The notes beneath the pieces were generated by a model. The model made no database searches and was not told the origin of the DNA. It saw only the letters and a program-made list of their open reading frames with translations. From contig NZ_FNJN01000002.1 in NCBI RefSeq assembly GCF_900104345.1, positions 558,001-622,000 of the forward strand: 64,000 bases of DNA, written 5' to 3'. Below are positions 1-64,000 of this stretch, in pieces. Positions within the stretch are counted from its first letter, which is position 1, and every line of letters starts with the position of its first letter. A program made the translations under genes and the position numbers. Source of the DNA: Microbacterium testaceum StLB037. Its GTDB lineage: Bacteria; Actinomycetota; Actinomycetes; Actinomycetales; Microbacteriaceae.

Positions 1-1
1 T

Positions 2-1840
2 GGAGCCATCGGTGACGACGGCCGCTCGTCCCTGGTCGTCGTCGAACTCGCGCTCGGTCTCACCGGCGACGAGGCCGTCGCCACGGCATCCGCCGTCTCC
101 GACCTTCTCCACGAGATCGACGCGCCCGAGGTCCTCGTCGGCGGCCCCCTCCTGGCCGAAGAGGCCTTCGTCGATCGGGCGACCAGCGACGCGGCGATCG
201 GCGAGGGCGTCGCGATCCTCGTCCTCGTCGTGCTGCTCACCCTCGCACTCGGCTCGCTCCGCATCGCCCTCGTTCCCGTCGTCGCCGCGCTCGCCGCGAT
301 CGCCCCGACGCTCGCGATCCTGGGTCTGCTCGCCCGCGTCGTCGACGTCAACGAGTTCGCGGTGAACGTCGTCACGATCCTGGGCCTCGGCCTCGCCGTC
401 GACTACAGCCTTCTCGTGGTGCTGCGCCTCCGCGAGGAACGCACCGCCGATCCCACCGCGCCCCTCGACGAGCTCGTCGCCCGTGCCGTCTCGGGGGCCG
501 GCCGCGCGGTTCTCGTGTCGGGTCTCGCCGTGGCCGTGGCCCTGCTCGGCATCCTGATCCTCGGCGACCCCCTGCTCTCGGGGATGGCCCTCGGCGGTGC
601 GGTCGTCGTCGCGGTCGCCACCCTCGCGGGCCTGACGCTCGTGCCGGCCGCGCTGTCGTTCCTGCATCGCGCGCTCCCGTCCGCCGGGGCGCGCACGTGG
701 GCGCGCCCGTGGGCGGGACGGGCGTCGCGCGAGGGACTGCTGGCCCGCTCGACCCGTCTGGCCCAGCGCCGACCGGGGATCGTCGCCGTCTCGACCGCGG
801 CGGTGATGCTGCTGCTCGCCGCTCCCGTGGCATCCCTCGCGCTCGACGACTCCGACATCCGCTCCCTTCCCGCGGCGGCCGAGGAACGACGCGCGTACGA
901 GGCGACGACGACGGGCTTCACCGGGATCGGGATCGAGCCCGTCACGGTCGTGCTCGACGGATCGATCCAGGATGCCGCCGTCACCGGCGTCCTCGACCGG
1001 ATCGCGGCCCTGCCCGACGTCGCCGACGCCGACGTGGTGCAGGGGCTGCCGCCCGAGATCACCGCTGTCGCCTTCACCCCCGTCGGCGACAGCGCCACGG
1101 GAGACGCGGCGCAGCGGCTCGTGACCGCGGTGCGCGGTCTCTCGACGCCCGTCCCCGTCGAGGTCACGGGCCCCGCCGCCTCGCTCATCGACACGCGCGA
1201 TCACCTGGCCGCGCGCCTGCCGTGGGCCCTGGTCATCGTCGCCGCGGCGAGCTTCGCCCTGCTCTTCGCGCTCACCCGCTCGCTCGTGGTCCCGCTGAAG
1301 GCGCTCCTGCTCGCCGCCCTCACGGTGGCCTCGACCCTGGGCGTGCTCTCCGCCGTCTTCGGGTGGGGCTGGGGCGCCCCTCTGCTCGGGTTCGAGCCCC
1401 GCGGCACGCTCGATGTGACCACCCCCCTGCTGATCGGGCTGCTCGCCTTCGGGCTCACGATGGACTACGAGGTGTTCCTGTTGTCGCGCATCACCGAGGG
1501 CTGGCGCGCGCGAGGGCGCTCCGCCGACCCGCGCACGGCGAACGCCGAGGCCGTGCGCCACGGCATCACCCGCACCGGCCCCGTCGTGACGCTGGCCGCG
1601 GCGGCGATCTGCGTCGTCTTCGTCGGCTTCGCGTTCGGCGAGCTGGTCGCAATGAAGGAGATCGGGGTCGGCATGGTGATCGCGGTGGTCCTCGATGTCA
1701 CCGTCGTCCGCGGACTCCTCCTCCCCGCGCTCATGACGCTCCTCGGTCGCGCGAACTGGTGGCCGAACGCGCGTCGCCCGATCCCGGTGCCCGCCGAACC
1801 GACGCCCGCCGTCGATCGCCGCGTGCCCGTGCGGTCGTAG
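2..1840 (+). CDS. MMPL/RND-family transporter, 5' end cut by window
   Basis: This is the C-terminal part of a large integral membrane exporter of the MMPL (RND-like) family. The reading frame is open from base 2, so the start lies outside the window. About 612 residues remain. They show a cluster of hydrophobic segments, an extracytoplasmic loop after LALDDSD, and a second cluster of five to six membrane segments containing the charged turn LTMDYEVFLLSRI, typical of proton-driven MMPL domains. A similar GLAVDYSLLVVLRLREE motif occurs in the first half, so both repeat halves are represented. Family members export lipids or hydrophobic compounds. The substrate is unknown. The stop codon TAG forms part of the -10 box of the next gene. 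Confidence 0.85.
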   Translation, partial: GAIGDDGRSSLVVVELALGLTGDEAVATASAVSDLLHEIDAPEVLVGGPLLAEEAFVDRATSDAAIGEGVAILVLVVLLTLALGSLRIALVPVVAALAAIAPTLAILGLLARVVDVNEFAVNVVTILGLGLAVDYSLLVVLRLREERTADPTAPLDELVARAVSGAGRAVLVSGLAVAVALLGILILGDPLLSGMALGGAVVVAVATLAGLTLVPAALSFLHRALPSAGARTWARPWAGRASREGLLARSTRLAQRRPGIVAVSTAAVMLLLAAPVASLALDDSDIRSLPAAAEERRAYEATTTGFTGIGIEPVTVVLDGSIQDAAVTGVLDRIAALPDVADADVVQGLPPEITAVAFTPVGDSATGDAAQRLVTAVRGLSTPVPVEVTGPAASLIDTRDHLAARLPWALVIVAAASFALLFALTRSLVVPLKALLLAALTVASTLGVLSAVFGWGWGAPLLGFEPRGTLDVTTPLLIGLLAFGLTMDYEVFLLSRITEGWRARGRSADPRTANAEAVRHGITRTGPVVTLAAAAICVVFVGFAFGELVAMKEIGVGMVIAVVLDVTVVRGLLLPALMTLLGRANWWPNARRPIPVPAEPTPAVDRRVPVRS

Positions 1841-1849
1841 GCTGGAGAC
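1838..1849 (+). promoter_or_regulatory. -10 box TAGGCT for leaderless lipoate ligase mRNA
   Basis: TAGGCT at 1838-1843 overlaps the stop codon of the MMPL gene and is followed by 6 nt and then ATG. The same box-to-start spacing recurs at many genes here, which suggests a leaderless transcript. No obvious -35 was identified inside the upstream gene. Confidence 0.5.
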
Positions 1850-2899
1850 ATGCACGGCGAGTACAAGGTCCCCGGCGGGAAGCTGGTCGTCGTCGACCTC
1901 GAAGAGCGCGAGGGCCGCATCCACGGCTTCCACCTCGCGGGCGACTTCTTCCTCGAGCCCGACGACGCCCTCGACGACATCGACGCGGCCGTCAACGGCC
2001 TCGCGGTGGAGTCCGACGTCCCCACGATCGCCGCGGCCATCCGCGCGGCCCTCCCCGAGGGGGCCCAGCTGCTCGGTTTCACGCCTGAATCGGTGGCGAC
2101 CGCGATCCGCCGCGCCCTGGTCACCGCGCCGGGATGGGCCGACTTCGAGTGGGAGGTCGTCCACGACGGCCCCGTCTCGCCGCGCATGAATCTCGCGCTC
2201 GACGAGGTCCTCACCACCCGCGTGGGCGCGGGGCTGCGCAAACCCACGTTGCGCCTGTGGGAGTGGGACGAGAGCGCCGTCGTCATCGGCTCGTTCCAGT
2301 CGCTGCGCAACGAGGTCGACCCCGCGGGGGCGGCGAAGCACGGATTCGACGTCGTGCGCCGCATCTCGGGCGGGGGCGCCATGATGATGGCCGCGAACTC
2401 GATCGTGACGTACTCGCTGTACGTGCCGGCATCCCTCGTCGCCGGTATGACGTTCGCCGACTCGTACGCGTTCCTCGACGACTGGGTGCTGCAGGCGCTG
2501 CGCTCGCTCGGCATCGACGCGGTGTACCAGCCGCTCAACGACATCGCGGGTCCCCACGGCAAGATCGGCGGGGCCGCCCAGAAGCGCCTCGCCAACGGGG
2601 GCGTGCTGCACCACGCCACCCTCAGCTACGACATGGACGGTCAGGTGCTCACCGAGGTGCTCCGCATCGGCCGCGAGAAGCTCAGCGACAAGGGGACCGT
2701 GTCGGCCGCCAAGCGCGTCGACCCCCTGCGCAGCCAGACCGGTCTGCCTCGCGCCGAGGTCATCGAACGGTTCATCCAGACCTTCACCACGCTCTACGGG
2801 GCGACGCCCGGGCGCATCAGCGACGAGGAGTACGCCGAGGCCCAGGCCCTGGTCGACTCGAAGTTCGCCACCGACGCGTGGCTGCAGCGCGTCCCGTGA
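1850..2899 (+). CDS. Lipoate-protein ligase A family, accessory domain at N-terminus
   Basis: A 349-residue protein likely to attach lipoate (or octanoate) to E2/GcvH subunits using ATP. The first ~85 residues, beginning MHGEYKVPGGKLVVVDL, look like the small lipoate-ligase accessory domain that sits at the C-terminus in E. coli LplA. The catalytic BPL/LplA domain follows, with RRISGGGA (about residues 171-178) and the conserved KIGGAAQKR lysine loop (about 240). The order is therefore swapped relative to E. coli, as in some archaeal and actinobacterial ligases. The ATG at 1850 is preceded by a -10 box at leaderless spacing. Its stop overlaps the GTG of the next gene by 4 bp, implying cotranscription. 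Confidence 0.85.
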   Translation: MHGEYKVPGGKLVVVDLEEREGRIHGFHLAGDFFLEPDDALDDIDAAVNGLAVESDVPTIAAAIRAALPEGAQLLGFTPESVATAIRRALVTAPGWADFEWEVVHDGPVSPRMNLALDEVLTTRVGAGLRKPTLRLWEWDESAVVIGSFQSLRNEVDPAGAAKHGFDVVRRISGGGAMMMAANSIVTYSLYVPASLVAGMTFADSYAFLDDWVLQALRSLGIDAVYQPLNDIAGPHGKIGGAAQKRLANGGVLHHATLSYDMDGQVLTEVLRIGREKLSDKGTVSAAKRVDPLRSQTGLPRAEVIERFIQTFTTLYGATPGRISDEEYAEAQALVDSKFATDAWLQRVP

Positions 2900-3849
2900 G
2901 CGCCGAGAACCTCGCCGACGCTCCCGCACCGGGTGGCGTCGAGATCCACCACGCCGACAATCTCACCGTCACGCCGCGCTACCCCGACGGCTCCTTCGCT
3001 CTCGTCTACCTCGACCCGCCCTTCAACACGGGACGCACCCGCTCGAAGGCCGTGGAGTCCGCGACGCGCAAGGCGCCGGTGGACGAGACTCCGGATGCCG
3101 CCGCGCCCGATGCCGCGGCATCCGTCGACGATCCGAACATGCTCGACTTCCCCGAAGAGGAGCCGCCCCCGCCTCCCGTGGTGCAGCGCGGCTTCCACGG
3201 CCGGGAGTACGCGCGCCTGCGCGGCGACCTGCGCACCTACGACGACCGGTTCGACGACTACTGGGGCTTCCTCGAGCCGCGGCTCGTCGAGGCCTGGCGC
3301 CTGCTCGCCGACGACGGCACGCTCTACCTGCACCTCGACTACCGCGAGGTTCACTACGCCAAGGTCATGTGCGACGCGCTCTTCGGTCGCGACCACTTCT
3401 TGAACGAGCTGATCTGGGCCTACGACTACGGCGCCAAGACCAAGCGCCGCTGGCCCACCAAGCACGAGACGATCCTCGTGTACGTCAAGAACCCGTCGGC
3501 GTACTTCTTCGACTCCGATGCCGTGGACCGCGAGCCCTACATGGCCCCGGGGCTCGTCACGGCCGAGAAGGCCGCGCGCGGCAAGATGCCCACCGACGTC
3601 TGGTGGCACACGATCGTGCCGACCACGGGCCGCGAGAAGACCGGCTATCCGACGCAGAAGCCCGAGGGGGTGCTGCGCCGCATGGTGCAGGCGTCCTCGC
3701 GCCCCGGCGATCGGGTGCTCGACATGTTCGCCGGCAGTGGCACGCTCGGCGCCGTCGCCGCCCCTCTGGGACGGAACTCGGTGCTCATCGACGACAACGC
3801 CGACGCGGTGGCCGTGATGCACAAGCGCCTCGAGCCGTACGCGGACTGA
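2896..3849 (+). CDS. Site-specific DNA methyltransferase (N4-cytosine/N6-adenine type)
   Basis: A 317-residue amino-methyltransferase. The catalytic motif IV DPPF is at residues 40-43 and the AdoMet-binding motif FAGSGT is near residue 278, preceded by YPTQKPEGVLRRM. Motif IV ahead of motif I is the beta-class order (as in CcrM or HinfI methylases). An acidic, proline-rich insert (about residues 65-100) lies between motif IV and the central target-recognition region. The GTG start overlaps the ligase stop (GTGA). No restriction endonuclease lies nearby, so this may be an orphan methylase for regulation or a remnant of a restriction system. The target sequence cannot be read from the gene. Confidence 0.85.
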   Translation: MSAENLADAPAPGGVEIHHADNLTVTPRYPDGSFALVYLDPPFNTGRTRSKAVESATRKAPVDETPDAAAPDAAASVDDPNMLDFPEEEPPPPPVVQRGFHGREYARLRGDLRTYDDRFDDYWGFLEPRLVEAWRLLADDGTLYLHLDYREVHYAKVMCDALFGRDHFLNELIWAYDYGAKTKRRWPTKHETILVYVKNPSAYFFDSDAVDREPYMAPGLVTAEKAARGKMPTDVWWHTIVPTTGREKTGYPTQKPEGVLRRMVQASSRPGDRVLDMFAGSGTLGAVAAPLGRNSVLIDDNADAVAVMHKRLEPYAD

Positions 3850-3875
3850 GCGCGACGCGGCTGGCGCGTTCGCGG

Positions 3876-3926
3876 GGGTGGGGCGGTGTTTTCCCGCCCC
3901 GAGCGCAAAATCCCGCCCCCAAACCC
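3876..3926. repeat. Intergenic paired-word element, GGGGCG family, copy A
   Basis: In the gap after the methyltransferase lie GGGGCGGTGTTTTCCCGCCC and then AAAATCCCGCCCCCAAAC. These are G-rich and C-rich words that can pair, related to the better formed copies at 10196-10264 and 16893-16962. No T-tract follows. Function unknown. Confidence 0.4.
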
Positions 3927-3979
3927 CCGGCCCGCATCCGGCTCCGTGAGAAGCCCGCCCAGATGTCGGCGGTCGCACC

Positions 3980-3991
3980 TAGGGTGAAGCC
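3980..3991 (+). promoter_or_regulatory. -10 box TAGGGT, leaderless start
   Basis: TAGGGT at 3980-3985 is followed by 6 nt and the ATG at 3992, the recurring leaderless arrangement. No Shine-Dalgarno is present in those 6 nt. Confidence 0.5.
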
Positions 3992-4975
3992 ATGGACTTC
4001 GGCATCTTCGTTCCGCAGGGCTGGCGCTTCGACCTCGTGGGGATCGACCCCGCGGAGCACTGGCGGGTGATGAACTCCCTCGCCCAGAGCGCCGACGACG
4101 GCCCGTGGACGTCGCTGTGGGTGTACGACCACTTCCACACCACCCCCGTCCCGAGCACCGAGGCCACGCACGAGGCGTGGACGCTCATGGCCGCCTTCGC
4201 CGCCGCGACCGACCGCGTGCGCCTCGGCCAGATGTGCACGTGCATGGGCTACCGCAACCCCGCCTACCTCGCGAAGGTCGCGGCCACGGTCGACGCGATT
4301 TCGGGCGGTCGCGCCGAGATGGGCATCGGCGGCGGCTGGTACGAGCACGAGTGGAAGGCCTACGGCTACGGCTTCCCGCCCATCGCCGAGCGCCTCGGGC
4401 GCCTGCGCGAGGGTGTCGAGATCATGCACCAGGCCTGGACCACGGGCGAGGCGACCCTGTCGGGGAAGTACTACGAGGTCGACGGCGCGATCGTGCAGCC
4501 GAAGCCCCTGCAGCCCGGCGGCATCCCGCTCTGGATCGCCGGCGGCGGCGAGAAGGTCACGCTCAAGATCGCGGCGAAGTACGCCTCGTACACGAACTTC
4601 GGCGGCTCGCTCGAGGAGTTCGACCACAAGTCCGAGGTGCTGCGCGGGCACTGCGAGTCCCTCGGCCGCGACGCGTCCGAGATCACCCGCTCGACGAACT
4701 TCAACACGATCGTCGCCGAGACCGAGGCCGAGGCCTCCGACCGCTTGGCCGCGGTGGTCGCGCGCCTGCGTCCGCACGTCGGAGATGAGCGGGCGGATGC
4801 CATCGAGGCCGACTACCGCTCGTCCGACGCCTTCGGCACCCCCGAGCAGATCGTCGAGCGCCTGCGAGAGCGCGCCGACCACGGCCTCGGCTACGCGATC
4901 CACTACTTCCCCGAGGCCGCCTACGACACCTCGGGAATCTCCCTCTTCGAGCGCGAGGTCATCCCGCACCTCTGA
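3992..4975 (+). CDS. F420-dependent LLM-class oxidoreductase
   Basis: A 327-residue luciferase-like (TIM-barrel) oxidoreductase. The N-terminus MDFGIFVPQGW, the segment RVRLGQMCTCMGYRNP, and the cofactor-proximal GIGGGWYEHEW match the F420-dependent branch found in actinobacteria. The physiological substrate is unknown. It is monocistronic: the upstream gap holds repeat copy A and the downstream neighbour converges. The start was chosen because it follows a clear -10 box and begins exactly with the family's conserved first residues. Confidence 0.85.
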   Translation: MDFGIFVPQGWRFDLVGIDPAEHWRVMNSLAQSADDGPWTSLWVYDHFHTTPVPSTEATHEAWTLMAAFAAATDRVRLGQMCTCMGYRNPAYLAKVAATVDAISGGRAEMGIGGGWYEHEWKAYGYGFPPIAERLGRLREGVEIMHQAWTTGEATLSGKYYEVDGAIVQPKPLQPGGIPLWIAGGGEKVTLKIAAKYASYTNFGGSLEEFDHKSEVLRGHCESLGRDASEITRSTNFNTIVAETEAEASDRLAAVVARLRPHVGDERADAIEADYRSSDAFGTPEQIVERLRERADHGLGYAIHYFPEAAYDTSGISLFEREVIPHL

Positions 4976-4990
4976 TCATCGTCCCCTTTC

Positions 4991-5053
4991 GCGTGAGGGG
5001 TCGCTTTCTGTCGCCGCGCAGACGTCTGAGCGACAAGAAGTGACTCCTCACGC
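4991..5053. repeat. Long imperfect inverted repeat, GTGAGGGGTCG family, copy 1
   Basis: Two 24-nt arms (4991-5014 and 5030-5053) start with GCGTGAGGGGTCGC and end with GACTCCTCACGC, separated by 15 nt. About 21 of 24 positions pair. It sits between two convergent genes. The same words recur at 6554-6619. It could terminate transcription from both sides, but has no T-tract. Confidence 0.6.
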
Positions 5054-5066
5054 CGGAGGGCGCGGG

Positions 5067-6530
5067 TCAGACCAGAGGCGCGACGTCGGCGTAGGCGTCG
5101 GTCTCGACGGCGGGGACGGATGCCGAGGCGCCGAATACCCGCGCGCGCCGGGTCGTGGCATCCCACGTCGGCCATCCCGGGTCCCCGTCGCGCGCGAATC
5201 TCACCGCTGCGCCGTGCATCTCGGCGGCCAGAGCGGGCGGGGGAGTCTCGCCCGCGATGCGATCGACCCCCTCGGCGTCGAGGTGGTCGAACCAGAACGG
5301 CACGTCGAGGCAGTGGCAGGCGACGCCGATCGAGGGCACGGGCGATGCCCACGCGAAACGGTAGAGCCAGGTCGAGGCGTCGCCGCGCGCCCGGGCGGTC
5401 CTGCGCACCGTCGCGCGGATGACCCGATCGGTCACGTATCCGCCGAGCAGGGCTGCGGCCCCGCGCCGTCGCGTGCGCTCGAGATACGCGCGTCGCCGCG
5501 ATCGCCGCAGACCGAGCACGGCGATGGCGAGAGGGACCGGCACCACCCGGAGGGCGCCCGCGAACCGGGCGGTCAGGCCCGTGAACTCGTCGTCCGTCGA
5601 CCCGATGACGAGGGGGATGTCGGCCCCGGCACCGTCGGCGAGAGCCTCGAGCGGATGCCGGGGCAGCACGTCCGTGTCGATCACCGGCCCCAGCGGCAAG
5701 CCGTCGTCGAGCAGCGTCGCGAGCGACGACAGCGCCCGGACCAGGGGCGGCGTGAGGGTGCTCTTCTGCGCCGCGAGAATCCGCTCCTCGGGCACCGAGG
5801 CGAAGCCGTTGCGGTCGGCGCGGACCCCGACGCGCGCGGCGACCCGGTCGGCGAAACGCCTGGCCGCCTCGAGTGGCACCGCGCCGATCGCGGGCGAGAT
5901 CGCCATCGCGGCGTGGAAGAGTCCGGATGCGGCGGGGCTCGACAACAGCGCGAGCACCGACCCTCCGCCCGCCGACTGCCCGGCCACCGTCACTCGGGTC
6001 GGGTCGCCGCCGAACGCGCGGATCTCGTCGCGCACCCACTCCAACGCCGCGATCTGGTCGCGCAGACCCCGGTTGGCGGGAGCTCCGTCGATGAGACCGA
6101 AGCCGTCGAAGCCGATCCGGTACGAGATCACCACGGTGATCACCCCGTCCCGCGCGAACGCATCGCCGTCGTACCAGCGGCTCGCGGGCGAGCCCGAGGT
6201 GAAACCACCCCCGTGGATCCACACGAGCACCGGCAGAGCGGCATCCGGACCGCTGTCCACCGGGGCGAACACGTTGACGTTCAGCGTGGCGTCTCCCGGC
6301 ACGCTCGGCTCGGGGATGAGGGTGATCCCCGCGTCGCCCCGCTGCGCGGTCGCGCCGTGCGCGGTGGCATCCCGCTCGCCTTCCCACGCCTCCACCGGCA
6401 CGGGAGCGGCGAAGCGCAGCGCCCCGACCGGAGCCTGAGCGAACGGGATGCCGAGGAACACTGCGGCGGCACCCCGCCGGAATCCGCGGACGGCCCCCTT
6501 CGAGGTCACGGCGAGGGGAGTGGCATCCAT
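5067..6530 (-). CDS. Type-B carboxylesterase/lipase
   Basis: An alpha/beta-hydrolase of the type-B carboxylesterase family, about 487 residues. It has the oxyanion-hole segment WIHGGGF, followed by the nucleophile elbow GQSAGGG, in the usual family order. No signal peptide is evident, so the enzyme is probably cytoplasmic. Substrate unknown; a role in deacylating plant-derived esters would fit the window but is conjecture. I prefer ATG 6530, which is preceded by AGGATGAGGGG, over the in-frame GTG at 6551 that lies at the edge of a repeat. Downstream it converges with the F420 oxidoreductase across the inverted repeat. Confidence 0.85.
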   Translation of the reverse strand: MDATPLAVTSKGAVRGFRRGAAAVFLGIPFAQAPVGALRFAAPVPVEAWEGERDATAHGATAQRGDAGITLIPEPSVPGDATLNVNVFAPVDSGPDAALPVLVWIHGGGFTSGSPASRWYDGDAFARDGVITVVISYRIGFDGFGLIDGAPANRGLRDQIAALEWVRDEIRAFGGDPTRVTVAGQSAGGGSVLALLSSPAASGLFHAAMAISPAIGAVPLEAARRFADRVAARVGVRADRNGFASVPEERILAAQKSTLTPPLVRALSSLATLLDDGLPLGPVIDTDVLPRHPLEALADGAGADIPLVIGSTDDEFTGLTARFAGALRVVPVPLAIAVLGLRRSRRRAYLERTRRRGAAALLGGYVTDRVIRATVRRTARARGDASTWLYRFAWASPVPSIGVACHCLDVPFWFDHLDAEGVDRIAGETPPPALAAEMHGAAVRFARDGDPGWPTWDATTRRARVFGASASVPAVETDAYADVAPLV

Positions 6531-6553
6531 CCCCTCATCCTGCCGCGCCACCC

Positions 6554-6619
6554 GCGCGAGGGGTCGAAAAGTGTCGCCTCGGCGTGCCCGGAGGCGACAG
6601 ATCTCGACCCCTCACACGC
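6554..6619. repeat. Inverted repeat, GTGAGGGGTCG family, copy 2
   Basis: Left arm 6554-6578 (GAGGGGTCGAAAAGTGTCGCC is its core, split by a few variable bases) and right arm 6593-6619 (containing CTCGACCCCTCACACGC) form an interrupted hairpin. The fixed words GAGGGGTCGA and TGTCGCC match copy 1, while the bases between them differ. It lies upstream of the esterase and downstream of galK. Confidence 0.55.
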
Positions 6620-6690
6620 GCACGCGTGCTCCGTCCTCACGGCGCAGCACGGGCAGCTCGGTGCAGCAGGCGTTCATCGGGGAGGGCGGG

Positions 6691-7850
<1,160 letters not shown>

Positions 7851-7854
<4 letters not shown>

Positions 7855-9026
7855 GCCGTCACCTCCGGAACGGTGTCGAGGGCGGCGCGCAGGCGTTCGG
7901 CCTGCGACTCGGGGGTCACGTCGCCGATCCAGGCGCCCATGGCGGCCTCGGATCCGGCGAGGTATTTCAGTTTGTCGGCGGCGCGACGCGGAGAGGTGAT
8001 CTGCAGGTTGAGGCGCACGGCATCGCGGCCTCGTCCGACCGGCGCCTGGTGCCAGGCGGCGATGTAGGGCGTGGGGGTGTCGTACAGGGCGTCGATCCCC
8101 CGCAGCAGGCGCAGGTAGAACGGGGCGAGCTCGTCGCGCTCGGCGTCGGTCGTCTCGGCGAGGTCGGCGACGTGACGGTGCGGCAGCACGTGCACCTCGA
8201 CGGGCCAGCGGGCGGCGAACGGGACGAACGCCGTCCAGTGCTCGCCCCGCAGGACGACGCGCTCGCCGGCCTGTTCGAACTCGAGGATGCGCTGGAACAG
8301 GTCGTTCGAGCTGCGCGCGATCGTGTCGAGCAGGCGGTGCGTGCGCGGGGTCACGTACGGGTAGGCGTAGATCTGCCCGTGCGGGTGGGGCAGGGTGACG
8401 CCGATCTCCTGCCCCCGGTTCTCGAAGGGGAACACCTGGCGGATGCCGGGAAGAGCCGACAGCGCCGCGGTGCGATCGGCCCAGGCCTCGATGACGGTGC
8501 GGGCGCGCGTGCGCGAGAGCGAACCGAACGACCCCTCGTGCTGGGGGCTGAAGCACACGACCTCGCAGCGGCCCACCGAGGTGCGGGTGCGGCCGAGGCC
8601 GAGGTGCTCGAGGTCGTCGTCGCTGCGGGGCGGGTCGACGGCGGCCGGGGCGTCGCCGATCGCCGCGTCGAGGGCGGGCCCGAACGAGGGCGACTTGTTT
8701 TCGAAGACCGCCACGTCGTAGAGCGAGGGGATCTCGGACGGGTTCGTCGGCGTCTGCGGCGAGAGCGGGTCGAGGTGCGCCGGGGGCAGGAACGCGCGGT
8801 TCTGACGATTGGATGCCACGGTGATCCAGTCGCCGGTCAGCACGTCCTGACGCATGGTGGCGGTGGCGGGACGCGGGTCGAGCGTGCGGGCGTCGATCGC
8901 GCGCTCGGCGCCGAGCGTGGTGCCGGGGTCGTCGAAGTACATCAGTTCGCGGCCGTCGGCCAGGTGCGTCGTCCGCTTGACGACGCCGGCGCCGAGGGGC
9001 ACGACGGAGGAGCTGTCCGTGTTCAC
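7851..9026 (-). CDS. galT: Galactose-1-phosphate uridylyltransferase
   Basis: GalT (391 residues) exchanges UMP between UDP-glucose and galactose-1-phosphate. The active-site motif GVTLPHPHGQIYAYPY holds the nucleophilic His of HPH, and VVCFSPQHEGSFGSL matches the conserved phosphate-binding segment. The start is a GTG at 9026, placed exactly 6 nt after a -10 box (TAACGT, 9033-9038). That box has a TTGACG -35 at 9056-9061 with a 17-bp spacer, so the mRNA is probably leaderless. Two operator-like palindromes cover the -35 and the start codon, so the divergent LacI repressor at 9077 is the likely regulator. No galE is in the window. Confidence 0.95.
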
Positions 9027-9063
9027 GATAACACGTTACATCCGGGGCGTGATATCGTCAACA
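9020..9063 (-). promoter_or_regulatory. galTK promoter bracketed by two LacI-type operators
   Basis: The -35 TTGACG (9056-9061) and -10 TAACGT (9033-9038) are 17 bp apart on the minus strand. Operator 1 (9020-9033) reads TGTTATCGTGAACA on the minus strand and covers the start codon. Operator 2 (9050-9063) reads TGATATCGTCAACA on the plus strand and covers the -35. The two 14-mers differ at 2 of 14 positions and their centres are 30 bp apart. Confidence 0.65.
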
Positions 9064-9076
9064 CGGAGGGGGCGTG

Positions 9077-10042
9077 ATGCGCGTATCCATGGCCGATGTG
9101 GCCGAGAAGGCCGGCGTTTCGGCGCAGACGGTGTCGCGCGTCGCCAACGGCAGCCCCCGCGTCGACCCCGCCACCCGGGCGCGCGTCGAGAAGGCCATGG
9201 CCGACCTCGGCTACCGCATGCACCGGGCCGCCCGGGCCCTGCGCACCGGGCAGACGTCCACGATCGGCCTGGTCGTGTCGACCCTCGCCTCGGTCGGCAA
9301 CTCCCGCATGCTGCAGGCGATCTCCGAGGCCGCCGCCGCCCGCGACTACGCGCTCGCCGTGGTGACCGTCGGAGAACGCGGCATCCGCGACGCCTTCGCC
9401 CGGCTCCGCTCGCAGGGCGTCGACGGCGCCGTCGTGCTGAACGAGGCGACCGAGCTCGCGCGCGACGCGGCGCCTCCCACCGATCTGCACCTCGTCGTGG
9501 TGGACTCTCCGCCGGACGAGCGCTTCTCGATCGTGCAGACCGACCACGCCGGGGGAGCGCGCGCCGCGACGGAGTATCTCCTCTCCCTCGGGCACTCGAC
9601 GGTGCATCACATCGCCGGGCCCGCGCGCTCCTTCGCGGCGACCGAGCGCGAACGCGGTTGGCGCGAGGCCCTCGCCCACGCCGGAGCCGTGGCGCCCGAG
9701 CCGGTCCGGGGGGATTGGACCTCGGCATCCGGTCACTCGGCCGTCAGTGGTCTCGGCGGCGCCCGCGCGATCTTCGTGGCGAACGACCAGATGGCGCTCG
9801 GCGCCCTGCGCGCCCTCGCCGACGCGGGTCGGCGGGTGCCTGAAGACGTCGCCGTCGTCGGCTTCGACGACATCGTGGATGCCGCGGAGTTCCGCCCGCC
9901 GTTGACCACCGTGCGCCAGGACTTCGACGCGCTCGGCCGTCGCGCTGTGGCCGCCCTCGTCGCGGCGATCGAGGGTGGGGAGCCGATCGTCGAGTCGGTC
10001 CCCGCGGCGCTGGTGGTGCGCGCGAGCAGCGCCGCGCTCTGA
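9077..10042 (+). CDS. LacI-family regulator of galTK (probable)
   Basis: A 321-residue repressor. The N-terminal helix-turn-helix MADVAEKAGVSAQTVSRVANG is followed by a periplasmic-binding-protein-like effector domain (IGLVVSTLASVGNS, VGFDDIVDAAEF, PPLTTVRQ). ATG 9077 is chosen over the adjacent GTG 9074 because GGAGG at 9065-9069 is 7 nt from the ATG. It is divergent from galTK and the shared 50-bp region carries two operator-like sites, so it probably represses galTK and itself. The effector is unknown; galactose or a galactoside is a guess. It closely resembles the LacI regulator at 26869. Confidence 0.85.
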   Translation: MRVSMADVAEKAGVSAQTVSRVANGSPRVDPATRARVEKAMADLGYRMHRAARALRTGQTSTIGLVVSTLASVGNSRMLQAISEAAAARDYALAVVTVGERGIRDAFARLRSQGVDGAVVLNEATELARDAAPPTDLHLVVVDSPPDERFSIVQTDHAGGARAATEYLLSLGHSTVHHIAGPARSFAATERERGWREALAHAGAVAPEPVRGDWTSASGHSAVSGLGGARAIFVANDQMALGALRALADAGRRVPEDVAVVGFDDIVDAAEFRPPLTTVRQDFDALGRRAVAALVAAIEGGEPIVESVPAALVVRASSAAL

Positions 10043-10195
10043 CCGGCAGGGTGGTATACCGAAGTCCTCGCTCGGGCTCGCCGTCGACTGACCACTCCGT
10101 CGGTCTCCTCCGCCCTCGCTGCCCGCGGCTCCGGCGCGGTTCGGCGCACCGTCCAAGACGTCCTCGCGCCGTCGCGCCTGGCGTCGACATCACGT

Positions 10196-10264
10196 GGTTT
10201 GGGGCGAATTCCGGCATTCGGGGCGGGAAACACACGCCCCGAACGACATAGTGCGCCCCAAACC
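10196..10264. repeat. Nested inverted words, GTTTGGGGCG family, copy B
   Basis: Outer words GGTTTGGGGCG (10196-10206) and CGCCCCAAACC (10254-10264) are exact complements. Inner words TTCGGGGCG (10217-10225) and CGCCCCGAA (10235-10243) are exact complements too. All four share the core GGGGCG. The element lies in the 329-bp convergent gap 10043-10371, where I see no gene. That gap also holds the hairpin at 10322-10351. Confidence 0.65.
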
Positions 10265-10321
10265 GCGCCCTCGCCCCGCCTCCGAACCGCCCGCCGCCCC
10301 GCGGCATCCGGAAACGAAGAA

Positions 10322-10351
10322 CGCCCGCGGATGCCGGAGCATCCGCGGGCG
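10322..10351 (-). terminator. Hairpin terminator of the GH42/ABC operon
   Basis: A perfect 13-bp stem (CGCCCGCGGATGC) with a 4-nt loop lies 20 nt past the solute-binding protein stop. On the minus strand it is followed by TTCTTCGTTT, a weak U-rich tail. Confidence 0.75.
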
Positions 10352-10371
10352 CCTCTCGTGGGGAGAGTCTG

Positions 10372-11712
10372 TTACTTCTTCACGGGGATCGACTGCGACT
10401 CGAGGGCGCCGATCGTGGCGTCCTGACCCTTCTGGAGGGCGTCGGCGAGGGTGCCGCTACCGCTCACCGCGGCCTTGAAACCGTCCGAGACGTCGGCGTA
10501 GGTCTTGGTCATGGTCGGACCCCAGGTGAAGTCAGGGGTGACCTCGGTGGCCGCCTTCGCGAAGACGTCGTAGATCTTCTGGCCGCCGTAGAAATCGACG
10601 CCCTTCGCGAGCGAGGGGAGCTTGAGACCCTCGGTCGTGGCCGGGTAGATGTTGGCCTCTTCGTTCAGGGCGGTGAGCGCCTCCTGCGACGTGTTCAGCC
10701 ACAGCGCGAACTTCGTGGCCTCGTAGGCGTGCGTGCTGCCCTTGAGGACGGCGATCGACGAGCCGCCCCAGTTGCCCGAGACCGCGTCCCCGGCCTTCCA
10801 CTGCGGGAGGTCGGCGACGGCCCAGCCGCCGGCGGTGTCGGGAGCGCCGCTCGAGATCGAGTTGGCACCCCAGACGGCGGAGTTCCACGTCCACACCTTG
10901 CTGGAGTTGTAGGCGTTGTTCCACTCGTCGGTCCACGCCGGGTACGTCGAGACGAGGTCCTGGTCGATGAGCGACTGCCAGTAGTCGGCGACCTTCTTCG
11001 AAGCGGGGTCGGTCAGCGAGACCGTCCAGCCGTCGGAGTCGTTGCCGAACCACTGTCCACCGGCCTGCCAGACGAAGCCGGCGAACTGGTTGATGTCGGA
11101 CTGCGAGAAGTTCGTGATGTACCCGCCGAGTGCGCGGACCTTCTTGGCCGCCTCGGTGTACTCGTCCCACGTGGTGGGGATCGCGATCCCGTTCTTCTCG
11201 AACAGGTCCTTGCGGTAGAACAGCGCCATCGGGCCGATGTCCTGCGGGATGCCGTAGACGGCGTTGTCCTGGCCGAGGGTGGCCTGGTTCCACGCCCACC
11301 CGACGAACTGGTCCTTCGCGGCCATCACGTCGGCGCAGCCCGCGATGTTCTCGACGCAGTCCTGCACGAGGAAGTTGGGGAGGGCGTCGTACTCGATCTG
11401 GCCGAGGTCGGGCGCGTTGCCGGCCGCGATCTGGTTGAAGAAGTTCTGGTAGGTGCCGTTGTTGCCGTTGGGGCCGGTCTGCACCTTCACCTGGATGTCG
11501 GGGTTCGCCGAGTTCCACATGTCGACGACCTTCTCGATGCCCGGGATCCACGAGGTGAACTCGAGCGTGACGGGTCCGTCCGAGGGGGCGCAGTCGGCCG
11601 CGGCCGCGGCGCCCGAGCCGGCGCTGTCGCCGTTTCCGCCGCCGGCGCAACCGGCCAGCAGGAGAGCCGACAGGGCGACGCCCGCGGTCGCCGTGAGGAT
11701 TCTGTTCTTCAT
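10372..11712 (-). CDS. CUT1 ABC importer, sugar-binding lipoprotein
   Basis: A 446-residue extracellular solute-binding protein (family 1) for oligosaccharide import. The lipoprotein signal ends in LLLAGCAGG, with Cys near residue 22. Glycine/serine linker and carbohydrate-binding segments follow (PVTLEFTSWIPG; GQDNAVYGIPQDIGPMALF). It is the last gene of the operon GH42-permease-permease-binding protein, 72 bp after the permease, and is followed by a strong hairpin. A GGCGGC/GCCGCC hairpin in the gap before it may raise its level relative to the permeases. The likely ligand is a beta-galactoside oligosaccharide, inferred from the operon's GH42 enzyme. Confidence 0.9.
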   Translation of the reverse strand: MKNRILTATAGVALSALLLAGCAGGGNGDSAGSGAAAAADCAPSDGPVTLEFTSWIPGIEKVVDMWNSANPDIQVKVQTGPNGNNGTYQNFFNQIAAGNAPDLGQIEYDALPNFLVQDCVENIAGCADVMAAKDQFVGWAWNQATLGQDNAVYGIPQDIGPMALFYRKDLFEKNGIAIPTTWDEYTEAAKKVRALGGYITNFSQSDINQFAGFVWQAGGQWFGNDSDGWTVSLTDPASKKVADYWQSLIDQDLVSTYPAWTDEWNNAYNSSKVWTWNSAVWGANSISSGAPDTAGGWAVADLPQWKAGDAVSGNWGGSSIAVLKGSTHAYEATKFALWLNTSQEALTALNEEANIYPATTEGLKLPSLAKGVDFYGGQKIYDVFAKAATEVTPDFTWGPTMTKTYADVSDGFKAAVSGSGTLADALQKGQDATIGALESQSIPVKK

Positions 11713-11784
11713 GGAATGCCTTTCTCTGGGTGCCCGGGTGGGCCATTCCGCCCGGGGTGAGGGGCGGCCGGAGCCGCCGAGGGT

Positions 11785-12702
11785 TTACTTCAGGGCGCCG
11801 GTCCCGAGACCGTTGCGCCAGAAGCGCTGGAGGAGCAGGAAGATGACGATGAGGGGGATGACCGACAGCAGGGCGCCGATCAGCACGAGACCGCGGAGCT
11901 CCGGGATCTGGTTCAGCTGGTTGTTCCAGCCGTAGAGGCCGAACACCACCGGGAAGAGCTCTTCGCTGCGCAGCATGATCAGCGGCAGGAAGAAGTTGTT
12001 CCAGATCGCGACGAACTGGAAGAGGAACATCGTCACCAGGGCGGGGCTCATGAGGCGCAGGCTTACGGTGAAGAAGGTGCGGATCTCGCCCGCGCCGTCG
12101 AGACGACTGGCCTCGAGCAACTCGTCGGGCACCGACGAGGCGGCGAAGATGCGCGCCAGGTACACCCCGAACGGGCTGACCAACGACGGCAGGAACACGG
12201 CCCAGAAGGTGTTGGTGAGCTGCACCTGGCTGAAGATGAGGAACAGCGGCAGGGCCAGGGCGGTCGCGGGGACGAGCACGCCGCCGAGGACGACGTCGAA
12301 GATGATCTCGCGGCCCGGGAAGCGGTACTTCGCCAGCGCGTATCCGGCCATCGCCGCCAGCAGCGTCGCGACCGCGCCGCCGAGACCGGCGTAGAGCAGC
12401 GAGTTGCCGAGCCAGCGCAGGAAGATCCCGTCACGGTAGGCGAACAGGTCGCCGATGTTCGAGAACAGCCGCATGTCGGCGAACCACAGCGGGTTCGTGG
12501 TGAGGATGTCGCCGGTGCTCTTGCTCGAGGCCACCAGCAGCCACCACAGCGGCAGCAGGAAGTAGACCGTGAACACGGCCATGATGAGCATCGCCGAGGT
12601 GCGCGAGACCAGTGGCTCGCGGATGGCGCGCGAGCGCGGGGAGTCCGAGCGCGGAGCGCCGGAACGGCCGACGCGGGGGCGGGAGGTGGTGACGGCGCTC
12701 AT
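11785..12702 (-). CDS. CUT1 ABC importer permease (MalG type)
   Basis: A 305-residue inner-membrane permease with six predicted membrane segments. The cytoplasmic ATPase-contact loop EASRLDGAGEIRTFFTVSLR is the EAA motif of MalG-like proteins. It starts with an ATG overlapping the upstream permease stop by 4 bp. It ends with the family-typical C-terminus LLLQRFWRNGLGTGALK. The operon has no ATPase gene. Confidence 0.92.
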   Translation of the reverse strand: MSAVTTSRPRVGRSGAPRSDSPRSRAIREPLVSRTSAMLIMAVFTVYFLLPLWWLLVASSKSTGDILTTNPLWFADMRLFSNIGDLFAYRDGIFLRWLGNSLLYAGLGGAVATLLAAMAGYALAKYRFPGREIIFDVVLGGVLVPATALALPLFLIFSQVQLTNTFWAVFLPSLVSPFGVYLARIFAASSVPDELLEASRLDGAGEIRTFFTVSLRLMSPALVTMFLFQFVAIWNNFFLPLIMLRSEELFPVVFGLYGWNNQLNQIPELRGLVLIGALLSVIPLIVIFLLLQRFWRNGLGTGALK

Positions 12703-13640
12703 GCGTTGCCCTTCTTCTGCATCCACTTCATGAACCCGAACGACAGCACGAAGGTGGTGACGGCGAGCACCACCGAGAAGGCCGCGGCGAGGTTGGAGTT
12801 GGGGATGGATGCCGTGGCGTAGACGGTCATGTTCGGGGTGAAGGTGCTGGTGACGGCCGAGCTGAACGAGCGGAACACCTGGGGTTCGGCGAGCAGCTGC
12901 AGGGTGCCGATGATCGAGAAGATCGCGGTCATGACGATCGCGGGCCGTACGAGGGGGATCTTGATGGACCACGCGATGCGGAACTGCCCCGCGCCGTCGA
13001 GGCGGGCCGCCTCGTAGATCTCGCTGGGGATCGACAGCAGCGACGAGTAGATGATCAGCATGTTGTAGCCGACGTAGACCCACGTCACGACGTTCGCGAT
13101 CGACCACAGCACGAGGTCGGCACCGAGGAAGTCGACCTTCTCGGTGAGGGCGGTGAAGGGCGACAGGTTGGGCGAGAACAGCGAGCCCCACATGATCGCG
13201 GCGATGACGCCCGGAACGGCGTACGGGACGAAGAAGGCCAGCCGGAAGAAGCGCTTGCCCTTCAGCAGCGGCGAGTCCAGAAGCAGGGCGAACAACAGAG
13301 CGAGTCCGAGCATGATCGGCACCTGCACGACGCCGAATTCGAGCATGCGCAGCATCGAGGCCCAGAACGCCTCGTTCTGGAACACGAGCGCGTACTGCGA
13401 GAGCCCGCCGAAGACGAGCTCGGCTTTGCCGAATGTGCCTTCGCGCCGCACCACGAGCAGCGACTGCCCGATGGCGAAGATGATCGGCAGCACGTAGAAG
13501 AGAGCGAACAGGATGCCGAAGGGGGCGAGCAGGATCGCGATGGAGCCCTTGTGCAGCACGCGCGGGCGGCGGCGGGGGCGCGCGGCCCCGGTCGCGCTCG
13601 CGCGCTTCGTGCCCGTCGGGGCGGGGGCGGTGGTGGTCAC
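12699..13640 (-). CDS. CUT1 ABC importer permease (MalF type)
   Basis: A 313-residue permease with a cytoplasmic basic N-terminus (RRRPRVLHKG) and six membrane segments. The EAA-type loop EAARLDGAGQFRIAWSIKIP is present. The start is a GTG overlapping the GH42 stop (GTGA), with GAGGAGG about 6 nt upstream. It is the heterodimer partner of the MalG-type permease that follows with a 4-bp overlap. Confidence 0.92.
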   Translation of the reverse strand: MTTTAPAPTGTKRASATGAARPRRRPRVLHKGSIAILLAPFGILFALFYVLPIIFAIGQSLLVVRREGTFGKAELVFGGLSQYALVFQNEAFWASMLRMLEFGVVQVPIMLGLALLFALLLDSPLLKGKRFFRLAFFVPYAVPGVIAAIMWGSLFSPNLSPFTALTEKVDFLGADLVLWSIANVVTWVYVGYNMLIIYSSLLSIPSEIYEAARLDGAGQFRIAWSIKIPLVRPAIVMTAIFSIIGTLQLLAEPQVFRSFSSAVTSTFTPNMTVYATASIPNSNLAAAFSVVLAVTTFVLSFGFMKWMQKKGNA

Positions 13641-15700
13641 GAGGCCTCCTCGATGATGCGGACGGCACCGCCGGCGACGGCGACCGAGCCGTCGATGGCT
13701 TCGCCGCTGATCGCGTCGCGGCCGTGCGCTGCGATCTCGACGGTGTCGGTGGTGTGGTTGATGACGAACAGGAACGCGCGCTCGGCGTCGGCGCGGCGGA
13801 TCACCTCGACCCCGGGGCGGGTGTCGACGGTGCGGATGCCGGCGGCCTCGGCCGCACGGGCGAGCAGTGCGCGGTAGGCCGACGGTTCGGGGAGGGTCGC
13901 GAGGTACCAGGCCTCGCCGTCGCCCACCGCGCGGCGGGTGCGGGCGGGGAGTCCCGCGGCCGGGCCGTCGCCGAAGCGGGCGTCGACCTCGGCGTCGACG
14001 GTGCGCAGGCGCTCCGACCACACGGTGCCGGTCGAGCCGTCGTCGAGGGTGACCGACTGCGCCGGGCCGAGGGGCGAGAACTCCTCCGACACGATGCCGA
14101 GCAGGTCGCGGAACGCGCCGGGGTACCCGCCGAGACGGACGCGGTCGTCCTGGTCGACGATGCCGCTGGCGAAGGTGATCACGGCGGTGCCGCCGTCCTC
14201 GACGAAGCGCGCGATCGCGGCGGCGTCGGCGTCGCGCACGAGGTGCAGCGCGGGCACGATGACGAGGCGGTAGTCCGAGAGGTCGGCGGAGGCCGAGACG
14301 ACGTCGGTGGAGATGCCGGCCGCGACCAGGGCGGCGTGCGCGGCGTGCACCTGGTCGAGGTAGCGCAGGTCTTCGCTGGGGCGCCCCTCGTTCTCGAGCG
14401 ACCACCAGCTCTCCCAGTCGAACAGGACGGCGGCGTCCGACGCCACGCGCGTTCCGGCGACCGGCTGCAACGAACGCAGCGTCCGCCCGACCTCGAGCAC
14501 GCTCCGCCACTGGGCGGTGTCGGTGCCCGCGTGGGGGAGCAGCGCCGAGTGGAACTTCTCGGCGCCCTGTGCCGACGCGCGCCACTGGAAGAAGCAGATG
14601 CCGTCGGCTCCGCGCGCCACGTGCGAGACGACGTTGCGCAGCAGCTCGCCCTCGCCCTTGGCGAGATTGTGCGGCTGCCAGTTGACCGCGCCCGTCGAGG
14701 TTTCCATGAGCAGCCAGGGTGTGCCGCTCGCCAGGCCGCGGGTGAGGTCGGCCGCGAACGACAGCTCGGCGAGCGGGTCGGGGAGGCGGCGGTCGAGGTA
14801 GTGGTCGTTGGCGATGACGTCCATCTCGCCGGCCCATGAGAAGTAGTCGAGAGCGCGGATGTGCGCCGTCACCATGAAGTTGGTGGTGACAGGGGCGGTG
14901 CTGCGCTCGCGGATCACGCGCGCCTCGGCGCGGTACAGCTCGAGCTGCTGGTCGGACGAGAAGCGCTGGAAGTCGAGCAGCTGTGCGGGGTTGCGCAGCG
15001 ACAGTGCGGCCATCGGCGGGAGGATCTGGTCCCACGCGCTGTAGCGCTGGCTCCAGAACGAGGTGCCCCAGGCCGTGTTGAGGGCGGCCACCGTGCCGTA
15101 GCGGGCCTCGAGCCACTCGCGGAACGCGACCGCGCTGGCGTCGCAGTAGCAGAGGGCGTTGTGGCATCCGAGTTCGTTCGAGACGTGCCACATGGCCAGG
15201 GCGGGGTGATCGGCGTAGCGCTCGACCACGCGGCGGCTGAGCTCCGCGGCGTACCCGCGAAAGACGGGGGAGCTGGGGCAGTAGGCCTGTCGACCGCCTG
15301 GGAAGCGGCGTGTGCCGTCCTCGGCCACGGGGAGGATCTCGGGATGCCGCGTGGTCACCCAGGGCGCGGGGGAGGCGGTCGCGGTTCCCAGGTTGACCCG
15401 GATGCCGTGCGCGTGGGCGAGGTCCATGACCTCGTCGAGCTCGTCGAAGGTCCAGACGCCGGGGGCGGGGTTGATCCACGACCACCCGAAGATGTTGACG
15501 GCGACGAGTCCGACGCCCGCCTCGACCATGAGCCGCATGTCGTCGTCCCACACGGCGCGGTCCCACTGCTCGGGGTTGTAGTCGCAGCCGAAGACGAGAC
15601 CTTCGCGGGTCAGGGCCGACAGAGCGTCGCCCGTGCGGGTCAGATCGGCCGGACGATCGCTTTCGCGATTGATCGGGGCCAGATGGTCGACGGCAAGCAT
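13637..15700 (-). CDS. GH42 beta-galactosidase
   Basis: A 687-residue glycoside hydrolase of family 42 releasing terminal beta-galactose. It begins near the family hallmark FGCDYNPEQW (residues 37-46). The acid/base Glu is E176 in HVSNELGCHN and the nucleophile is E333 in LMETSTG, followed by trimerisation and C-terminal domains. There is no signal peptide, so it is cytoplasmic. ATG 15700 is preceded by AAAGGAG. The longer in-frame ORF up to 15784 runs through the operators and is rejected. It heads the GH42-permease-permease-binding protein operon, so imported galacto-oligosaccharides are its likely substrate. Confidence 0.93.
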   Translation of the reverse strand: MLAVDHLAPINRESDRPADLTRTGDALSALTREGLVFGCDYNPEQWDRAVWDDDMRLMVEAGVGLVAVNIFGWSWINPAPGVWTFDELDEVMDLAHAHGIRVNLGTATASPAPWVTTRHPEILPVAEDGTRRFPGGRQAYCPSSPVFRGYAAELSRRVVERYADHPALAMWHVSNELGCHNALCYCDASAVAFREWLEARYGTVAALNTAWGTSFWSQRYSAWDQILPPMAALSLRNPAQLLDFQRFSSDQQLELYRAEARVIRERSTAPVTTNFMVTAHIRALDYFSWAGEMDVIANDHYLDRRLPDPLAELSFAADLTRGLASGTPWLLMETSTGAVNWQPHNLAKGEGELLRNVVSHVARGADGICFFQWRASAQGAEKFHSALLPHAGTDTAQWRSVLEVGRTLRSLQPVAGTRVASDAAVLFDWESWWSLENEGRPSEDLRYLDQVHAAHAALVAAGISTDVVSASADLSDYRLVIVPALHLVRDADAAAIARFVEDGGTAVITFASGIVDQDDRVRLGGYPGAFRDLLGIVSEEFSPLGPAQSVTLDDGSTGTVWSERLRTVDAEVDARFGDGPAAGLPARTRRAVGDGEAWYLATLPEPSAYRALLARAAEAAGIRTVDTRPGVEVIRRADAERAFLFVINHTTDTVEIAAHGRDAISGEAIDGSVAVAGGAVRIIEEAS

Positions 15701-15726
15701 CCGGGAGGCGCTCCTTTGCGGGATTC

Positions 15727-15785
15727 TGTGAACGTGCACACATTTGTCCGCCGGTTCTTCCCGACAGAATGTGTGAACGTGCACA
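15727..15785. promoter_or_regulatory. Two identical LacI-type operators TGTGAACGTGCACA
   Basis: Exact copies of TGTGAACGTGCACA occur at 15727-15740 and 15772-15785, centres 45 bp apart, between the divergent GH42 operon and the LacI regulator at 15841. Each is an imperfect palindrome with a central CG, as expected for LacI-family sites. They lie upstream of the GH42 ribosome-binding site, so they should block its transcription start. Confidence 0.75.
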
Positions 15786-15827
15786 TAGTGACACGGCGTC
15801 GCGCGATCGTCAACTTCCGCGGCCCGA

Positions 15828-15840
15828 TAGGGTGAGGAGC
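15828..15840 (+). promoter_or_regulatory. -10 box TAGGGT before the GH42-operon LacI gene
   Basis: TAGGGT at 15828-15833 is followed by 7 nt and then ATG, the leaderless spacing, although those 7 nt (GAGGAGC) also resemble a Shine-Dalgarno. Confidence 0.4.
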
Positions 15841-16857
15841 ATGACGCCTCCTCCGCCCGGGCGCCGGCGTAGCACCGTGCACGACGTCGCCAAGGTCGCG
15901 GGGGTCTCGCGGGGTACCGTGAGCCGCGTCCTCAACGGCGGCTACGTGTCGGACCACGCCCGCGAGGCCATCCAGGCGGCCATTCGCGAGGTGGGCTACG
16001 TGCCCAACAACGCCGCACGAAACCTCGTGCGTCAGCGCACGCAGGCGGTCGGATTCATCGTGCACGAGCCGCACTCGCTGTTCCTCGAAGACCCCAACAT
16101 CGGCGGAATCATGCTCGGGGCCAACACCGCCCTGTCGAACGCCGACTACCAGATGGTGTGCGTCGTGGTCGATACGGACCGCGACACCGAAAGGGTCGCG
16201 CGCTACCTCAGCGGTGGCTTCGTCGACGGGGCGGTCATCGTCTCGGCGAGACACCACGACCCGATCACCGATGTCGTCGAACGACTCGGGCTCCCCGTCG
16301 CCTACGTGGGCCACCCTCCCGGCATCCGTCGCCCCTGGGTCGGCATCGACAACCTCGGCGCCGCCCGGGCCATCACCGAACGCGTGCGCGCATCGGGACG
16401 CCGTCGCATCGGCATGATCGCCGCGGCTCTCGACCGCGACTCCGGCAGCGACCGGCTCGCGGGCTTCCGCGAGGCGCTCGGCGAGGACTTCGACGAGTCG
16501 CTGGTCGAGCCCGTGCCGCTCTACGCCTTCGCCGACGGCGAGGCGGGGATGCGACGCCTGCTCGAGCGCGCTCCCGACATCGACGCGGTGTTCGGAGCTT
16601 CGGATGCCGTGGCCGCCGGCGCCGTGCAGGCCCTTCGCGCGGCCGGTCGCCGTGTGCCCGACGACGTCGGCGTGGTCGGCTTCGACGACAGCGCGTGGGC
16701 GGTGCGCACCGACCCGCCGCTCACCACGATCGACCAGCCCGCAGAGGGGCTGGGTGCCGCGGCCGCCGAGGCCGTGCTGCTGCAGCTCTCGGGCGGGGTC
16801 GCCGATGCCGGCGGCATCCTGCTCGACGCCCCGATCGTCTGGCGCGCCTCGGTCTAG
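15841..16857 (+). CDS. LacI-family regulator of the GH42/ABC operon (probable)
   Basis: A 338-residue repressor. The HTH VHDVAKVAGVSRGTVSRVLNG is followed by a hinge and sugar-binding domain (VGFIVHEPHSLFLEDPNIGG, GVVGFDDSAWAVRTDPPLTT). Its recognition helix (SRGTVSRVLNG) differs from those of the other two LacI proteins here (S-A/G-QTVSRVANG). That matches the different operators found beside it. It is divergent from the GH42 operon, with two identical 14-bp sites in the gap, so it probably represses that operon. Confidence 0.85.
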   Translation: MTPPPPGRRRSTVHDVAKVAGVSRGTVSRVLNGGYVSDHAREAIQAAIREVGYVPNNAARNLVRQRTQAVGFIVHEPHSLFLEDPNIGGIMLGANTALSNADYQMVCVVVDTDRDTERVARYLSGGFVDGAVIVSARHHDPITDVVERLGLPVAYVGHPPGIRRPWVGIDNLGAARAITERVRASGRRRIGMIAAALDRDSGSDRLAGFREALGEDFDESLVEPVPLYAFADGEAGMRRLLERAPDIDAVFGASDAVAAGAVQALRAAGRRVPDDVGVVGFDDSAWAVRTDPPLTTIDQPAEGLGAAAAEAVLLQLSGGVADAGGILLDAPIVWRASV

Positions 16858-16892
16858 AGGCGCTCACCGTCGCCGCCGGTCGCGGTCGTCGG

Positions 16893-16962
16893 GTTCGGGG
16901 CGTGATCGTCCGTTTGGGGCGCGGAATTCCCCGCCCCAAACGCAAGAACCCGCCCCAAACCG
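16893..16962. repeat. Four-word inverted element, GTTTGGGGCG family, copy C
   Basis: GTTCGGGGCG (16893-16902), GTTTGGGGCG (16912-16921), CGCCCCAAACG (16932-16942) and CGCCCCAAACCG (16951-16962) form a two-up, two-down array between the convergent lacI and tetR genes. The spacing between word starts is close to 19-20 nt. Confidence 0.65.
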
Positions 16963-16977
16963 CCCTCCGGGCCGGCG

Positions 16978-17562
16978 TCAGCGCTCCTCGCGCCATCCCT
17001 CGTCGAGGATCCGGAAGCCCGCCTCGATCGTGGCCTCGGAGTCGTCGTTCTCGAAGGCGAGGATCTGCAGTTGCAGCACCATCCGCGCGTACACGCGCAC
17101 CGCGGCATCCGGTGTCTCACGCCCCGTGGTCTCGGCGATGGCCTGCGCGAGGGCGTCTTCGTGGCGGACCCACATGCGCGCGGCGTACTCGCGAAGCGCG
17201 GGGGTGTCGGAGATGAGTGCCATGAACCGCCGCCGGTTGTCGCCGGTCGGGTCGAAGGCCAGGCCGAAGAGTTCGCGGCGATAGAGGTCTCTCAGCGCCT
17301 GCGACACCGTGGTTCCGGGGGTGCGGTCGCGTACCGCGCCGACGAGCAGGTCGCGCTGGGCGTCGTCCTCGTCGAAGACGAGAGCTTCTTTCTGCGGGAA
17401 GTGCGCGAACACCGTGGTCGGTGACACGTCGGCGGCCTCGGCGACCTCGCGGATGCTGACCTCGTCGAAGCCACGCTCCACGAACAGGATCGTCGCCGCG
17501 TCCGAGATGGCCTTGCGGGTCGCCGCCTTCTTGCGCTCGCGGCGGCCGATCGTCTCGTTCAT
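16978..17562 (-). CDS. TetR-family regulator, divergent from MFS exporter
   Basis: A 194-residue TetR protein. The HTH ISDAATILFVERGFDEVSIREVAEAADVSPTTVFAHFP is followed by an all-helical ligand domain. I chose ATG 17562 because TATCGT lies 7 nt upstream on the minus strand (leaderless spacing) and the conserved N-terminus begins right there. It is divergent from an MFS exporter with only 69 bp between starts, so it most likely represses that exporter and itself in response to a small toxic ligand. Confidence 0.85.
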   Translation of the reverse strand: MNETIGRRERKKAATRKAISDAATILFVERGFDEVSIREVAEAADVSPTTVFAHFPQKEALVFDEDDAQRDLLVGAVRDRTPGTTVSQALRDLYRRELFGLAFDPTGDNRRRFMALISDTPALREYAARMWVRHEDALAQAIAETTGRETPDAAVRVYARMVLQLQILAFENDDSEATIEAGFRILDEGWREER

Positions 17563-17597
17563 GACCGCCACGATACCGGATCGACTCAAAAACCGTC

Positions 17598-17631
17598 TTG
17601 ACACCAAAACGGGTACGGGTACAGTTACGGC
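17598..17631 (+). promoter_or_regulatory. MFS exporter promoter (TTGACA/TACAGT), leaderless
   Basis: TTGACA (17598-17603) and TACAGT (17620-17625) are 16 bp apart, and the GTG start follows 6 nt after the -10. The direct repeat GGGTACGGGTAC in the spacer, and the pair ACCGT/ACGGG around the -35, are candidate TetR contact sites. Confidence 0.65.
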
Positions 17632-18903
17632 GTGACTTCACCTTCGCTTCCCCCTCAGTCGGGCCGACGCGCCTGGATCATGCTCGTCGTCATCACGACG
17701 CTCACCACCGCCGGCATGACCGTCGTGCTGCCCGTCCTGCCCTTCGTCGTGCTCCGTTACGTGTCGAACCCGGCCGACCTCGCCGTCTGGGTCGGCATCC
17801 TCGAGACCGTCAACGCGCTGTGCGCGTTCCTCGTCGCCCCCTTCCTCGGCCGCATCTCCGACCGCTTCGGTCGTCGACCGGTGATCATCGTCGCCGGATT
17901 CGGCGCCGCCCTCGGCTTTCTGCTCTTCGGTATCGGCGGGGCGATCTGGGTGCTGCTGCTCGGCCGCATCGTTCAGGGCGTCACCGCCGGCGACCTTCCC
18001 GCCCTCTTCGCCTACCTCGCCGACATCACCCCGCCCGACAAGCGCGCGCGTCGCTTCGGCGTGCTCGGCGCGACCGCCGGCATCGGCACGATGGTCGGCC
18101 CGGCCCTGGGCGGCACCCTCGCCGCGATCGACGTCGACCTCCCCGTCTTCGTCACCGCGGGCCTCGCGTTGACGGTCGCGATCCTCAGCATCTTCCTCCT
18201 GCCCGAGAGCCTCGCGCCCAGCAAGCGCATCACCTCGCTCGACCTGCGGGCCGTGCACCCGTTCGCGGTGTTCCGCGGGGTCTTCCGTCGGCCCGAGCTG
18301 CGCGGGATCATGATCGGCCTGGTCCTCGTGGGGCTGCCGTTCGGGTTCTTCGTCAACAACTTCAGCGTCCTCGCTCTCGACGCCATCTCGTGGACTCCCA
18401 CCGCGATCGGCCTGCTCACCGCGTGCGTCGGCATCATCGACATCGCGATCCAGGGCGTTCTGCTCGGCTTCCTGCTGCCGCGTATCGGCGAGCGCGGCGT
18501 CGTGGTCAGCGGCATCGTCACCCAAGCGATCGGGCTCGTCGCCCTCGCCGGGGTCGCGTCGCTCCTCGCGCAGCCGTGGCTGTTCATCGTGGGCGCCCTG
18601 ACGCTCGCGGCGGGCCAGGGCGCGGCTCAGGCGACCATGGACGGTCTGCTCTCCAACGCCGTCGGAGACGACGAGCAGGGCTGGATCGCCGGGGCCGCGC
18701 AATCCCTGAACGCCGGGGTCGGAACGGTCGCCCCGCTGGTTGCGGGCCTGCTCTACGCCCACGTCGCCCACGCAGCGCCCTACGTGCTGGGCGCTGCGCT
18801 CATGATCGCCGCCGCCGTGGTCATCGGCCGGACGCGCTTCTCCAGCCCCTCCCTGCGGACGAAGGCTCCGGATGCTGCGGAGCCCGTGCTCGCGCCGGAG
18901 TGA
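17632..18903 (+). CDS. MFS multidrug-type exporter
   Basis: A 423-residue major facilitator with about 12 membrane segments. Its first loop motif GRISDRFGRRPVII is the MFS motif A shared with TetA-like drug:H+ antiporters, and PDKRARRFGVLGATAGIGTMVGPALGG resembles antiporter motif C. It is divergently paired with a TetR regulator, so it is probably a drug or metabolite efflux pump. Starts with GTG at leaderless distance from its -10 box. A perfect hairpin follows the stop. Confidence 0.85.
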   Translation: MTSPSLPPQSGRRAWIMLVVITTLTTAGMTVVLPVLPFVVLRYVSNPADLAVWVGILETVNALCAFLVAPFLGRISDRFGRRPVIIVAGFGAALGFLLFGIGGAIWVLLLGRIVQGVTAGDLPALFAYLADITPPDKRARRFGVLGATAGIGTMVGPALGGTLAAIDVDLPVFVTAGLALTVAILSIFLLPESLAPSKRITSLDLRAVHPFAVFRGVFRRPELRGIMIGLVLVGLPFGFFVNNFSVLALDAISWTPTAIGLLTACVGIIDIAIQGVLLGFLLPRIGERGVVVSGIVTQAIGLVALAGVASLLAQPWLFIVGALTLAAGQGAAQATMDGLLSNAVGDDEQGWIAGAAQSLNAGVGTVAPLVAGLLYAHVAHAAPYVLGAALMIAAAVVIGRTRFSSPSLRTKAPDAAEPVLAPE

Positions 18904-18917
18904 CGCTTCCGAGCGGG

Positions 18918-18958
18918 GATGATTCCGGATGCCGTGAGCCGCGGCATCCGGAATCATC
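18918..18958. terminator. Bidirectional hairpin between MFS and cupin genes
   Basis: Perfect 16-nt arms (GATGATTCCGGATGCC, 18918-18933, and its complement at 18943-18958) with a 9-nt loop. It separates convergent genes; its last base overlaps the cupin stop codon. Confidence 0.75.
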
Positions 18959-19398
18959 TACGCCGAAGGGCCCCAGGGCATCGGACGCTCGGGGTCACGC
19001 GAGCTGTCGTCGGGGATGTGGGGGAGCGCCTCGCCGCCCGCGCGGATGCAGAGCCAGCGCAGTTCGCGGTCGCTGTCGGGGAGAGCGCGCCAGGTGCGCC
19101 ACACGTTCTGCCCGACGCGCACGACGCTGCCGGGGCCGACGTCGACGACGTCGTCGTCGAGGCCCATCTGACCGCGCCCCTCGAGGAACACGTACAGCTC
19201 CTCGACGCGGGTGTGCGTGTGCCAGTACCCGGCCTCCTCACCGGGGGCGAGGGCGTTCGCGGTCATGCCGATGAACTGCATCGTCAGCTCGTGGTCGACC
19301 ACGCGGCGCCCGTCGCGCGAGCGGGCGGGGGCGAAGCCGCCGAAGTGGTCGCCCCAGGCGTCGAGCCCGCCGATTTGGGTGATCTCGTAGTCGCTCAT
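18958..19398 (-). CDS. Cupin-domain protein
   Basis: A 146-residue single-domain cupin. The metal-binding motif 1 appears as YWHTHTRVEELYVFLEG (H-x-H then E) and motif 2 around GPGSVVRVGQNVWRTWRAL. The second metal-binding His of classic cupins is not obvious, so catalysis is uncertain. ATG 19398 overlaps the stop of the PdxH-like gene by 4 bp, so the two are cotranscribed. Function unknown. Confidence 0.75.
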   Translation of the reverse strand: MSDYEITQIGGLDAWGDHFGGFAPARSRDGRRVVDHELTMQFIGMTANALAPGEEAGYWHTHTRVEELYVFLEGRGQMGLDDDVVDVGPGSVVRVGQNVWRTWRALPDSDRELRWLCIRAGGEALPHIPDDSSRDPERPMPWGPSA

Positions 19399-19958
19399 CG
19401 GGTCTCGCTCTCGGGGTCGGTCAGTTGCCAGCCGTCGTCGGTGCGGCGGTAGATCGTGCGCAGGTGCCTGCGGTCGGGGGAGCCCTGCCAGAACTCCACG
19501 CGGTCGGCGACCAGGCGCCACAGCCCCCACTCGCCCGGGCCGATGCCGTCGCGAGCGGCGGCCGAGCGCGCGGCGAGATCCGCCGCCGACTCCTCAGCCG
19601 AGGCCTCCACCACGCGCCCGCGCACGCGAACGCTGCGCAGCACCGCCGGCCACCAGAAGGTCAGCGCCGCGGCGGGATGCGCGGCCAGCTGCGCCGCTTT
19701 CGCGGAGGCGCGTGGCCCGGCGAAAGCCCACCCGTCGGGCCCGAGGTCTTTGAGGATCAGCGTGCGGGCGTCCGGGACGCCGTGGGCATCGACCGTCGAG
19801 AGCGTGGCACCGTGCGCCTCGGCCACGCCGGCGTCGACGGCCTGCCGGATCCACCGTTCGAAGAGCTCCTCCGGCTGGTCGGGAAGGGGCTCGGCATCCG
19901 GGGTCGGTGGGGTGCCGGTGAGAGAGGGGAGCGAGCGGAGCCACGTGGCCATCGTCAT
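19395..19958 (-). CDS. PdxH-like pyridoxamine-phosphate oxidase family protein
   Basis: A 187-residue FMN flavoprotein of the split-barrel type. ATLSTVDAHGVPDARTLILK and SAKAAQLAAHPAAALTFWW match the FMN-binding half of PdxH. RVEFWQGSPDRRHLRTIYRR matches its C-terminal dimerisation domain. It is slightly shorter than E. coli PdxH, so pyridoxal-phosphate synthesis is likely but not certain. Start at ATG 19958 with AGGAGCAGGA upstream; a second in-frame ATG at 19952 is possible. Confidence 0.75.
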   Translation of the reverse strand: MTMATWLRSLPSLTGTPPTPDAEPLPDQPEELFERWIRQAVDAGVAEAHGATLSTVDAHGVPDARTLILKDLGPDGWAFAGPRASAKAAQLAAHPAAALTFWWPAVLRSVRVRGRVVEASAEESAADLAARSAAARDGIGPGEWGLWRLVADRVEFWQGSPDRRHLRTIYRRTDDGWQLTDPESETR

Positions 19959-20003
19959 GCCCCCATCCTGCTCCTCGTCGGGCGTGCTGCGCGCCGGCGG
20001 TGC

Positions 20004-20085
20004 CACGAGAACAGGACGCCGCAACGAGAACAGGCCGATCCGCGCGGGACCGGCCTGTTCTCGGCGCACGCGCCTGTTCTCGTGA
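20004..20085. repeat. Four-word element, ACGAGAACAGG family
   Basis: ACGAGAACAGG occurs twice in direct orientation (20005-20015, 20024-20034). Its complement CCTGTTCTCG occurs twice downstream (20054-20063, 20073-20084 as CCTGTTCTCGTG). The word starts are again 19-20 nt apart within each pair. It lies between the 3' end of the GH35 gene and the PdxH-like gene and may end or stabilise the long sugar operon transcript. Confidence 0.65.
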
Positions 20086-20089
20086 CGCG

Positions 20090-21811
20090 TTACTCCTCGA
20101 GCTGACCGAGCGACGGCTCCGCGACGAAGCGCGCGACCGGATCGACGGCGTGCTCCAGCTCGAGGACGACGATCTCGTTCGCCCCGGCACGCGTTGCGGG
20201 ACCGGGCACGTACAGCGTGTTCTGAGGGACGTTGTTCCAGTAGCGGCCGAGGAAGAAGCCGTTGACGAAGGCGTATCCCTTGCCCCACGACGTGGTGTCG
20301 AGGAACAGGTCGACGGGGGCGTCGAGCTCGAACGACCCGCGCAGCAGAGCGCGCCCGACCGTGCCCGTGCCGCTTCCCACGGCGGTTTCGAGGGCGACGG
20401 GGGTCGCGGTCCACCCGGTGAGCGCCTCGCCGTTGAGCGTCACGGAGCCGACGAGACCCTTCGCCTCGCCGAGGCGGTCGGCGTAGTTCACCCGGCCCTG
20501 GTCCTCGACGAGGACGGTGAGCCGTGCGCCCGCGGGGATCGTGAGTGCGCGCTCGTGCAGAGCCCGCGACAGTCGACCCACCGGGGTGCCGTCCACGTGC
20601 ACCCACGCGAGGTCGCGGATCTCGTCGAAGACGAGGGCCGCGGGCGCGGCGAACGCGGGGAGGTCGACGTCGTAGCGGACGAGGGGACCGAGGTGGGCGA
20701 TCTGCTCGAAGCTCGGCGGGTCGTCGGCGATGGCGGCCGCGTTGAGGGGCGGCATCCAATCGCCCTCGCCCGAGAGGGCGACCTCGAGAGCGGGAGCCTC
20801 GGGCCGGGGGCCGGGAACCTGCTCGGGGACGGGGGCGTACTTGGCGATGACCTCGCGGAAGGCGTGGAACTTCGCCGTGGGGTGTCCCGATTCGTCGATC
20901 GGGGCGTCGTAGTCGTACGAGGTGACGATGGGGTCGTAGCGGCCCTTGTCGTTCGCGCCGTTCGTCGTGCCGAAGTTCGTCCCGCCGTGCACCATGTAGA
21001 TGTTCACCGAGGCCCCGGCGGCGAGCAGCACGTCGAGGTCGTGGGCGGATGCCGCGGGGTCGGTCGTGTGGTGGATGCTGCCCCACCAGTCGAACCAGCC
21101 GTCCCAGAACTCGCTGCACATCAGCGGTCCGGTGGGCTGGTGCTCGCGGAGGGTCGCGAGCCGTTCCTCGGAGCGCGAACCGAACGAGCCGGTGAGGTGC
21201 AGCCCGGGAAGGCTGCCGGCCTCGAGCATCCACGGCATCGGCTGGTCGACGGTGGTCAGCGGCACCGTGATGCCGGCCTCCTCGGTCACGCGGACGAGCT
21301 CGCGCAGGTAGGTCTTGTCGGAGCCGTACGCGCCGTACTCGTTCTCGATCTGCACGAGCACGACGTTGCCGCCGCGGTCGATCTGGCGCGGGGCCACGAT
21401 CTCGTACACGCGGCGGAGGTACTCCGACACCGCCTCGACGAACTGGGGTTCTGAGCGGCGGATGCCGATGCCCGGCGTCGAGGTCAGCCACACCGGCAGT
21501 CCGCCGTTGTGCCACTCCGCGCAGATGTAGGGGCCGGGTCGCACGATCGCGTGCAGGCCCTCGGCGGCGATGAGGTCGAGGAAGCGGCCCAGGTCGTTCC
21601 AGCCCGTGGCATCCCACTCACCGCGCACCGGCTCGTGCGCGTTCCACGCGACGTAGGTCTCGATGGTGTTGAGGCCCATCGCCTTCGCCGTGCGGATGCG
21701 GTCGGCCCAGTGCTCGGGGTGGATGCGGAAGTAGTGCAGGGTGCCGGAGATGACCTGGTGGGGCTTCCCATCGAGCAGGAAGTCGGTCTCGCCGATGGAG
21801 AAAGTCGTCAC
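20090..21811 (-). CDS. GH35 beta-galactosidase
   Basis: A 573-residue family 35 beta-galactosidase. The N-terminus FLLDGKPHQVISGTLHYFRI and RPGPYICAEWHNGGLPVWL are diagnostic. The acid/base is E158 in QIENEYG and the nucleophile E234 in CSEFWDGWFDWWG. Beta-sandwich domains follow and there is no signal peptide. The start is a GTG at 21811 with GAAAGA upstream, 14 bp after the GH51 stop. Last gene of the permease-permease-binding protein-GH51-GH35 operon. GH35 enzymes often remove beta-1,3- or beta-1,6-linked galactose, which suits arabinogalactan fragments. Confidence 0.93.
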   Translation of the reverse strand: MTTFSIGETDFLLDGKPHQVISGTLHYFRIHPEHWADRIRTAKAMGLNTIETYVAWNAHEPVRGEWDATGWNDLGRFLDLIAAEGLHAIVRPGPYICAEWHNGGLPVWLTSTPGIGIRRSEPQFVEAVSEYLRRVYEIVAPRQIDRGGNVVLVQIENEYGAYGSDKTYLRELVRVTEEAGITVPLTTVDQPMPWMLEAGSLPGLHLTGSFGSRSEERLATLREHQPTGPLMCSEFWDGWFDWWGSIHHTTDPAASAHDLDVLLAAGASVNIYMVHGGTNFGTTNGANDKGRYDPIVTSYDYDAPIDESGHPTAKFHAFREVIAKYAPVPEQVPGPRPEAPALEVALSGEGDWMPPLNAAAIADDPPSFEQIAHLGPLVRYDVDLPAFAAPAALVFDEIRDLAWVHVDGTPVGRLSRALHERALTIPAGARLTVLVEDQGRVNYADRLGEAKGLVGSVTLNGEALTGWTATPVALETAVGSGTGTVGRALLRGSFELDAPVDLFLDTTSWGKGYAFVNGFFLGRYWNNVPQNTLYVPGPATRAGANEIVVLELEHAVDPVARFVAEPSLGQLEE

Positions 21812-21825
21812 GATGTCTTTCGGTA

Positions 21826-23346
21826 TCAGTCGTTGAGGCGCGCGGTCAGGCGCACCCACGCGAGGGCGGGGAGGGTGAAGCGCAGGATGCCGTCGGAGCC
21901 GGCCTCGACCGCGAGGGCAGCCGGTGCGACGGGCTCGCCGTCGGCGGAGTTCGTGGTGTGTCGATCTCCGCCCTCGGGGACGGTGACGATCACGGCCTCG
22001 ACGTCGGAGACGCGGCCGAGGTCCAGCTCGACCGGGGTCGCCGACTCGAGGTCGCGGTGGGCGAGGAACACCGAGACGATGTCGCCGTCCACGGTCGCGA
22101 CCGTGTCGACGGCGTCGACGCGCCCGTGGCGAGCGGTGTCGATCGTGGCACCCTCGACGCGGGGGACGACGACGCGACCGGATGCCGCCTTCGCGGTGAG
22201 GGCGAAGGGGTGGAAGGTGGTCTGGCGCCAGGCGACCCCGCCACCGGGCTCGGTGCGGATGGGGGCGATGACGTTCACCAGCTGGGCGAGGTTGGCCATC
22301 GACACGCGGTCGGAGCGGCGGATGAGAGTGATGAGGAGGGATCCGACGACGACCGCGTCCGTGACGGTGTAGTCGTCCTCGATCAGGCGCGGCGCGATGG
22401 GCCAGTCGCCCGTGAAGACGCGCGGCTTGTCGACCTCGTTCCACCGCGTCTGGTTCCAGACGTTCCACTCGTCGACGCTGATGCCGACCGGACGTCCGTC
22501 CGGGGTTGTCGCCCCGACCTCGTCGATGATGTCGGCGACCTCGCCGATGTAGCGATCGAGGGCCGCGCCGCTGGCGAGGAAGCTCGCGGGGTCGGCGGGG
22601 TCCTCCTCGTAGTACGCGTGCACGGAGATGTGGTCGATCAGGCCGGCGGTGTGACGGAGCACCGTGCGCTCCCACGCGCCGAAGGTCGGCATCTCGTGGT
22701 TCGAGCTGCCCGCGGCCACGAGCTCGACCGTCGGGTCGATGAAGCGCATCATGCGCGCCGTTTCGGCCGAGAGGCGACCGTACTCGTCGGCGGTCTTGTG
22801 GCCGATCTGCCAGGGACCGTCCATCTCGTTGCCCAGGCACCACAGGCGGATGCCGAAGGGGTCTTCCCGGCCGTTCTCACGCCGGCGATCGCTCAGGGCG
22901 GTGCCCGAGGGGTGGTTCGCGTACTCGAGCAGGTCGGCCGCCTCGGCGACGCCGCGCGTGCCGAGGTTCACAGCCTCCATGACCTCGAGGCCCGCGGCAT
23001 CCGCCCATTCGGCGAACTCGTGCAGACCCACCTGATTGGTCTCGGTGCTGTGCCAGGCGGCATCCAGCCGGACCGGACGCTGCGAGCGAGCGCCCACGCC
23101 GTCCTCCCAGCGGTAGCCCGACACGAAGTTGCCGCCGGGATAGCGCACGACGGTGGCGCCCAGTTCGCGAACGAGCTCGAGCACGTCGGCGCGGAAACCC
23201 TCGGTGTCCGCGGTGTCGTGGCCGGGAGAGTGGATGCCGTCGTACACGCAACGGCCCATGTGCTCGACGAACGAGCCGAACAGGCGGCGGGGGACGGCGG
23301 CTCCGACCGCGGTGCGGTCGACGACGATGCGGGTGGGGGAGGTCAT
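21826..23346 (-). CDS. GH51 alpha-L-arabinofuranosidase
   Basis: A 506-residue cytoplasmic family 51 arabinofuranosidase removing terminal alpha-L-arabinofuranose. The acid/base is E174 in WCLGNEMDGPWQ and the nucleophile E293 in VDEWNVW. The N-terminal RLFGSFVEHMGRCVYDGI and the C-terminal jelly-roll are complete. ATG 23346 has AGGAG upstream. It sits between the solute-binding protein and GH35 genes in one operon, implying that the importer takes up arabinosylated galacto-oligosaccharides. Confidence 0.93.
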   Translation of the reverse strand: MTSPTRIVVDRTAVGAAVPRRLFGSFVEHMGRCVYDGIHSPGHDTADTEGFRADVLELVRELGATVVRYPGGNFVSGYRWEDGVGARSQRPVRLDAAWHSTETNQVGLHEFAEWADAAGLEVMEAVNLGTRGVAEAADLLEYANHPSGTALSDRRRENGREDPFGIRLWCLGNEMDGPWQIGHKTADEYGRLSAETARMMRFIDPTVELVAAGSSNHEMPTFGAWERTVLRHTAGLIDHISVHAYYEEDPADPASFLASGAALDRYIGEVADIIDEVGATTPDGRPVGISVDEWNVWNQTRWNEVDKPRVFTGDWPIAPRLIEDDYTVTDAVVVGSLLITLIRRSDRVSMANLAQLVNVIAPIRTEPGGGVAWRQTTFHPFALTAKAASGRVVVPRVEGATIDTARHGRVDAVDTVATVDGDIVSVFLAHRDLESATPVELDLGRVSDVEAVIVTVPEGGDRHTTNSADGEPVAPAALAVEAGSDGILRFTLPALAWVRLTARLND

Positions 23347-23374
23347 TCGGGTCTCTCCTGGCGAGGGAATGGAA

Positions 23375-23408
23375 GGGGCGGGCCGCATGCGTGCACGCGA
23401 CCCGCCCC
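23375..23408 (-). terminator. Intra-operon hairpin after the binding-protein gene
   Basis: GGGGCGGG (23375-23382) and CCCGCCCC (23401-23408) flank a partly self-complementary loop, 9 nt past the binding-protein stop and before the GH51 ribosome-binding site. No T-tract follows, so it is more likely an attenuator or RNA-stabilising hairpin than a full terminator. Confidence 0.5.
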
Positions 23409-23417
23409 GGGAACTTC

Positions 23418-24767
23418 TTACTTGTTGACCGAGAAGCCCTGGTCGTTGCCGTACTGGACGAGCTGGTCCTGCCACGCGGTCAGGCCCGCGTTGAGGTCGC
23501 TCTTCTTCGAGTAGGCCTGGCCCACGGTGTCGCCGTAGATGCTGTTGGCGTACACCTGGAACGGCAGGTAGCTCCAGCCCTCGCGGACCTCGCTCGAGGC
23601 CTGCGTGAGGACCTGGTTGATCTGCTGGCCGCCGAAGTAGTCCGACTTCTTGTCGACGAAGGCGGGGTCGCTCAGCTGAGCGGTGGTGGAGGGGAATCCA
23701 CCCGACTCGGCGAAGATCTTCAGGCTCTCGTCATCGTTGTTGAGCCACTTGAGGAAGCCGGCCGCGAGGGCGGGGTTCTTGCTCTGCTTGGTCACGGCCT
23801 GGCCACCGCCGCCGTTCTCGGCCGTCACGGCCTTGCCGTCGTAGGTGGGGATGGGGGCCACGGCCCACTTGCCCGAGCCGTCCTTCACCGAGGACTCCAG
23901 CACGCCGGGCATCCAGGCGCCGATGACGAGCGAGGCGATCGAGCCGTCACCGAGGCCCTTGAACCACTCGTCGCTCCAGCTGGGGGTGTCCGAGAGCAGG
24001 CCGCCCTCGATGAGACGGTTCCAGTTGTCGGCGAACTTCTTCGAACCGCTGTCCTGCAGGTCGATGGTGACGTCGGTGCCCGAGGTCTTGAACGGGGTGC
24101 CGCCGGCCTGCCAGATCATGCTGGTGGTGAAGCCGGAGTCGCCGGTGTCGGCGGTGATGTACTTGGTCGGGTCGGCGGCGTGCAGCTTCTCGGCCGCGGC
24201 GACGTACTCGTCCCACGTGGTCGGAACGGCGATGCCGAACTGGTCGAAGACCGACTTGTTGTAGAACAGGGCCATGGGGCCCGAGTCCTGCGGCAGGCCG
24301 TAGAGCTTGCCGTCGAAGTTGACCGAGCCCCAGGGGCCGGTCGCGTAGTCGCCCTTGAGATCGGCGAACCCGTACGACGACAGGTCGAGCAGCGAGTCCG
24401 AGAGGGCGAACTGCGGGAAGGCGTAGTACTCGATCTGGACGACGTCGGGGGCACCCGAGCCCGCCTTGATGGCGTTCTGGAGCTTGGTGTACTCCTCGGT
24501 GTTGGTGCCGGCGTTGACGTAGTTGACCTTGACCTTGGGGTACTTGGCCTCGAACGCCTTGACCTGGGCCTCGGCCGAGGGGGTCCAGGACCAGTACGTG
24601 ATCTCGCCGCCGGCCTCGAGGGCCTTCTCGATGTCGTCGGCCGATCCGCCGGCGGCGCCGCCGGCGTTACCGCCCGAGCACGCGGTCAGGGCGCCCACCG
24701 TCAGGGCGGTGGCGGCGACGGCGAAGACGGCCCGCCGAGCGGCGGTGCTCTTGCGCATGAATGTCAT
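23418..24767 (-). CDS. CUT1 ABC importer, sugar-binding lipoprotein
   Basis: A 449-residue family 1 solute-binding protein. Its lipoprotein signal ends TVGALTACSGG, and ITYWSWTPSAEAQ and GKLYGLPQDSGPMALFYN are typical segments. ATG 24767 is selected because GAAGGA precedes it; an in-frame GTG at 24779 overlaps that Shine-Dalgarno. It is third in its operon, flanked by hairpin-forming DNA on both sides, which could give extra copies of this subunit. The ligand is probably arabinogalacto-oligosaccharide (inferred from GH51/GH35). Confidence 0.9.
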   Translation of the reverse strand: MTFMRKSTAARRAVFAVAATALTVGALTACSGGNAGGAAGGSADDIEKALEAGGEITYWSWTPSAEAQVKAFEAKYPKVKVNYVNAGTNTEEYTKLQNAIKAGSGAPDVVQIEYYAFPQFALSDSLLDLSSYGFADLKGDYATGPWGSVNFDGKLYGLPQDSGPMALFYNKSVFDQFGIAVPTTWDEYVAAAEKLHAADPTKYITADTGDSGFTTSMIWQAGGTPFKTSGTDVTIDLQDSGSKKFADNWNRLIEGGLLSDTPSWSDEWFKGLGDGSIASLVIGAWMPGVLESSVKDGSGKWAVAPIPTYDGKAVTAENGGGGQAVTKQSKNPALAAGFLKWLNNDDESLKIFAESGGFPSTTAQLSDPAFVDKKSDYFGGQQINQVLTQASSEVREGWSYLPFQVYANSIYGDTVGQAYSKKSDLNAGLTAWQDQLVQYGNDQGFSVNK

Positions 24768-24812
24768 CGGTTCCTTCACTTCGTTGTTGTGGAGTCGGGG
24801 CGGGAGCCCCGG

Positions 24813-24898
24813 GGTGTTGTGGTTTCCGGGGCAGGACGCTCCGGTTGTGCGGTGTTGCGGGTTTCCGGGGCGATGCCCCGGTCAGGGGGAGCTCGGGT
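24813..24898 (-). repeat. Hairpin-rich leader with 20-nt direct repeat before binding-protein gene
   Basis: GGTGTTGTGGTTTCCGGGGC (24813-24832) recurs nearly intact at 24851-24871. On the transcript CCGGGGC-ATC-GCCCCGG and CGGGGC-TCCC-GCCCCG can form two hairpins. The segment lies between the second permease and the binding-protein start. Confidence 0.5.
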
Positions 24899-24901
24899 GG
24901 A

Positions 24902-25837
24902 TCACTCCTTGACGCTGCCGGCGGTCAGACCCGACTGCCAGAAGCGCTGGAGCAGCAGGAACGCGGCGACGATCGGGATGATCGAGAGCAGCGATCCGGT
25001 GATCACGAGGTTGTAGATGGGCTGCGCGGCGACACCGGTCGCCTGCGCGTTCCACTGGTTGAGGCCGACGGTGAGCGGGTACCACGCGGGGTCGCTCAGC
25101 ATGATCAGCGGGAGGAAGTAGTTGTTCCAGGTCGCCACCACCGCGAACAGCAGCACCGTGACGATGCCGGGCGTGAGCAGGCGGATCGAGATGGTGAAGA
25201 AGGTGCGGAATTCTCCGGCCCCGTCCATGCGGGCGGCCTCGAGCAGCTCGGTGGGGATGGCGTCGGTCGCGTAGACCCAGATCAGGTAGAGGCCGAACGG
25301 GCTGATGAGCGACGGGATGATGATCGCCCAGGGGGTGTTGGTGATCCCGAGCTGGCTGAACAGCAGGAAGGTCGGCACGGCGAGGGCGGTACCGGGGACG
25401 GCGATCGCACCGAGCACGACGGCGAACACCGCCTTGCGGCCGCGGAAGTTGTACTTCGCCAGGCCGTAGCCCGCGAGCGTGGCGAGGAGCGTCGCTCCGC
25501 CGGCGCCGACGACGACGTAGAGCAGCGTGTTGCCGAGCCAGCGCAGGAAGATCCCGTCGCGGTAGGTCAGGGTCTGCGCGATGTTGTCGAACAGCGCGAA
25601 GCTGTTGCCCGGCCCGAGGCCGAAGGTGCTGAACAGGTCGGGCTGGGTCTTGGTGGCGTTGATGACCAGCCACGCGAGGGGCACGAGCGTGTACAGCAGG
25701 TACAGCGCCATCACGATGGTGAGGACGACCGATTTCTTGCTGTGCGTGGGCGAGGTGCGCGCGAAGCGGCGGCGGGCGCCCTGTCGTTCGGTGGTCACGG
25801 CGACGGTGTCGGTACGGGGTGCGGTCGCGGTGGTCAT
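24902..25837 (-). CDS. CUT1 ABC importer permease (MalG type)
   Basis: A 311-residue permease with six membrane segments. The ATPase-contact loop is EAARMDGAGEFRTFFTISIR, and the C-terminus LLLQRFWQSGLTAGSVKE is family-typical. Its ATG overlaps the upstream permease stop by 4 bp. It shares strong local similarity with the permease at 11785 (for example YRDGIFLRWLGN-L-Y), so the two importers probably arose by duplication. Confidence 0.92.
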   Translation of the reverse strand: MTTATAPRTDTVAVTTERQGARRRFARTSPTHSKKSVVLTIVMALYLLYTLVPLAWLVINATKTQPDLFSTFGLGPGNSFALFDNIAQTLTYRDGIFLRWLGNTLLYVVVGAGGATLLATLAGYGLAKYNFRGRKAVFAVVLGAIAVPGTALAVPTFLLFSQLGITNTPWAIIIPSLISPFGLYLIWVYATDAIPTELLEAARMDGAGEFRTFFTISIRLLTPGIVTVLLFAVVATWNNYFLPLIMLSDPAWYPLTVGLNQWNAQATGVAAQPIYNLVITGSLLSIIPIVAAFLLLQRFWQSGLTAGSVKE

Positions 25838-26757
25838 CGCGCCTCCTGACGGGAGCCGCGCAGCTGCACGACGTAAGCGATGACGGCGGTGATGACGCCC
25901 ATGATGATGGCGATCGTGGCCGCGTAGTTGTACTGCTGGCCGGCGAACGAGAGGTTGTACGCGTACATGTTCGGCGTGAAGAACGTCGAGATCACGTTGG
26001 GCGCGAGCGGCTTGAGGATGTTCGGCTCGTTGAAGAGCTGGAAGCTGCCGATGATCGAGAAGATGGTCGCGATGACGACCGCGCCGCGCACGGCCGGGAT
26101 CTTGATCGAGAAGATCGTGCGCCAGGCGCCCGCTCCGTCGATGGATGCCGCTTCGTACAGCTCGTTGGGGATGGTCTTCAACGAGGAGTAGAAGATCAGC
26201 ATGTTGTAGCCCACGAACTGCCACGTGACGATGTTGCCGATCGACAGCAGCATCCATTCGGGCAGGAAGGGCTGCACGAACTGTCCGCCCAACAGGTCGT
26301 TGAGGTTGCGCGTCAGGCCGAACTGGTCGCCGTAGATGTAGCCCCACATCAGCACGGCCACGACGGCGGGCACCGCGTAGGGGAGGAAGATCACCATGCG
26401 GTAGAAACCGGCCGCGTGAAGCCGTGCGCTGTCGATCGCGAGGGCGGCGCCGAGGGCCAGCAGCAACATGATCGGCACCTGCACGACGAGGAAGATCAGG
26501 ACGCGCCCGAAGCCGTCCCAGAACTTCGCGTCGCCGAAGGCCGCGATGTAGTTGTCGAGACCGACGAAGGCGTTGCCGCCGATGAGCTGGTCGCGGAACA
26601 GGCTCAGGTAGACCGAGTACGCCAGCGGCGCCAGGAACACGAGGGCGAAGACGAGGGCGAACGGGGCGACGAACAGCCAGCCGCGGTCTTCGATTCGGGA
26701 GCGCCGCTTGCGCTGGGGGGTGCGCAGGGCGGGCGGGGGTGCCGCAGTGGTCGTCAT
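25834..26757 (-). CDS. CUT1 ABC importer permease (MalF type), first gene of operon
   Basis: A 307-residue permease with six membrane segments and the loop EAASIDGAGAWRTIFSIKIP. ATG 26757 is preceded by AGAGG; the longer ORF to 26820 would begin inside an operator and is rejected. It leads the permease-permease-binding protein-GH51-GH35 operon. The leader RNA would be about 50 nt from the predicted start near 26809. Confidence 0.9.
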   Translation of the reverse strand: MTTTAAPPPALRTPQRKRRSRIEDRGWLFVAPFALVFALVFLAPLAYSVYLSLFRDQLIGGNAFVGLDNYIAAFGDAKFWDGFGRVLIFLVVQVPIMLLLALGAALAIDSARLHAAGFYRMVIFLPYAVPAVVAVLMWGYIYGDQFGLTRNLNDLLGGQFVQPFLPEWMLLSIGNIVTWQFVGYNMLIFYSSLKTIPNELYEAASIDGAGAWRTIFSIKIPAVRGAVVIATIFSIIGSFQLFNEPNILKPLAPNVISTFFTPNMYAYNLSFAGQQYNYAATIAIIMGVITAVIAYVVQLRGSRQEAR

Positions 26758-26805
26758 CGTCCGGTGCCTCTTCGTTGGTGCGCATTTCGGTCGGGTTGGC
26801 CGAGA

Positions 26806-26852
26806 TGTTGACGTAAACATAACTCGACCCCGCTAGTGTGTCAACGTCAACA
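26806..26852 (-). promoter_or_regulatory. Second importer promoter bracketed by two LacI-type operators
   Basis: On the minus strand TTGACA (26839-26844) and TATGTT (26816-26821) are 17 bp apart. Operator TGTTGACGTAAACA (26806-26819) covers the predicted start point and -10. Operator TGTCAACGTCAACA (26839-26852) covers the -35. Both differ by one or two bases from TGTTGACGTCAACA, the perfect palindrome found before the GH30 gene. The layout copies that of the galTK promoter. Confidence 0.75.
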
Positions 26853-26868
26853 TCCCAAGGGGGCATGC

Positions 26869-27915
26869 ATGAGCGAGACGACGACGACGTCGACCGCGAT
26901 TCCGACGCGCGAGCGTCGACGCGAGGTGTCGATGGCCGACGTGGCCGCGGCCGCGGGGGTGTCGGGACAGACCGTCTCGCGCGTCGCCAATGGTCGCACG
27001 AACGTCGACCCCGACACTCGCCAGCGGGTGCTCGACGCGATGTCCACGCTGGGGTACCGCCCGAACAGTGCCGCGCGGGCGCTGCGGTCGGGGCGCTTCC
27101 GCAGCATCGGCGTCATCATGTTCTCGCTGAGCTCGTACGGCAACACGCGCACCCTCGATGCGCTCGCGTCGGTGGCCGCGGCATCCGGATACTCCATCAC
27201 CCTCATCACCGTGCAGTCGGCCTCTCAGTCCGACGTGTCGGGCGCGTTCCTGCGCCTTCACGAGCACGCGGTCGACGGGATCGTCATCCTCATCGAGACG
27301 CATCGACTCGGCGAGAACGAACTCTCTCTGCCGACGGGGCTGCCGGTCGTCGTCGTGGACTCGAGTGCCGACTACCCCTACGCCGTCGTCGACAACGACC
27401 AGGCCCAGGGGGCGCGTCTGGCCACCGAGCACCTCCTCGACCTCGGCCACGAGACCGTGTGGCACCTGTCGGGTCCGCCCGAGTCATTCGCCGCGGAGCG
27501 GCGGCGCGACGCGTGGCGCTCGGCGCTCGAGGACCGCGGATGCCGTGTGCCCGAGGTGCAGATCGGCGACTGGACCGCCGACTCCGGGCACCGGATCGGT
27601 CAGGCGCTCGCCCAGGATCCGGCCGTGACCGCGGTCTTCGCCGCGAACGACCAGATGGCCCTCGGGGTGATCCGCGCGCTGCACGAGGCGGGTCGCGTCG
27701 TGCCCCGCGACGTCAGTGTCGTGGGCTTCGACGACATGCCCGAGGCGGCGAACTTCTGGCCGCCGCTCACCACCGTGCGCCAGCGCTTCGAGCGCGTCGG
27801 CGAAGAGGCGATGAGCGCCCTGATCGCCGACATCGAGGGCGAGGGCGGCGAGCACGCCCGCACCCTCGTTCCGACCTCCCTCGTCGTTCGCGCCAGCTCT
27901 GCGCCGCGCCTCTGA
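26869..27915 (+). CDS. LacI-family regulator of arabinogalactan genes (probable)
   Basis: A 348-residue repressor. HTH MADVAAAAGVSGQTVSRVANG is followed by the sugar-binding domain (IGVIMFSLSSYGNT, SVVGFDDMPEAANFWPPLTT). ATG 26869 follows AAGGGGG by 5 nt. It is divergent from the second importer operon and 250 bp upstream of the GH30 gene. All three units carry TGTTGACGTCAACA-like sites, so it probably represses importer, GH51, GH35, GH30 and itself. It is a close paralogue of the LacI at 9077, whose operators are also related. Confidence 0.87.
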   Translation: MSETTTTSTAIPTRERRREVSMADVAAAAGVSGQTVSRVANGRTNVDPDTRQRVLDAMSTLGYRPNSAARALRSGRFRSIGVIMFSLSSYGNTRTLDALASVAAASGYSITLITVQSASQSDVSGAFLRLHEHAVDGIVILIETHRLGENELSLPTGLPVVVVDSSADYPYAVVDNDQAQGARLATEHLLDLGHETVWHLSGPPESFAAERRRDAWRSALEDRGCRVPEVQIGDWTADSGHRIGQALAQDPAVTAVFAANDQMALGVIRALHEAGRVVPRDVSVVGFDDMPEAANFWPPLTTVRQRFERVGEEAMSALIADIEGEGGEHARTLVPTSLVVRASSAPRL

Positions 27916-27948
27916 GTCGCGCGCGGGCGCGCGCCGCGCGGGCGGCGA

Positions 27949-28026
27949 GCCCGCACCCTCGTGCCGTGCGTCGCAGTCGTCGGTGCCGGCTCCGCGTCGC
28001 GCACCGCCGTCGTTCGCACCGGCTCT
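27949..28026 (+). repeat. Decayed duplicate of the lacI 3' end
   Basis: CCCGCACCCTCGTGCCG (27949-27965) copies the lacI tail at 27857-27873 with one change. GTCGTTCGCACCGGCTCT (28009-28026) copies 27883-27900 with two changes, followed in both by GAGTCGCGCGC. An intermediate, more diverged copy sits at 27976-27993. It is non-coding. Confidence 0.45.
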
Positions 28027-28068
28027 GAGTCGCGCGCCGCGTGAGCGGCGTCACATTCTGGGGAAACG

Positions 28069-28129
28069 TTGCGGCAATCCATAGTGCTCCCTTAGGCTCG
28101 GTGTTGACGTCAACATGTTGACGTCAACA
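28069..28129 (+). promoter_or_regulatory. GH30 promoter with two abutting perfect LacI palindromes
   Basis: TTGCGG (28069-28074) and TAGGCT (28093-28098) are 18 bp apart. Immediately downstream, TGTTGACGTCAACA occurs twice without a gap (28102-28115 and 28116-28129), each a perfect 14-bp palindrome. They cover the expected start point, an ideal position for repression. Confidence 0.8.
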
Positions 28130-28166
28130 TCCCCACCTGAGGTCGCACCGCTGCGGCCGGATCGGA

Positions 28167-31100
28167 ATGACGATGAAGTCAGCTCGACTGTTGTCGATGA
28201 CCTGCGCCGTGGCCCTCGCCGCCGGCGCGATCACCGCCACGGCCGCCGTGGCCCCCGCGCCCGCCGAGGCGGCGACCGCCGCCCCCGTGCGCATCACCCC
28301 CAACCCCGCCACCGCCTCCGAGAAGCCGTTCGAGGGGTGGGGCACGAGCCTCGTCTGGTTCGCCAACGCGACCGGGAACTACCCCGCCGACGTCCGACAG
28401 AAGCTGTTCGACGCCGTGTTCGGCGAAGACGGGCTCAACCTCAACATCGCGCGGTACAACATCGGCGGAGGCAACGCCTCCGACGTGCCGTCGTACCTGC
28501 GCCCCGGCGGAGCGGTCCCCGGCTTCTGGAACCCCGATCTCCCGGCGACGGACGCCAACGGCGCGATCACCTCGAACTACGCCGACCGCGCGCGCTACAA
28601 GGCGGCCTGGAATCCCGACGACCCGAACGCGTACGACTTCTCGAAGGACTCCGCCCAGCGCTGGTGGCTCGACGCCCTCAAGGACAAGGTCACCCACTGG
28701 GAGGCCTTCAGCAACTCCCCGCCCTACTTCCTCACCCAGAGCGGGTACGCCTCCGGAGGCATCAACAACGCTACGAGCGAGCAGCTCGCGCCAGCCGACA
28801 TGGACAAGTTCGCCGGCTACCTCGTGAACGTCGTCGACGAGCTCGAGAAGAAGCACGGCATCACCTTCGACACGATCGACCCGTTCAACGAGCCGAACAC
28901 GAACTACTGGCAGACCCAGATCCCCAACGGCGCGACTTGGCCGACGGGCGGTCGCCAGGAGGGCGCTCACATCGGGCCCCAGGCGCAGGATGCCATGGTC
29001 AAGGCGCTCGCCGCCCGCCTCGCGCAGCCGAGCACCACCACCGACGCCGTCATCTCGGCGATGGATGAGACCAACCCCGGCATCTTTGCCACCAACTGGA
29101 ACGCGTGGTCGGCTCAGTCCAAGAGCCTGGTCGACCAGCTGAACGTCCACACCTACGGCACCGACGGCCGGCAGGTCGTGCGCGACATCGCCAAGGCCGC
29201 GGACAAGCCGCTGTGGATGAGCGAGGTCGAGGGCAACTGGACCGCCCAGAACAAGGGCTTCGTCACCGACGACATCGAGAACGGCATCGGCATGGCCCAG
29301 CACATCGTGGGCGACCTGCGCGAGCTCGAACCCGACGCGTGGGTGTTCTGGCAGCCGGTCGAAGACCTCTACAACATGGAGAAGGTCGAGAAGCTCAACT
29401 GGGGCAGCGTCTTCATCGACTTCGACTGCAACGCCCAGGGGATGTCCGAGCGGCGCCTGAAGGACGGCGACGCCGACCCCTCGTGCCAGGTGCTGACGAA
29501 CGAGAAGTTCAACACGGTGCGCAACTTCACCCACTACATCGCGCCCGGCGACCACCTCATGGCGACCGACAATGCCCAGTCGACCGCGGCGATCGACGAA
29601 GACGGTCAGGGCGCGACGATCGTGCACGTCAACTCCGAGGCCTCGGCCCGCACCGTGCAGATCGACCTGCGCGACTTCGGTACCGTCGCACCCGGGGCGA
29701 CCGTGACCCCGATCGTCACGACCCAGTCGACGGCCGACGCGCCGACGCTCAACGCGCTCGCGAAGGGGCAGCCGGTCGCGGTGGACGCGGCATCCCGAAC
29801 CGCGACGCTCACCATCCCCGCCAAATCCGTCGTGACGTTCGAGATCGACGGTGTGTCGGGAGTGTCCCCCGACGCGGCGGCCTTCCGGGACGGACAGACC
29901 GTTCAGCTCTCCGGCCTGCAGAGCGGACTCGCGCTCGACGGCGCCTCGACGCTCGCCGTGCGCACCGCCGCGACGACCACCGACGCGGCTCGCGCCCAGT
30001 CGTGGACCGTTCGCACGATCGACGGGGCAGGCACGAACCGCCACCGCTTCACGCTTCAGAACGGGTCGGGGAAGTTCCTCGCCTCGAACGGCACCAACAC
30101 CGCCCTGGTGGATGCCGACCCGGCCGCGGCCGCGACGAATCCGGCGTTGCAATGGATGGCCTCGACGACCGACGGCACCTACTACTCCCTGTTGAACGTC
30201 GCGAGCGAACGCGTGCTCGACGTCAACGGGGCGAGCACCACCCCCGGTGCGTCCGTGGGCCTGTGGACCTCCAACGGCGGGGGGAACCAGCAGTGGCGCA
30301 TCGCCGGCACCGCGGTCATCGGCGCCGAGCCGGTCTCGGCGGCGACCGCCGTGGGCGTGAGCCCCACCCTGCCCGGCACCGTCACCCTGCGTTACGCCGG
30401 ACGGACGCTCCGCAGCGCCGCGGTGACCTGGCAGACGGACGGCGTGGACTTCTCGCGCCTGGGCACCGTCCAGGTGCGCGGCACCGGTACCGACCTGTTC
30501 GGGGCGCCCTTCGAGGCGACCGCGACGGTCGAGGTGGGTCCGTACACGGCCACGCGCCCGGCATCCGTCACCGTTCCCGCCGGGAGCGCGCTCGACGTGG
30601 TGAAGAGCCAAGCCGACGGCAGCGTCCAGGCCGAGCTCAGCCCCTCGGGCTCCGGATTCTGGGTGCCCGTGCAGTGGGCCTGGGACGGACTGACCGATGC
30701 GGCGTTCGCCGCGACGGGAACCGTCACCGTCACGGGCGTCGCGACGGGACCGAGTGGGGAGAAGCTCGACGCGCGACTGACGGTCATCGTCACCGCGGCG
30801 TCGGAGCGCAACGTTGCCCCGCAGAGCCAGCCGTCGGCGACCTTCACCGAGAGTTCGCAGTACGGCGTCGCCAACACGATCAACGGCAGCTCCACCGACA
30901 AGGGCTGGTCGAACTGGCGGTCGGGGACGAAGAACGACCAGGACACCCTGAGCTACGTGCTGAAGCAGCGCGAGACGCTGACGCACGTCGCGGTGCAGTT
31001 CTACCGTGACGGCAACACGCTGAGCTGGCCCACGACGATGCGCGTGGACCGTCGGGTCAGCGGCGGCTCGTGGATCGAGGGCGACCTGGTTCCGGTCCCC

Positions 31101-32051
31101 ACGCCCTCGAGCGGTGCGCCCCGGGTCGACGTCCCGGTCGTCGGTGCCGCCGACGAGGTCCGCGTGGTCATGAACGCCCGGTCGCAGACCCACATGATCG
31201 TGTCGGAGGTCGAGATCTTCGCCGCAGCCCCGGCTCCGGCCGGCATCGCCGACCTCGCCCGCTTGACGGTGGGCGATGAGCCGGTCGCAGGGTTCGCCGC
31301 GGACACGCTCGACTACACCGTCAGCTCGACCGGCGCGGCGTGGCCGACGCTGCACGCTCTGGCGGTCGACGAGGACGCGAGCGTCGTCGTGACCCAGCCC
31401 GGCGCCTCCGCGGGCGCCGCCACCGCCCGTGCGGCAGCCGTCGCCGCGGCGGACAACGTCGGGACCGTGCAGGTCACGGCCCCCGACGGCACCTCGCGCA
31501 CCTACTCGGTGACCGTGGATCGCGTCGTCGGCGTGACCTCTGTCGCTCTGACGGGTGAGGCCCGCGTGGGCTCCACCCTGCGGGCGGCCGCCGTGACCGA
31601 CCCGGCCGATGCCGGAACGGCGTTCGTGTGGATGCGCGACGGGGTCGCCATCGACGGCGCCACCGCCGACGGGTACGCGCTGACCGCGGCCGACGAGGGT
31701 CGACAGATCACCGTCCAGGTGACGGCGACGGCGGCCGGCTTCACTGAGGGTCGTGCCGTGTCGTCGGCGGTCGTTCCCACGGCTGCCGTCACGGACCCCG
31801 GCTCCGGCGGTGGCTCGGGCACTCCGGGCGCGGGAGCGGGCTCCGGATCGGGAGGATCGGGTGCCGGAGGCGGCGCCGGGTCACCGGCGGGCTCCGCGAA
31901 CAACGCCGCAGGGTCCTCGACGGCGAACGGTCGCGACCTGGCGACCACCGGTCAGAACACCGAGGGGGTGGCCGGGCTGGCCGTCGGTGCCCTCCTGCTG
32001 CTCCTGCTCGGTGCGGGTGCGGTCGTGCTGCGCCGCCGCTCTCGCGCGTGA
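28167..32051 (+). CDS. Secreted, wall-anchored GH30 enzyme (endo-beta-1,6-galactanase-like)
   Basis: A 1294-residue surface enzyme. Residues 1-36 form a Sec signal peptide (hydrophobic core, APAEAA cleavage region). The GH30 catalytic domain and its side sandwich span about 40-565, with acid/base E242 in DPFNEPNTNYW and probable nucleophile E353 in LWMSEVEGNW. After it come a ricin-type lectin domain (about 570-715, with LLNVASERVLDVNGAS and NQQWRI), Ig-like Big_4-type segments (720-875), an F5/8C-like discoidin domain (880-1020), a cadherin-like segment (1026-1115), an Ig-like repeat (1120-1205), and a Gly/Ser linker. The tail is LATTG (1258-1262), a membrane helix and RRRSRA, a class-E sortase signal. 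The catalytic domain resembles beta-1,6-galactanases; specificity is inferred. It is preceded by two LacI operators. Confidence 0.88.
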   Translation: MTMKSARLLSMTCAVALAAGAITATAAVAPAPAEAATAAPVRITPNPATASEKPFEGWGTSLVWFANATGNYPADVRQKLFDAVFGEDGLNLNIARYNIGGGNASDVPSYLRPGGAVPGFWNPDLPATDANGAITSNYADRARYKAAWNPDDPNAYDFSKDSAQRWWLDALKDKVTHWEAFSNSPPYFLTQSGYASGGINNATSEQLAPADMDKFAGYLVNVVDELEKKHGITFDTIDPFNEPNTNYWQTQIPNGATWPTGGRQEGAHIGPQAQDAMVKALAARLAQPSTTTDAVISAMDETNPGIFATNWNAWSAQSKSLVDQLNVHTYGTDGRQVVRDIAKAADKPLWMSEVEGNWTAQNKGFVTDDIENGIGMAQHIVGDLRELEPDAWVFWQPVEDLYNMEKVEKLNWGSVFIDFDCNAQGMSERRLKDGDADPSCQVLTNEKFNTVRNFTHYIAPGDHLMATDNAQSTAAIDEDGQGATIVHVNSEASARTVQIDLRDFGTVAPGATVTPIVTTQSTADAPTLNALAKGQPVAVDAASRTATLTIPAKSVVTFEIDGVSGVSPDAAAFRDGQTVQLSGLQSGLALDGASTLAVRTAATTTDAARAQSWTVRTIDGAGTNRHRFTLQNGSGKFLASNGTNTALVDADPAAAATNPALQWMASTTDGTYYSLLNVASERVLDVNGASTTPGASVGLWTSNGGGNQQWRIAGTAVIGAEPVSAATAVGVSPTLPGTVTLRYAGRTLRSAAVTWQTDGVDFSRLGTVQVRGTGTDLFGAPFEATATVEVGPYTATRPASVTVPAGSALDVVKSQADGSVQAELSPSGSGFWVPVQWAWDGLTDAAFAATGTVTVTGVATGPSGEKLDARLTVIVTAASERNVAPQSQPSATFTESSQYGVANTINGSSTDKGWSNWRSGTKNDQDTLSYVLKQRETLTHVAVQFYRDGNTLSWPTTMRVDRRVSGGSWIEGDLVPVPTPSSGAPRVDVPVVGAADEVRVVMNARSQTHMIVSEVEIFAAAPAPAGIADLARLTVGDEPVAGFAADTLDYTVSSTGAAWPTLHALAVDEDASVVVTQPGASAGAATARAAAVAAADNVGTVQVTAPDGTSRTYSVTVDRVVGVTSVALTGEARVGSTLRAAAVTDPADAGTAFVWMRDGVAIDGATADGYALTAADEGRQITVQVTATAAGFTEGRAVSSAVVPTAAVTDPGSGGGSGTPGAGAGSGSGGSGAGGGAGSPAGSANNAAGSSTANGRDLATTGQNTEGVAGLAVGALLLLLLGAGAVVLRRRSRA

Positions 32052-32061
32052 CCCTCTGAAC

Positions 32062-32107
32062 CCGAAGGCCGTGACGGCCGCCTCCCCGCGACCGTCACGG
32101 CCTTCGG
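32062..32107 (+). terminator. Hairpin terminator after GH30 gene
   Basis: A perfect 16-bp stem (CCGAAGGCCGTGACGG, 32062-32077; complement 32092-32107) with a 14-nt loop, starting 10 nt past the stop. No T-tract is present. Confidence 0.75.
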
Positions 32108-32230
32108 CATTCCCGGGTGGCGGGGTGGCGGCATCCCTCCCCCTCGGCGCACATCCGTGCAACCCCGACCTTCTTGACCCGCGGGCGAGAGAAGATTGAC
32201 CGTCCGCAACGATCCCCACTGAGGAGACCC

Positions 32231-33277
32231 ATGCACGTCAACGCCTACGCGGCGTCGTCCGCGACCTCACCCCTCGAACCCACGACCATCGAGCGCCGCG
32301 ACGTCGGCCCGAAGGACGTCCTGATCGACATCGCCTACGCCGGCATCTGCCACTCCGACATCCACACCATCCGCGGCGAGTGGGGCGACGTGCCCTACCC
32401 CCTGACCGTCGGCCACGAGATCGTCGGTACGGTCGCCGAGGTCGGTTCCGAGGTCACCAGCCACAAGGTCGGCGACCGCGTCGGCGTCGGCTGCATGGTC
32501 AACTCGTGCCGCGAGTGCGAGAACTGCCTCGCGGGCGAGGAGCAGTACTGCGAGAAGGGCAACATCGGCACGTACGGCGCCAAGGACGTCGACGGCACGA
32601 TCACCCAGGGCGGCTACAGCGAGAAGATTGTCGTCGACGAGCACTTCGTGCTGCGCGTTCCCGAGTCGATCCCCTACGAGAAGGCCGCGCCGCTGCTGTG
32701 CGCCGGCATCACGACGTACTCGCCGTTGAGCCACTGGAACGCCGGCCCCGGCAAGAAGGTCGCCGTCGTCGGCCTCGGAGGACTCGGCCACATGGCCGTC
32801 AAGATCGCCCACGCCATGGGCGCCGAGGTCACCGTGCTCTCGCAGACGCTCAGCAAGAAGGACGACGGCCTGAAGATGGGCGCCGACCACTACTACGCGA
32901 CGAAGGATGACGAGACCCTCGAGAAGCTCAAGAAGAACTTCGACCTCATCATCAACACCGTCAGCGCTCCGCTCGACCTCAAGCAGTACCTGGGCCTTCT
33001 CGCCCTGAACGGCACGATGGTCAACGTCGGCGCCCCGCCGGAGCCCCTGCCCATCCAGGTCTTCACTCTGTTCACCAACCGTCGTTCCTTCGCGGGTTCG
33101 TCGATCGGCGGCATTCGCGAGACCCAGGAGATGCTCGACTTCTGCGCCGAGAACGGCATCGCGCCCGAGACCGAGCTCATCTCGGCCGACCAGATCAACG
33201 AGGCCTACGAGCGCGTGCTGAAGAGCGACGTGCGCTACCGCTTCGTGATCGACGCGAAGACCTTCGCCCCCGCCTGA
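32231..33277 (+). CDS. Zinc-dependent NAD(P) alcohol dehydrogenase (CAD/YahK type)
   Basis: A 348-residue medium-chain dehydrogenase. Catalytic zinc ligands lie in GICHSDIH and GHEIVG, and structural zinc cysteines in [18 protein letters not shown]. The Rossmann motif [13 protein letters not shown] is present. The sequence is of the cinnamyl-alcohol-dehydrogenase-like group that reduces broad aldehydes with NADPH. ATG 32231 is preceded by GAGGAG. Monocistronic, with hairpins following. In this context aromatic aldehydes such as coniferyl aldehyde or vanillin are possible substrates, but nothing in the sequence decides that. Confidence 0.9.
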
Positions 33278-33302
33278 TCCCGGCTTCGGCCCCGGATGCC
33301 AC

Positions 33303-33332
33303 GGCCCCGACGTTCCACGGAGCGTCGGGGCC
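33303..33332 (+). terminator. Hairpin after alcohol dehydrogenase
   Basis: GGCCCCGACG (33303-33312) pairs exactly with CGTCGGGGCC (33323-33332). A second, related hairpin (CCCCGACGTTCC, about 33357-33384) follows. Both share the word CCCCGACGTTCC. Confidence 0.6.
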
Positions 33333-33417
33333 GCGGCGTTCCCGGCTCTCCTCCCGCCCCGACGTTCCGCCGAGCGTTCGGGGTCGCCACATCCTCCGCC
33401 CTTCCCCCTCCCCTGCC

Positions 33418-33486
33418 CCGATAAACGCTATTCCTCCGCGTAAACGCGGTGTCGCAGCGTGTCTCGTGAGGAACCGCGTTTATCGG
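33418..33486. repeat. Inverted repeat, CCGATAAACGC family
   Basis: CCGATAAACGCTATTCCTC (33418-33436) pairs with GAGGAACCGCGTTTATCGG (33468-33486) at 17 of 19 positions. A third related word, CGCGTAAACGCGG, lies inside. It is in the 369-bp convergent gap 33278-33646, which otherwise holds the two hairpins at its left end and no gene. Confidence 0.6.
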
Positions 33487-33646
33487 CATGGGTGGGGCCG
33501 TGGCCACCGCCGCGGCGCCCCGCACCGCCGCGGCGCCTCCGCTTCGCCGCGGCGCCCCGCTCTGCCGGACCCGTGCGCTGCGCAAACCCCGGACACGCGA
33601 AAGCGGCGCCGCCCCGAGGGACGACGCCGCTGACGAACCGTGCGGA

Positions 33647-35293
33647 TCAGGCCTGGCCGAGCGCCGCCGAGACGACCGCCCGCGCCTCTTCCTGCACCTC
33701 GCGCAGGTGGTCCTCGCCGCGGAGCGACTCGGCGTACAGCTTGTAGACGTCCTCCGTGCCCGAGGGGCGTGCGGCGAACCACGCCGACTCCGTCTGCACC
33801 TTCAGCCCGCCGATCGCGGCGCCGTTGCCCGGCGCGTGCGAGAGCTTCGCGGTGATGGACTCACCGGCGAGCTCGGTAGCCGACACGGCATCCGGAGACA
33901 GCTTCGACAGCGCCGACTTCTGCGCGGGCGACGCGGGCGCATCGACCCGCTGGTACGCGGACGATCCGAACTGCTGCTCGAGCTCGGCGTAGCGCTGCGA
34001 GGGGGTCTTGCCGGTGACGGCGAGGATCTCGGCGGCCAGCAGGCAGAGCAGGATGCCGTCCTTGTCGGTCGTCCACACCGTGCCGTCCTTGCGCAGGAAC
34101 GACGCACCCGCCGACTCCTCGCCGCCGAACGCGACGGAGCCGTCGAGCAGGCCGGGGACGAACCACTTGAACCCGACGGGCACTTCGAGCAGCGTCTTGC
34201 CGAGGGCGTCGGCCACGCGGTCGATGATCATCGACGACACGAGCGTCTTGCCCACGGCGGCGTCGGCCGGCCAGTTCGGGCGGTGCGAGAACAGGTAGTC
34301 GATGGCGACCGCGAGGTAGTGGTTCGGGTTCATCAGGCCCGCGTCGGGGGTGACGATGCCGTGGCGGTCGGCATCGGCGTCGTTGCCGGTGAGGATGTCG
34401 TACTCGTCGCGCGCGGCGACGAGCGACGCCATGGCCGAGGGCGAGGAGGGGTCCATGCGGATCTTCTCGTCCCAGTCGAGCGTCATGAACTTCCACGTCG
34501 GGTCGACCTCGGGGTTCACGACGGTGAGGTCGAGGCCGTAGACCTCGGCGATGAGCGCCCAGTACTCCACCGATGCCCCGCCCAACGGGTCGGCGCCGAT
34601 GCGGACGCCGGCGCTCTTGATGGCGTCGACGTCGATGATGGATGCCAGATCCCTGACGTACGCGTCGCGGAAGTCGTACTGGCCCAGGCCGTCGAGGTCG
34701 ATGTCGGCGTGCCGCGTGCGATGCACGCCCTCGAGCTCCGCGGCGATGAGCTCGTTCGCGCGGTCGGCGATCCAGCCCGTCGCGTCGGTGTCGGCGGGTC
34801 CGCCGTGCGGGGGGTTGTACTTGAAGCCGCCGTCGCGCGGCGGGTTGTGCGAGGGCGTGACGACGATCCCGTCGGCGCGGCCGGGGTCGGAGGCCGCGAG
34901 GTCGCGGTTGTACGTGAGGATCGCGTGGCTGAGCGCGGGGGTCGGCACCCACGCGTCGCGGGAGTCGACGCGCACGTCGACGCCGTTGGCGACCAGCACC
35001 TCGATCGCGCTGCGTTCGGCCGGCAGCGACAGCCCGTGGGTGTCGCGACCGAGGAACAGCGGACCGGTGATCCCCTGCGCTGCGCGGTAGTCGACGATCG
35101 CCTGGGTCGTGGCGAGGATGTGGTCTTCGTTGAAGCTGGTGCTCAGCGACGAACCGCGGTGACCGCTGGTGCCGAAGGCGACGCGCTGCTCGGGCACCGC
35201 GGCATCCGGCTTGCGGTCGTAATACGCCGCGATCAGTTCGTCGATGTCGATGAGATCGGATGCCTCTGCGGGCTGCCCTGCGCGACTGCTCAT
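33647..35293 (-). CDS. pgm: Phosphoglucomutase (alpha-D-glucose-specific)
   Basis: A 548-residue phosphohexomutase interconverting glucose-1-phosphate and glucose-6-phosphate. The phosphoserine loop VVTPSHNPP, the magnesium loop [10 protein letters not shown], the sugar-specificity loop [10 protein letters not shown] and the phosphate-binding loop [10 protein letters not shown] are all intact and in order. The length matches the bacterial Pgm subfamily. It completes the Leloir route begun by galK/galT, although it lies 26 kb away and has its own promoter. It runs convergently with the alcohol dehydrogenase and divergently from pheA. Confidence 0.95.
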
Positions 35294-35445
35294 GCGCCCA
35301 GTCTGCCCGCTCCCTCCGACATGCGCACACGCTGTGACGCATTCTGAGAGAATCCGTGGTCGCGTCGCGGGCGGTCGCCGGTCGATGCGGTCCGCAACGG
35401 TGGCGCGGGCCCGCTGTCGCGGCATCCGGAATCTTCCCCCAGGTC

Positions 35446-35458
35446 TAGGCTGGACGCC
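35446..35458 (+). promoter_or_regulatory. -10 box TAGGCT for leaderless pheA
   Basis: TAGGCT (35446-35451) is followed by 7 nt and the GTG start of pheA, with no Shine-Dalgarno between. Confidence 0.55.
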
Positions 35459-36421
35459 GTGCTGCCCGACACAGAGACCGTGCCCGCCCGCCGTACCTAT
35501 AGCTACCTGGGCCCGGCCGGCACGTTCACCGAGGCGGCCTTGGCGCAGGTGCCTGAGGCGCGCGATCAGATCTGGCGTCCCGTGCGCAATGTCGGCGAAG
35601 CGCTCGCCGACGTCGTCGAGGGGCGGTCGGATGCCGCGATGATCGCCATCGAGAACTCCGTCGACGGCGGCGTCTCGACCGCGCAGGATGCCCTGGCGAC
35701 CGTGCCGGGCCTGCGCATCGTGGGCGAATACCTCGTGCCGGTGAACTTCGTGCTCGTCGGTCGCCCCGGAGCCACCCTCGCCGACGTCTCGCTCGTCGCC
35801 GCCCACCCGGTCGCCTACGGGCAGTGCCTTGGATGGCTCAGCAAGAACCTCCCCGCCCACGCGCACCTCCCCGCCGAGAGCAACGTCGCGAGCGCGCTGG
35901 GCGTGCTCGACGGGACGAGTGCGGCGGATGCCGCGGTGGCGGCCCCCGGCATCGTCGCCCACCACGACGTCTCGGTGCTGGCCGAGAACATCGGCGACAA
36001 CCCCAACGCGGTGACGCGTTTCGTTCTCGTCAGCCGCACGGTCGCTCCGGCTCCGCCCACCGGTGCCGACAAGACCTCGCTCATCGTCGAGCTGCCCGAG
36101 GACCACCCGGGTGCCCTGCTCGAACTACTCGAGCAGTTCGCCACGCGCGGGATCAACCTGAGCCTGTTGGCATCCCGCCCCATCGGCGACGCCCTCGGCC
36201 GGTACCGCTTCGTGATCGACGCCGACGGTCACGTGCTCGACGAGCGCATGGCCGACGCCCTGCTGGGGCTCCGCCGGTTCAGCCCGAAGGTCATCTTCTT
36301 GGGGTCGTACGCCCGCGCCGATCGCGCGATCGTGCGCTACCCGCAGCGCTACAGTGACGACGTGTTCGTCGAGGCGCGCGACTGGCTGCGCGGCCTGCTG
36401 AGTGGTGAGCCCGAGGCCTGA
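35459..36421 (+). CDS. pheA: Prephenate dehydratase
   Basis: A 320-residue monofunctional prephenate dehydratase making phenylpyruvate for phenylalanine synthesis. It begins with [15 protein letters not shown], has the catalytic TRF motif in [10 protein letters not shown], and a C-terminal ACT regulatory domain ([19 protein letters not shown], then [11 protein letters not shown]) that senses phenylalanine. The GTG start is at leaderless spacing from TAGGCT. The 3' flank is a repeat-bearing gap. Confidence 0.95.
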
Positions 36422-36432
36422 CCCGTCGCCAG

Positions 36433-36582
36433 GCCCCTGTGTTCGTCGACGGGCCTAGAGCCCGCGTCGGTGACCGGGGGCCCCGAGAGGCCTCGCCGCC
36501 CCGCGCGCCCTAGGTCCCCGAGCTCGTCGACGGGACCAAGACCCGCGTCGGTGACCGGCGAACTCGACAGGCTCAGCCGCAC
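36433..36582. repeat. REP-like palindromes and 79-bp-spaced direct repeat
   Basis: CGTCGACGGG-centred units recur: GGCCCCTGTGTTCGTCGACG (from 36434) and GGTCCCCGAGCTCGTCGACG (from 36513). Each unit is followed by CCCGCGTCGGTGACCGG. An inverted unit, GAACTCGACAGGCTCAG, ends near 36576. They resemble the dispersed GGTCCCTGAGCCTGTCGA-type palindromes that I know from actinobacterial intergenic DNA. Confidence 0.55.
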
Positions 36583-36609
36583 CGACAGCCGCGGCGACGC
36601 CGCCGAGCG

Positions 36610-37647
36610 TCAGGCCGCGACGGTCGCCGGAGCCGCAATCAGCTCGAGGGTCTGCACGCGGCCTTCGGAGGTCTCGCCGTCGTAGGCTCCCGCCACCGGC
36701 GACACCATGATCTCGTCGACGCCGTGCTGTGCGGCGAACGCGCTCAACTGCGCGCGCACGTCGTCGCCGGTGCCCACGAACCACTTCTGCCGGGTCGAGG
36801 CCATGATCGATTCGGCCATCGCGTCGAACGGCTCGGCCTTCGCCTGCTCGACCGTCTCGAGCGGCACCATGGGGCGGTTCGTGCGCAGGCGCGCCATCAT
36901 GCGCAGCTGCGGCAGCGCGCGGTCCTCGGCCTCTTCGGCGGTCGGCGCGGCGACGACGTTGGCGGTGACGAACGTGCGCGGGCCCTCACCCGACTCGTTG
37001 GGAACGAACTGGTCGCGGTACACCCCGAGTGCGTGGGTGAGCCCCTCGCCCGAGAAGTGGTTCGCGAAGACGTAGGGCAGGCCGAAGCTGGCCGCGAGCT
37101 GCGCCGAGTAGTCGCTCGAGCCGAGAAGCCAGACCTGGGGCATCCCGGATGCCGCGGGCGTCGCCTTCACCTGGTACTCGGTGCCCGAGGTGAAGCGCAC
37201 CGTCGCCCCATCGGGCGAGGTGAGCGCCATGATGTCGGTCACGTGATCGGGGAAGCGGGAGACGTCGCTCGTGGTGCCCGAGCGGTTCAGCAGCTGGGTG
37301 ATGACCGGGTCGCTGCCGGGGGCACGGCCGATGCCGAGGTCGATGCGGCCGGGGGCCAGGGCCTCGAGGGCGGCGAACTGCTCGGCCACGATGAGGGGGG
37401 AGTGGTTGGGCAGCATCACGCCGCCCGATCCGACGCGGATGCGCGAGGTGCGGGCAGCCGCGGCGGCGATCAGCACGGGGGGCGTGGTCGACGCGACCGA
37501 GGGCATGTTGTGGTGCTCGGCGAACCAGTACCGGCGATACCCGAGGCGGTCGGCGCGCTCGACCAGGTCGAGGGCGGCGCTCACCGCCTGTGCGCTGTTC
37601 TGTCCGCTGCGGACGGGGACGAGATCGAGAACAGAGAGGGAGGGCAT
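36610..37647 (-). CDS. LLM-class flavin-dependent oxidoreductase
   Basis: A 345-residue luciferase-like monooxygenase of the bacterial luciferase alpha-type group that prefers FMN. The segments SVLDLVPVRSGQ near the start, RYWFAEHHNMPSVAS, and RIDLGIGRAPGSDP are typical. Substrate unknown. ATG 37647 is used; a GTG 12 nt upstream is possible. It is only distantly similar to the F420-type enzyme at 3992. Confidence 0.85.
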   Translation of the reverse strand: MPSLSVLDLVPVRSGQNSAQAVSAALDLVERADRLGYRRYWFAEHHNMPSVASTTPPVLIAAAAARTSRIRVGSGGVMLPNHSPLIVAEQFAALEALAPGRIDLGIGRAPGSDPVITQLLNRSGTTSDVSRFPDHVTDIMALTSPDGATVRFTSGTEYQVKATPAASGMPQVWLLGSSDYSAQLAASFGLPYVFANHFSGEGLTHALGVYRDQFVPNESGEGPRTFVTANVVAAPTAEEAEDRALPQLRMMARLRTNRPMVPLETVEQAKAEPFDAMAESIMASTRQKWFVGTGDDVRAQLSAFAAQHGVDEIMVSPVAGAYDGETSEGRVQTLELIAAPATVAA

Positions 37648-37851
37648 GGCGTCGTTCACCCCGAGAAGAACGCCCGATCGATCCCCGCTATTCCTCTCCG
37701 GGCGTCGCGGCGGACCGCGAGGGGTGCAGGGCGAAGCGGCATCCATCATCAGCGTTCTCTCAGGAAAACGGCGTGACGAATGCGCCGCCCACCGCGTCTC
37801 ACCTTTGACATCGCGGGACACACGGTCCCGGAACGACGGAAGGAAGCGAAC

Positions 37852-38274
37852 ATGGCCGAGAACACCACCACCGCCACGACCACCCCCGCCACGAAGGACG
37901 GCGGCTCGACCGTCATCGTCGACGCCGTCGTCGCCAAGGTCGCCGGCATCGCCGCGGCCGAGGTTCCCGGTGTCCACGCCCTCGGCGGCGGAGCAGCCCG
38001 CGTCATCGGCAACATCCGCCAGGCCGTGGGAGCCAAGGACCACGCGCAGGGCGTGAGCGTTGAGGTCGGCGAGACCGAGGTCGCCGCCGACATCTGGATC
38101 CAGGTCGACTACCCCGAGCAGCTGCAGCGGGTGGCGTCGAACGTCCGCGCGGCCGTGCACCAGGCCATCACCGAGCTCGTGGGCATGAAGGTCGCCGAGA
38201 TCAACGTGACTGTGGTCGACGTCTTCATCCCGGGTGACGACGAGGACGACGCCGACGAGCAGCGCGTCAACTGA
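37852..38274 (+). CDS. Asp23/Gls24 family envelope-stress protein
   Basis: A 140-residue Asp23/Gls24 protein. The domain runs from about residue 20 to 125 (IVDAVVAKVAGIAAAEVPGVHAL through VAEINVTVVDVFIP) and the C-terminal tail is acidic (GDDEDDADEQ). In Firmicutes such proteins line the membrane and respond to cell-envelope stress. AAGGAAG sits 5 nt before the ATG. A GC-rich hairpin follows immediately. Confidence 0.88.
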   Translation: MAENTTTATTTPATKDGGSTVIVDAVVAKVAGIAAAEVPGVHALGGGAARVIGNIRQAVGAKDHAQGVSVEVGETEVAADIWIQVDYPEQLQRVASNVRAAVHQAITELVGMKVAEINVTVVDVFIPGDDEDDADEQRVN

Positions 38275-38284
38275 CAACCGGCTC

Positions 38285-38318
38285 GAGAGGGGCGCCGCCG
38301 CGAGGTGGCGCCCCTCTC
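38285..38318 (+). terminator. Hairpin terminator after Asp23 gene
   Basis: GAGAGGGGCGCC (38285-38296) pairs perfectly with 38307-38318 around a 10-nt loop. Confidence 0.7.
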
Positions 38319-38399
38319 GCATACCCGGATGCCGACCCCTCCGGTAATCCGTGGAAACCGGTGCCGCGTCTACCTAGGCTGACGAGCAGGGGGGATCAC

Positions 38400-38822
38400 A
38401 TGGCATGGATCAATCCGACCTCGGTCGGCGCACTGGCACTCATCGGGGTCGCGGTGATGGGATTCGTCCCGACGTCGGCGGGCGTGAGCAACGGCGTCGA
38501 CCTGCCGTGCCGGGCGGTTTTCGCGCCCGTCGCAGGCGTGGACCTGACGGACGGTCTCACCGCCGACCAGCGCACGGCGGTCGACTCATGGCTCGCGTCG
38601 CGCTCGTCCGACTCCGTGACGACCGATGAGGTGGTTCAGGCGGGGGCTCAGGTGTCGGCCGTGTGCGGCGAAGCTCAGCGCACGCGGTCGGTGTGGATGA
38701 TCCTCACCGCGGTTTTCGGCGTCGCCATCGCCTTCGGGCTGCGCGGGTGGGGACCCTCCGATGACGAGCAACCCGACGCGACCGGCGAAGGCGCGCACGG
38801 GACAGAGCCCCCGACGGGGTGA
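38400..38822 (+). CDS. Small membrane protein of unknown function
   Basis: A 140-residue protein that I do not recognise. Membrane segments lie near residues 8-26 and 99-117. Between them is an extracytoplasmic stretch with two cysteines (DLPCRAVFAP and SAVCGEA) that could form a disulphide, and the cytoplasmic tail is acidic. A TAGGCT -10 (38375-38380) and an AGGGGGG Shine-Dalgarno 7 nt before the ATG support expression with a short leader. Its stop is 3 bp from the convergent photolyase stop. Confidence 0.7.
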   Translation: MAWINPTSVGALALIGVAVMGFVPTSAGVSNGVDLPCRAVFAPVAGVDLTDGLTADQRTAVDSWLASRSSDSVTTDEVVQAGAQVSAVCGEAQRTRSVWMILTAVFGVAIAFGLRGWGPSDDEQPDATGEGAHGTEPPTG

Positions 38823-38825
38823 CCT

Positions 38826-40196
38826 TCAGCCCCCGTGGCGCACGTGGGAGTACGCGTCGAGCGCGCGCTTGCGCGTCTCGCCGAGGTCGACCATCGGCTC
38901 GGGCGGGTTCTCGCCGAGGTACTCGGGCGCCCACTCCTTGATGTAGGCGTCGTGCGGGTCGAACTTCTTGCGCTGCGTGTCGGGGTTGAACACGCGGAAG
39001 TAGGGAGCGGCATCCGCGCCGCTTCCCGCGACCCACTGCCAGTTGAAGGGGTTGCTCGCGGCATCCGCGTCGACGAGGCAGTCCCAGAACCACTGCTCGC
39101 CGTGGCGCCAGTCGATGAGCAGGTTCTTGATGAGGAACGATGCTGTGACCATGCGCACGCGGTTGTGCATGACGCCGGTGTGCCAGAGCTGGCGCATGCC
39201 GGCGTCGACCACGGCCACGCCCGTCTTGCCCTGCTGCCAGGTCTCGAGGTGCGATCGGTTCAGCTTCGGCCAGGGGAAGGCGTCGAAGGTGCGACGCCAG
39301 TTCACCGTCGCGATGTCGGGGGAGTGGTAGGTCACGTGCCAGGCGAACTCGCGCCACACGATCTCCGAGAGGAACCCGCTCGCGCTCTGCGCGTGCTGGC
39401 CCGATCCCCGGTGCTCGAGGGTGTCGTGCCACACCTGATAGGGGCTGAGCTCGCCCCAGCGCAGGCGCGGCGACAGGTTGGAGGTGGCACCGCCCGCGAA
39501 CTCGTCGCGGTACTTCGAGTAGTCGCCCAGGTCGTCGTCGAGGAACTCCTTCAAACGTGCCTTCGCGGCGGGCTCTCCGGGCTCCCACGTCTCGCGCAGG
39601 CCTCCGGCCCAGTCGGGCTTCGTGGGCAACAGGCCCCACGAGCCGAGGTCGTCACCGTCGACACTGCCGTCGAAGCCGGGGATCTTCCGTGCTTCCGGCA
39701 TCGGCGGGCGCGGGGCCGGGAGCTTCTGCACGGCCCGGGCGAAGGGGCTGTACACGCCGTACGGCTTGTCGCTCTGCGTGCGCACCGTCCACGGTTCGTA
39801 GAGCAGGTTGGCGGCGAACGATGCGACGGTCACGCCGTCGTCACGCAGCTTCTCCTTGATGCCGGCGTCGATCTCGCGCTCCGCACCGCCGTAGCGCCGG
39901 TTCCAGAACACCGCTCCGGCGCCCACCTCCGCGACCACCGAGGGAATGACGTCGGCCGCTCGGCCCCGCCGGAGCACGAGTCGGCCGCCCCGCTCCTCGA
40001 GGCGTTCACCGAGGGAGGCCAGCGACCCGTGCAACCACCACCGGGCCGCCCCGCCGATCGAGCGGACGCCTTCCGACTCCTCATCGAGGAGGTACAGCGC
40101 CACGATCGGCTCCTCGCGGTCGAGCGCCGCGCGCAGCGCCGGGTTGTCGGTGAGTCGAAGGTCGTCGCGAAACCACACGACGGAGGGCGATGGCAT
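38826..40196 (-). CDS. phr: Deoxyribodipyrimidine photolyase
   Basis: A 456-residue class I DNA photolyase repairing cyclobutane pyrimidine dimers with blue light. The N-terminal photolyase domain begins VVWFRDDLRLTDNPAL. The C-terminal FAD domain has REFAWHVTY, VVDAGMRQLWHTGVMHNRVR and the WRHGEQWFWDCLVDADAASN flavin-binding run. The electron-transfer tryptophan region NPFNWQWVAGSG is intact. Single gene, converging with the small membrane protein. Confidence 0.95.
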   Translation of the reverse strand: MPSPSVVWFRDDLRLTDNPALRAALDREEPIVALYLLDEESEGVRSIGGAARWWLHGSLASLGERLEERGGRLVLRRGRAADVIPSVVAEVGAGAVFWNRRYGGAEREIDAGIKEKLRDDGVTVASFAANLLYEPWTVRTQSDKPYGVYSPFARAVQKLPAPRPPMPEARKIPGFDGSVDGDDLGSWGLLPTKPDWAGGLRETWEPGEPAAKARLKEFLDDDLGDYSKYRDEFAGGATSNLSPRLRWGELSPYQVWHDTLEHRGSGQHAQSASGFLSEIVWREFAWHVTYHSPDIATVNWRRTFDAFPWPKLNRSHLETWQQGKTGVAVVDAGMRQLWHTGVMHNRVRMVTASFLIKNLLIDWRHGEQWFWDCLVDADAASNPFNWQWVAGSGADAAPYFRVFNPDTQRKKFDPHDAYIKEWAPEYLGENPPEPMVDLGETRKRALDAYSHVRHGG

Positions 40197-40267
40197 CCCT
40201 CGACGCTATCCACCTCGGCATCCGTGATTCCGGGCTTGACACCCGGTGCGCGCCCGGCCTGGCCGCG

Positions 40268-40350
40268 CTCGGCGAAACCGCACGTGTTTGCCGAGACCGC
40301 ATTCGTTCGGCGCCGGACGCCTGCGTCCTCGACGAAAGGATGCGTTCTCG
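40268..40350. repeat. Paired-word element upstream of photolyase
   Basis: CTCGGCGAAAC (40268-40278) and GTTTGCCGAG (40286-40295) form a short hairpin. A longer word at 40292-40312 (CGAGACCGCATTCG core) is answered by an inverted, diverged copy at 40330-40350 (GGATGCGTTCTCG core). The gap 40197-40376 has no gene. Confidence 0.45.
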
Positions 40351-40376
40351 ATGGACGGCGGCCGGTGCCGACGCCG

Positions 40377-41666
40377 TCAGAGAGACGAGGTGTCGTGCCC
40401 CTTCGGCAGCGCAACCGAGAGCCCGCCGGGGACGATGCGCGTGTACACGCGCGTCGCTTCGCCGAATTCGTCGCCGTCCAGCTCGATCGGCTGCGCGGGC
40501 GCGGTCGCCAACTCGATGCCCGTACCCCGCAGGTAGCGCACCGACGAGTCCTTACGGCGCTCGAGCACGCGTCGACCGGCGCGGAACTTCCGCAGCACCG
40601 AGTTGTCCCACACGATCTTGCGCCAGACGCCCAACCAGCCGAGCACGCCGCTGGGCTGCAGCACGGCCACGTCGAGGCTGCCGTCGGCGATGGAGGCGTC
40701 GGGGATCAGCGCGACGCCGCCCTGCAGGGCGCCGCAGTTCGCGAACAGCACGCTGTGCACCTTCGCCGAGTGCAGGCGGTGCCCGTCCAGCTGGTACATG
40801 ACGCGGAAGGGTTTGGCCGAGACGAGCGAGCGCGCCGCTCCGTCGACATAAGCGACCCAACCGACCTGCTTCTTCAGGTCGTCACGGGTGTTCTGGATCA
40901 TCGCGGCATCCAGACCGATGCCCGCCATGACCGAGAACCCGTGCTCTTCGATCTCGCCGCTGGCGCGGCGGATGCGTGCAATCCCGGTGTCGATGGAGAG
41001 CACGTCGCCCTCGAAGGTCGAGCGGATCATCGCGTCGCTGTCGGTGAGGGGCAGATTCAGGTTGCGGGCGAGCAAGTTGCCCGTCCCGCTCGGGATGATC
41101 GTCAGGGGCACACCCGTCGAGGTCAGAGCCTCGGCGACGGCACGGACGGTGCCGTCGCCGCCCGCCACGAGCACGGCGTCGACCTTCTCGTCGAGGGCTG
41201 CGCGGGTGGCGTCGTCGCCCAGGTCGTCGACCGTCGTCTCGTAGAACAACGGCTCGGCCCAGTCGGCTGCGGCCGAGAGCTCCGCCACGCGGGCGCGCAG
41301 CGTGTCGGGGTCGACCTTGACGGGGTTGTAGACGAGGGCGGCCCGCTTCTTCTCGGTCGTCTCGGCGTCGATCGGCGCTTCTTCGCCCTCGGCGTCGACG
41401 CGCTGCGTCTTGCCGGGCATCTCCGCCGACGAGTCCGGCTCGACGTCCTCCGGCTGGCGAATGGTGTCGTCGGGTTCTGCGGCGTCCTTCGGGTGAGGGA
41501 CGTCCTTGCGCGGGCGGTCACCGACGTCCTCGCCCAGCCGCGCCGCGTGGAAGTGGTCGTCAGAGCCCCCGGCCGCGGCGGCATCCGCCCTCACCTCGGC
41601 GGGAGCATCGGCGGGGACGGTTTCGGGAGCGTCCGCGTCGTCACGCGGCTCGTCAGGGGCGGCCAT
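40377..41666 (-). CDS. Diacylglycerol kinase-like lipid kinase with acidic N-terminal extension
   Basis: A 429-residue protein. The C-terminal ~300 residues are a DAGK/sphingosine-kinase-type catalytic domain: AALVYNPVKV, the nucleotide loop AVLVAGGDGTVRAVAEAL, IIPSGTGNLLARNL and GIGLDAAMIQNT. It would phosphorylate diacylglycerol or a related lipid. The first ~110 residues are low-complexity, Asp/Glu/Ala/Pro-rich and probably disordered. ATG 41666 lies 7 nt after TATGGT (41674-41679), so this start is preferred to ATG 41678, and the mRNA is probably leaderless. Confidence 0.85.
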   Translation of the reverse strand: MAAPDEPRDDADAPETVPADAPAEVRADAAAAGGSDDHFHAARLGEDVGDRPRKDVPHPKDAAEPDDTIRQPEDVEPDSSAEMPGKTQRVDAEGEEAPIDAETTEKKRAALVYNPVKVDPDTLRARVAELSAAADWAEPLFYETTVDDLGDDATRAALDEKVDAVLVAGGDGTVRAVAEALTSTGVPLTIIPSGTGNLLARNLNLPLTDSDAMIRSTFEGDVLSIDTGIARIRRASGEIEEHGFSVMAGIGLDAAMIQNTRDDLKKQVGWVAYVDGAARSLVSAKPFRVMYQLDGHRLHSAKVHSVLFANCGALQGGVALIPDASIADGSLDVAVLQPSGVLGWLGVWRKIVWDNSVLRKFRAGRRVLERRKDSSVRYLRGTGIELATAPAQPIELDGDEFGEATRVYTRIVPGGLSVALPKGHDTSSL

Positions 41667-41829
41667 GGCATCCACCATAGGACCGCGGTCGATCCCGTCA
41701 CTCGTCTTCGAGGCGGGCTTGACGGAGGGATGCCGAAGCCGCATTCGCCGCGAGCGGAGCCCGTCCTTCCGCCTTCCGGCGCACGCCGCGCGTGCTCGCG
41801 ACAGCGCAGGACACGTGCCGCCTCGACCG

Positions 41830-41841
41830 TAGGATGGACGC
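41830..41841 (+). promoter_or_regulatory. -10 box TAGGAT for leaderless serS
   Basis: TAGGAT (41830-41835) is followed by 6 nt and the GTG of serS; no Shine-Dalgarno fits in between. Confidence 0.55.
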
Positions 41842-43110
41842 GTGATCGACCTGACTCTGCTGCGTGAAGATCCCGAGCTCGTGAAGCGCTCCCAGATCGC
41901 CCGCGGGGAGTCGCCGGATTCGGTGGACGACGCCCTCGCCGCCGACCGCGACCGCCGCGCGGCCATCACCGCCTTCGAAGAGCTCCGTGCCGCGCAGAAC
42001 GCGCACGGTAAGCGCGTCGCGCAGGCGCTGAAAGAAGAGAAGGCCGCTCTCGTCGCCGAGGCGAAGCAGCTCAGCGAGCAGGTCAAGGCCGCGCAGCACG
42101 CCGCGACCGAGGCCGAGGCGGTAGCCGAGGCGGCCCTGGCGAAGATCGAGAACATCGTCATCGACGGTGTCCCGTCGGGGGGCGAAGAGAACTTCGTCAC
42201 GCTGCGCACCCACGGCGACGTCCCGACCTACGACTTCACCCCGCGCGACCACCTCGAGATCGGCGAGCTGCTCGGGGCGATCGACATGGAACGCGGCACG
42301 AAGGTCTCGGGCAGCCGCTTCTACTTCCTCACCGGCATCGGCGCGCGCCTCGAGCTCGCGCTCATGACCCTGGCCCTCGACCGCGCGCTGCAGGCGGGCT
42401 TCACCCCGATGATCCCGCCGACGCTCGTGCGTCCCGAGGTCATGCGCGGCACCGGCTTCCTCGGCCAGCACGCCGACGAGGTCTACCACTTGCCGAAAGA
42501 AGACCTCTACCTGGTCGGCACGAGCGAGGTGCCCCTCGCCGGCTACCACATGGACGAGATCCTCGACTTCGAGCGCGGCGCCAAGCGCTACGCCGGGTGG
42601 TCCACCTGCTACCGCAGCGAGGCGGGCTCCTACGGCAAGGACACCCGCGGCATCATCCGCGTGCACCAGTTCAACAAGCTCGAGATGTTCGTCTACACCG
42701 ACCCGGCCGACGCCGAGGCCGAGCACGACCGTCTCGTCGCGATGCAGGAGCAGATGCTGCAGGACCTCGGCCTCGCCTACCGCGTGATCGACGTGGCCGC
42801 CGGCGACCTGGGGTCCAGCGCCGCACGCAAGTTCGACATCGAGGCCTGGGTGCCCACGCAGGATGCCTACCGCGAGCTGACCAGCACCTCGAACTGCACG
42901 ACGTACCAGGCGCGCCGCCTCGAGACCCGCTTCCGTCCCGCCGACGGCGGCAAGACCCAGCCGGTCGCGACCCTCAACGGCACACTCGCCACCACCCGGT
43001 GGATCGTGGCGCTTCTCGAGACGCACCAGCGCGCCGACGGTTCGGTCACGGTCCCCGAGGTCTTGCGGCCGTACCTGGGCGGGCTCGAGGTCATGGAGCC
43101 CATCGCGTGA
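41842..43110 (+). CDS. serS: Seryl-tRNA synthetase
   Basis: A 422-residue class II synthetase charging tRNA-Ser. The N-terminal helical arm (about residues 25-105, rich in Ala/Glu/Lys heptads) contacts the long variable arm. Motif 2 is [19 protein letters not shown] and motif 3 includes [15 protein letters not shown]. Two tRNA-Ser genes lie 3-6 kb downstream. Its stop overlaps the GTG of the HAD gene by 4 bp. Confidence 0.97.
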
Positions 43111-44006
43111 GCGACGAGGCCGCCCTCCCCGACACCGGTGCCGTTGAGAGCGCGCCGAAGCAGGAGGCGGCCGATCTGGTCGCCGATCTCGCCGACGCTC
43201 CTCAGCTCGGGCGCCTGCTCATCGCCCTCGACATCGACGGGACGGTGCTCCTCGAGGACGACACCTTGAGCCCCGGGGTCGTCGAGGCGATCGCGCACGC
43301 GCACCGCGCGGGTCACGAGGTCATGCTCGCCACCGGTCGCAGCTGGGACAGCACCCACACGATCATGGACCGCCTCGGCATCCGTCCCGAGTACGCCGTC
43401 TGCTCGAACGGCGCCATCGTGATGCGCCGGGTGGGGGGAGCGGATGCCACCGAGTACGAGCGCGCGCACGTCGAGACGTTCGACCCCAGTGAGGTGCTGA
43501 CGCTGTTGGGCGAGCACCTGTCGGGTGCGCACTTCCTGGTGGAGCTGCCCGACGGTACGCGCAAGTTCACCGACTACCTCGACGACTGGAACCTCGAGAA
43601 GGCGCATAAGGTGACCTTCGCCGAGCTGTCCGCCGAGCCGGTGTGCCGTGTGGTGGTCGTCGCGCCCGAGCAGACCGATCAGGACTTCCTCGAACTCGTC
43701 GAGCGGATCGGGCTGACCCAGGTGTCGTACGCCATCGGGTGGACGGCGTGGCTCGACATCGCGCCGCAGGGCGTCGACAAGTCGACCGCGCTCGAGCTCG
43801 TGCGCGGGTGGCTGGGCATCGCCCCCGAGCGCGTCCTGGTCATGGGTGACGGTCGCAACGACATCGAGATGATGCAGTGGGCCGTCCGCAACGGCGGGCG
43901 GGCGATCGCGATGCACCAGGGTCCTCCCGAGGTGCATGTCGCCGCGGGCGAGGTCGGCCTTTCGGTGACCGAAGGCGGCGTGGCCGCGATCCTGCGCGCG
44001 CTCTGA
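43107..44006 (+). CDS. HAD-superfamily (Cof-type) phosphatase
   Basis: A 299-residue HAD hydrolase of the Cof/YbjI type, acting on sugar phosphates or flavin precursors. The nucleophile motif [11 protein letters not shown] is near residue 38 and the C-terminal magnesium motif [12 protein letters not shown] near 250, with a C2 cap between. The first ~35 residues are an uncharacterised acidic extension. It is translationally coupled to serS by a GTGA overlap, as commonly seen in actinobacteria. Confidence 0.87.
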
Positions 44007-44014
44007 CCCGCTGC

Positions 44015-44048
44015 AGGATCGGCGGCCCGAGAGGATCGGCGGCCCGAG
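44015..44048. repeat. Perfect 17-bp tandem duplication
   Basis: AGGATCGGCGGCCCGAG occurs twice without a gap (44015-44031 and 44032-44048) between convergent stops of the HAD and small membrane protein genes. Confidence 0.7.
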
Positions 44049-44051
44049 GCG

Positions 44052-44342
44052 TCAGACCCGCGCGGACCCGCCCGCCACGTGCGCGGCGCGGTCGGCGAGG
44101 TACGCGGTGCGAGCCACGACGGTCATCGGGCGACGGGCGGCGCGGCTATCGGCCAGGCGGGCCGCTTCCCACGCGAGGAGTCCGACCGGCGGCAACAGGA
44201 GCAGCGCGGCGACCCACGTCGCCTTGAGGCCGGGGGACGCCTGGGGGTCGCGGACGGCGACGATCGTGGCGAAGACGGATGCCGCGTAGACGAGCGCGAA
44301 GACGGCGAGAACGATCTGCGCTGACAGTGTGGTGACGAGCAT
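44052..44342 (-). CDS. Small two-helix membrane protein (PLDc_N-like)
   Basis: A 96-residue protein with membrane helices near residues 5-28 and 40-60. The pattern DPQASPGLKATWVAALLLLPPVGLLAW resembles the phospholipase-D-nuclease N-terminal (PLDc_N) domain often found alone in actinobacteria. The remainder is a short basic cytoplasmic tail. GAGGAGG precedes the ATG. Function unknown. Confidence 0.7.
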   Translation of the reverse strand: MLVTTLSAQIVLAVFALVYAASVFATIVAVRDPQASPGLKATWVAALLLLPPVGLLAWEAARLADSRAARRPMTVVARTAYLADRAAHVAGGSARV

Positions 44343-44461
44343 GGTGACCTCCTCAACTCGGACGCCCCGACGGGTCGTGGGTGCGATGTTCTCGGTCTAC
44401 GCCGGGCGCGAGCGCGCGGCAATCCCTCCGCCGAGGAGCGCAGGAAGTCCATAGCTGGGGC

Positions 44462-45811
44462 GTGGCCGACGCTCAGACCCTTTCGCGCGCCCAGGCCTGC
44501 CGCACGGCCGCACGCAGGGTGCGCGTGTCGGAGCGATCGAGCTCCCGACGGCTCCTCGGCATCCCGGTGGCGTTGAAGGACAACTACAACACCGCCGACA
44601 TGCCCACCACCGCCGGCTGCGGCTGCTGGAGCGGCAACCAGACCTCGAGCGACGCGACGATGGTCACGGGGCTCCGCGCCGACGGAGCCGTCATCGTGGC
44701 GAAGGCCTCGATGGACGAGTTCGCGATCAACCTGTCGTCGCAGTGGTCGGCGTTCCAGCCCGACGGCACCGCGCTGACCGTGTCGAGCCCGTACGACACG
44801 ACCCAGACCTCGGGCGGATCGAGCGGCGGCACGGGAGCCGCGATCGCGGCGAACCTCGCCGGCATCGGCTTCGGCACCGACACCGGCGGGTCGATCCGCA
44901 TCCCCTCGACCTACAACCAGCTCGTGGGCGTACGCCCGACGGTCGGTCTCGCCAGTCGCGACGGCATCGTGCCCCTCGCCCTCTCGCAGGACACCGGTGG
45001 TCCGATCGCCCGTTCGGTCCAGGATGCCGCGATCGCCCTCGACGCGGTCGTCGGCGAAGACGCGGGTGACCCGGTCACCGCACGCCAGGCCGGAAAGGTC
45101 CCCGAGACGTACACGTCGTACCTCGACGGGGAGTCGTTGAAGGGTAAGAAGATCGGCTACATCGCGTCGATGCTCGGAACGAACCCCACCACCCAGCGTC
45201 TCTTCGCCCAGGCGAAGGCGGCCATGGAGGCACGGGGTGCGACCGTGGTCGCCGTCACCGCACCCGACGGGTTCTCGGCGATCGTGGGCGAGGGGAGCGG
45301 CAGTGGTCCCGAGTTCAACCACGACCTGCAGAACTACATCACCGCCTACCTCGACCCGACGGTGAGCGCGCGCAGTCTGCTCGCCATTTCGCAGTCGCCG
45401 AACATCGTGCCGGGCCGCGCGAGCAACCCGTACGGTCAGCGCGCCGCCGTCACCGAGTCGACCTATCAGGCATGGGCCGGTCCGCAGGGCTCGCACACCC
45501 TGCAGCTCGCGAAGGGCAAGCAGATCATGACCGCGTTCATGGACGACCAGAAGCTGGATGCCGTCGTCTACCCGACCGGCAACCCTTACGGCACCATCGG
45601 CACGAACATGCGTCTGAGCCCGAACACGGGTCTGCCCGCCGTCACGGTGCCGATGGGCCAGGGGCTCTCGACCGAGGCGTCGACCGGGGGAGTGAACCTC
45701 GAGTTCCTCGGCCGCGACTTCGCCGAGGGTCCCCTTCTGGGCCTCGCCTACGGCTTCGAGCAGGCGACCCACGCCCGCACGACGCCCGCGGCCTACGGCC
45801 CGCTGGGCTGA
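44462..45811 (+). CDS. Amidase-signature hydrolase lacking its N-terminus (possible pseudogene)
   Basis: A 449-residue amidase-signature protein. The catalytic Lys is in LGIPVALKDNYNTADMPTTAG, the Gly/Ser-rich motif TSGGSSGGTGAAIAANLAG and the nucleophile Ser in GFGTDTGGSIRIPS are intact, and the C-terminus is complete. However, only about 40 residues precede the catalytic Lys, and most of these (RTAARRVRVSERSSSRR) do not look like the helical region normally present there. No signal peptide remains. A 5' deletion or frameshift is likely. The GTG at 44462 is used provisionally because CATAGCT lies about 10 nt upstream. Activity is uncertain. Confidence 0.6.
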   Translation: MADAQTLSRAQACRTAARRVRVSERSSSRRLLGIPVALKDNYNTADMPTTAGCGCWSGNQTSSDATMVTGLRADGAVIVAKASMDEFAINLSSQWSAFQPDGTALTVSSPYDTTQTSGGSSGGTGAAIAANLAGIGFGTDTGGSIRIPSTYNQLVGVRPTVGLASRDGIVPLALSQDTGGPIARSVQDAAIALDAVVGEDAGDPVTARQAGKVPETYTSYLDGESLKGKKIGYIASMLGTNPTTQRLFAQAKAAMEARGATVVAVTAPDGFSAIVGEGSGSGPEFNHDLQNYITAYLDPTVSARSLLAISQSPNIVPGRASNPYGQRAAVTESTYQAWAGPQGSHTLQLAKGKQIMTAFMDDQKLDAVVYPTGNPYGTIGTNMRLSPNTGLPAVTVPMGQGLSTEASTGGVNLEFLGRDFAEGPLLGLAYGFEQATHARTTPAAYGPLG

Positions 45812-45910
45812 GCGATGAGGCGGTCCCGGGCGCTCGCTCGCCCGGGGCCGCCTCGCGCGGGTCCTGTCGTGCGACCTCGAGTTCGCGGCTCGGTAGACTC
45901 GGGTCGTTCG

Positions 45911-45995
45911 GGAGGGTTGTCCGAGCGGCCGATGGACCTGGTCTTGAAAACCAGTGGGCAGCAATGTCCCGTGGGTTCGAATCCCACACCCTCCG
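45911..45995 (+). tRNA. tRNA-Ser(UGA)
   Basis: An 85-nt cloverleaf. The acceptor arm GGAGGGT pairs with ACCCTCC, and the discriminator is G. The anticodon stem is CTGGT/ACCAG with loop CTTGAAA (anticodon TGA), then a long variable arm and TTCGAATC in the T-loop. CCA is not encoded. A terminator hairpin follows directly. Confidence 0.95.
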
Positions 45996-45996
45996 C

Positions 45997-46035
45997 AACG
46001 ACGAAGCGGGCCCCGCAGGGGTCCGCTTCGTCGTT
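45997..46035 (+). terminator. Terminator after tRNA-Ser(UGA)
   Basis: An 18-nt arm beginning AACGACGAAGCGG pairs at 17 of 18 positions with one ending CCGCTTCGTCGTT; the loop is tiny. It ends in GTCGTTATC. Confidence 0.8.
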
Positions 46036-46264
46036 ATCACCGGCTGAGCGGGATGAGAACGTCGTTGGGCCCACGCCGCGCGACTCGTCGACCCGGGTCG
46101 TCTCGATCACGCACCGTCGGGACGCCTCCCGCACCTGACCCGCGCCGAAACGCCCGATCTTCACGGGATTCACAGATCCTGATCCCTAGTATTACTGCGA
46201 CCTCCGGCCGTGCCGCGGGTCGACGTGCTGCCGGGCCGGTGGCATCCGTCTCGAAAGGACCCGA

Positions 46265-47554
46265 GTGAGCAAGACCTCCACCCCGCGCGGTCAGCGGACC
46301 GTCGCGCGCCACGGGCGACTCACCTCGCCGGGCCCCCTCGCGCAGCTGTTCCGCGGCGTGGCGATCGCCCTCGCCGTCCTCCTCGTGTCGGGTGGTGCGG
46401 TCCTCGCGTACGCCGCGGTCGACCTCACTCAGAGCTTCACCGCGGACGCGGTCGAGCTCAAGGGTCAGCCGGCGGTCCCGCCGGACCTCGGCGAGCTCAA
46501 GGGCGGCGTCAACATGCTCCTCGTCGGCACCGACGAGTGCGAGCCCAGCTTCGCCCAGCTCTTCGGCGATCGCTGCACCGGTGCCGACTCCGAGGGCAGC
46601 CTCAACGACGTCAACATGCTGGTCCACATCTCCGACGCGCCCCGCCGGGTCACGGTCATCTCGTTCCCGCGCGACCTGATGGTGCCGATCCCCTCGTGCA
46701 CCGACAAGGACGGCAACGAGACCTCGGCGATGAGCAAGCAGCAGATCAACTCCGCGTTCTCGTACGGTGGCCTCTCGTGCGTCGTGCAGACGGTCTCGGA
46801 GCTCAGCGGCCTCGAGATTCCCTTCGCCGCCAAGGTCAGCTTCGGCGGGGTGATCAACATCACCGACGCGATCGGCGGTGTCGATGTCTGCATCGCGAAC
46901 GGGATCAAGGACCGCTACACCGGCATCGACTGGCCCGCCGGCATGCGCACGGTGCAGGGTCTCGACGCCCTGCAGTTCCTCCGCACCCGTCACGGCGTCG
47001 GCGACGGCGGCGACCTGGGGCGCATCTCGAACCAGCAGCAGTACATGTCGCGTCTGGCCAACAAGCTGAAGAGCCAGGACGTGCTGTCGAACCCCGCGAC
47101 GCTCTACAAGCTCGCCTCCACCGCTCTGCGCAACGTCGACCCGTCGACCTCGCTGACGAACCCGCTGACGCTGGTGCAGATCGCCTCCGCGGTCAAGGAC
47201 GTGCCGTTCAACGAGATCGTGTTCATCCAGTACCCGACGTACACCGATCCCTCGAACCCCAACCGCGTCGTGCCCGACCGTACCGACGCCGACACGCTGT
47301 GGGCGGCCCTCGCCGCGAACCAGCCGCTGGAGCTCTCTGGCAACCTCAGCGACGGCAACGGCGTGGTCGCCGACCAGAACGCCACCCCGGCGCCCACGCA
47401 GGCTCCCGCGCCGGTCGACACCGCCAGCCCCGCGCCCACCCAGACGGCCCAGGCCTCCCCGGCCCCGACGTCGGACGCGATCCAGCTGCCGAGCGGCATC
47501 GCCGGGCAGACCGCCGCACAGGCGACCTGTTCGAACGGAAACGTCCGCGGTTGA
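46265..47554 (+). CDS. LytR-CpsA-Psr family wall-polymer ligase
   Basis: A 429-residue membrane-anchored LCP phosphotransferase that attaches glycopolymers such as arabinogalactan or teichoic-type polymers to peptidoglycan. A cytoplasmic basic N-terminus precedes one membrane helix (about residues 33-55). The extracellular LCP domain then has NMLLVGTDE, VISFPRDLMVPIP (catalytic-site Arg/Asp), and the polyprenyl-phosphate-binding QFLRTRHGVGDGGDLGRISNQQQ. An Ala/Pro/Thr-rich linker follows near 360-400. GTG start with GAAAGGA upstream. It lies between two tRNA-Ser genes. Confidence 0.93.
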   Translation: MSKTSTPRGQRTVARHGRLTSPGPLAQLFRGVAIALAVLLVSGGAVLAYAAVDLTQSFTADAVELKGQPAVPPDLGELKGGVNMLLVGTDECEPSFAQLFGDRCTGADSEGSLNDVNMLVHISDAPRRVTVISFPRDLMVPIPSCTDKDGNETSAMSKQQINSAFSYGGLSCVVQTVSELSGLEIPFAAKVSFGGVINITDAIGGVDVCIANGIKDRYTGIDWPAGMRTVQGLDALQFLRTRHGVGDGGDLGRISNQQQYMSRLANKLKSQDVLSNPATLYKLASTALRNVDPSTSLTNPLTLVQIASAVKDVPFNEIVFIQYPTYTDPSNPNRVVPDRTDADTLWAALAANQPLELSGNLSDGNGVVADQNATPAPTQAPAPVDTASPAPTQTAQASPAPTSDAIQLPSGIAGQTAAQATCSNGNVRG

Positions 47555-47649
47555 CCCTCGCCGCCCGGCATCTCGGACGTGGTTCGAATGCCGGGCGGCA
47601 TCCGGTTAGTATGGACCGGTGTGTTCGCGCCGCAGGGCGTCGATCACCT

Positions 47650-47738
47650 GGAGACGTCGCATAGTCAGGCCTAGTGCACCACCCTGCTAAGGTGGAGTCC
47701 CCGTAAGGGGACCGAGGGTTCAAATCCCTCCGTCTCCG
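47650..47738 (+). tRNA. tRNA-Ser(GCU)
   Basis: An 89-nt class II tRNA. The acceptor GGAGACG pairs with CGTCTCC, and the discriminator is G. The anticodon stem is CCACC/GGTGG with loop CTGCTAA (anticodon GCT). The long variable arm is TCCCCGTAAGGGGA and the T-loop TTCAAATC. A -10-like TAGTAT lies about 37 nt upstream (47608-47613). Confidence 0.95.
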
Positions 47739-47742
47739 CAGA

Positions 47743-47768
47743 AAAAGCCCCGGTTCGCCGGGGCTTTT
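47743..47768. terminator. Rho-independent terminator, bidirectional
   Basis: AAAAGCCCCGG-TTCG-CCGGGGCTTTT (47743-47768) is a perfect 11-bp stem with a UUCG tetraloop and a T-run on either strand. It ends the tRNA-Ser(GCU) transcript and may also serve the convergent hydrolase gene. Confidence 0.93.
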
Positions 47769-47821
47769 CTGGTTCCTGCCGACGGCGCCCGCGGGGTGCC
47801 GCGAGCGCCGTCGGGTGGCGG

Positions 47822-48658
47822 TCAGGAGCGGATGAACGCCAGGATGTCCGGGTTGATCACGTCGGCGTGCGTGGTGAGCATGCCGTGGGGGTAGCCCTCG
47901 TAGATCTTCAACGTCGCGTTCGACAGCAGCTCGGCCTGCTTGAGGGCGGCGGCCTGGTAGGGCACGACCTGGTCGTCGTCCCCCTGCAGTACGAGCACGG
48001 GCACCGAGATCGCTTTCAGATCCTCGGTCTGGTCGGTCTCGGAGAACGCCTTGATGCCGGCGTAGTGGGCGAGGGCGCTGCCGGTCATGCCCTGGCGCCA
48101 CCAGTTGTCGATCACCCGCTGTTGCACCTCGACGCCCTCGCGGTTGAACCCGTAGAAGGGTCCGGATGCCACATCCTCGAAGAACTGCGCGCGGTTGGCG
48201 GCGAGGGCGTCGCGGAACCCGTCGAACACCGACATCGGGAGACCCTCGGGGTTTTCGTCAGTCTGCAGCATCAGGGGCGGAACGGCCGCGACGAGCACGG
48301 CTTTGGCGACCCGGCCCTGGGGCTCGCCGTACTTCGCGACGTAGCGGGCGACCTGTCCGCCACCGGTGGAGTGGCCGACGTGGACGGCGTTGCGCAGGTC
48401 GAGGTGCTCGACGACAGCGTTCACGTCGCTCGCGTAATGATCCATGTCGTGACCGGTGCCGATCTGCGACGAGCGACCGTGGCCGCGTCGGTCGGTCGCG
48501 ATCACGCGATAGCCCTCGTTGAGGAAGTAGAGCAGTTGCGCGTCCCAGTCGTCGGATGACAGGGGCCACCCGTGATGGAACACGATGGGCTGAGCGTCGT
48601 GATCGCCCCAGTCCTTGAAGAAGATCTCCGCGCCGTCGTCCGTCGTGACGTACCCCAT
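47822..48658 (-). CDS. Alpha/beta hydrolase (non-haem haloperoxidase-like)
   Basis: A 278-residue alpha/beta hydrolase. It begins MGYVTTDDGAEIFFKDWG, has the oxyanion region VFHHGWPLSSDDWD and the nucleophile elbow VGHSTGGGQVARY, then a catalytic Asp in VLQGDDDQVVP and a C-terminal His in GYPHGMLTTHADVIN. This matches the cofactor-free haloperoxidase/perhydrolase group, though most members are plain esterases. ATG 48658 is preferred (AAAGG 7 nt upstream) over the ORF start at 48706. Confidence 0.9.
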   Translation of the reverse strand: MGYVTTDDGAEIFFKDWGDHDAQPIVFHHGWPLSSDDWDAQLLYFLNEGYRVIATDRRGHGRSSQIGTGHDMDHYASDVNAVVEHLDLRNAVHVGHSTGGGQVARYVAKYGEPQGRVAKAVLVAAVPPLMLQTDENPEGLPMSVFDGFRDALAANRAQFFEDVASGPFYGFNREGVEVQQRVIDNWWRQGMTGSALAHYAGIKAFSETDQTEDLKAISVPVLVLQGDDDQVVPYQAAALKQAELLSNATLKIYEGYPHGMLTTHADVINPDILAFIRS

Positions 48659-48862
48659 GAGTGAACCTTTCATGTTCTGCTGCTCGGCGGTAAGTGGAGC
48701 GAGCACATCTGGGAGCGCTCACACAACAGCATGAAACCCTCCTCGTCGCCCCGTGTCCAGCACGAGTGCGAAGTGTTCAGCCGAGATGCACCTCGAAGGC
48801 ACGCGAGTCGTGAACGGATCATCGGTCACGGCGCCGCGGGATCGTCGTCACCGGCCGGGTGG

Positions 48863-49252
48863 TCAGCCCTGCCGCTCGAACACCATCGTGGCCTGAATCC
48901 GGTCGCCGCCGCCGAAGCCGGTGCTCCCCGATGAGGCGGTCGTGATCGTGTGCAGGCGGTAACCGAGCGCGGCTTGGCGGTTGATGACATTCTCGAGTTC
49001 GGTCAGGTTGCCTGAGCCCGTGCCGAAGAACTTCTCCCTCAGCACCACCTGGAGCACGACGTAACTGAACCCGTCCTGGGCGGGACGCGGCTGCGCGCCC
49101 GAGACGGCGTCGGCCTGCGCCCGTTCGATGAAGCCCGCGACGCCCGGTTGCGGGGCGGCCGGCTCCTGGAACTGCTCGGTCCACCGCTGCCCGTCCCACC
49201 AGCGCATGCGCCCGGAACCGTCGTCGTACCACCCTGCCCGCGCGTCGCTCAT
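48863..49252 (-). CDS. DUF2510 + DUF4177-like small protein
   Basis: A 129-residue protein. Residues 6-30 (AGWYDDGSGRMRWWDGQRWT) form a DUF2510 domain, a short aromatic module usually attached to membrane or surface proteins in actinobacteria. Residues 60-128 (YVVLQVVLREKFFGTGSG through RIQATMVFERQ) resemble DUF4177, a small alpha/beta domain. No membrane helix is visible. Function unknown. Confidence 0.75.
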   Translation of the reverse strand: MSDARAGWYDDGSGRMRWWDGQRWTEQFQEPAAPQPGVAGFIERAQADAVSGAQPRPAQDGFSYVVLQVVLREKFFGTGSGNLTELENVINRQAALGYRLHTITTASSGSTGFGGGDRIQATMVFERQG

Positions 49253-49344
49253 CGACCGCCCCCTGTTCGTCGCTCCGGACCCCACGGCCGGGTGCCGCTG
49301 CGCTCGAGTATCTCGGAGCCCGATGCTCCGCTGCAACGCGCGGG

Positions 49345-49605
49345 TCAGGCGCGGTGCATCTCCACCGCACTCACGCCCGAGAGCCCCAACCAGGAGCGGC
49401 CGTCGGGACCGTCGACCACGGTGAGGAGCACGGCCTCGCACCCGCGGCACCGCGCGACGGCCCCCATCGCCGAGGCGTAGACGGCCGCCGTCGCGAGCAG
49501 TCCCGTCAGCCCGCAGTGGGTGCATCGAACTCCGGATGCCGTGGCGTCCCAGCCGAGCAGATCGTCGAGGCGACCGGCGAGGGCATTGCCGTCGAAAAGC
49601 GTCAT
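49345..49605 (-). CDS. Small zinc-ribbon protein (DUF6510-like)
   Basis: An 86-residue protein. Two CxxC pairs, VRCTHCG (near residue 27) and ARCRGCE (near 52), form a likely zinc ribbon. Its ATG shares one base with the stop of the upstream flavin reductase (TGATG), so it is the third gene of the molybdoenzyme operon. It could be an assembly or electron-transfer accessory; this is inference from position. Confidence 0.75.
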   Translation of the reverse strand: MTLFDGNALAGRLDDLLGWDATASGVRCTHCGLTGLLATAAVYASAMGAVARCRGCEAVLLTVVDGPDGRSWLGLSGVSAVEMHRA

Positions 49606-50336
49606 CAGGAGCCTCCGAATCGCTCGGTGCGGATGCGGGTGGATGAGTGACCCGCCTCGATGAGCCAGCCGGCGACCGCCTCGACGAACGGGGTCGGTCC
49701 GCAGACGAAGACGCGCGGCTGCTGATCGGCGGGGATGACCGCGGCGCGCAGGCCCTCGGCGGTCAGTCGTGCGGGTGCCCGATCCGCGTCGGCCGGAGCT
49801 CGGCGCGTGTAGACGAGGTCGAGGGTGAAGCGGTCGTCGACGAGGGTGGCGAGCTCGTCGGCGAAGAACACGTCGTCTGGCGAGCGGACGGAGTACAGCA
49901 GTCGGAAGGGGGTCTCGTCGGCGCTCGCCGCGCGCGCGGAGGCCATGGCGAAGAGCGGGACGACCCCGGAGCCACCCGCGATCAGCTGCACCGGAGCGGG
50001 GTCGTCGGACGGCGTCCACACGAAGAACGCCCCGAGCGGCCCGTGCACCTCGATCCGGTCGCCCTCGCGCAGATCGTGGACGAGGAACGGCGAGACCTCC
50101 CCGTCGGGCACCTCGTCGACGGCGAGCACGATGCGCGTGCCCGGGCCCGCCGATGCGATCGAGTACGACCGGCTCGCCTGGTAGCCGTCGGGTGCGGTGA
50201 GGCGCACGTCGAGGTGCGAACCCGCCTCGTTGCCCGGCCACGTGGGCACATCGAGCTCGATGCGTCGGGCGGTCGCGGTCTCGGGGCGCGAGGCGACGAC
50301 CGTCGCGGTGTGCCAGGCCGCGGTGCGCGCGGTCAC
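49605..50336 (-). CDS. Ferredoxin/flavodoxin-NADP reductase-like protein
   Basis: A 243-residue flavoprotein of the ferredoxin-NADP reductase fold. The FAD-binding motif RSYSIASA is present, as are GPLGAFFVW, the NAD(P) loop LIAGGSGVVPLFAMA, and the C-terminal VFVCGPTPFVEAV. There is no iron-sulfur domain. It starts at a GTG overlapping the stop of the molybdoenzyme gene by 4 bp. It is therefore the probable dedicated redox partner of that enzyme. Confidence 0.88.
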   Translation of the reverse strand: MTARTAAWHTATVVASRPETATARRIELDVPTWPGNEAGSHLDVRLTAPDGYQASRSYSIASAGPGTRIVLAVDEVPDGEVSPFLVHDLREGDRIEVHGPLGAFFVWTPSDDPAPVQLIAGGSGVVPLFAMASARAASADETPFRLLYSVRSPDDVFFADELATLVDDRFTLDLVYTRRAPADADRAPARLTAEGLRAAVIPADQQPRVFVCGPTPFVEAVAGWLIEAGHSSTRIRTERFGGS

Positions 50337-50923
50337 CCGTACCGTTCCTCGCGCCAGGGGTCGCCGTGCAGGTGGTAACCGTTCTGCTCCCAGAAGCCCG
50401 GCTTGTCGGCGGGCATCGTGATGAGCCCCTGCACCCACTTCGCGCTCTTCCAGAAGTACAGGTGCGGCACCAGTAGGCGGGCAGGTCCCCCGTGCTCGGG
50501 CGTCAAAGGCGCCCCGTCGGCCTCGAAGGCGATCCAGCTCTTGCCCCCGAGCAGATCGTCGACGGCGATGTTGGTCGTGTACCCGCCGAACGAGTGCACC
50601 ATCGCGAAGCGGTGAGAGGTGTCGACCTCGGCGAAGAGACGATCGAGAGAGACGCCGCGCCACGGCATGTCGAGCTTCGTCCAGTGCGTGACGCAGTGGA
50701 TGTCGACGGTGACGTCCTCGACCCCGAGGGCCTCGAGCTCTGCCCGCGTCCAGCGGTGCACGCCGTTCTCGGTGCCGATCGCGAACTCCCAGCCGTCGTC
50801 GTCGACGCGGGGTGTCGGGCCGGCCGACAGCACGGGCCAGTCCCCGACGAGCGTCTGACCGGGAGGGAGCCGGGGGTCGCGCTCGCGTCGTCGTCCCGAG
50901 AATCCGCGTGTGATGAACGACAT
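50333..50923 (-). CDS. Sulfite-oxidase-like molybdopterin enzyme
   Basis: A 196-residue protein with the sulfite-oxidase molybdopterin-binding fold. The likely Mo-ligating Cys is in VDIHCVTHWTKLDMPWRG, followed by AMVHSFGGYTTNI and ARLLVPHLYFWKSAKWV. It is much shorter than sulfite oxidases, has no haem or dimerisation domain and no Tat signal, so it should be cytoplasmic, unlike MsrP (YedY). Gene order molybdoenzyme-flavin reductase-zinc ribbon suggests a soluble NAD(P)H-linked reductase or oxidase of unknown substrate. Confidence 0.87.
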   Translation of the reverse strand: MSFITRGFSGRRRERDPRLPPGQTLVGDWPVLSAGPTPRVDDDGWEFAIGTENGVHRWTRAELEALGVEDVTVDIHCVTHWTKLDMPWRGVSLDRLFAEVDTSHRFAMVHSFGGYTTNIAVDDLLGGKSWIAFEADGAPLTPEHGGPARLLVPHLYFWKSAKWVQGLITMPADKPGFWEQNGYHLHGDPWREERYG

Positions 50924-51161
50924 GGGTCTCCTCTGCGGTGGCGGTGGCTTCACCCTAGCCACGGTCGCGTGGCGGCGACAGGGCGCCGAGTGCCGGGGTC
51001 TGCCGACGCAGGACGACGCGTGCGCGATGCGACCTCTCGTCGCCGGAACACCTCCCATGGCCATCCGGCCCGGCGCCACCCCGTCGGCCACAGCCCCGCG
51101 CCCCGATAGGGTCGTGCCTGCGGTGCGCACCTCGCGCGCCCTCGCACCCCGGGAGAATCGC

Positions 51162-52049
51162 ATGTCCGTCGGACTCCTCGCCGTCGTCGATGACATCCTC
51201 AGCGCCGCGATGCGCGCGAGTGCCAAGACGGCCGGAGTCGTCATCGACGACGCCGCCGTCACTCCGCAGTACGTGCAGGGGCTGACGCCCGCGCGCGAGC
51301 TGCCCGTGGTCTGGAAGATCGCGCTGGGCAGCATCATCAACAAGTACGTGATCATCATCCCGATCGCGTTGCTGCTCACGACGTTCGCCCCGTGGGTGCT
51401 TCCCTACCTGCTCATCATCGGCGGCGGGTTCCTGTGCTTCGAGGGGGCCGAGAAGGTGCTCGAGTGGTTTGGCGTGCACCACGAAGACGCCGAGTCCGAC
51501 GAGCCGCGCGACGAGAAGAAGCTCGTGCTGGGGGCCGTGCGCACCGACCTCATCCTCAGCACCGAGATCATGCTCATCGCCCTCTCGAGCCTCGACCCGA
51601 ACTTCGGAATCTGGATGACGCTGGGGGCGCTGCTCATCATCGGTCTGGCCATGACGGTGGTCGTCTACGGCGCGGTCGCGCTCCTGGTCAAAATCGACGA
51701 CATCGGCCTGCGCTTCATGAAGAGCGAGTCGCGGGGCGTCCGCCGCTTCGGGGCCCGGGTCGTGGCATCCATGCCCGCCGTCTTCCGCGTGATCAGCGTG
51801 ATCGGCACGGTCGCCATGCTGTGGGTCGGGGGGCACCTGGTGCTGCAGAACCTCGCCGACACCCTCTGGTCGGGGCCGTTCGACCTCGTGCACGTCGTGA
51901 CCCACGCGATCGAGGCCGCGGGACCGGTCGTCGAGTGGATCGTCGAGACGGCCATGTCGGCGGTGTTCGGGCTGATCCTGGGGCTGATCATCGTGGGCGT
52001 GGTGACGGGTATCTCGCGACTGACGCGCCGCGGCGCGGCCGCGCACTGA
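51162..52049 (+). CDS. DUF808 family membrane protein
   Basis: A 295-residue DUF808 (YedI-like) inner-membrane protein. It begins GLLAVVDDILSAAMRASAKTAGVVIDDAAVTP and has four to six hydrophobic segments (IVIIPIALLL region, GIWMTLGALLIIGLAM, MLWVGGHLVLQ and the C-terminal helix). Some relatives have been proposed to take part in transport, but the function is unknown. ATG 51162 follows GGGAGAA. Convergent with the CoA-ligase gene, stops 3 bp apart. Confidence 0.82.
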   Translation: MSVGLLAVVDDILSAAMRASAKTAGVVIDDAAVTPQYVQGLTPARELPVVWKIALGSIINKYVIIIPIALLLTTFAPWVLPYLLIIGGGFLCFEGAEKVLEWFGVHHEDAESDEPRDEKKLVLGAVRTDLILSTEIMLIALSSLDPNFGIWMTLGALLIIGLAMTVVVYGAVALLVKIDDIGLRFMKSESRGVRRFGARVVASMPAVFRVISVIGTVAMLWVGGHLVLQNLADTLWSGPFDLVHVVTHAIEAAGPVVEWIVETAMSAVFGLILGLIIVGVVTGISRLTRRGAAAH

Positions 52050-52052
52050 CGC

Positions 52053-53588
52053 TTAGGCGTGGGCGCTCGAGAAGCGCTCGCGCAGCTCGGCTTTGATCAC
52101 CTTGCCCGACGCCGTGCGGGGGAGGGCACCGACGATCACGACGTCCTTCGGCAGCTTGTAGCGGGCCACCTGGCCGTCGAGGTGGGCGCGGACGGCGGCG
52201 GTGTCGACCTGCGCCCCGGGGGCGATGGTGACCACCGCGAGGGGCACCTCTCCCCAGCGATCGTCCGGGATGCCGATGACCGCGACCCCCGTGATGCCTG
52301 GGAGGTCCGCGATGAGCGACTCGACCTCGGCGGGGTAGATGTTCTCGCCACCCGAGATGATCATGTCCTTCGACCGACCGCACACGTACAGGTAACCGTC
52401 GGCGTCGAGGTAGCCGAGGTCGCCGGAGCGGAACCAGCCGTCGTCGGTCGTGGCAGCGCGGGTGGCGTCGTCGAGCCCGTGGTACCCGGCGAACACGTTC
52501 GGCCCACTGATCTGGATCTCGCCGACCTCTCCGGACGGGACCGGCAGCCCCTGCTCGTCGACCACGCGCACCTCGGTGAAGAAGTGCGGCAGCCCGACGC
52601 TGCCCTGCTTCGACCTCGTCATGTGCGAGCCCAGAGAGGTGGCGCCGGGGGAGGTCTCGGTCATGCCGTATCCCTGCGAGAACGACAATCCGCGGGCCTC
52701 CCACGCGCTCAGGATGCGGTCGGGAACGGCGGAGCCGCCGCAGGTGAGGGTGCGCAGACTCGAGACGTCCGACTCGCTCCACGCGGGATGGTCGGCCATC
52801 AGCTGGAAGGTCGTGGGGACGCCCGAGATCATCGTCACCCGGTGGCGTTCGACGAGGTCGAGAGCGCGCCCCGCTTCGAAGCCCTTCTCGAGCACGAGGG
52901 TCGCGCCTTTCAAGACCACCGGGAGGGCTCCCATCCCCAGGGACGCCACGTGGAACAGGGGCGAGATCATCAGCGCGACGTCGTCGGAGACCACGTCGTA
53001 GTCGATGACGGTGTTGACCGCGACCGAGGTGAGGTTGTCGTGCGTCAGCACGGCACCCTTCGGCCGCCCGGTGGTCCCCGAGGTGTAGACGATCGCAGCC
53101 GGGGTGGCGGGGTCGGCGACCGCGAGCGCGGGCGCCGGGCCCGCGGCATCCAGGAGGCGGGACAGGCCCGGCTCTCCGTTCCGACCGGACGCGCCGGTGC
53201 GGATGCGCGGCGGCGTCTGCTCGGGCGACGGCAACGCGTCGAGGCGATCGTCGAACGCGGGATCGTGCACGAGGGCGCGCGCGCCGCTGTCACGGAGGAC
53301 GTGAGCGATCTCAGGACCCGCGAGTCGGGTATTGACCGGCACGAAGACCGCGCCGATCCGCGTCGCGCCGAACAGCGCGATCAAGAAGTCGGGGCTGTTC
53401 TCGCCCAGGTACGCGACGGCGTCTCCGGCGCCGATCCCCCGCGAGGCGAGGACGGCCGAGAACGCCTCCGCGGCATCCGCGAGCTGGGCGTAGGTCAGGT
53501 GCTGGTTCTCGCCGTAGACGACGGCGGCCTTGTCGGGGGAGCGGAGACGCCGGCGGGGGAGCCAGGCTCCGAGACCTTGGGTTCTCAT
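52053..53588 (-). CDS. Acyl/aryl-CoA ligase (AMP-forming), feruloyl-CoA-synthetase-like context
   Basis: A 511-residue ANL-superfamily CoA ligase. The P-loop AIVYTSGTTGRPKGAVLTH, QGYGMTETSPG (A5), GWFRSGDLGYLDADGYLYVCGRSKD (hinge) and the catalytic Lys in PRTASGKVIKAEL are all present. It would activate a carboxylic acid to its CoA thioester. It is the last gene of the SDR-amidohydrolase-MaoC-ligase unit, 58 bp from MaoC. The operon resembles hydroxycinnamate (coumarate/ferulate) degradation clusters, so a phenylpropenoid acid is the inferred substrate. Confidence 0.88.
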   Translation of the reverse strand: MRTQGLGAWLPRRRLRSPDKAAVVYGENQHLTYAQLADAAEAFSAVLASRGIGAGDAVAYLGENSPDFLIALFGATRIGAVFVPVNTRLAGPEIAHVLRDSGARALVHDPAFDDRLDALPSPEQTPPRIRTGASGRNGEPGLSRLLDAAGPAPALAVADPATPAAIVYTSGTTGRPKGAVLTHDNLTSVAVNTVIDYDVVSDDVALMISPLFHVASLGMGALPVVLKGATLVLEKGFEAGRALDLVERHRVTMISGVPTTFQLMADHPAWSESDVSSLRTLTCGGSAVPDRILSAWEARGLSFSQGYGMTETSPGATSLGSHMTRSKQGSVGLPHFFTEVRVVDEQGLPVPSGEVGEIQISGPNVFAGYHGLDDATRAATTDDGWFRSGDLGYLDADGYLYVCGRSKDMIISGGENIYPAEVESLIADLPGITGVAVIGIPDDRWGEVPLAVVTIAPGAQVDTAAVRAHLDGQVARYKLPKDVVIVGALPRTASGKVIKAELRERFSSAHA

Positions 53589-53646
53589 GCGCGATCTCTT
53601 CGTCGAGGGTGCGGGATGGAGAAGGGAGGGGTCGGGCCCCTCCCCT

Positions 53647-54099
53647 TCAGGCGTAGAAGCGGTAGAGGCCGCGCGCGACCACGGCGGGCTTGCCGCCGCC
53701 GTCGACCTGGATCGTCTGGTCGACGGTGAGCTGGTAGCCGCCGGCGATCTCGGTGACCTCGGCGATGACGGCGTTCATGCGCACGCGGGCTCCGACCTTC
53801 ACCGGTGAGATGAACCGCACCTTGTCGAGGCCGTAATTGACCTTCGTGGTCACGCCGGTGACGTCGAGCAGCTCGGTCCAGAACGTCACCGCGAGCGAAA
53901 GACTCAAGAATCCGTGGGCGATGGCGCCGCCGAAGGGGCCGTCCTTCGCGCGCTCGGGATCGGTGTGAATCCACTGGTGGTCGTCGGTGGCGTCGGCGAA
54001 GAGGTTCACGCGGTCCTGCGTGACCTCGAGCCACTCCGACCAGCCGAGATCGGTGCCGGCGAGGCCGGCGATGTCGTCGTACGAGACGGTGGTGCTCAT
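53647..54099 (-). CDS. MaoC-like (R)-hydratase
   Basis: A 150-residue hot-dog-fold hydratase. The catalytic Asp and His lie in FADATDDHQWIHTDPERA, and GPFGGAIAHGFLSLSL is the following family motif. It would add water across an enoyl-CoA double bond, for example that of a hydroxycinnamoyl-CoA. Its ATG overlaps the amidohydrolase stop by 4 bp. Confidence 0.88.
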   Translation of the reverse strand: MSTTVSYDDIAGLAGTDLGWSEWLEVTQDRVNLFADATDDHQWIHTDPERAKDGPFGGAIAHGFLSLSLAVTFWTELLDVTGVTTKVNYGLDKVRFISPVKVGARVRMNAVIAEVTEIAGGYQLTVDQTIQVDGGGKPAVVARGLYRFYA

Positions 54100-55007
54100 G
54101 AGTGCTCCTTGGAGGGGGTGGTCAGGCCGAGCAGCCGCGCGGCGTTGTCGCGGACAATGCCGGGCATGACCTCGGGCTTGAGGGTGGTCTGCTCGACGTC
54201 GCGCAGCCAGCGGTCGGGCGTGAGCAGCGGGAAGTCGGATCCGAAGAGGACGCGGTCCCGCAGGAACGAGTTCGCGGCGCGAACGAGCTGCGCGGGGAAG
54301 TACTTCGGGCTCCAGCCCGACAGGTCGATCCAGGTGTTGTGCTTGTGCGTGGCCACCGAGATCGCTTCGTCTTGCCACGGCACCGAGGGGTGGGCCATGA
54401 TGATCTGCAGGTCACCGAAGTCGGCTGCGACGCCGTCGAGCAGCATGGGGTTCGACAGTCCCAGGCGCAGACCTCGGCCGCCCTTCATTCCCGCGCCGAT
54501 GCCCGTCTGTCCCGTGTGGAACAGGGCGACGACCCCCGCCGTCTGCAGCGTCTCGTACAGCGGGTAGTGCCGCTCGTCGCTCGGGTCGAATCTCTGCACG
54601 GTGGGGTGGAACTTGAACCCCCGCACGCCGGACTCCTCGATGAGGCGCTGAGCGCGCTCCACGGCATCCGCGCGGTTCGGGTCGACGGAGCCGAACGGGA
54701 TGAGCACGTCGTTGTGGCGAGCCGCGCCCGCGGCGATGTCGGCGCTCGAGAGGGGCGGGTGGTCGAGGTTGCCCTCGGCATCGACCGTGAAGACCACCGC
54801 GGCCATCGAGCGCTCGCGGTAGTACGCCGCGATGCTGTCGAGGTCGGGTCGCGCGGCGTCTGTCGCGAAGTAGCGACTCGCGGCCGCGGCGAGATCATCG
54901 GGAAGCGAGGAGTGCCCGTGCCCGTCGACCTCGACGTGCACGTGCACGTCGATCGCCGTCAGTGCCCCGACGTCGATGGCGGGTTCGTAGTGGGCCACGG
55001 TCGTCAC
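54096..55007 (-). CDS. Amidohydrolase-2 family protein, possible C-C hydrolase
   Basis: A 303-residue TIM-barrel metal-dependent hydrolase of the amidohydrolase-2 (decarboxylase-like) group. The metal-binding IDVHVHVEVDGHGH is near residue 19, VRGFKFHPTVQRF and IIMAHPSVPWQDE follow, and the catalytic Asp is in VLFGSDFPLLTPDRW. Relatives include salicylate-type decarboxylases. In the Rhodococcus coumarate pathway, as I recall it, an amidohydrolase cleaves the beta-ketoacyl-CoA side chain. GTG start, overlapping the SDR stop by 4 bp. Confidence 0.83.
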   Translation of the reverse strand: MTTVAHYEPAIDVGALTAIDVHVHVEVDGHGHSSLPDDLAAAASRYFATDAARPDLDSIAAYYRERSMAAVVFTVDAEGNLDHPPLSSADIAAGAARHNDVLIPFGSVDPNRADAVERAQRLIEESGVRGFKFHPTVQRFDPSDERHYPLYETLQTAGVVALFHTGQTGIGAGMKGGRGLRLGLSNPMLLDGVAADFGDLQIIMAHPSVPWQDEAISVATHKHNTWIDLSGWSPKYFPAQLVRAANSFLRDRVLFGSDFPLLTPDRWLRDVEQTTLKPEVMPGIVRDNAARLLGLTTPSKEHS

Positions 55008-55933
55008 GCGGTGGCAACGGGGCGCTGGAGCTCGACGGGGAGGGCCGGGAAGCGCTCGCCTACGCTCTGCAGGTCGCCGACGGCCTCGGCGAAGCCCGCG
55101 GCGAGGGCTTCGGCGGTCCAGCCGCCGTCGCGATAGACGGTGGCGACGGGCTCGGGGTGCGACCACAGCTGCAGGCGGTCACCGCCGATGCCGATCGCCT
55201 GGCCGCTCACCCCGGCTGCCGCGTCGGAGGCGAGGAAGGCGATGAGCCCCGCGACATCGTCCGAGGTGCCGAAACCCAGGTCGCGTCGGAAGAAGGCGGG
55301 CATGGGCTCTCCCGCTGCCTCCGCCTCGACGGCCGCGGCGAAGTAGGGCACCGTCGCGGTCATGGCGGTGGCGGCGACGGGGATGACCGCGTTGACGGCG
55401 ATCCCGGCCTTCTTGAGTTCGAGGGCCCAGGTGCGCACCATGCCGACGATTCCGGCCTTGGCCGCCGCGTAGTTCGTCTGGCCGAAGTTGCCGCGCTGAC
55501 CGGTGGGCGAGCCGATGCAGATGATCCGCCCGGCGATCTCGTTCTGCCGCATGTAGGTCGCCGCGGCGCGCACCGTGGTGAAGGTCCCTCGCAGGTGCAC
55601 GCCGATCACCGTGTCGAAGTCGTCGTCGCTCATCTTCCACAGCACGGTGTCGCGCAGGACGCCGGCGTTGGTGACGAGGATGTCGAGTCGGCCGTAGGCG
55701 TCGACGGCGGCGGCGACGAGGGCGTCGGCGGTCTCGGTGGGTCCGACCGGCGCGACCACTGCGACCGCCTGGCCGCCCGCATCGACGATGGTCTTCACCG
55801 CGGCGTCGGCGGTGGCGGCGTCCACGTCGTTGATGACGACGGCCGCCCCCTGGCGGGCGAGCTCCTGGGCGTAGGCGAGGCCTAGGCCGCGGCCCGAACC
55901 GGTGACGATGGCGACTTTGCCGGTGAGCGTCAT
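55004..55933 (-). CDS. Short-chain dehydrogenase/reductase (3-hydroxyacyl-CoA type)
   Basis: A 309-residue SDR. The NAD(P) motif VTGSGRGLGLAYA, the NAG motif ILVTNAGVLRD, and the catalytic Tyr/Lys in TNYAAAKAGI are intact, with Ser in CIGSPTGQ. The C-terminal extension (about residue 250 onward) resembles bacterial homologues of the peroxisomal multifunctional-enzyme dehydrogenase. It would oxidise a beta-hydroxyacyl-CoA made by the MaoC hydratase. ATG 55933 has AAGGAG upstream. First gene of its operon. Confidence 0.87.
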   Translation of the reverse strand: MTLTGKVAIVTGSGRGLGLAYAQELARQGAAVVINDVDAATADAAVKTIVDAGGQAVAVVAPVGPTETADALVAAAVDAYGRLDILVTNAGVLRDTVLWKMSDDDFDTVIGVHLRGTFTTVRAAATYMRQNEIAGRIICIGSPTGQRGNFGQTNYAAAKAGIVGMVRTWALELKKAGIAVNAVIPVAATAMTATVPYFAAAVEAEAAGEPMPAFFRRDLGFGTSDDVAGLIAFLASDAAAGVSGQAIGIGGDRLQLWSHPEPVATVYRDGGWTAEALAAGFAEAVGDLQSVGERFPALPVELQRPVATA

Positions 55934-55966
55934 GGTGACTCCTTCGATCGGTGACATCGTGGCATC

Positions 55967-55991
55967 CAATCGTTGAAAATGTCAATGATTG
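55967..55991. promoter_or_regulatory. MarR-type operator between SDR operon and marR
   Basis: CAATCGTTGA (55967-55976), 5 nt, TCAATGATTG (55982-55991) is an inverted repeat with one mismatch in ten positions. It sits in the 78-bp divergent gap, upstream of the marR -10 box TACACT (56000-56005). Confidence 0.75.
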
Positions 55992-56011
55992 TTCATCGCT
56001 ACACTTGCGGC

Positions 56012-56485
56012 ATGACCTCCGTGGCCCCCGACGATCCCTCGGGCTCGTCGCGCCTGGAGCACTCGCCCCTCGCCGACGACCTCGGCTTCCTCCTCGCGCG
56101 GGCCTCGGCCGTATCGCAGGCGGCGGCCAACGAGGCCCTCGCCGCGCACGAGCTCAAGGTGCGCTCCTACTCCGTCCTCGCGCTCGCGGTGACCGGCGGT
56201 CGGCCCTCGCAGCGTGAGCTCGCCGCCTTCCTGCGCCTGGATCCGAGTCAGGTGGTCGCCCTCATCGACGATCTCGAGCGTCGCGGTCTCGTCACGCGCG
56301 AGCCCGACCCGCGGGATCGGCGGGCCAACGTCGTGGCCGCCACGCTCGCCGGGCGTTCGCTCTACCGGCGCGCGCAGGCCGACGTCGAGGCGGGCGAACG
56401 TCGCGCTCACGCGGGGCTCTCGAGCGCCGACCGCGCCGAGTTGGCGCGCCTGCTGCGGGTGGTCGCCTTCCCCGGCGGGGAGTGA
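56012..56485 (+). CDS. MarR-family regulator of the CoA-ligase operon (probable)
   Basis: A 157-residue winged-helix MarR protein. The recognition region is QRELAAFLRLDPSQVVALIDDLERRG, with the wing TREPDPRDRRANVVAATLAG. It is divergent from the SDR operon across an inverted repeat. Coumarate-pathway repressors of this family respond to the CoA thioester, so that ligand is plausible here. ATG 56012 is 6 nt after TACACT, suggesting a leaderless mRNA. Confidence 0.87.
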   Translation: MTSVAPDDPSGSSRLEHSPLADDLGFLLARASAVSQAAANEALAAHELKVRSYSVLALAVTGGRPSQRELAAFLRLDPSQVVALIDDLERRGLVTREPDPRDRRANVVAATLAGRSLYRRAQADVEAGERRAHAGLSSADRAELARLLRVVAFPGGE

Positions 56486-56546
56486 CGACGCCACTTGCGA
56501 CGCATCCGAGCCGCCCCGCGCCCCGGGGCGACGCCATGCCCGACGC

Positions 56547-57134
56547 TCAGTCGCGCGGGTGCAGACGGTCGAGCAGGTCGAGGCCGTGGCGCGCCCAGGC
56601 GATCTCGCCCTCGGCGCGGTCGAGGAATCCCTCGTAGGTGAACACCTTGAACGCCACCACCGCGTCGGGGTCGTGGCGGGTGTCGGTTTCGAGCCGGCGC
56701 GCGAGGATCGGGTGGGAGCGCCTCCGGATGGCATCCAGCTGGGACTGCCATTGTGCGCGGCGCAGCTCGTACTGGGCGATGTGCTCGTGCAGGTGTCGGC
56801 GGGCGACGTCGGGATCGGCCCACTCGAAGTACGCGGCGCGCAGGTGCGCGGGGTCGCGTTCCCGCGCGTATTCGATGGGTTCCTCCATCCACGCCCGAAA
56901 GGCGTCGACCCCCTCGTCGGTGACGGTGTACTGCGTCTTCGTGGAGCTCGCCCCCCACGGGACCGCCTCGTCGCGCAGCAGCCCGTCGGCGACCATGCGC
57001 TTGAGCTCGGGGTAGATCTGCGAGTCGGGCGCGTGCCAGACGTGCCCGACCGACACGTGGAAGGCCTTGGCCAGGTCGTAACCGGTCATGGGGTGCGCGG
57101 TCAAGACGGCCAGCAGGGCGTACCGCAGGCTCAT
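56547..57134 (-). CDS. PadR-family regulator, divergent from vanAB
   Basis: A 195-residue PadR protein. Its winged helix is SLRYALLAVLTAHPMTGYDLAKAF, then SQIYPELKRMVADGLL and a YTVTDEGVDAFRAWM wing. The C-terminal domain is helical (HLHEHIAQYELRRAQW). PadR-type repressors (VanR of Corynebacterium) control vanillate demethylase genes, matching the divergent vanAB-like pair here. ATG 57134 has GAGGAG upstream. Confidence 0.88.
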   Translation of the reverse strand: MSLRYALLAVLTAHPMTGYDLAKAFHVSVGHVWHAPDSQIYPELKRMVADGLLRDEAVPWGASSTKTQYTVTDEGVDAFRAWMEEPIEYARERDPAHLRAAYFEWADPDVARRHLHEHIAQYELRRAQWQSQLDAIRRRSHPILARRLETDTRHDPDAVVAFKVFTYEGFLDRAEGEIAWARHGLDLLDRLHPRD

Positions 57135-57192
57135 CGGCGACTCCTCGGGGTGCTTGCGGATGCTCGGCATCCACCGTATCTTCTCGGCTATA

Positions 57193-57206
57193 ACTATCCC
57201 TATAGT
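57193..57206. promoter_or_regulatory. Candidate PadR operator upstream of vanA
   Basis: ACTATCCCTATAGT (57193-57206), with arms ACTAT/ATAGT, lies in the AT-rich middle of the 92-bp gap between padR and vanA. The surrounding TATAACTATCCCTATAGTGA may also contain promoter elements. Confidence 0.5.
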
Positions 57207-57226
57207 GAGTGGACGAGGGAGTTCCG

Positions 57227-58336
57227 ATGCAACAGACCGTGGCCGCCAAGCTGCTCGACCACCCGCGCAACGCCTGGTACGTCGCCGCGTGGGATCACGA
57301 GGTCGGACGCAAGAAGATCCTTTCGCGCACGGTCGCGGGCCGGCCCTTGGCGCTCTATCGGACCGAGGACGGTCGAGCCGTCGCCCTCGCCGACGCGTGC
57401 TGGCATCGCCTCGCACCGCTGTCGCAGGGCGCTCTGGTCGGCCCCGAAGACATCCGCTGCCCGTACCACGGCATCACCTACGACGCCCGGGGCCGCTGCA
57501 CCTCGATGCCCGCGCAGGAGACGATCAACCCGAGCGCCATCGTCCCCTCGTTCCCGGTCGTCGACCGATATCGCTACGTGTGGGTGTGGGTGGGCGACCC
57601 GGCGCTGGCCGACCCCGACCTCATCCCCGACATGCACCAGATGACGGATGCCGCCTGGACCGGCGACGGCCTGACGATCCACGCCCCGTGCAACTACCAG
57701 CTCGTCCTCGACAACCTGATGGACCTCACCCACGAGGAGTTCGTGCACTCGAGCAGCATCGGCCAGAAGGAGCTCAGCGAGAGCGAGTTCGTCACCAGCC
57801 ACACCGACACCACGGTGACGGTCGAGCGCTGGATGCACGACATCGAGGCCCCGCCTTTCTGGCTGAAGAACATGAGAGACAAGTTCCCCGGCTTCGAGGG
57901 GCGCGTCGACCGCTGGCAGATCATCCACTTCGAGGCGCCGTCCACCATCTGCATCGACGTCGGCGTCGCCAAGGCCGGCACGGGTGCGCCCGAGGGCGAC
58001 CGGTCGCAGGGGGTCAACGGCTACGTGATGAACACCATCACGCCCGAGACCGCGCGTTCGAGCCACTACTTCTGGTCGTTCCAGCGCAACTACCGCCTCG
58101 ACAGCCAGCTCATCACGACGCAACTGCGCGACGGCGTGCACGGGGTGTTCGGAGAAGACGAGGCGATGCTCGCCGCGCAGCGGGCCGCGATCGACGCCAA
58201 TCCCGATTACGAGTTCTACAGCCTGAACATCGACGCGGGCGGCATGTGGGTGCGCCGGATCCTCGAGCGGATGCTGCTCGCCGAGGGTCGCGATCACGCC
58301 CCGGCACCGCGTGCGGGCGCGCAGGTGGTGCACTGA
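57227..58336 (+). CDS. vanA: Rieske oxygenase, vanillate O-demethylase large subunit-like
   Basis: A 369-residue Rieske non-haem iron oxygenase. The [2Fe-2S] ligands are in ADACWHRLAPLS and IRCPYHGITYD (CxH...CxxH). The mononuclear-iron site is LDNLMDLTHEEFVHSS, with both His residues. PRNAWYVAAWDHEV and the overall length match VanA-type demethylases. It would convert vanillate to protocatechuate with formaldehyde release. ATG 57227 follows GAGGGAG; a GTG at 57209 is less likely. The precise methoxy-aromatic substrate is inferred. Confidence 0.88.
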   Translation: MQQTVAAKLLDHPRNAWYVAAWDHEVGRKKILSRTVAGRPLALYRTEDGRAVALADACWHRLAPLSQGALVGPEDIRCPYHGITYDARGRCTSMPAQETINPSAIVPSFPVVDRYRYVWVWVGDPALADPDLIPDMHQMTDAAWTGDGLTIHAPCNYQLVLDNLMDLTHEEFVHSSSIGQKELSESEFVTSHTDTTVTVERWMHDIEAPPFWLKNMRDKFPGFEGRVDRWQIIHFEAPSTICIDVGVAKAGTGAPEGDRSQGVNGYVMNTITPETARSSHYFWSFQRNYRLDSQLITTQLRDGVHGVFGEDEAMLAAQRAAIDANPDYEFYSLNIDAGGMWVRRILERMLLAEGRDHAPAPRAGAQVVH

Positions 58337-58337
58337 G

Positions 58338-59321
58338 GTGGCGGTCTCGCGCACCGAGGTCTGGCAGTACGGCACCGTCGCGGCATCCCGTGCCCTCACG
58401 CCCGAGATCCGCCGCATCGAGATCGACGTCGACCAGCCCGCGCCGGTGAGTCCCGGCGCACACGTCGACGTGCGTCTGACCATCGCGGGTGAGCGCGACC
58501 GCCGGTCGTACTCGATCGTGGATGCCACGGACGGCGGCCGCCGCATCGCCCTGAGCGTTTACACGTCGCCGGTGAGCCGCGGGGGCGCGGCGGTGATGAA
58601 CGCCCTCACGCCGGGGGACCGGCTGGAGCTGACCCAGCCGCTGAACGACTTCCCGCTCCGGCCCGGCGCCGACCGCTACGTGCTGATCGCCGGCGGCGTG
58701 GGCATCACCGCGATGGTGGGCATGGCCGCGCGTCTGCGCGACCGGCGGGCCGACTACCGGCTGCTCTACGCCGGTCGTAGTCGACCGCTGATGGCCTACG
58801 TCGACGACCTGCGCGAGGCGCACGGCGAGCGACTGCGGTTGCACGTGCGCGACGAGGGCACGTCGCTGTCGATCCCCGACCTCGTCGACGGCATCGCGGT
58901 GGGGACGGAGGTGTACGTCTGCGGGCCGATCCGCCTGATGGATGCCATCCGGCGGGAGTGGATGACGCAGGGGCGCCCCATCGCGGATCTTCGCATGGAG
59001 ACCTTCGGCAACAGCGGCTGGTTCGAGGCGCAGGAGTTCGTCGTCCGCGTGCCGGCGAGCGGCATCGAGGCGCGCGTCCGTCCGAATCAGTCGATGCTCG
59101 AGGCTCTCGAAGGCGCCGGCGCCGACATGATGTGGGACTGCCGCAAGGGGGAGTGCGGTCTCTGCGAGGTCCGCGTCGTCGGCCTCGCGGGCGACATCGA
59201 CCACCGGGACGTGTTCTACAGCGAGCGCCAGAAGGACGCCCGCTCGAAGATGTGCTGCTGCGTCTCGCGCGTCGTCGCACGGGACGGCGGCTCCGCCGTG
59301 GTGGAGATCGTCACGAGCTGA
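58338..59321 (+). CDS. vanB: Vanillate demethylase reductase subunit-like (FMN, [2Fe-2S])
   Basis: A 327-residue class IA oxygenase reductase. The flavin motif DRRSYSIVDA, the NAD loop LIAGGVGITAMVGMA and VYVCGPIRLMDAI come first. A C-terminal plant-type ferredoxin domain follows, with cysteines in DCRKGECGLCEV and SKMCCCVS. It passes NADH electrons to the Rieske subunit. The GTG start is 1 bp past the vanA stop, so the two subunits are translationally coupled. Confidence 0.9.
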   Translation: MAVSRTEVWQYGTVAASRALTPEIRRIEIDVDQPAPVSPGAHVDVRLTIAGERDRRSYSIVDATDGGRRIALSVYTSPVSRGGAAVMNALTPGDRLELTQPLNDFPLRPGADRYVLIAGGVGITAMVGMAARLRDRRADYRLLYAGRSRPLMAYVDDLREAHGERLRLHVRDEGTSLSIPDLVDGIAVGTEVYVCGPIRLMDAIRREWMTQGRPIADLRMETFGNSGWFEAQEFVVRVPASGIEARVRPNQSMLEALEGAGADMMWDCRKGECGLCEVRVVGLAGDIDHRDVFYSERQKDARSKMCCCVSRVVARDGGSAVVEIVTS

Positions 59322-59425
59322 GGGCCGTGTGGCGCGCCGTCGAGATGGCGGGCGCTGCGCGAGACGACGACGAATCGTGGATCGCCCCGCGCCTCGCGGG
59401 TGATCTGGGCGCGTGACCCCGTGCG

Positions 59426-59989
59426 TCAGTCGTCGAGGCGCGAGTGCTCGCCGAGGCGGTGCCAGGCGCGGTTGTGGTACACCAGCGCGGCTCCGGATTC
59501 GCCGGGCTCGAGGTCGCGTTCGACGTCGACCTGCAGGGCTTGAGCGGCGATGACCGTGGAGCCGCCGGCATCCATTCTGCTGACGACCTTGCACCGGAGC
59601 CACGCGCGCACGCCGTGGTAGACCGGCTCGCCGGTGGGCAGGCGCGACCACGTCGAGGTGTCGGCGAAGCGATCGAGGCCGCTGGTGGCCCCCGCCCGAG
59701 CGAGCGAGATGTCCTCCGCGTCGAGCAGGTGCACCACGATCGTGTCCGCCGCGATGATCGTGGGCGTCGCCGACGACAGCGCGGAGACCGAGAAGATCAG
59801 CAGCGGCGGGTCGGCGCTCACCGACGACACCGACGAGGCGGTGAGGGCGACGGGGCCGTTCTCGCCGAACGCGGTGATCACGGCGATGCCGCCGGGGTGG
59901 CCGCGGAAGGCCCTCTTGAAGTCGTCCGCCGAGACGGAGGTGCCGATGGCGGGGGTGCTCTCGGGGGCGCCGTGCGGAAGCGAAGTCAT
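59426..59989 (-). CDS. Flavin reductase-like domain protein
   Basis: A 187-residue split-barrel flavoprotein (FMN reductase/HpaC-like). DFKRAFRGHPGGIAVITAF, VALTASSVSSVSADPPLLIFSV and LVYHNRAWHRL are conserved segments. Such proteins supply reduced flavin to two-component monooxygenases or act alone. No oxygenase partner is adjacent apart from VanA, which has its own reductase. ATG 59989 is selected because the homologous region begins soon after. Confidence 0.82.
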   Translation of the reverse strand: MTSLPHGAPESTPAIGTSVSADDFKRAFRGHPGGIAVITAFGENGPVALTASSVSSVSADPPLLIFSVSALSSATPTIIAADTIVVHLLDAEDISLARAGATSGLDRFADTSTWSRLPTGEPVYHGVRAWLRCKVVSRMDAGGSTVIAAQALQVDVERDLEPGESGAALVYHNRAWHRLGEHSRLDD

Positions 59990-60133
59990 GAATACGACGG
60001 TAGGCGCTCGCGCGGTGCGAAGGCTCTGCTGGCGCAACACGGCGAAACGCTCTGAGCGATCACGTCCGTGGTGATCTCCTCCGTGTGAGGCTTCACATTT
60101 ATCAATCCGTGATCATTCGAGCGCCCGAATTAC

Positions 60134-60229
60134 TTGACACGACGCGTTCTGTGAGCGCTAACATTCACACACGGCTCACCCGAGGGGCTGCATCACATGA
60201 CCGGCATCGGAGCCGGCGAAACGAGGAGG
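60134..60229 (+). promoter_or_regulatory. ytfQRT-like operon promoter with LacI-type operator
   Basis: TTGACA (60134-60139) precedes the palindrome-like TGTGAGCGCTAACA (60150-60163), which overlaps a possible -10 TAACAT (60159-60164, 19-bp spacer). The ribosome-binding site AGGAGG is at 60224-60229. The sequence is a good LacI/GalR-family operator, but no adjacent regulator gene is in the window. Confidence 0.6.
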
Positions 60230-60236
60230 TTTCATC

Positions 60237-61220
60237 ATGAAGGCGAACAAGATCATCGCGGGCATCGCGCTCGTCGGCGCGATCGCGTTCACGGCCACCG
60301 GCTGCGCCGGAGCGGGCGGCGGCGGAAACGCCGGCGGCGGCAGCGGCGACAAGATCACGGTCGGCTTCGCCCAGACCGGTTCCGAGAGCGGATGGCGCAG
60401 CGCCAACACCGAGTCGATGAAGGAGGCGTTCAGCGAGGCCAACGGCTTCAACCTCGTCTTCAACGCGGCCGACAACAAGCCCGAGGCGCAGATCGCCGCC
60501 GTCCGCAGCTTCATCAACCAGGGCGTGGACGCGATCGTCCTCGCACCCATCGTGAGCGACGGCTGGGACGACGTCCTCAAGGAAGCCAAGGACGCCAACA
60601 TCCCCGTCATCCTCGAGGACCGCACGGTCTCTGCATCCGAGGACCTCTACGCCAGCTGGATCGGCCTCGACTTCAAGAAGGAGGGCGAGACCGCCGGCAA
60701 GTGGGTCGCCGACAACTTCGGCACGACGCCCACCAACATGGTCGTCCTCGAGGGCACCACCGGTTCGTCCGCCGCCACCGACCGCGCCACCGGCTTCAAC
60801 GACGCGATCAAGGGCACCGACATCAAGGTCCTCGACTCGCAGACCGGCAACTTCACCCGCGCCGACGGCAAGACGGTCATGGAGGGCTTCCTCCAGAAGT
60901 ACGGCTCGCAGATCAACCTGCTCTTCGCCCACAACGACGACATGGGCCTCGGCGCCCTCGAGGCGATCAAGGCCGCCGGCCTTAAGCCCGGCACCGACAT
61001 CAAGATCGTCACGATCGACGCGGTGAAGGACGGCATGACCGCCCTCTCGAACGGCGAGTTCAACTACATCGTCGAGTGCAACCCGCTCCTCGGTGAGAAG
61101 ACCGCCGAGGTCGTCAAGAAGGTCGTCGCCGGCGAGTCCGTCGACAAGAGCTACATCGTCGAGGACCAGGCGTTCGACCAGGAGCAGGCCAAGAAGGTCC
61201 TGGACAGCCGCCCCTACTGA
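60237..61220 (+). CDS. CUT2 ABC importer, YtfQ-like sugar-binding lipoprotein
   Basis: A 327-residue periplasmic-binding lipoprotein (lipobox FTATGCAGAG). The run FAQTGSESGWRSANTESM, then AAVRSFINQGVDAIVLAP, GWDDVLKEAKDANIPVILED and the hinge region FAHNDDMGLGALEAIKAAG closely follow E. coli YtfQ, which binds galactofuranose. That ligand assignment is an analogy; arabinofuranose or another furanose is possible. It heads the binding protein-ATPase-permease operon. Confidence 0.88.
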   Translation: MKANKIIAGIALVGAIAFTATGCAGAGGGGNAGGGSGDKITVGFAQTGSESGWRSANTESMKEAFSEANGFNLVFNAADNKPEAQIAAVRSFINQGVDAIVLAPIVSDGWDDVLKEAKDANIPVILEDRTVSASEDLYASWIGLDFKKEGETAGKWVADNFGTTPTNMVVLEGTTGSSAATDRATGFNDAIKGTDIKVLDSQTGNFTRADGKTVMEGFLQKYGSQINLLFAHNDDMGLGALEAIKAAGLKPGTDIKIVTIDAVKDGMTALSNGEFNYIVECNPLLGEKTAEVVKKVVAGESVDKSYIVEDQAFDQEQAKKVLDSRPY

Positions 61221-61356
61221 TCCGCAGGGATCCGTCGCCGACTCCCCTCGGCGACACCCCGTCCGATCGCCTCGGCATCGACGGAACATCCTCCCCGGCG
61301 TGCGGGGTCGGTATCCACCGGCCCCGCACGCTCCCGATCCGAGAAAGCGATCGACA

Positions 61357-62964
61357 ATGACATCCGAACGGGCCGCCGCGACGACCTCCGAACGGGCAGC
61401 CGTGGTGGAGATGCGCGGCATCAGCATCCAGTTCCCCGGCGTGAAGGCGCTCGACGGCGTCGACTTCACCCTCTACGCCGGCGAAGTCCACTCCCTCATG
61501 GGAGAGAACGGCGCCGGAAAGTCCACTCTCATCAAGGCCCTGACCGGCGTCTACGGGATCGACGACGGCGTCATCCGCGTCGAAGGGACCGAGCGACAGT
61601 TCCGGGCCACCGCCGATGCCCAGGCCGCGGGAATCGCCACCGTCTATCAAGAGGTCAACCTCTGCCAGAACCTCACCGTCGGTGAGAACGTCATGCTCGG
61701 CAACGAGATCCGACGCGCCGGCATGGTCGACTGGAAGGCCACGCACGCCGCGGCCGCCACCTACCTCGCCGAGCTGGGCGTGCACATCGACACCCGATCG
61801 ATCCTCGCCAGCCACTCGATCGCCGTGCAGCAGCTGGTCGCGATCAGCCGTGCCATGGTGGTCGACACGAAGGTGCTCGTGCTCGACGAACCCACCTCGA
61901 GCCTCGACCGCGGCGAGGTCGAGCAGCTGTTCGGCGTGGTCCGCGATCTGCGCGACCGCGGCGTGGCCATCCTCTTCGTCTCGCACTTCCTGGACCAGAT
62001 CTACGAGATCTCCGACCGCCTCACGGTGCTGCGCAACGGCACCCTGGTGGGGGAGTACCCCGTGGCGGAACTGGGTCGCGAACAGCTCGTGGCGAAGATG
62101 ATCGGCCGCGAGCTCGGAGAGCTGGATGCCATCTCGGCCAGCGCCGAACGCCCGATCGACCGCACCGGAACGCCGGTGCTGCGCACCCTCTCGCTCGGGC
62201 GGAAGAACGCCCTCGAGCCCGTGGACCTCGACGTCTACCCGGGCGAGGTCGTGGGGTTGGCCGGGCTCCTGGGTTCCGGCCGCACCGAGCTCGCCCGCCT
62301 CATCGCCGGTGCGGATCGTCCCGACGACGGCACCGTCCAGGTGTCGGGCTCCGGGGCGCGCACAGGGTCGCCGCGGCACGCTCTCGACCGCGGCATCGCG
62401 TTCTCGTCGGAGGACCGTCGCGCCGAGGGCATCGTGGGCGACCTGACCGTCGCCGAGAACATCGTGCTCGGCATCCAGGCGCGCCGCGGCGCCCTGCGCA
62501 AGATCAGCGCCGCCGAGAAGCAGGCCGTCGTCGAGGAGTACATCACGGCCCTCGGCGTGCGCCCCGCCGACCCCAACGCCCTCATCCGCAACCTCTCGGG
62601 CGGCAATCAGCAGAAGGTGCTCCTGGCGCGCTGGCTGGCGACCGCTCCCGAGCTGCTCATCCTCGACGAGCCCACGCGCGGCATCGACGTCGGCGCGAAG
62701 GCCGACATCCAGCGCAAGGTCGCCGAGCTCGCCGAGAAGGGCCTCGCGGTCATCTTCATCTCGTCCGAGCTCGAAGAAGTGCTGCGCCTCGCGCAGCGCG
62801 TGGCCGTTCTGCGCGACCGTCGTAAGATCGGCGAACTGGCCACCCGCGACGTCGACCTCGACGCGCTCGTGGCCTACATCGCCGAGGGGCAGCCCGAATC
62901 GGCCGCAGCCGCGTCACACACCGCACCCGAGACACTGTCGTCCGATCGGGAGAAGATCGCATGA
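61357..62964 (+). CDS. CUT2 ABC importer, duplicated ATPase (YtfR-like)
   Basis: A 535-residue protein with two nucleotide-binding domains. The first (about 15-250) has a good Walker A, GENGAGKST, a degenerate signature (SIAVQQLVAISRA), and Walker B VLVLDEPTSSLD. The second (about 265-515) has a degenerate Walker A (GLLGSGRTEL), with signature NLSGGNQQKVLLARWLA and LLILDEPTRGIDVG. This asymmetry is normal for RbsA/AraG/YtfR proteins. Its stop overlaps the permease ATG by 4 bp. Confidence 0.94.
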   Translation: MTSERAAATTSERAAVVEMRGISIQFPGVKALDGVDFTLYAGEVHSLMGENGAGKSTLIKALTGVYGIDDGVIRVEGTERQFRATADAQAAGIATVYQEVNLCQNLTVGENVMLGNEIRRAGMVDWKATHAAAATYLAELGVHIDTRSILASHSIAVQQLVAISRAMVVDTKVLVLDEPTSSLDRGEVEQLFGVVRDLRDRGVAILFVSHFLDQIYEISDRLTVLRNGTLVGEYPVAELGREQLVAKMIGRELGELDAISASAERPIDRTGTPVLRTLSLGRKNALEPVDLDVYPGEVVGLAGLLGSGRTELARLIAGADRPDDGTVQVSGSGARTGSPRHALDRGIAFSSEDRRAEGIVGDLTVAENIVLGIQARRGALRKISAAEKQAVVEEYITALGVRPADPNALIRNLSGGNQQKVLLARWLATAPELLILDEPTRGIDVGAKADIQRKVAELAEKGLAVIFISSELEEVLRLAQRVAVLRDRRKIGELATRDVDLDALVAYIAEGQPESAAAASHTAPETLSSDREKIA

Positions 62965-64000
62965 AGAAATTCCTCACCCACCGCCTCGTGTGGCCGATCG
63001 CGGCTCTGCTCGCGCTCATCGCCATCAACACGATCTCGCGGCCGTCCTTCCTCAGCATCACCATGCAGAACGGTCAGTTCTACGGGTCGCTGATCGACAT
63101 CCTGCGCAACAGCGCGCCGCTCATGCTCGTCGCCCTCGGCATGACCCTGGTCATCGCCACCCGGGGCATCGACCTCTCGGTCGGCGCGATCATGGCCGTC
63201 TCGGGTGCCGTCGCCCTCACGGTCATCGAGGCCTCGCCCGACCCCGGCAACCTCGGCGTCGTGTTCACGGCGATCGCCGCGGCCGTCGGCGTGGCCCTGC
63301 TCCTCGGAGTCTGGAACGGTTTCCTCGTGTCGGTGCTCGGCATCCAACCGATCATCGCCACGCTCGTGCTGATGCTCGCCGGTCGCGGCGTGGCCCTCCT
63401 CATCACGGGCGGCTTCATCACCACCATCAACAGCGATCCCTACAAGTTCATCGCCGGCGGATACGTCCTGGGGCTCCCCTTCGCGTTCTTCGTCGCGATC
63501 TTCGCGGTGATCGTGGTCGGCGTGCTCGAGCGTCGAACGGCCCTCGGCATGCTGACCGAGGCGGTGGGCATCAATCCCGAGGCCAGCCGACTCGCGGGAG
63601 TCCGTTCGCGCGGCATCATCTGGGGCGCCTACATCGCGAGCGGCGCTCTCGCCGGGATCGCGGGCATCCTCTACAGCTCGAACATCATGGCCGCCGACGC
63701 GAACGCGGCGGGTCTGTACATCGAACTGGATGCCATCCTCGCGGTCGTTCTGGGCGGAACCTCCCTCGCGGGCGGCAAGTTCAGTCTCGCCGGCACGGTC
63801 GTGGGCGTCTTCACGATCCAGACGCTGAAAAGCACCATCACGTTCCTCGGCGTCCCCCCGGCGGTCAGCCCCGTGTTCATGGCCGCGGCCGTGCTCATCG
63901 TCGTGCTGCTGCAGTCGCGTCGCTTCCGCGCGTACTTCCACACGGCGGGGCGCAGTGCTCTCCGTCCGATCACCCGACGTCCTGACGCAAAGGTGCTGTC
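62961..64000 (+). CDS. CUT2 ABC importer permease (YtfT-like), 3' end cut by window
   Basis: The frame is open from the ATG at 62961 to the last base (346 complete codons), so the stop lies outside. Eight to ten hydrophobic segments are present. MTLVIATRGIDLSVGAIMAVSGAVALTVIE is the CUT2 permease signature, and LDAILAVVLGGTSLAGGKFSLAGTVVG the C-terminal one. The length already nears that of E. coli YtfT, so little is missing. A second permease (YjfF-like) would be expected next. Confidence 0.92.
   Translation, partial: MKKFLTHRLVWPIAALLALIAINTISRPSFLSITMQNGQFYGSLIDILRNSAPLMLVALGMTLVIATRGIDLSVGAIMAVSGAVALTVIEASPDPGNLGVVFTAIAAAVGVALLLGVWNGFLVSVLGIQPIIATLVLMLAGRGVALLITGGFITTINSDPYKFIAGGYVLGLPFAFFVAIFAVIVVGVLERRTALGMLTEAVGINPEASRLAGVRSRGIIWGAYIASGALAGIAGILYSSNIMAADANAAGLYIELDAILAVVLGGTSLAGGKFSLAGTVVGVFTIQTLKSTITFLGVPPAVSPVFMAAAVLIVVLLQSRRFRAYFHTAGRSALRPITRRPDAKVL

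Follow-up and report, generated by a model that had tools for sequence, protein, structure and literature searches.

A probable cou-type hydroxycinnamate side-chain operon adjoining a predicted vanillate demethylase module in Microbacterium testaceum StLB037

Introduction

The closest described counterpart of the locus analyzed here is the cou pathway, characterized in Rhodococcus. In Rhodococcus jostii RHA1, the repressor CouR (the protein in structures 3FM5 and 5CYV) binds the phenol through residue H117, and a reference CouR box is available for this strain (PMC4737184). The PipUVWX proteins of R. ruber no. 14 form a β-oxidation-like set that its authors call similar to the hydroxycinnamate enzymes; this set acts also on piperate and fatty enoates (PMC12753220). 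As regards vanillate, the VanR repressor of Corynebacterium glutamicum has been solved together with this ligand (6LG2).

No description of the island was found in the open-licence literature linking Microbacterium with vanillate, ferulate or hydroxycinnamates. The window analyzed in this study is a 64,000-nt stretch of the M. testaceum StLB037 genome (contig NZ_FNJN01000002.1, positions 558,001–622,000), and all coordinates refer to this window. Judged from its sequence, the island very probably encodes a cou-type, CoA-dependent, β-oxidation-like pathway for the side chain of hydroxycinnamates, coupled to a vanillate demethylase module. Ferulic and coumaric acids from plant cell walls are most likely the compounds that it would break down.

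Results

Organization of the island

All of the gene functions named in the original prediction (ligase, MaoC, SDR, amidohydrolase, MarR, VanAB and PadR) were recovered at their positions in the window. The cou genes occupy positions 52053–55933 of the minus strand in the order couN-couO-couM-couL. The first gene, couN (55004–55933), encodes a predicted 309-aa SDR-type 3-hydroxyacyl-CoA dehydrogenase (Pfam adh_short). It is followed by couO (54096–55007; GTG start), encoding a 303-aa metal-dependent hydrolase (Amidohydro_2) that putatively cleaves a C-C bond to give a benzoate and acetyl-CoA, couM (53647–54099), encoding a predicted 150-aa MaoC enoyl-CoA hydratase (MaoC_dehydratas), and couL (52053–53588), encoding a predicted 511-aa aryl-CoA ligase (AMP-binding) for the putative activation of ferulate or p-coumarate. 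Since couN/couO and couO/couM each overlap by 4 bases and couM and couL are separated by 58 bp, the four genes are likely to form one operon. The divergent couR gene (56012–56485, plus strand) encodes a 157-aa MarR-type repressor, predicted to sense hydroxycinnamoyl-CoA.

The second part of the island is composed of a vanR-like padR gene (56547–57134, minus strand; 195 aa), whose product is a predicted vanillate sensor, and, on the plus strand, (i) vanA (57209–58336), encoding a predicted type III-like Rieske vanillate O-demethylase oxygenase (VanA_C and Rieske domains), and (ii) vanB (58311–59321), encoding the predicted FAD/2Fe-2S reductase of the demethylase (FAD_binding_6, NAD_binding_1 and Fer2). 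The next gene 3′ of vanB, located on the opposite strand (59426–59989), encodes a flavin reductase. It adjoins vanB in two other loci (L034 and L035) but was not detected across the 20 kb of M. testaceum locus L148, and it was not retained as a member of the island.

The predicted vanillate demethylation module

The best solved relatives of the PadR protein are 6LG2 and 5Z7B (194 bits; next hit 57 bits), the latter identified by its PDB label. The protein shares 95 of 191 residues with 6LG2, and the three polar vanillate contacts of VanR (Y103, R148 and Y168) are all conserved. Between padR and vanA, relatives and Rhodococcus contain AACTAT/ATAG repeats resembling the predicted VanR operator, as judged by eye in 10 aligned gaps. 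The copy in the window is an imperfect inverted repeat, TATAACTATCCCTATAGTGAG (57189–57209), read by eye from the aligned gaps and not listed by a strict repeat test. Since the GTG codon at 57209 overlaps this predicted operator, translation of vanA more likely starts at the ATG at 57227.

VanA, the only VanA_C match in the genome, is 75.5% identical to the VanA protein of R. ruber MSA14, the reference for its type III placement, and VanB is 54.6% identical to the VanB adjoining that protein. In a tree of 20 rows, including 9 of the 13 low-identity VanA loci from the CouR-based scan described below, VanA groups with R. ruber VanA and next with proteobacterial VanA; its identity to the group containing the R. 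fascians protein is about 37%. The conserved PadR contacts, the VanA tree and the similarity to R. ruber support the original prediction of VanAB as a vanillate demethylase, and PadR-VanAB as a putative vanillate demethylation module.

There is only a small chance that the main substrate of the Rieske pair is a methoxyarene other than vanillate (3-methoxybenzoate or syringate, for example) and that the pair lies beside cou by coincidence, an arrangement that would be compatible with the proposed role of the cou operon. The R. ruber R1 enzyme takes 3-methoxybenzoate, 5-methoxysalicylate and syringate to a lesser extent, but vanillate is also among its substrates in resting cells (PMC9867520). 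The best solved relative of VanA is dicamba O-demethylase (190 bits), whereas the adjacent repressor conserves the vanillate contacts. The genome contains no match to gentisate 1,2-dioxygenase, while C. glutamicum and three other controls do, all below the cut-off. Furthermore, island-type VanA was found in 10 of the 148 genomes searched (StLB037 included), each of which carries couO, and in 9 of these 10, again including StLB037, the two genes lie within 20 kb, a count that leaves aside 3 of 13 VanA genomes, with 31–38% identity, and whose probabilities take no account of relatedness among the genomes.

CouR and its operator

The best solved relatives of the MarR protein are the two RHA1 CouR structures (100 bits; next hit 43 bits), and its identity to RHA1 CouR is 45%. 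Residues D10 (which contacts the phenol), F13, N27, R38, Y40 and S41 are conserved, as are the predicted DNA-reading residues D65, S67 and Q68. Two replacements were observed: H117 by Glu and R36 by Lys. Of the pair Arg36/Arg38, contacting the CoA phosphate and DNA, R38 is retained and the lysine at position 36 is likewise positively charged.

A CouR box (GTTGA-AAATG-TCAAT; 55972–55986), one mismatch from the RHA1 box, lies in the gap from which couN and couR diverge. The pattern RTTGA-N5-TCAAY occurs once in the 3.47-Mb genome, at the cou operon (reversed control, 0). The same pattern gives exactly three perfect boxes in R. opacus cluster L075, through which the RHA1 cou cluster was compared (its CouR matches the RHA1 CouR stretch with 99% identity); this is also the number of CouR operators reported for RHA1 (couN/couR, couT and couH). 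A box with at most one mismatch is present in 24 of 25 couN/couR gaps (the window plus 24 relatives), with 0.13 expected from shuffled sequences. This count excludes 10 of 34 regions (L042, L048, L056, L060–L062 and L064–L067), in which no divergent couR was seen beside couN. In two of these (L042 and L048), a box with one mismatch lies immediately 5′ of couN. When the entire window is considered, loose matches do not exceed chance: there are three with at most two mismatches (3.04 expected) and four of the RTTGA form with at most one (1.40 expected).

Conservation among relatives

Among 34 cou-related regions retrieved from relatives, 24 contain the combination of couN, couO and divergent couR. 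When named genomes were scanned with CouR-based patterns, 173 loci were found and 80 were kept; 70 of these 80 contain couN, couO and couR, with couN divergent from couR in 69. Matches to all five cou genes were found in 64 of the 80 loci, although the ligase match need not be an orthologue. Such conservation argues that the arrangement of the island is not due to chance. Since the scan patterns included R36/R38 and D65/S67/Q68, counts of these residues in the 80 named loci are biased; alignment A1, comprising 15 loci found through CouO, is free of this bias.

Four relatives carry second cou-like operons (L064–L067). No CouR box with up to one mismatch was detected in three of these regions, and the fourth (L067) has a single match 0.7 kb beyond the MaoC gene.

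An insert between couO and couM, family-tested in one region (L054) of the 14 that carry it, is absent in all 8 loci with van genes nearby, compared to 5 of 19 others (Fisher, 0.0006). On the tree, only 1 or 3 pairs in this comparison are independent and significance is lost, so the association is only a hint.

Side-chain enzymes

Two near-tied structures are the best solved relatives of the ligase: 8weu (465 bits), labeled "Fatty-acyl-CoA synthase" in the PDB, and 8wev (462.5 bits), identified by its label as "Feruloyl-CoA Synthetase"; the next hit scores 338 bits. NCBIfam assigns the ligase only to a long-chain-fatty-acid--CoA ligase subfamily, with a score (477.2 bits) barely above the cut-off of 476. 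The closest solved relatives of the MaoC protein and the SDR are Rv0130 and a (3R)-hydroxyacyl-CoA dehydrogenase, respectively. In a 15-row CouO alignment, residues H22, H24, H164, H206 and D258 are invariant, and the structure model of CouO (pLDDT 88.2) has a metal-dependent TIM-barrel fold.

The original prediction of a match to the Rhodococcus cou pathway holds for sequence, gene order and operator, but less well for the ligase: the nearest one in R. opacus L075, located about 6 kb away in that cluster, shares only 38% identity with CouL of the window, and the two may not be orthologues in the strict sense.

It is hardly probable that hydroxycinnamates are only side substrates of the four enzymes and the main substrate is a different aryl-propenoate, for example a piperate-like acid or a cinnamate with a methoxy or methylenedioxy group. 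The cou-similar PipUVWX set does serve piperate, though it is more active on hydroxycinnamates, and the CouR pocket of the island is altered at H117 and R36. However, the phenol-contacting D10 is retained, one of the two closest solved ligases is a feruloyl-CoA synthetase, and conservation of the three vanillate contacts in the adjacent PadR points to vanillate and hence to ferulate. It is extremely improbable that the operon serves general acyl-CoA degradation or the breakdown of steroid side chains: every enzyme class is generic, and the subfamily and top solved relative of the ligase, together with the nearest solved relatives of MaoC and the SDR, fit such a role, but the identity of CouR and its operator, the conserved divergent synteny and the use of an amidohydrolase rather than a thiolase indicate the cou route.

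Predicted downstream metabolism and neighboring genes

Genes for protocatechuate 3,4-dioxygenase are present in the genome, as is a PobA-like gene; the intradiol dioxygenase pair, a lyase, an α/β hydrolase and the PobA-like flavoprotein are clustered. Some findings weigh against the proposed pathway. The PobA-like match (394 bits) is under the curated cut-off of 538.7. The island contains no transporter gene, and the best genomic match to the aromatic-acid symporter family TIGR00895 reaches 262 bits (cut-off 418.55), a threshold passed by none of 14 control genomes. Demethylation by VanAB would release formaldehyde. For mycothiol-dependent formaldehyde dehydrogenase (TIGR03451), the best match in the genome is 203.5 bits, compared to a cut-off of 512.9 passed by 1 of 14 controls.

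A tie between the island and a GH51/GH30 region had also been proposed, but is not supported. The genes exist (GH51-type C-terminal domain, 21826–23475; GH30_2, 28167–32051), but they are 20–30 kb distant and the strict CouR box occurs solely at cou. One-mismatch boxes at 28875 and 29385 look like chance matches, since they lie inside the GH30 coding sequence. A carboxylesterase gene (5067–6551) may code for a feruloyl esterase, but nothing connects it to the island.

Discussion

From gene families, synteny, operator sequences, residue conservation and the presence of downstream genes, we infer the reactions, actual substrates, promoters and repressor behavior of this system. MaoC would hydrate the aryl-CoA ester and the SDR would then oxidize the β-hydroxyl, after which the amidohydrolase would cleave the β-ketoacyl-CoA, releasing acetyl-CoA and either 4-hydroxybenzoate or vanillate. 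CouR, acting through a single box that overlaps a TTGACA-like −35 hexamer of a predicted promoter on the couN strand, would keep the divergent couN and couR promoters closed until its DNA-binding face is covered by an aryl-CoA ester. The vanillate formed would then relieve repression by PadR/VanR, and VanAB would convert it to protocatechuate, whose ring would be opened by the products of the pca genes of this genome. 4-Hydroxybenzoate would reach protocatechuate via the PobA-like hydroxylase.

The two parts of the island are most likely controlled by two putative sensors in series. A broader proposal is plausible, though it falls somewhat short of being probable: the island may be a feed-forward unit in which CouR senses aryl-CoA and VanR the released vanillate, two distantly related vanAB lineages may have been placed separately beside cou, and genomes may be split between cou plus van and cou plus acyl-CoA dehydrogenase, preferring ferulate or saturated phenylpropanoids, respectively. 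The lineages concerned are the R. ruber-like (type III) vanAB, found in Microbacterium in three arrangements, and one whose VanA is about 37% identical, found in Geodermatophilaceae and Rhodococcoides fascians.

All parts of the island fall in already described families; the find is well supported but ordinary, and it opens no new mechanism. It extends a pathway characterized in Rhodococcus to Microbacterium with operator-level evidence, and reveals that demethylase genes are repeatedly clustered with the side-chain pathway. Such a compact ferulate-to-protocatechuate unit has a possible use in lignin conversion.

Comparison with known systems

The PipUVWX genes, whose likeness follows the description of their authors, are located within a 48-gene piperine cluster (PMC12753220), unlike those of the window. 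In the vanR-vanABK locus of C. glutamicum, a PadR with vanillate-contacting residues lies beside vanAB, as in the window, but no vanK-like gene follows vanB in the latter. The type III vanillate O-demethylase of R. ruber R1 (PMC9867520) was compared through the MSA14 VanA record, which shares with the window the divergent PadR gene and the vanAB order. In that record an MFS gene follows vanB and no cou-type gene is annotated within the 17 kb shown, whereas the van genes of the window adjoin cou.

The RHA1 cou system (couN, couO, couM, couL, couR, couT and couH) differs from the window in several respects. There are three CouR operators in RHA1, compared to one strict operator in the genome here, and the CouR of the window carries the changes R36K and H117E. 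In the window couL is placed directly in the operon and has low identity to the L075 ligase. Inspection of L075 by eye showed ORFs of the MFS and acyl-CoA-dehydrogenase-like types, which no neighboring gene of the window resembles. The other cou genes of L075 are 67% (couN), 61% (couO), 54% (couM) and 45% (couR) identical to those of the window. Common to both systems are the four enzyme functions and the divergent MarR gene, the sequence of the operator and its couN/couR position, and an amidohydrolase as the final step.

Genetic organization of the cou-van island

The genome carrying the window comprises 3.47 Mb in 12 contigs. The cou operon (positions 52053–55933, minus strand) consists of genes encoding an SDR (couN), an amidohydrolase (couO), a MaoC protein (couM) and a CoA ligase (couL), arranged head to tail; the first three have 4-base overlaps and the ligase gene is located 58 bp further on. 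A MarR gene (couR; 56012–56485) is transcribed in the opposite direction, and beyond it lie a PadR gene (minus strand) and then vanA and vanB (both plus strand). All the genes listed in the original prediction (ligase, MaoC, SDR, amidohydrolase, MarR, VanAB and PadR) were found in the window. A same-genus relative (genome G009) and Microbacterium sp. T32 (locus L144) share one cou-van layout.

A stand-alone flavin reductase gene (Flavin_Reduct; 59426–59989, minus strand) comes after vanB. Its counterpart is also adjacent to vanB in two other loci, L034 and L035 (99% and 95% conserved, respectively), and a search of the M. testaceum locus L148 did not reveal it. Directly past the island (60237–62964, plus strand), a sugar-type importer is encoded, made up of a Peripla_BP_4 binding protein and an ABC ATPase that has two ATPase stretches. 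The window also encodes a protein with a GH51-type C-terminal domain (21826–23475) and a GH30_2 protein of 1294 aa with ricin-type lectin and Ig-like domains (28167–32051). The original prediction had linked this GH51/GH30 region to the island, and no tie between them was found.

Side-chain enzymes

The window proteins were compared with those of the Rhodococcus opacus cluster L075, used as a stand-in for the cou cluster of R. jostii RHA1. CouN, CouO and CouM showed 67%, 61% and 54% identity, respectively, and the nearest ligase of that cluster, about 6 kb away, is 38% identical to CouL. The best solved relatives of CouL are 8weu ("fatty-acyl-CoA synthase"; 465 bits) and 8wev ("feruloyl-CoA synthetase"; 462.5 bits), followed by a structure at 338 bits. 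In NCBIfam, the protein narrowly passes the cut-off for a long-chain-fatty-acid--CoA ligase subfamily, and because of this placement the ligase by itself would not settle the substrate.

The structure model of CouO (mean pLDDT 88.2) resembles metal-dependent TIM-barrel enzymes, with 3irs as the first match (Z 27.5), followed by dihydroxybenzoate and ACMSD-type decarboxylases (Z about 20–23). Residues H22, H24, H164, H206 and D258 are unchanged across 15 aligned rows and, by analogy with the family, are the putative metal ligands.

CouR and its predicted operator

The MarR protein scored 100 bits against both 3FM5 and 5CYV, reported as RHA1 CouR in the ligand-free form and with p-coumaroyl-CoA (PMC4737184); the next solved MarR protein scored 43 bits. 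Among the ligand contacts described for RHA1 CouR, D10, G12, F13, N27, V37, R38, Y40, S41 and V113 are kept, as are the predicted base-reading residues D65, S67 and Q68. The changes relative to RHA1 are R36 to Lys, S16 to Ala, V22 to Ser, L23 to Gln, V26 to Ala, M62 to Leu and H117 to Glu, the last being shared by 13 of 15 aligned relatives (loci found through CouO). Because of these changes, the pocket may differ from that of RHA1 CouR at its phenol-facing end, and, given Glu for His117 and Lys for Arg36, the ligand preference may be shifted.

In RHA1, the CouR box is reported to be the inverted repeat ATTGA-5 bp-TCAAT, which overlaps the -35 boxes (PMC4737184). The couN/couR gap of the window contains GTTGA-AAATG-TCAAT. 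The case for this box is based on its position, strict genome-wide rarity and conservation, and not on loose counts over the window, which were at chance level (3 matches against 3.04 expected when up to two mismatches were allowed; for the RTTGA form with one mismatch at most, 4 against 1.40). A genome-wide search with the strict pattern RTTGA-N5-TCAAY gave a single site, and its reversed control gave none. A box with up to one mismatch is present in 24 of 25 gaps (24 relatives plus the window) and with up to two in all 25; for shuffled gaps, the corresponding means were 0.13 (maximum 2) and 1.56 (maximum 6). Owing to kinship, the 25 gaps cannot be treated as independent. As a check of the pattern, R. 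opacus L075 contains exactly three perfect boxes, equal in number to the operators reported for RHA1 (at couN/couR, couT and couH; PMC4737184).

The vanillate module

The best solved relatives of the PadR protein are 6LG2 and 5Z7B (194 bits), the next being AphA (57 bits). 6LG2 is reported as Corynebacterium glutamicum VanR with vanillic acid (PMC7090077), to which the window protein is identical at 95 of 191 residues; the three polar vanillate contacts reported for VanR (Y103, R148 and Y168; PMC7090077) are all kept. An imperfect AACTAT/ATAG inverted repeat in the padR-vanA gap (57189–57209) is the predicted operator, and similar repeats were seen by eye in the other padR-vanA gaps compared.

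In the plasmid collection, the nearest VanA proteins are those of R. ruber (75.5%), R. rhodochrous (74.4%) and R. qingshengii (73.5%), followed by an alpha-proteobacterial protein (59.0%). In a tree of 20 rows, the window VanA joins these three Rhodococcus rows, with proteobacterial rows outside them, and is separate from a clade formed by R. fascians and Geodermatophilaceae rows (36–40% identity). VanA of R. ruber R1 (type III) and RHA1 (type II) are reported to be 36% identical (PMC9867520). Because of the tree grouping and the matching identity gap, the window VanA is, judged by sequence, type III-like, with the type labels resting on the 36% match and the R. ruber MSA14 protein.

Distribution of cou and van

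CouO matches (E≤1e-20) were found in 37 of 148 genomes and VanA (at least 77% identity) in 10, both counts including the genome of the window. All ten genomes with VanA contain couO, at a distance of up to 20 kb in nine and up to 4 kb in six. The position of van varies: beyond couR in the window, L034 and L035, on the couL side in L037, and inverted beside couR in L050. Of 80 named loci, 18 have a vanA match within the stretch examined, five at >60% identity (including a fragment at the end of a contig) and 13 at ≤45%. Nine of these 13 were included in the VanA tree and form a second clade; therefore, a distinct VanA group also lies near cou in Geodermatophilaceae and R. fascians. This repeated clustering is good evidence that cou and van share a function.

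Actinobacterial-type cou loci were also observed in L090 (labelled Bacillus sp. AZ43, unverified) and L138 (an Acidobacteria MAG). VanA of L090 nests among Geodermatophilaceae rows, and both organism labels are probably wrong.

In 14 of 26 regions, couO and couM are separated by a gap of >900 bp, which the window lacks. The sole insert gene tested (L054:9243–10448) encodes an acyl-CoA dehydrogenase, and similar gaps occur in 13 further regions. Such an insert could let the operon accept saturated phenylpropanoids. A split into cou+van and cou+acyl-CoA-dehydrogenase versions is possible, and was without significance after kinship was counted.

Four relatives (L064, L065, L066 and L067) contain a second cou-like operon, with CouO 58–62%, SDR 59–65% and MaoC 37–46% identical to the window proteins; its ligase is very different and its genes are in another order. 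A CouR-like box is absent from three of these four regions, and the second operon may act on a different aryl or acyl substrate.

Downstream steps

Two intradiol dioxygenase matches adjoin each other in the genome, and one of them has a protocatechuate 3,4-dioxygenase beta N-terminal domain; a lyase and an alpha/beta hydrolase come after the pair. A nearby PobA-like flavoprotein scored 394 bits, under the curated 538.7. Gentisate 1,2-dioxygenase gave no match in the genome; C. glutamicum and three other controls did match, all under the cut-off. No mycothiol-dependent formaldehyde dehydrogenase was found above the cut-off in the genome. The island contains no transporter gene, and the genome elsewhere gave only a sub-cut-off match to an aromatic-acid symporter, a result of little weight since none of 14 controls passed the same cut-off. 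In a same-genus relative, a protocatechuate 3,4-dioxygenase beta gene (L039:4644–5504) is located about 1.4 kb from the cou operon, an arrangement that directly links cou to the ring-cleavage step.

Comparison with known systems

No description of the island in Microbacterium was found in the open-licence literature searched. Mildly new are (i) the single strict operator, (ii) the CouR pocket changes, (iii) the repeated placement of dissimilar vanAB pairs next to cou and, possibly, (iv) the split between cou+van and cou+acyl-CoA-dehydrogenase versions. The known parts, as reported, are the cou pathway of RHA1 (PMC4737184), the phd route (PMC5479773) and VanR (PMC7090077, PMC8358305) of C. glutamicum, and type III VanAB (PMC9867520). 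The same logic is described for PipUVWX, applied to piperate, with higher activity on ferulate (PMC12753220).
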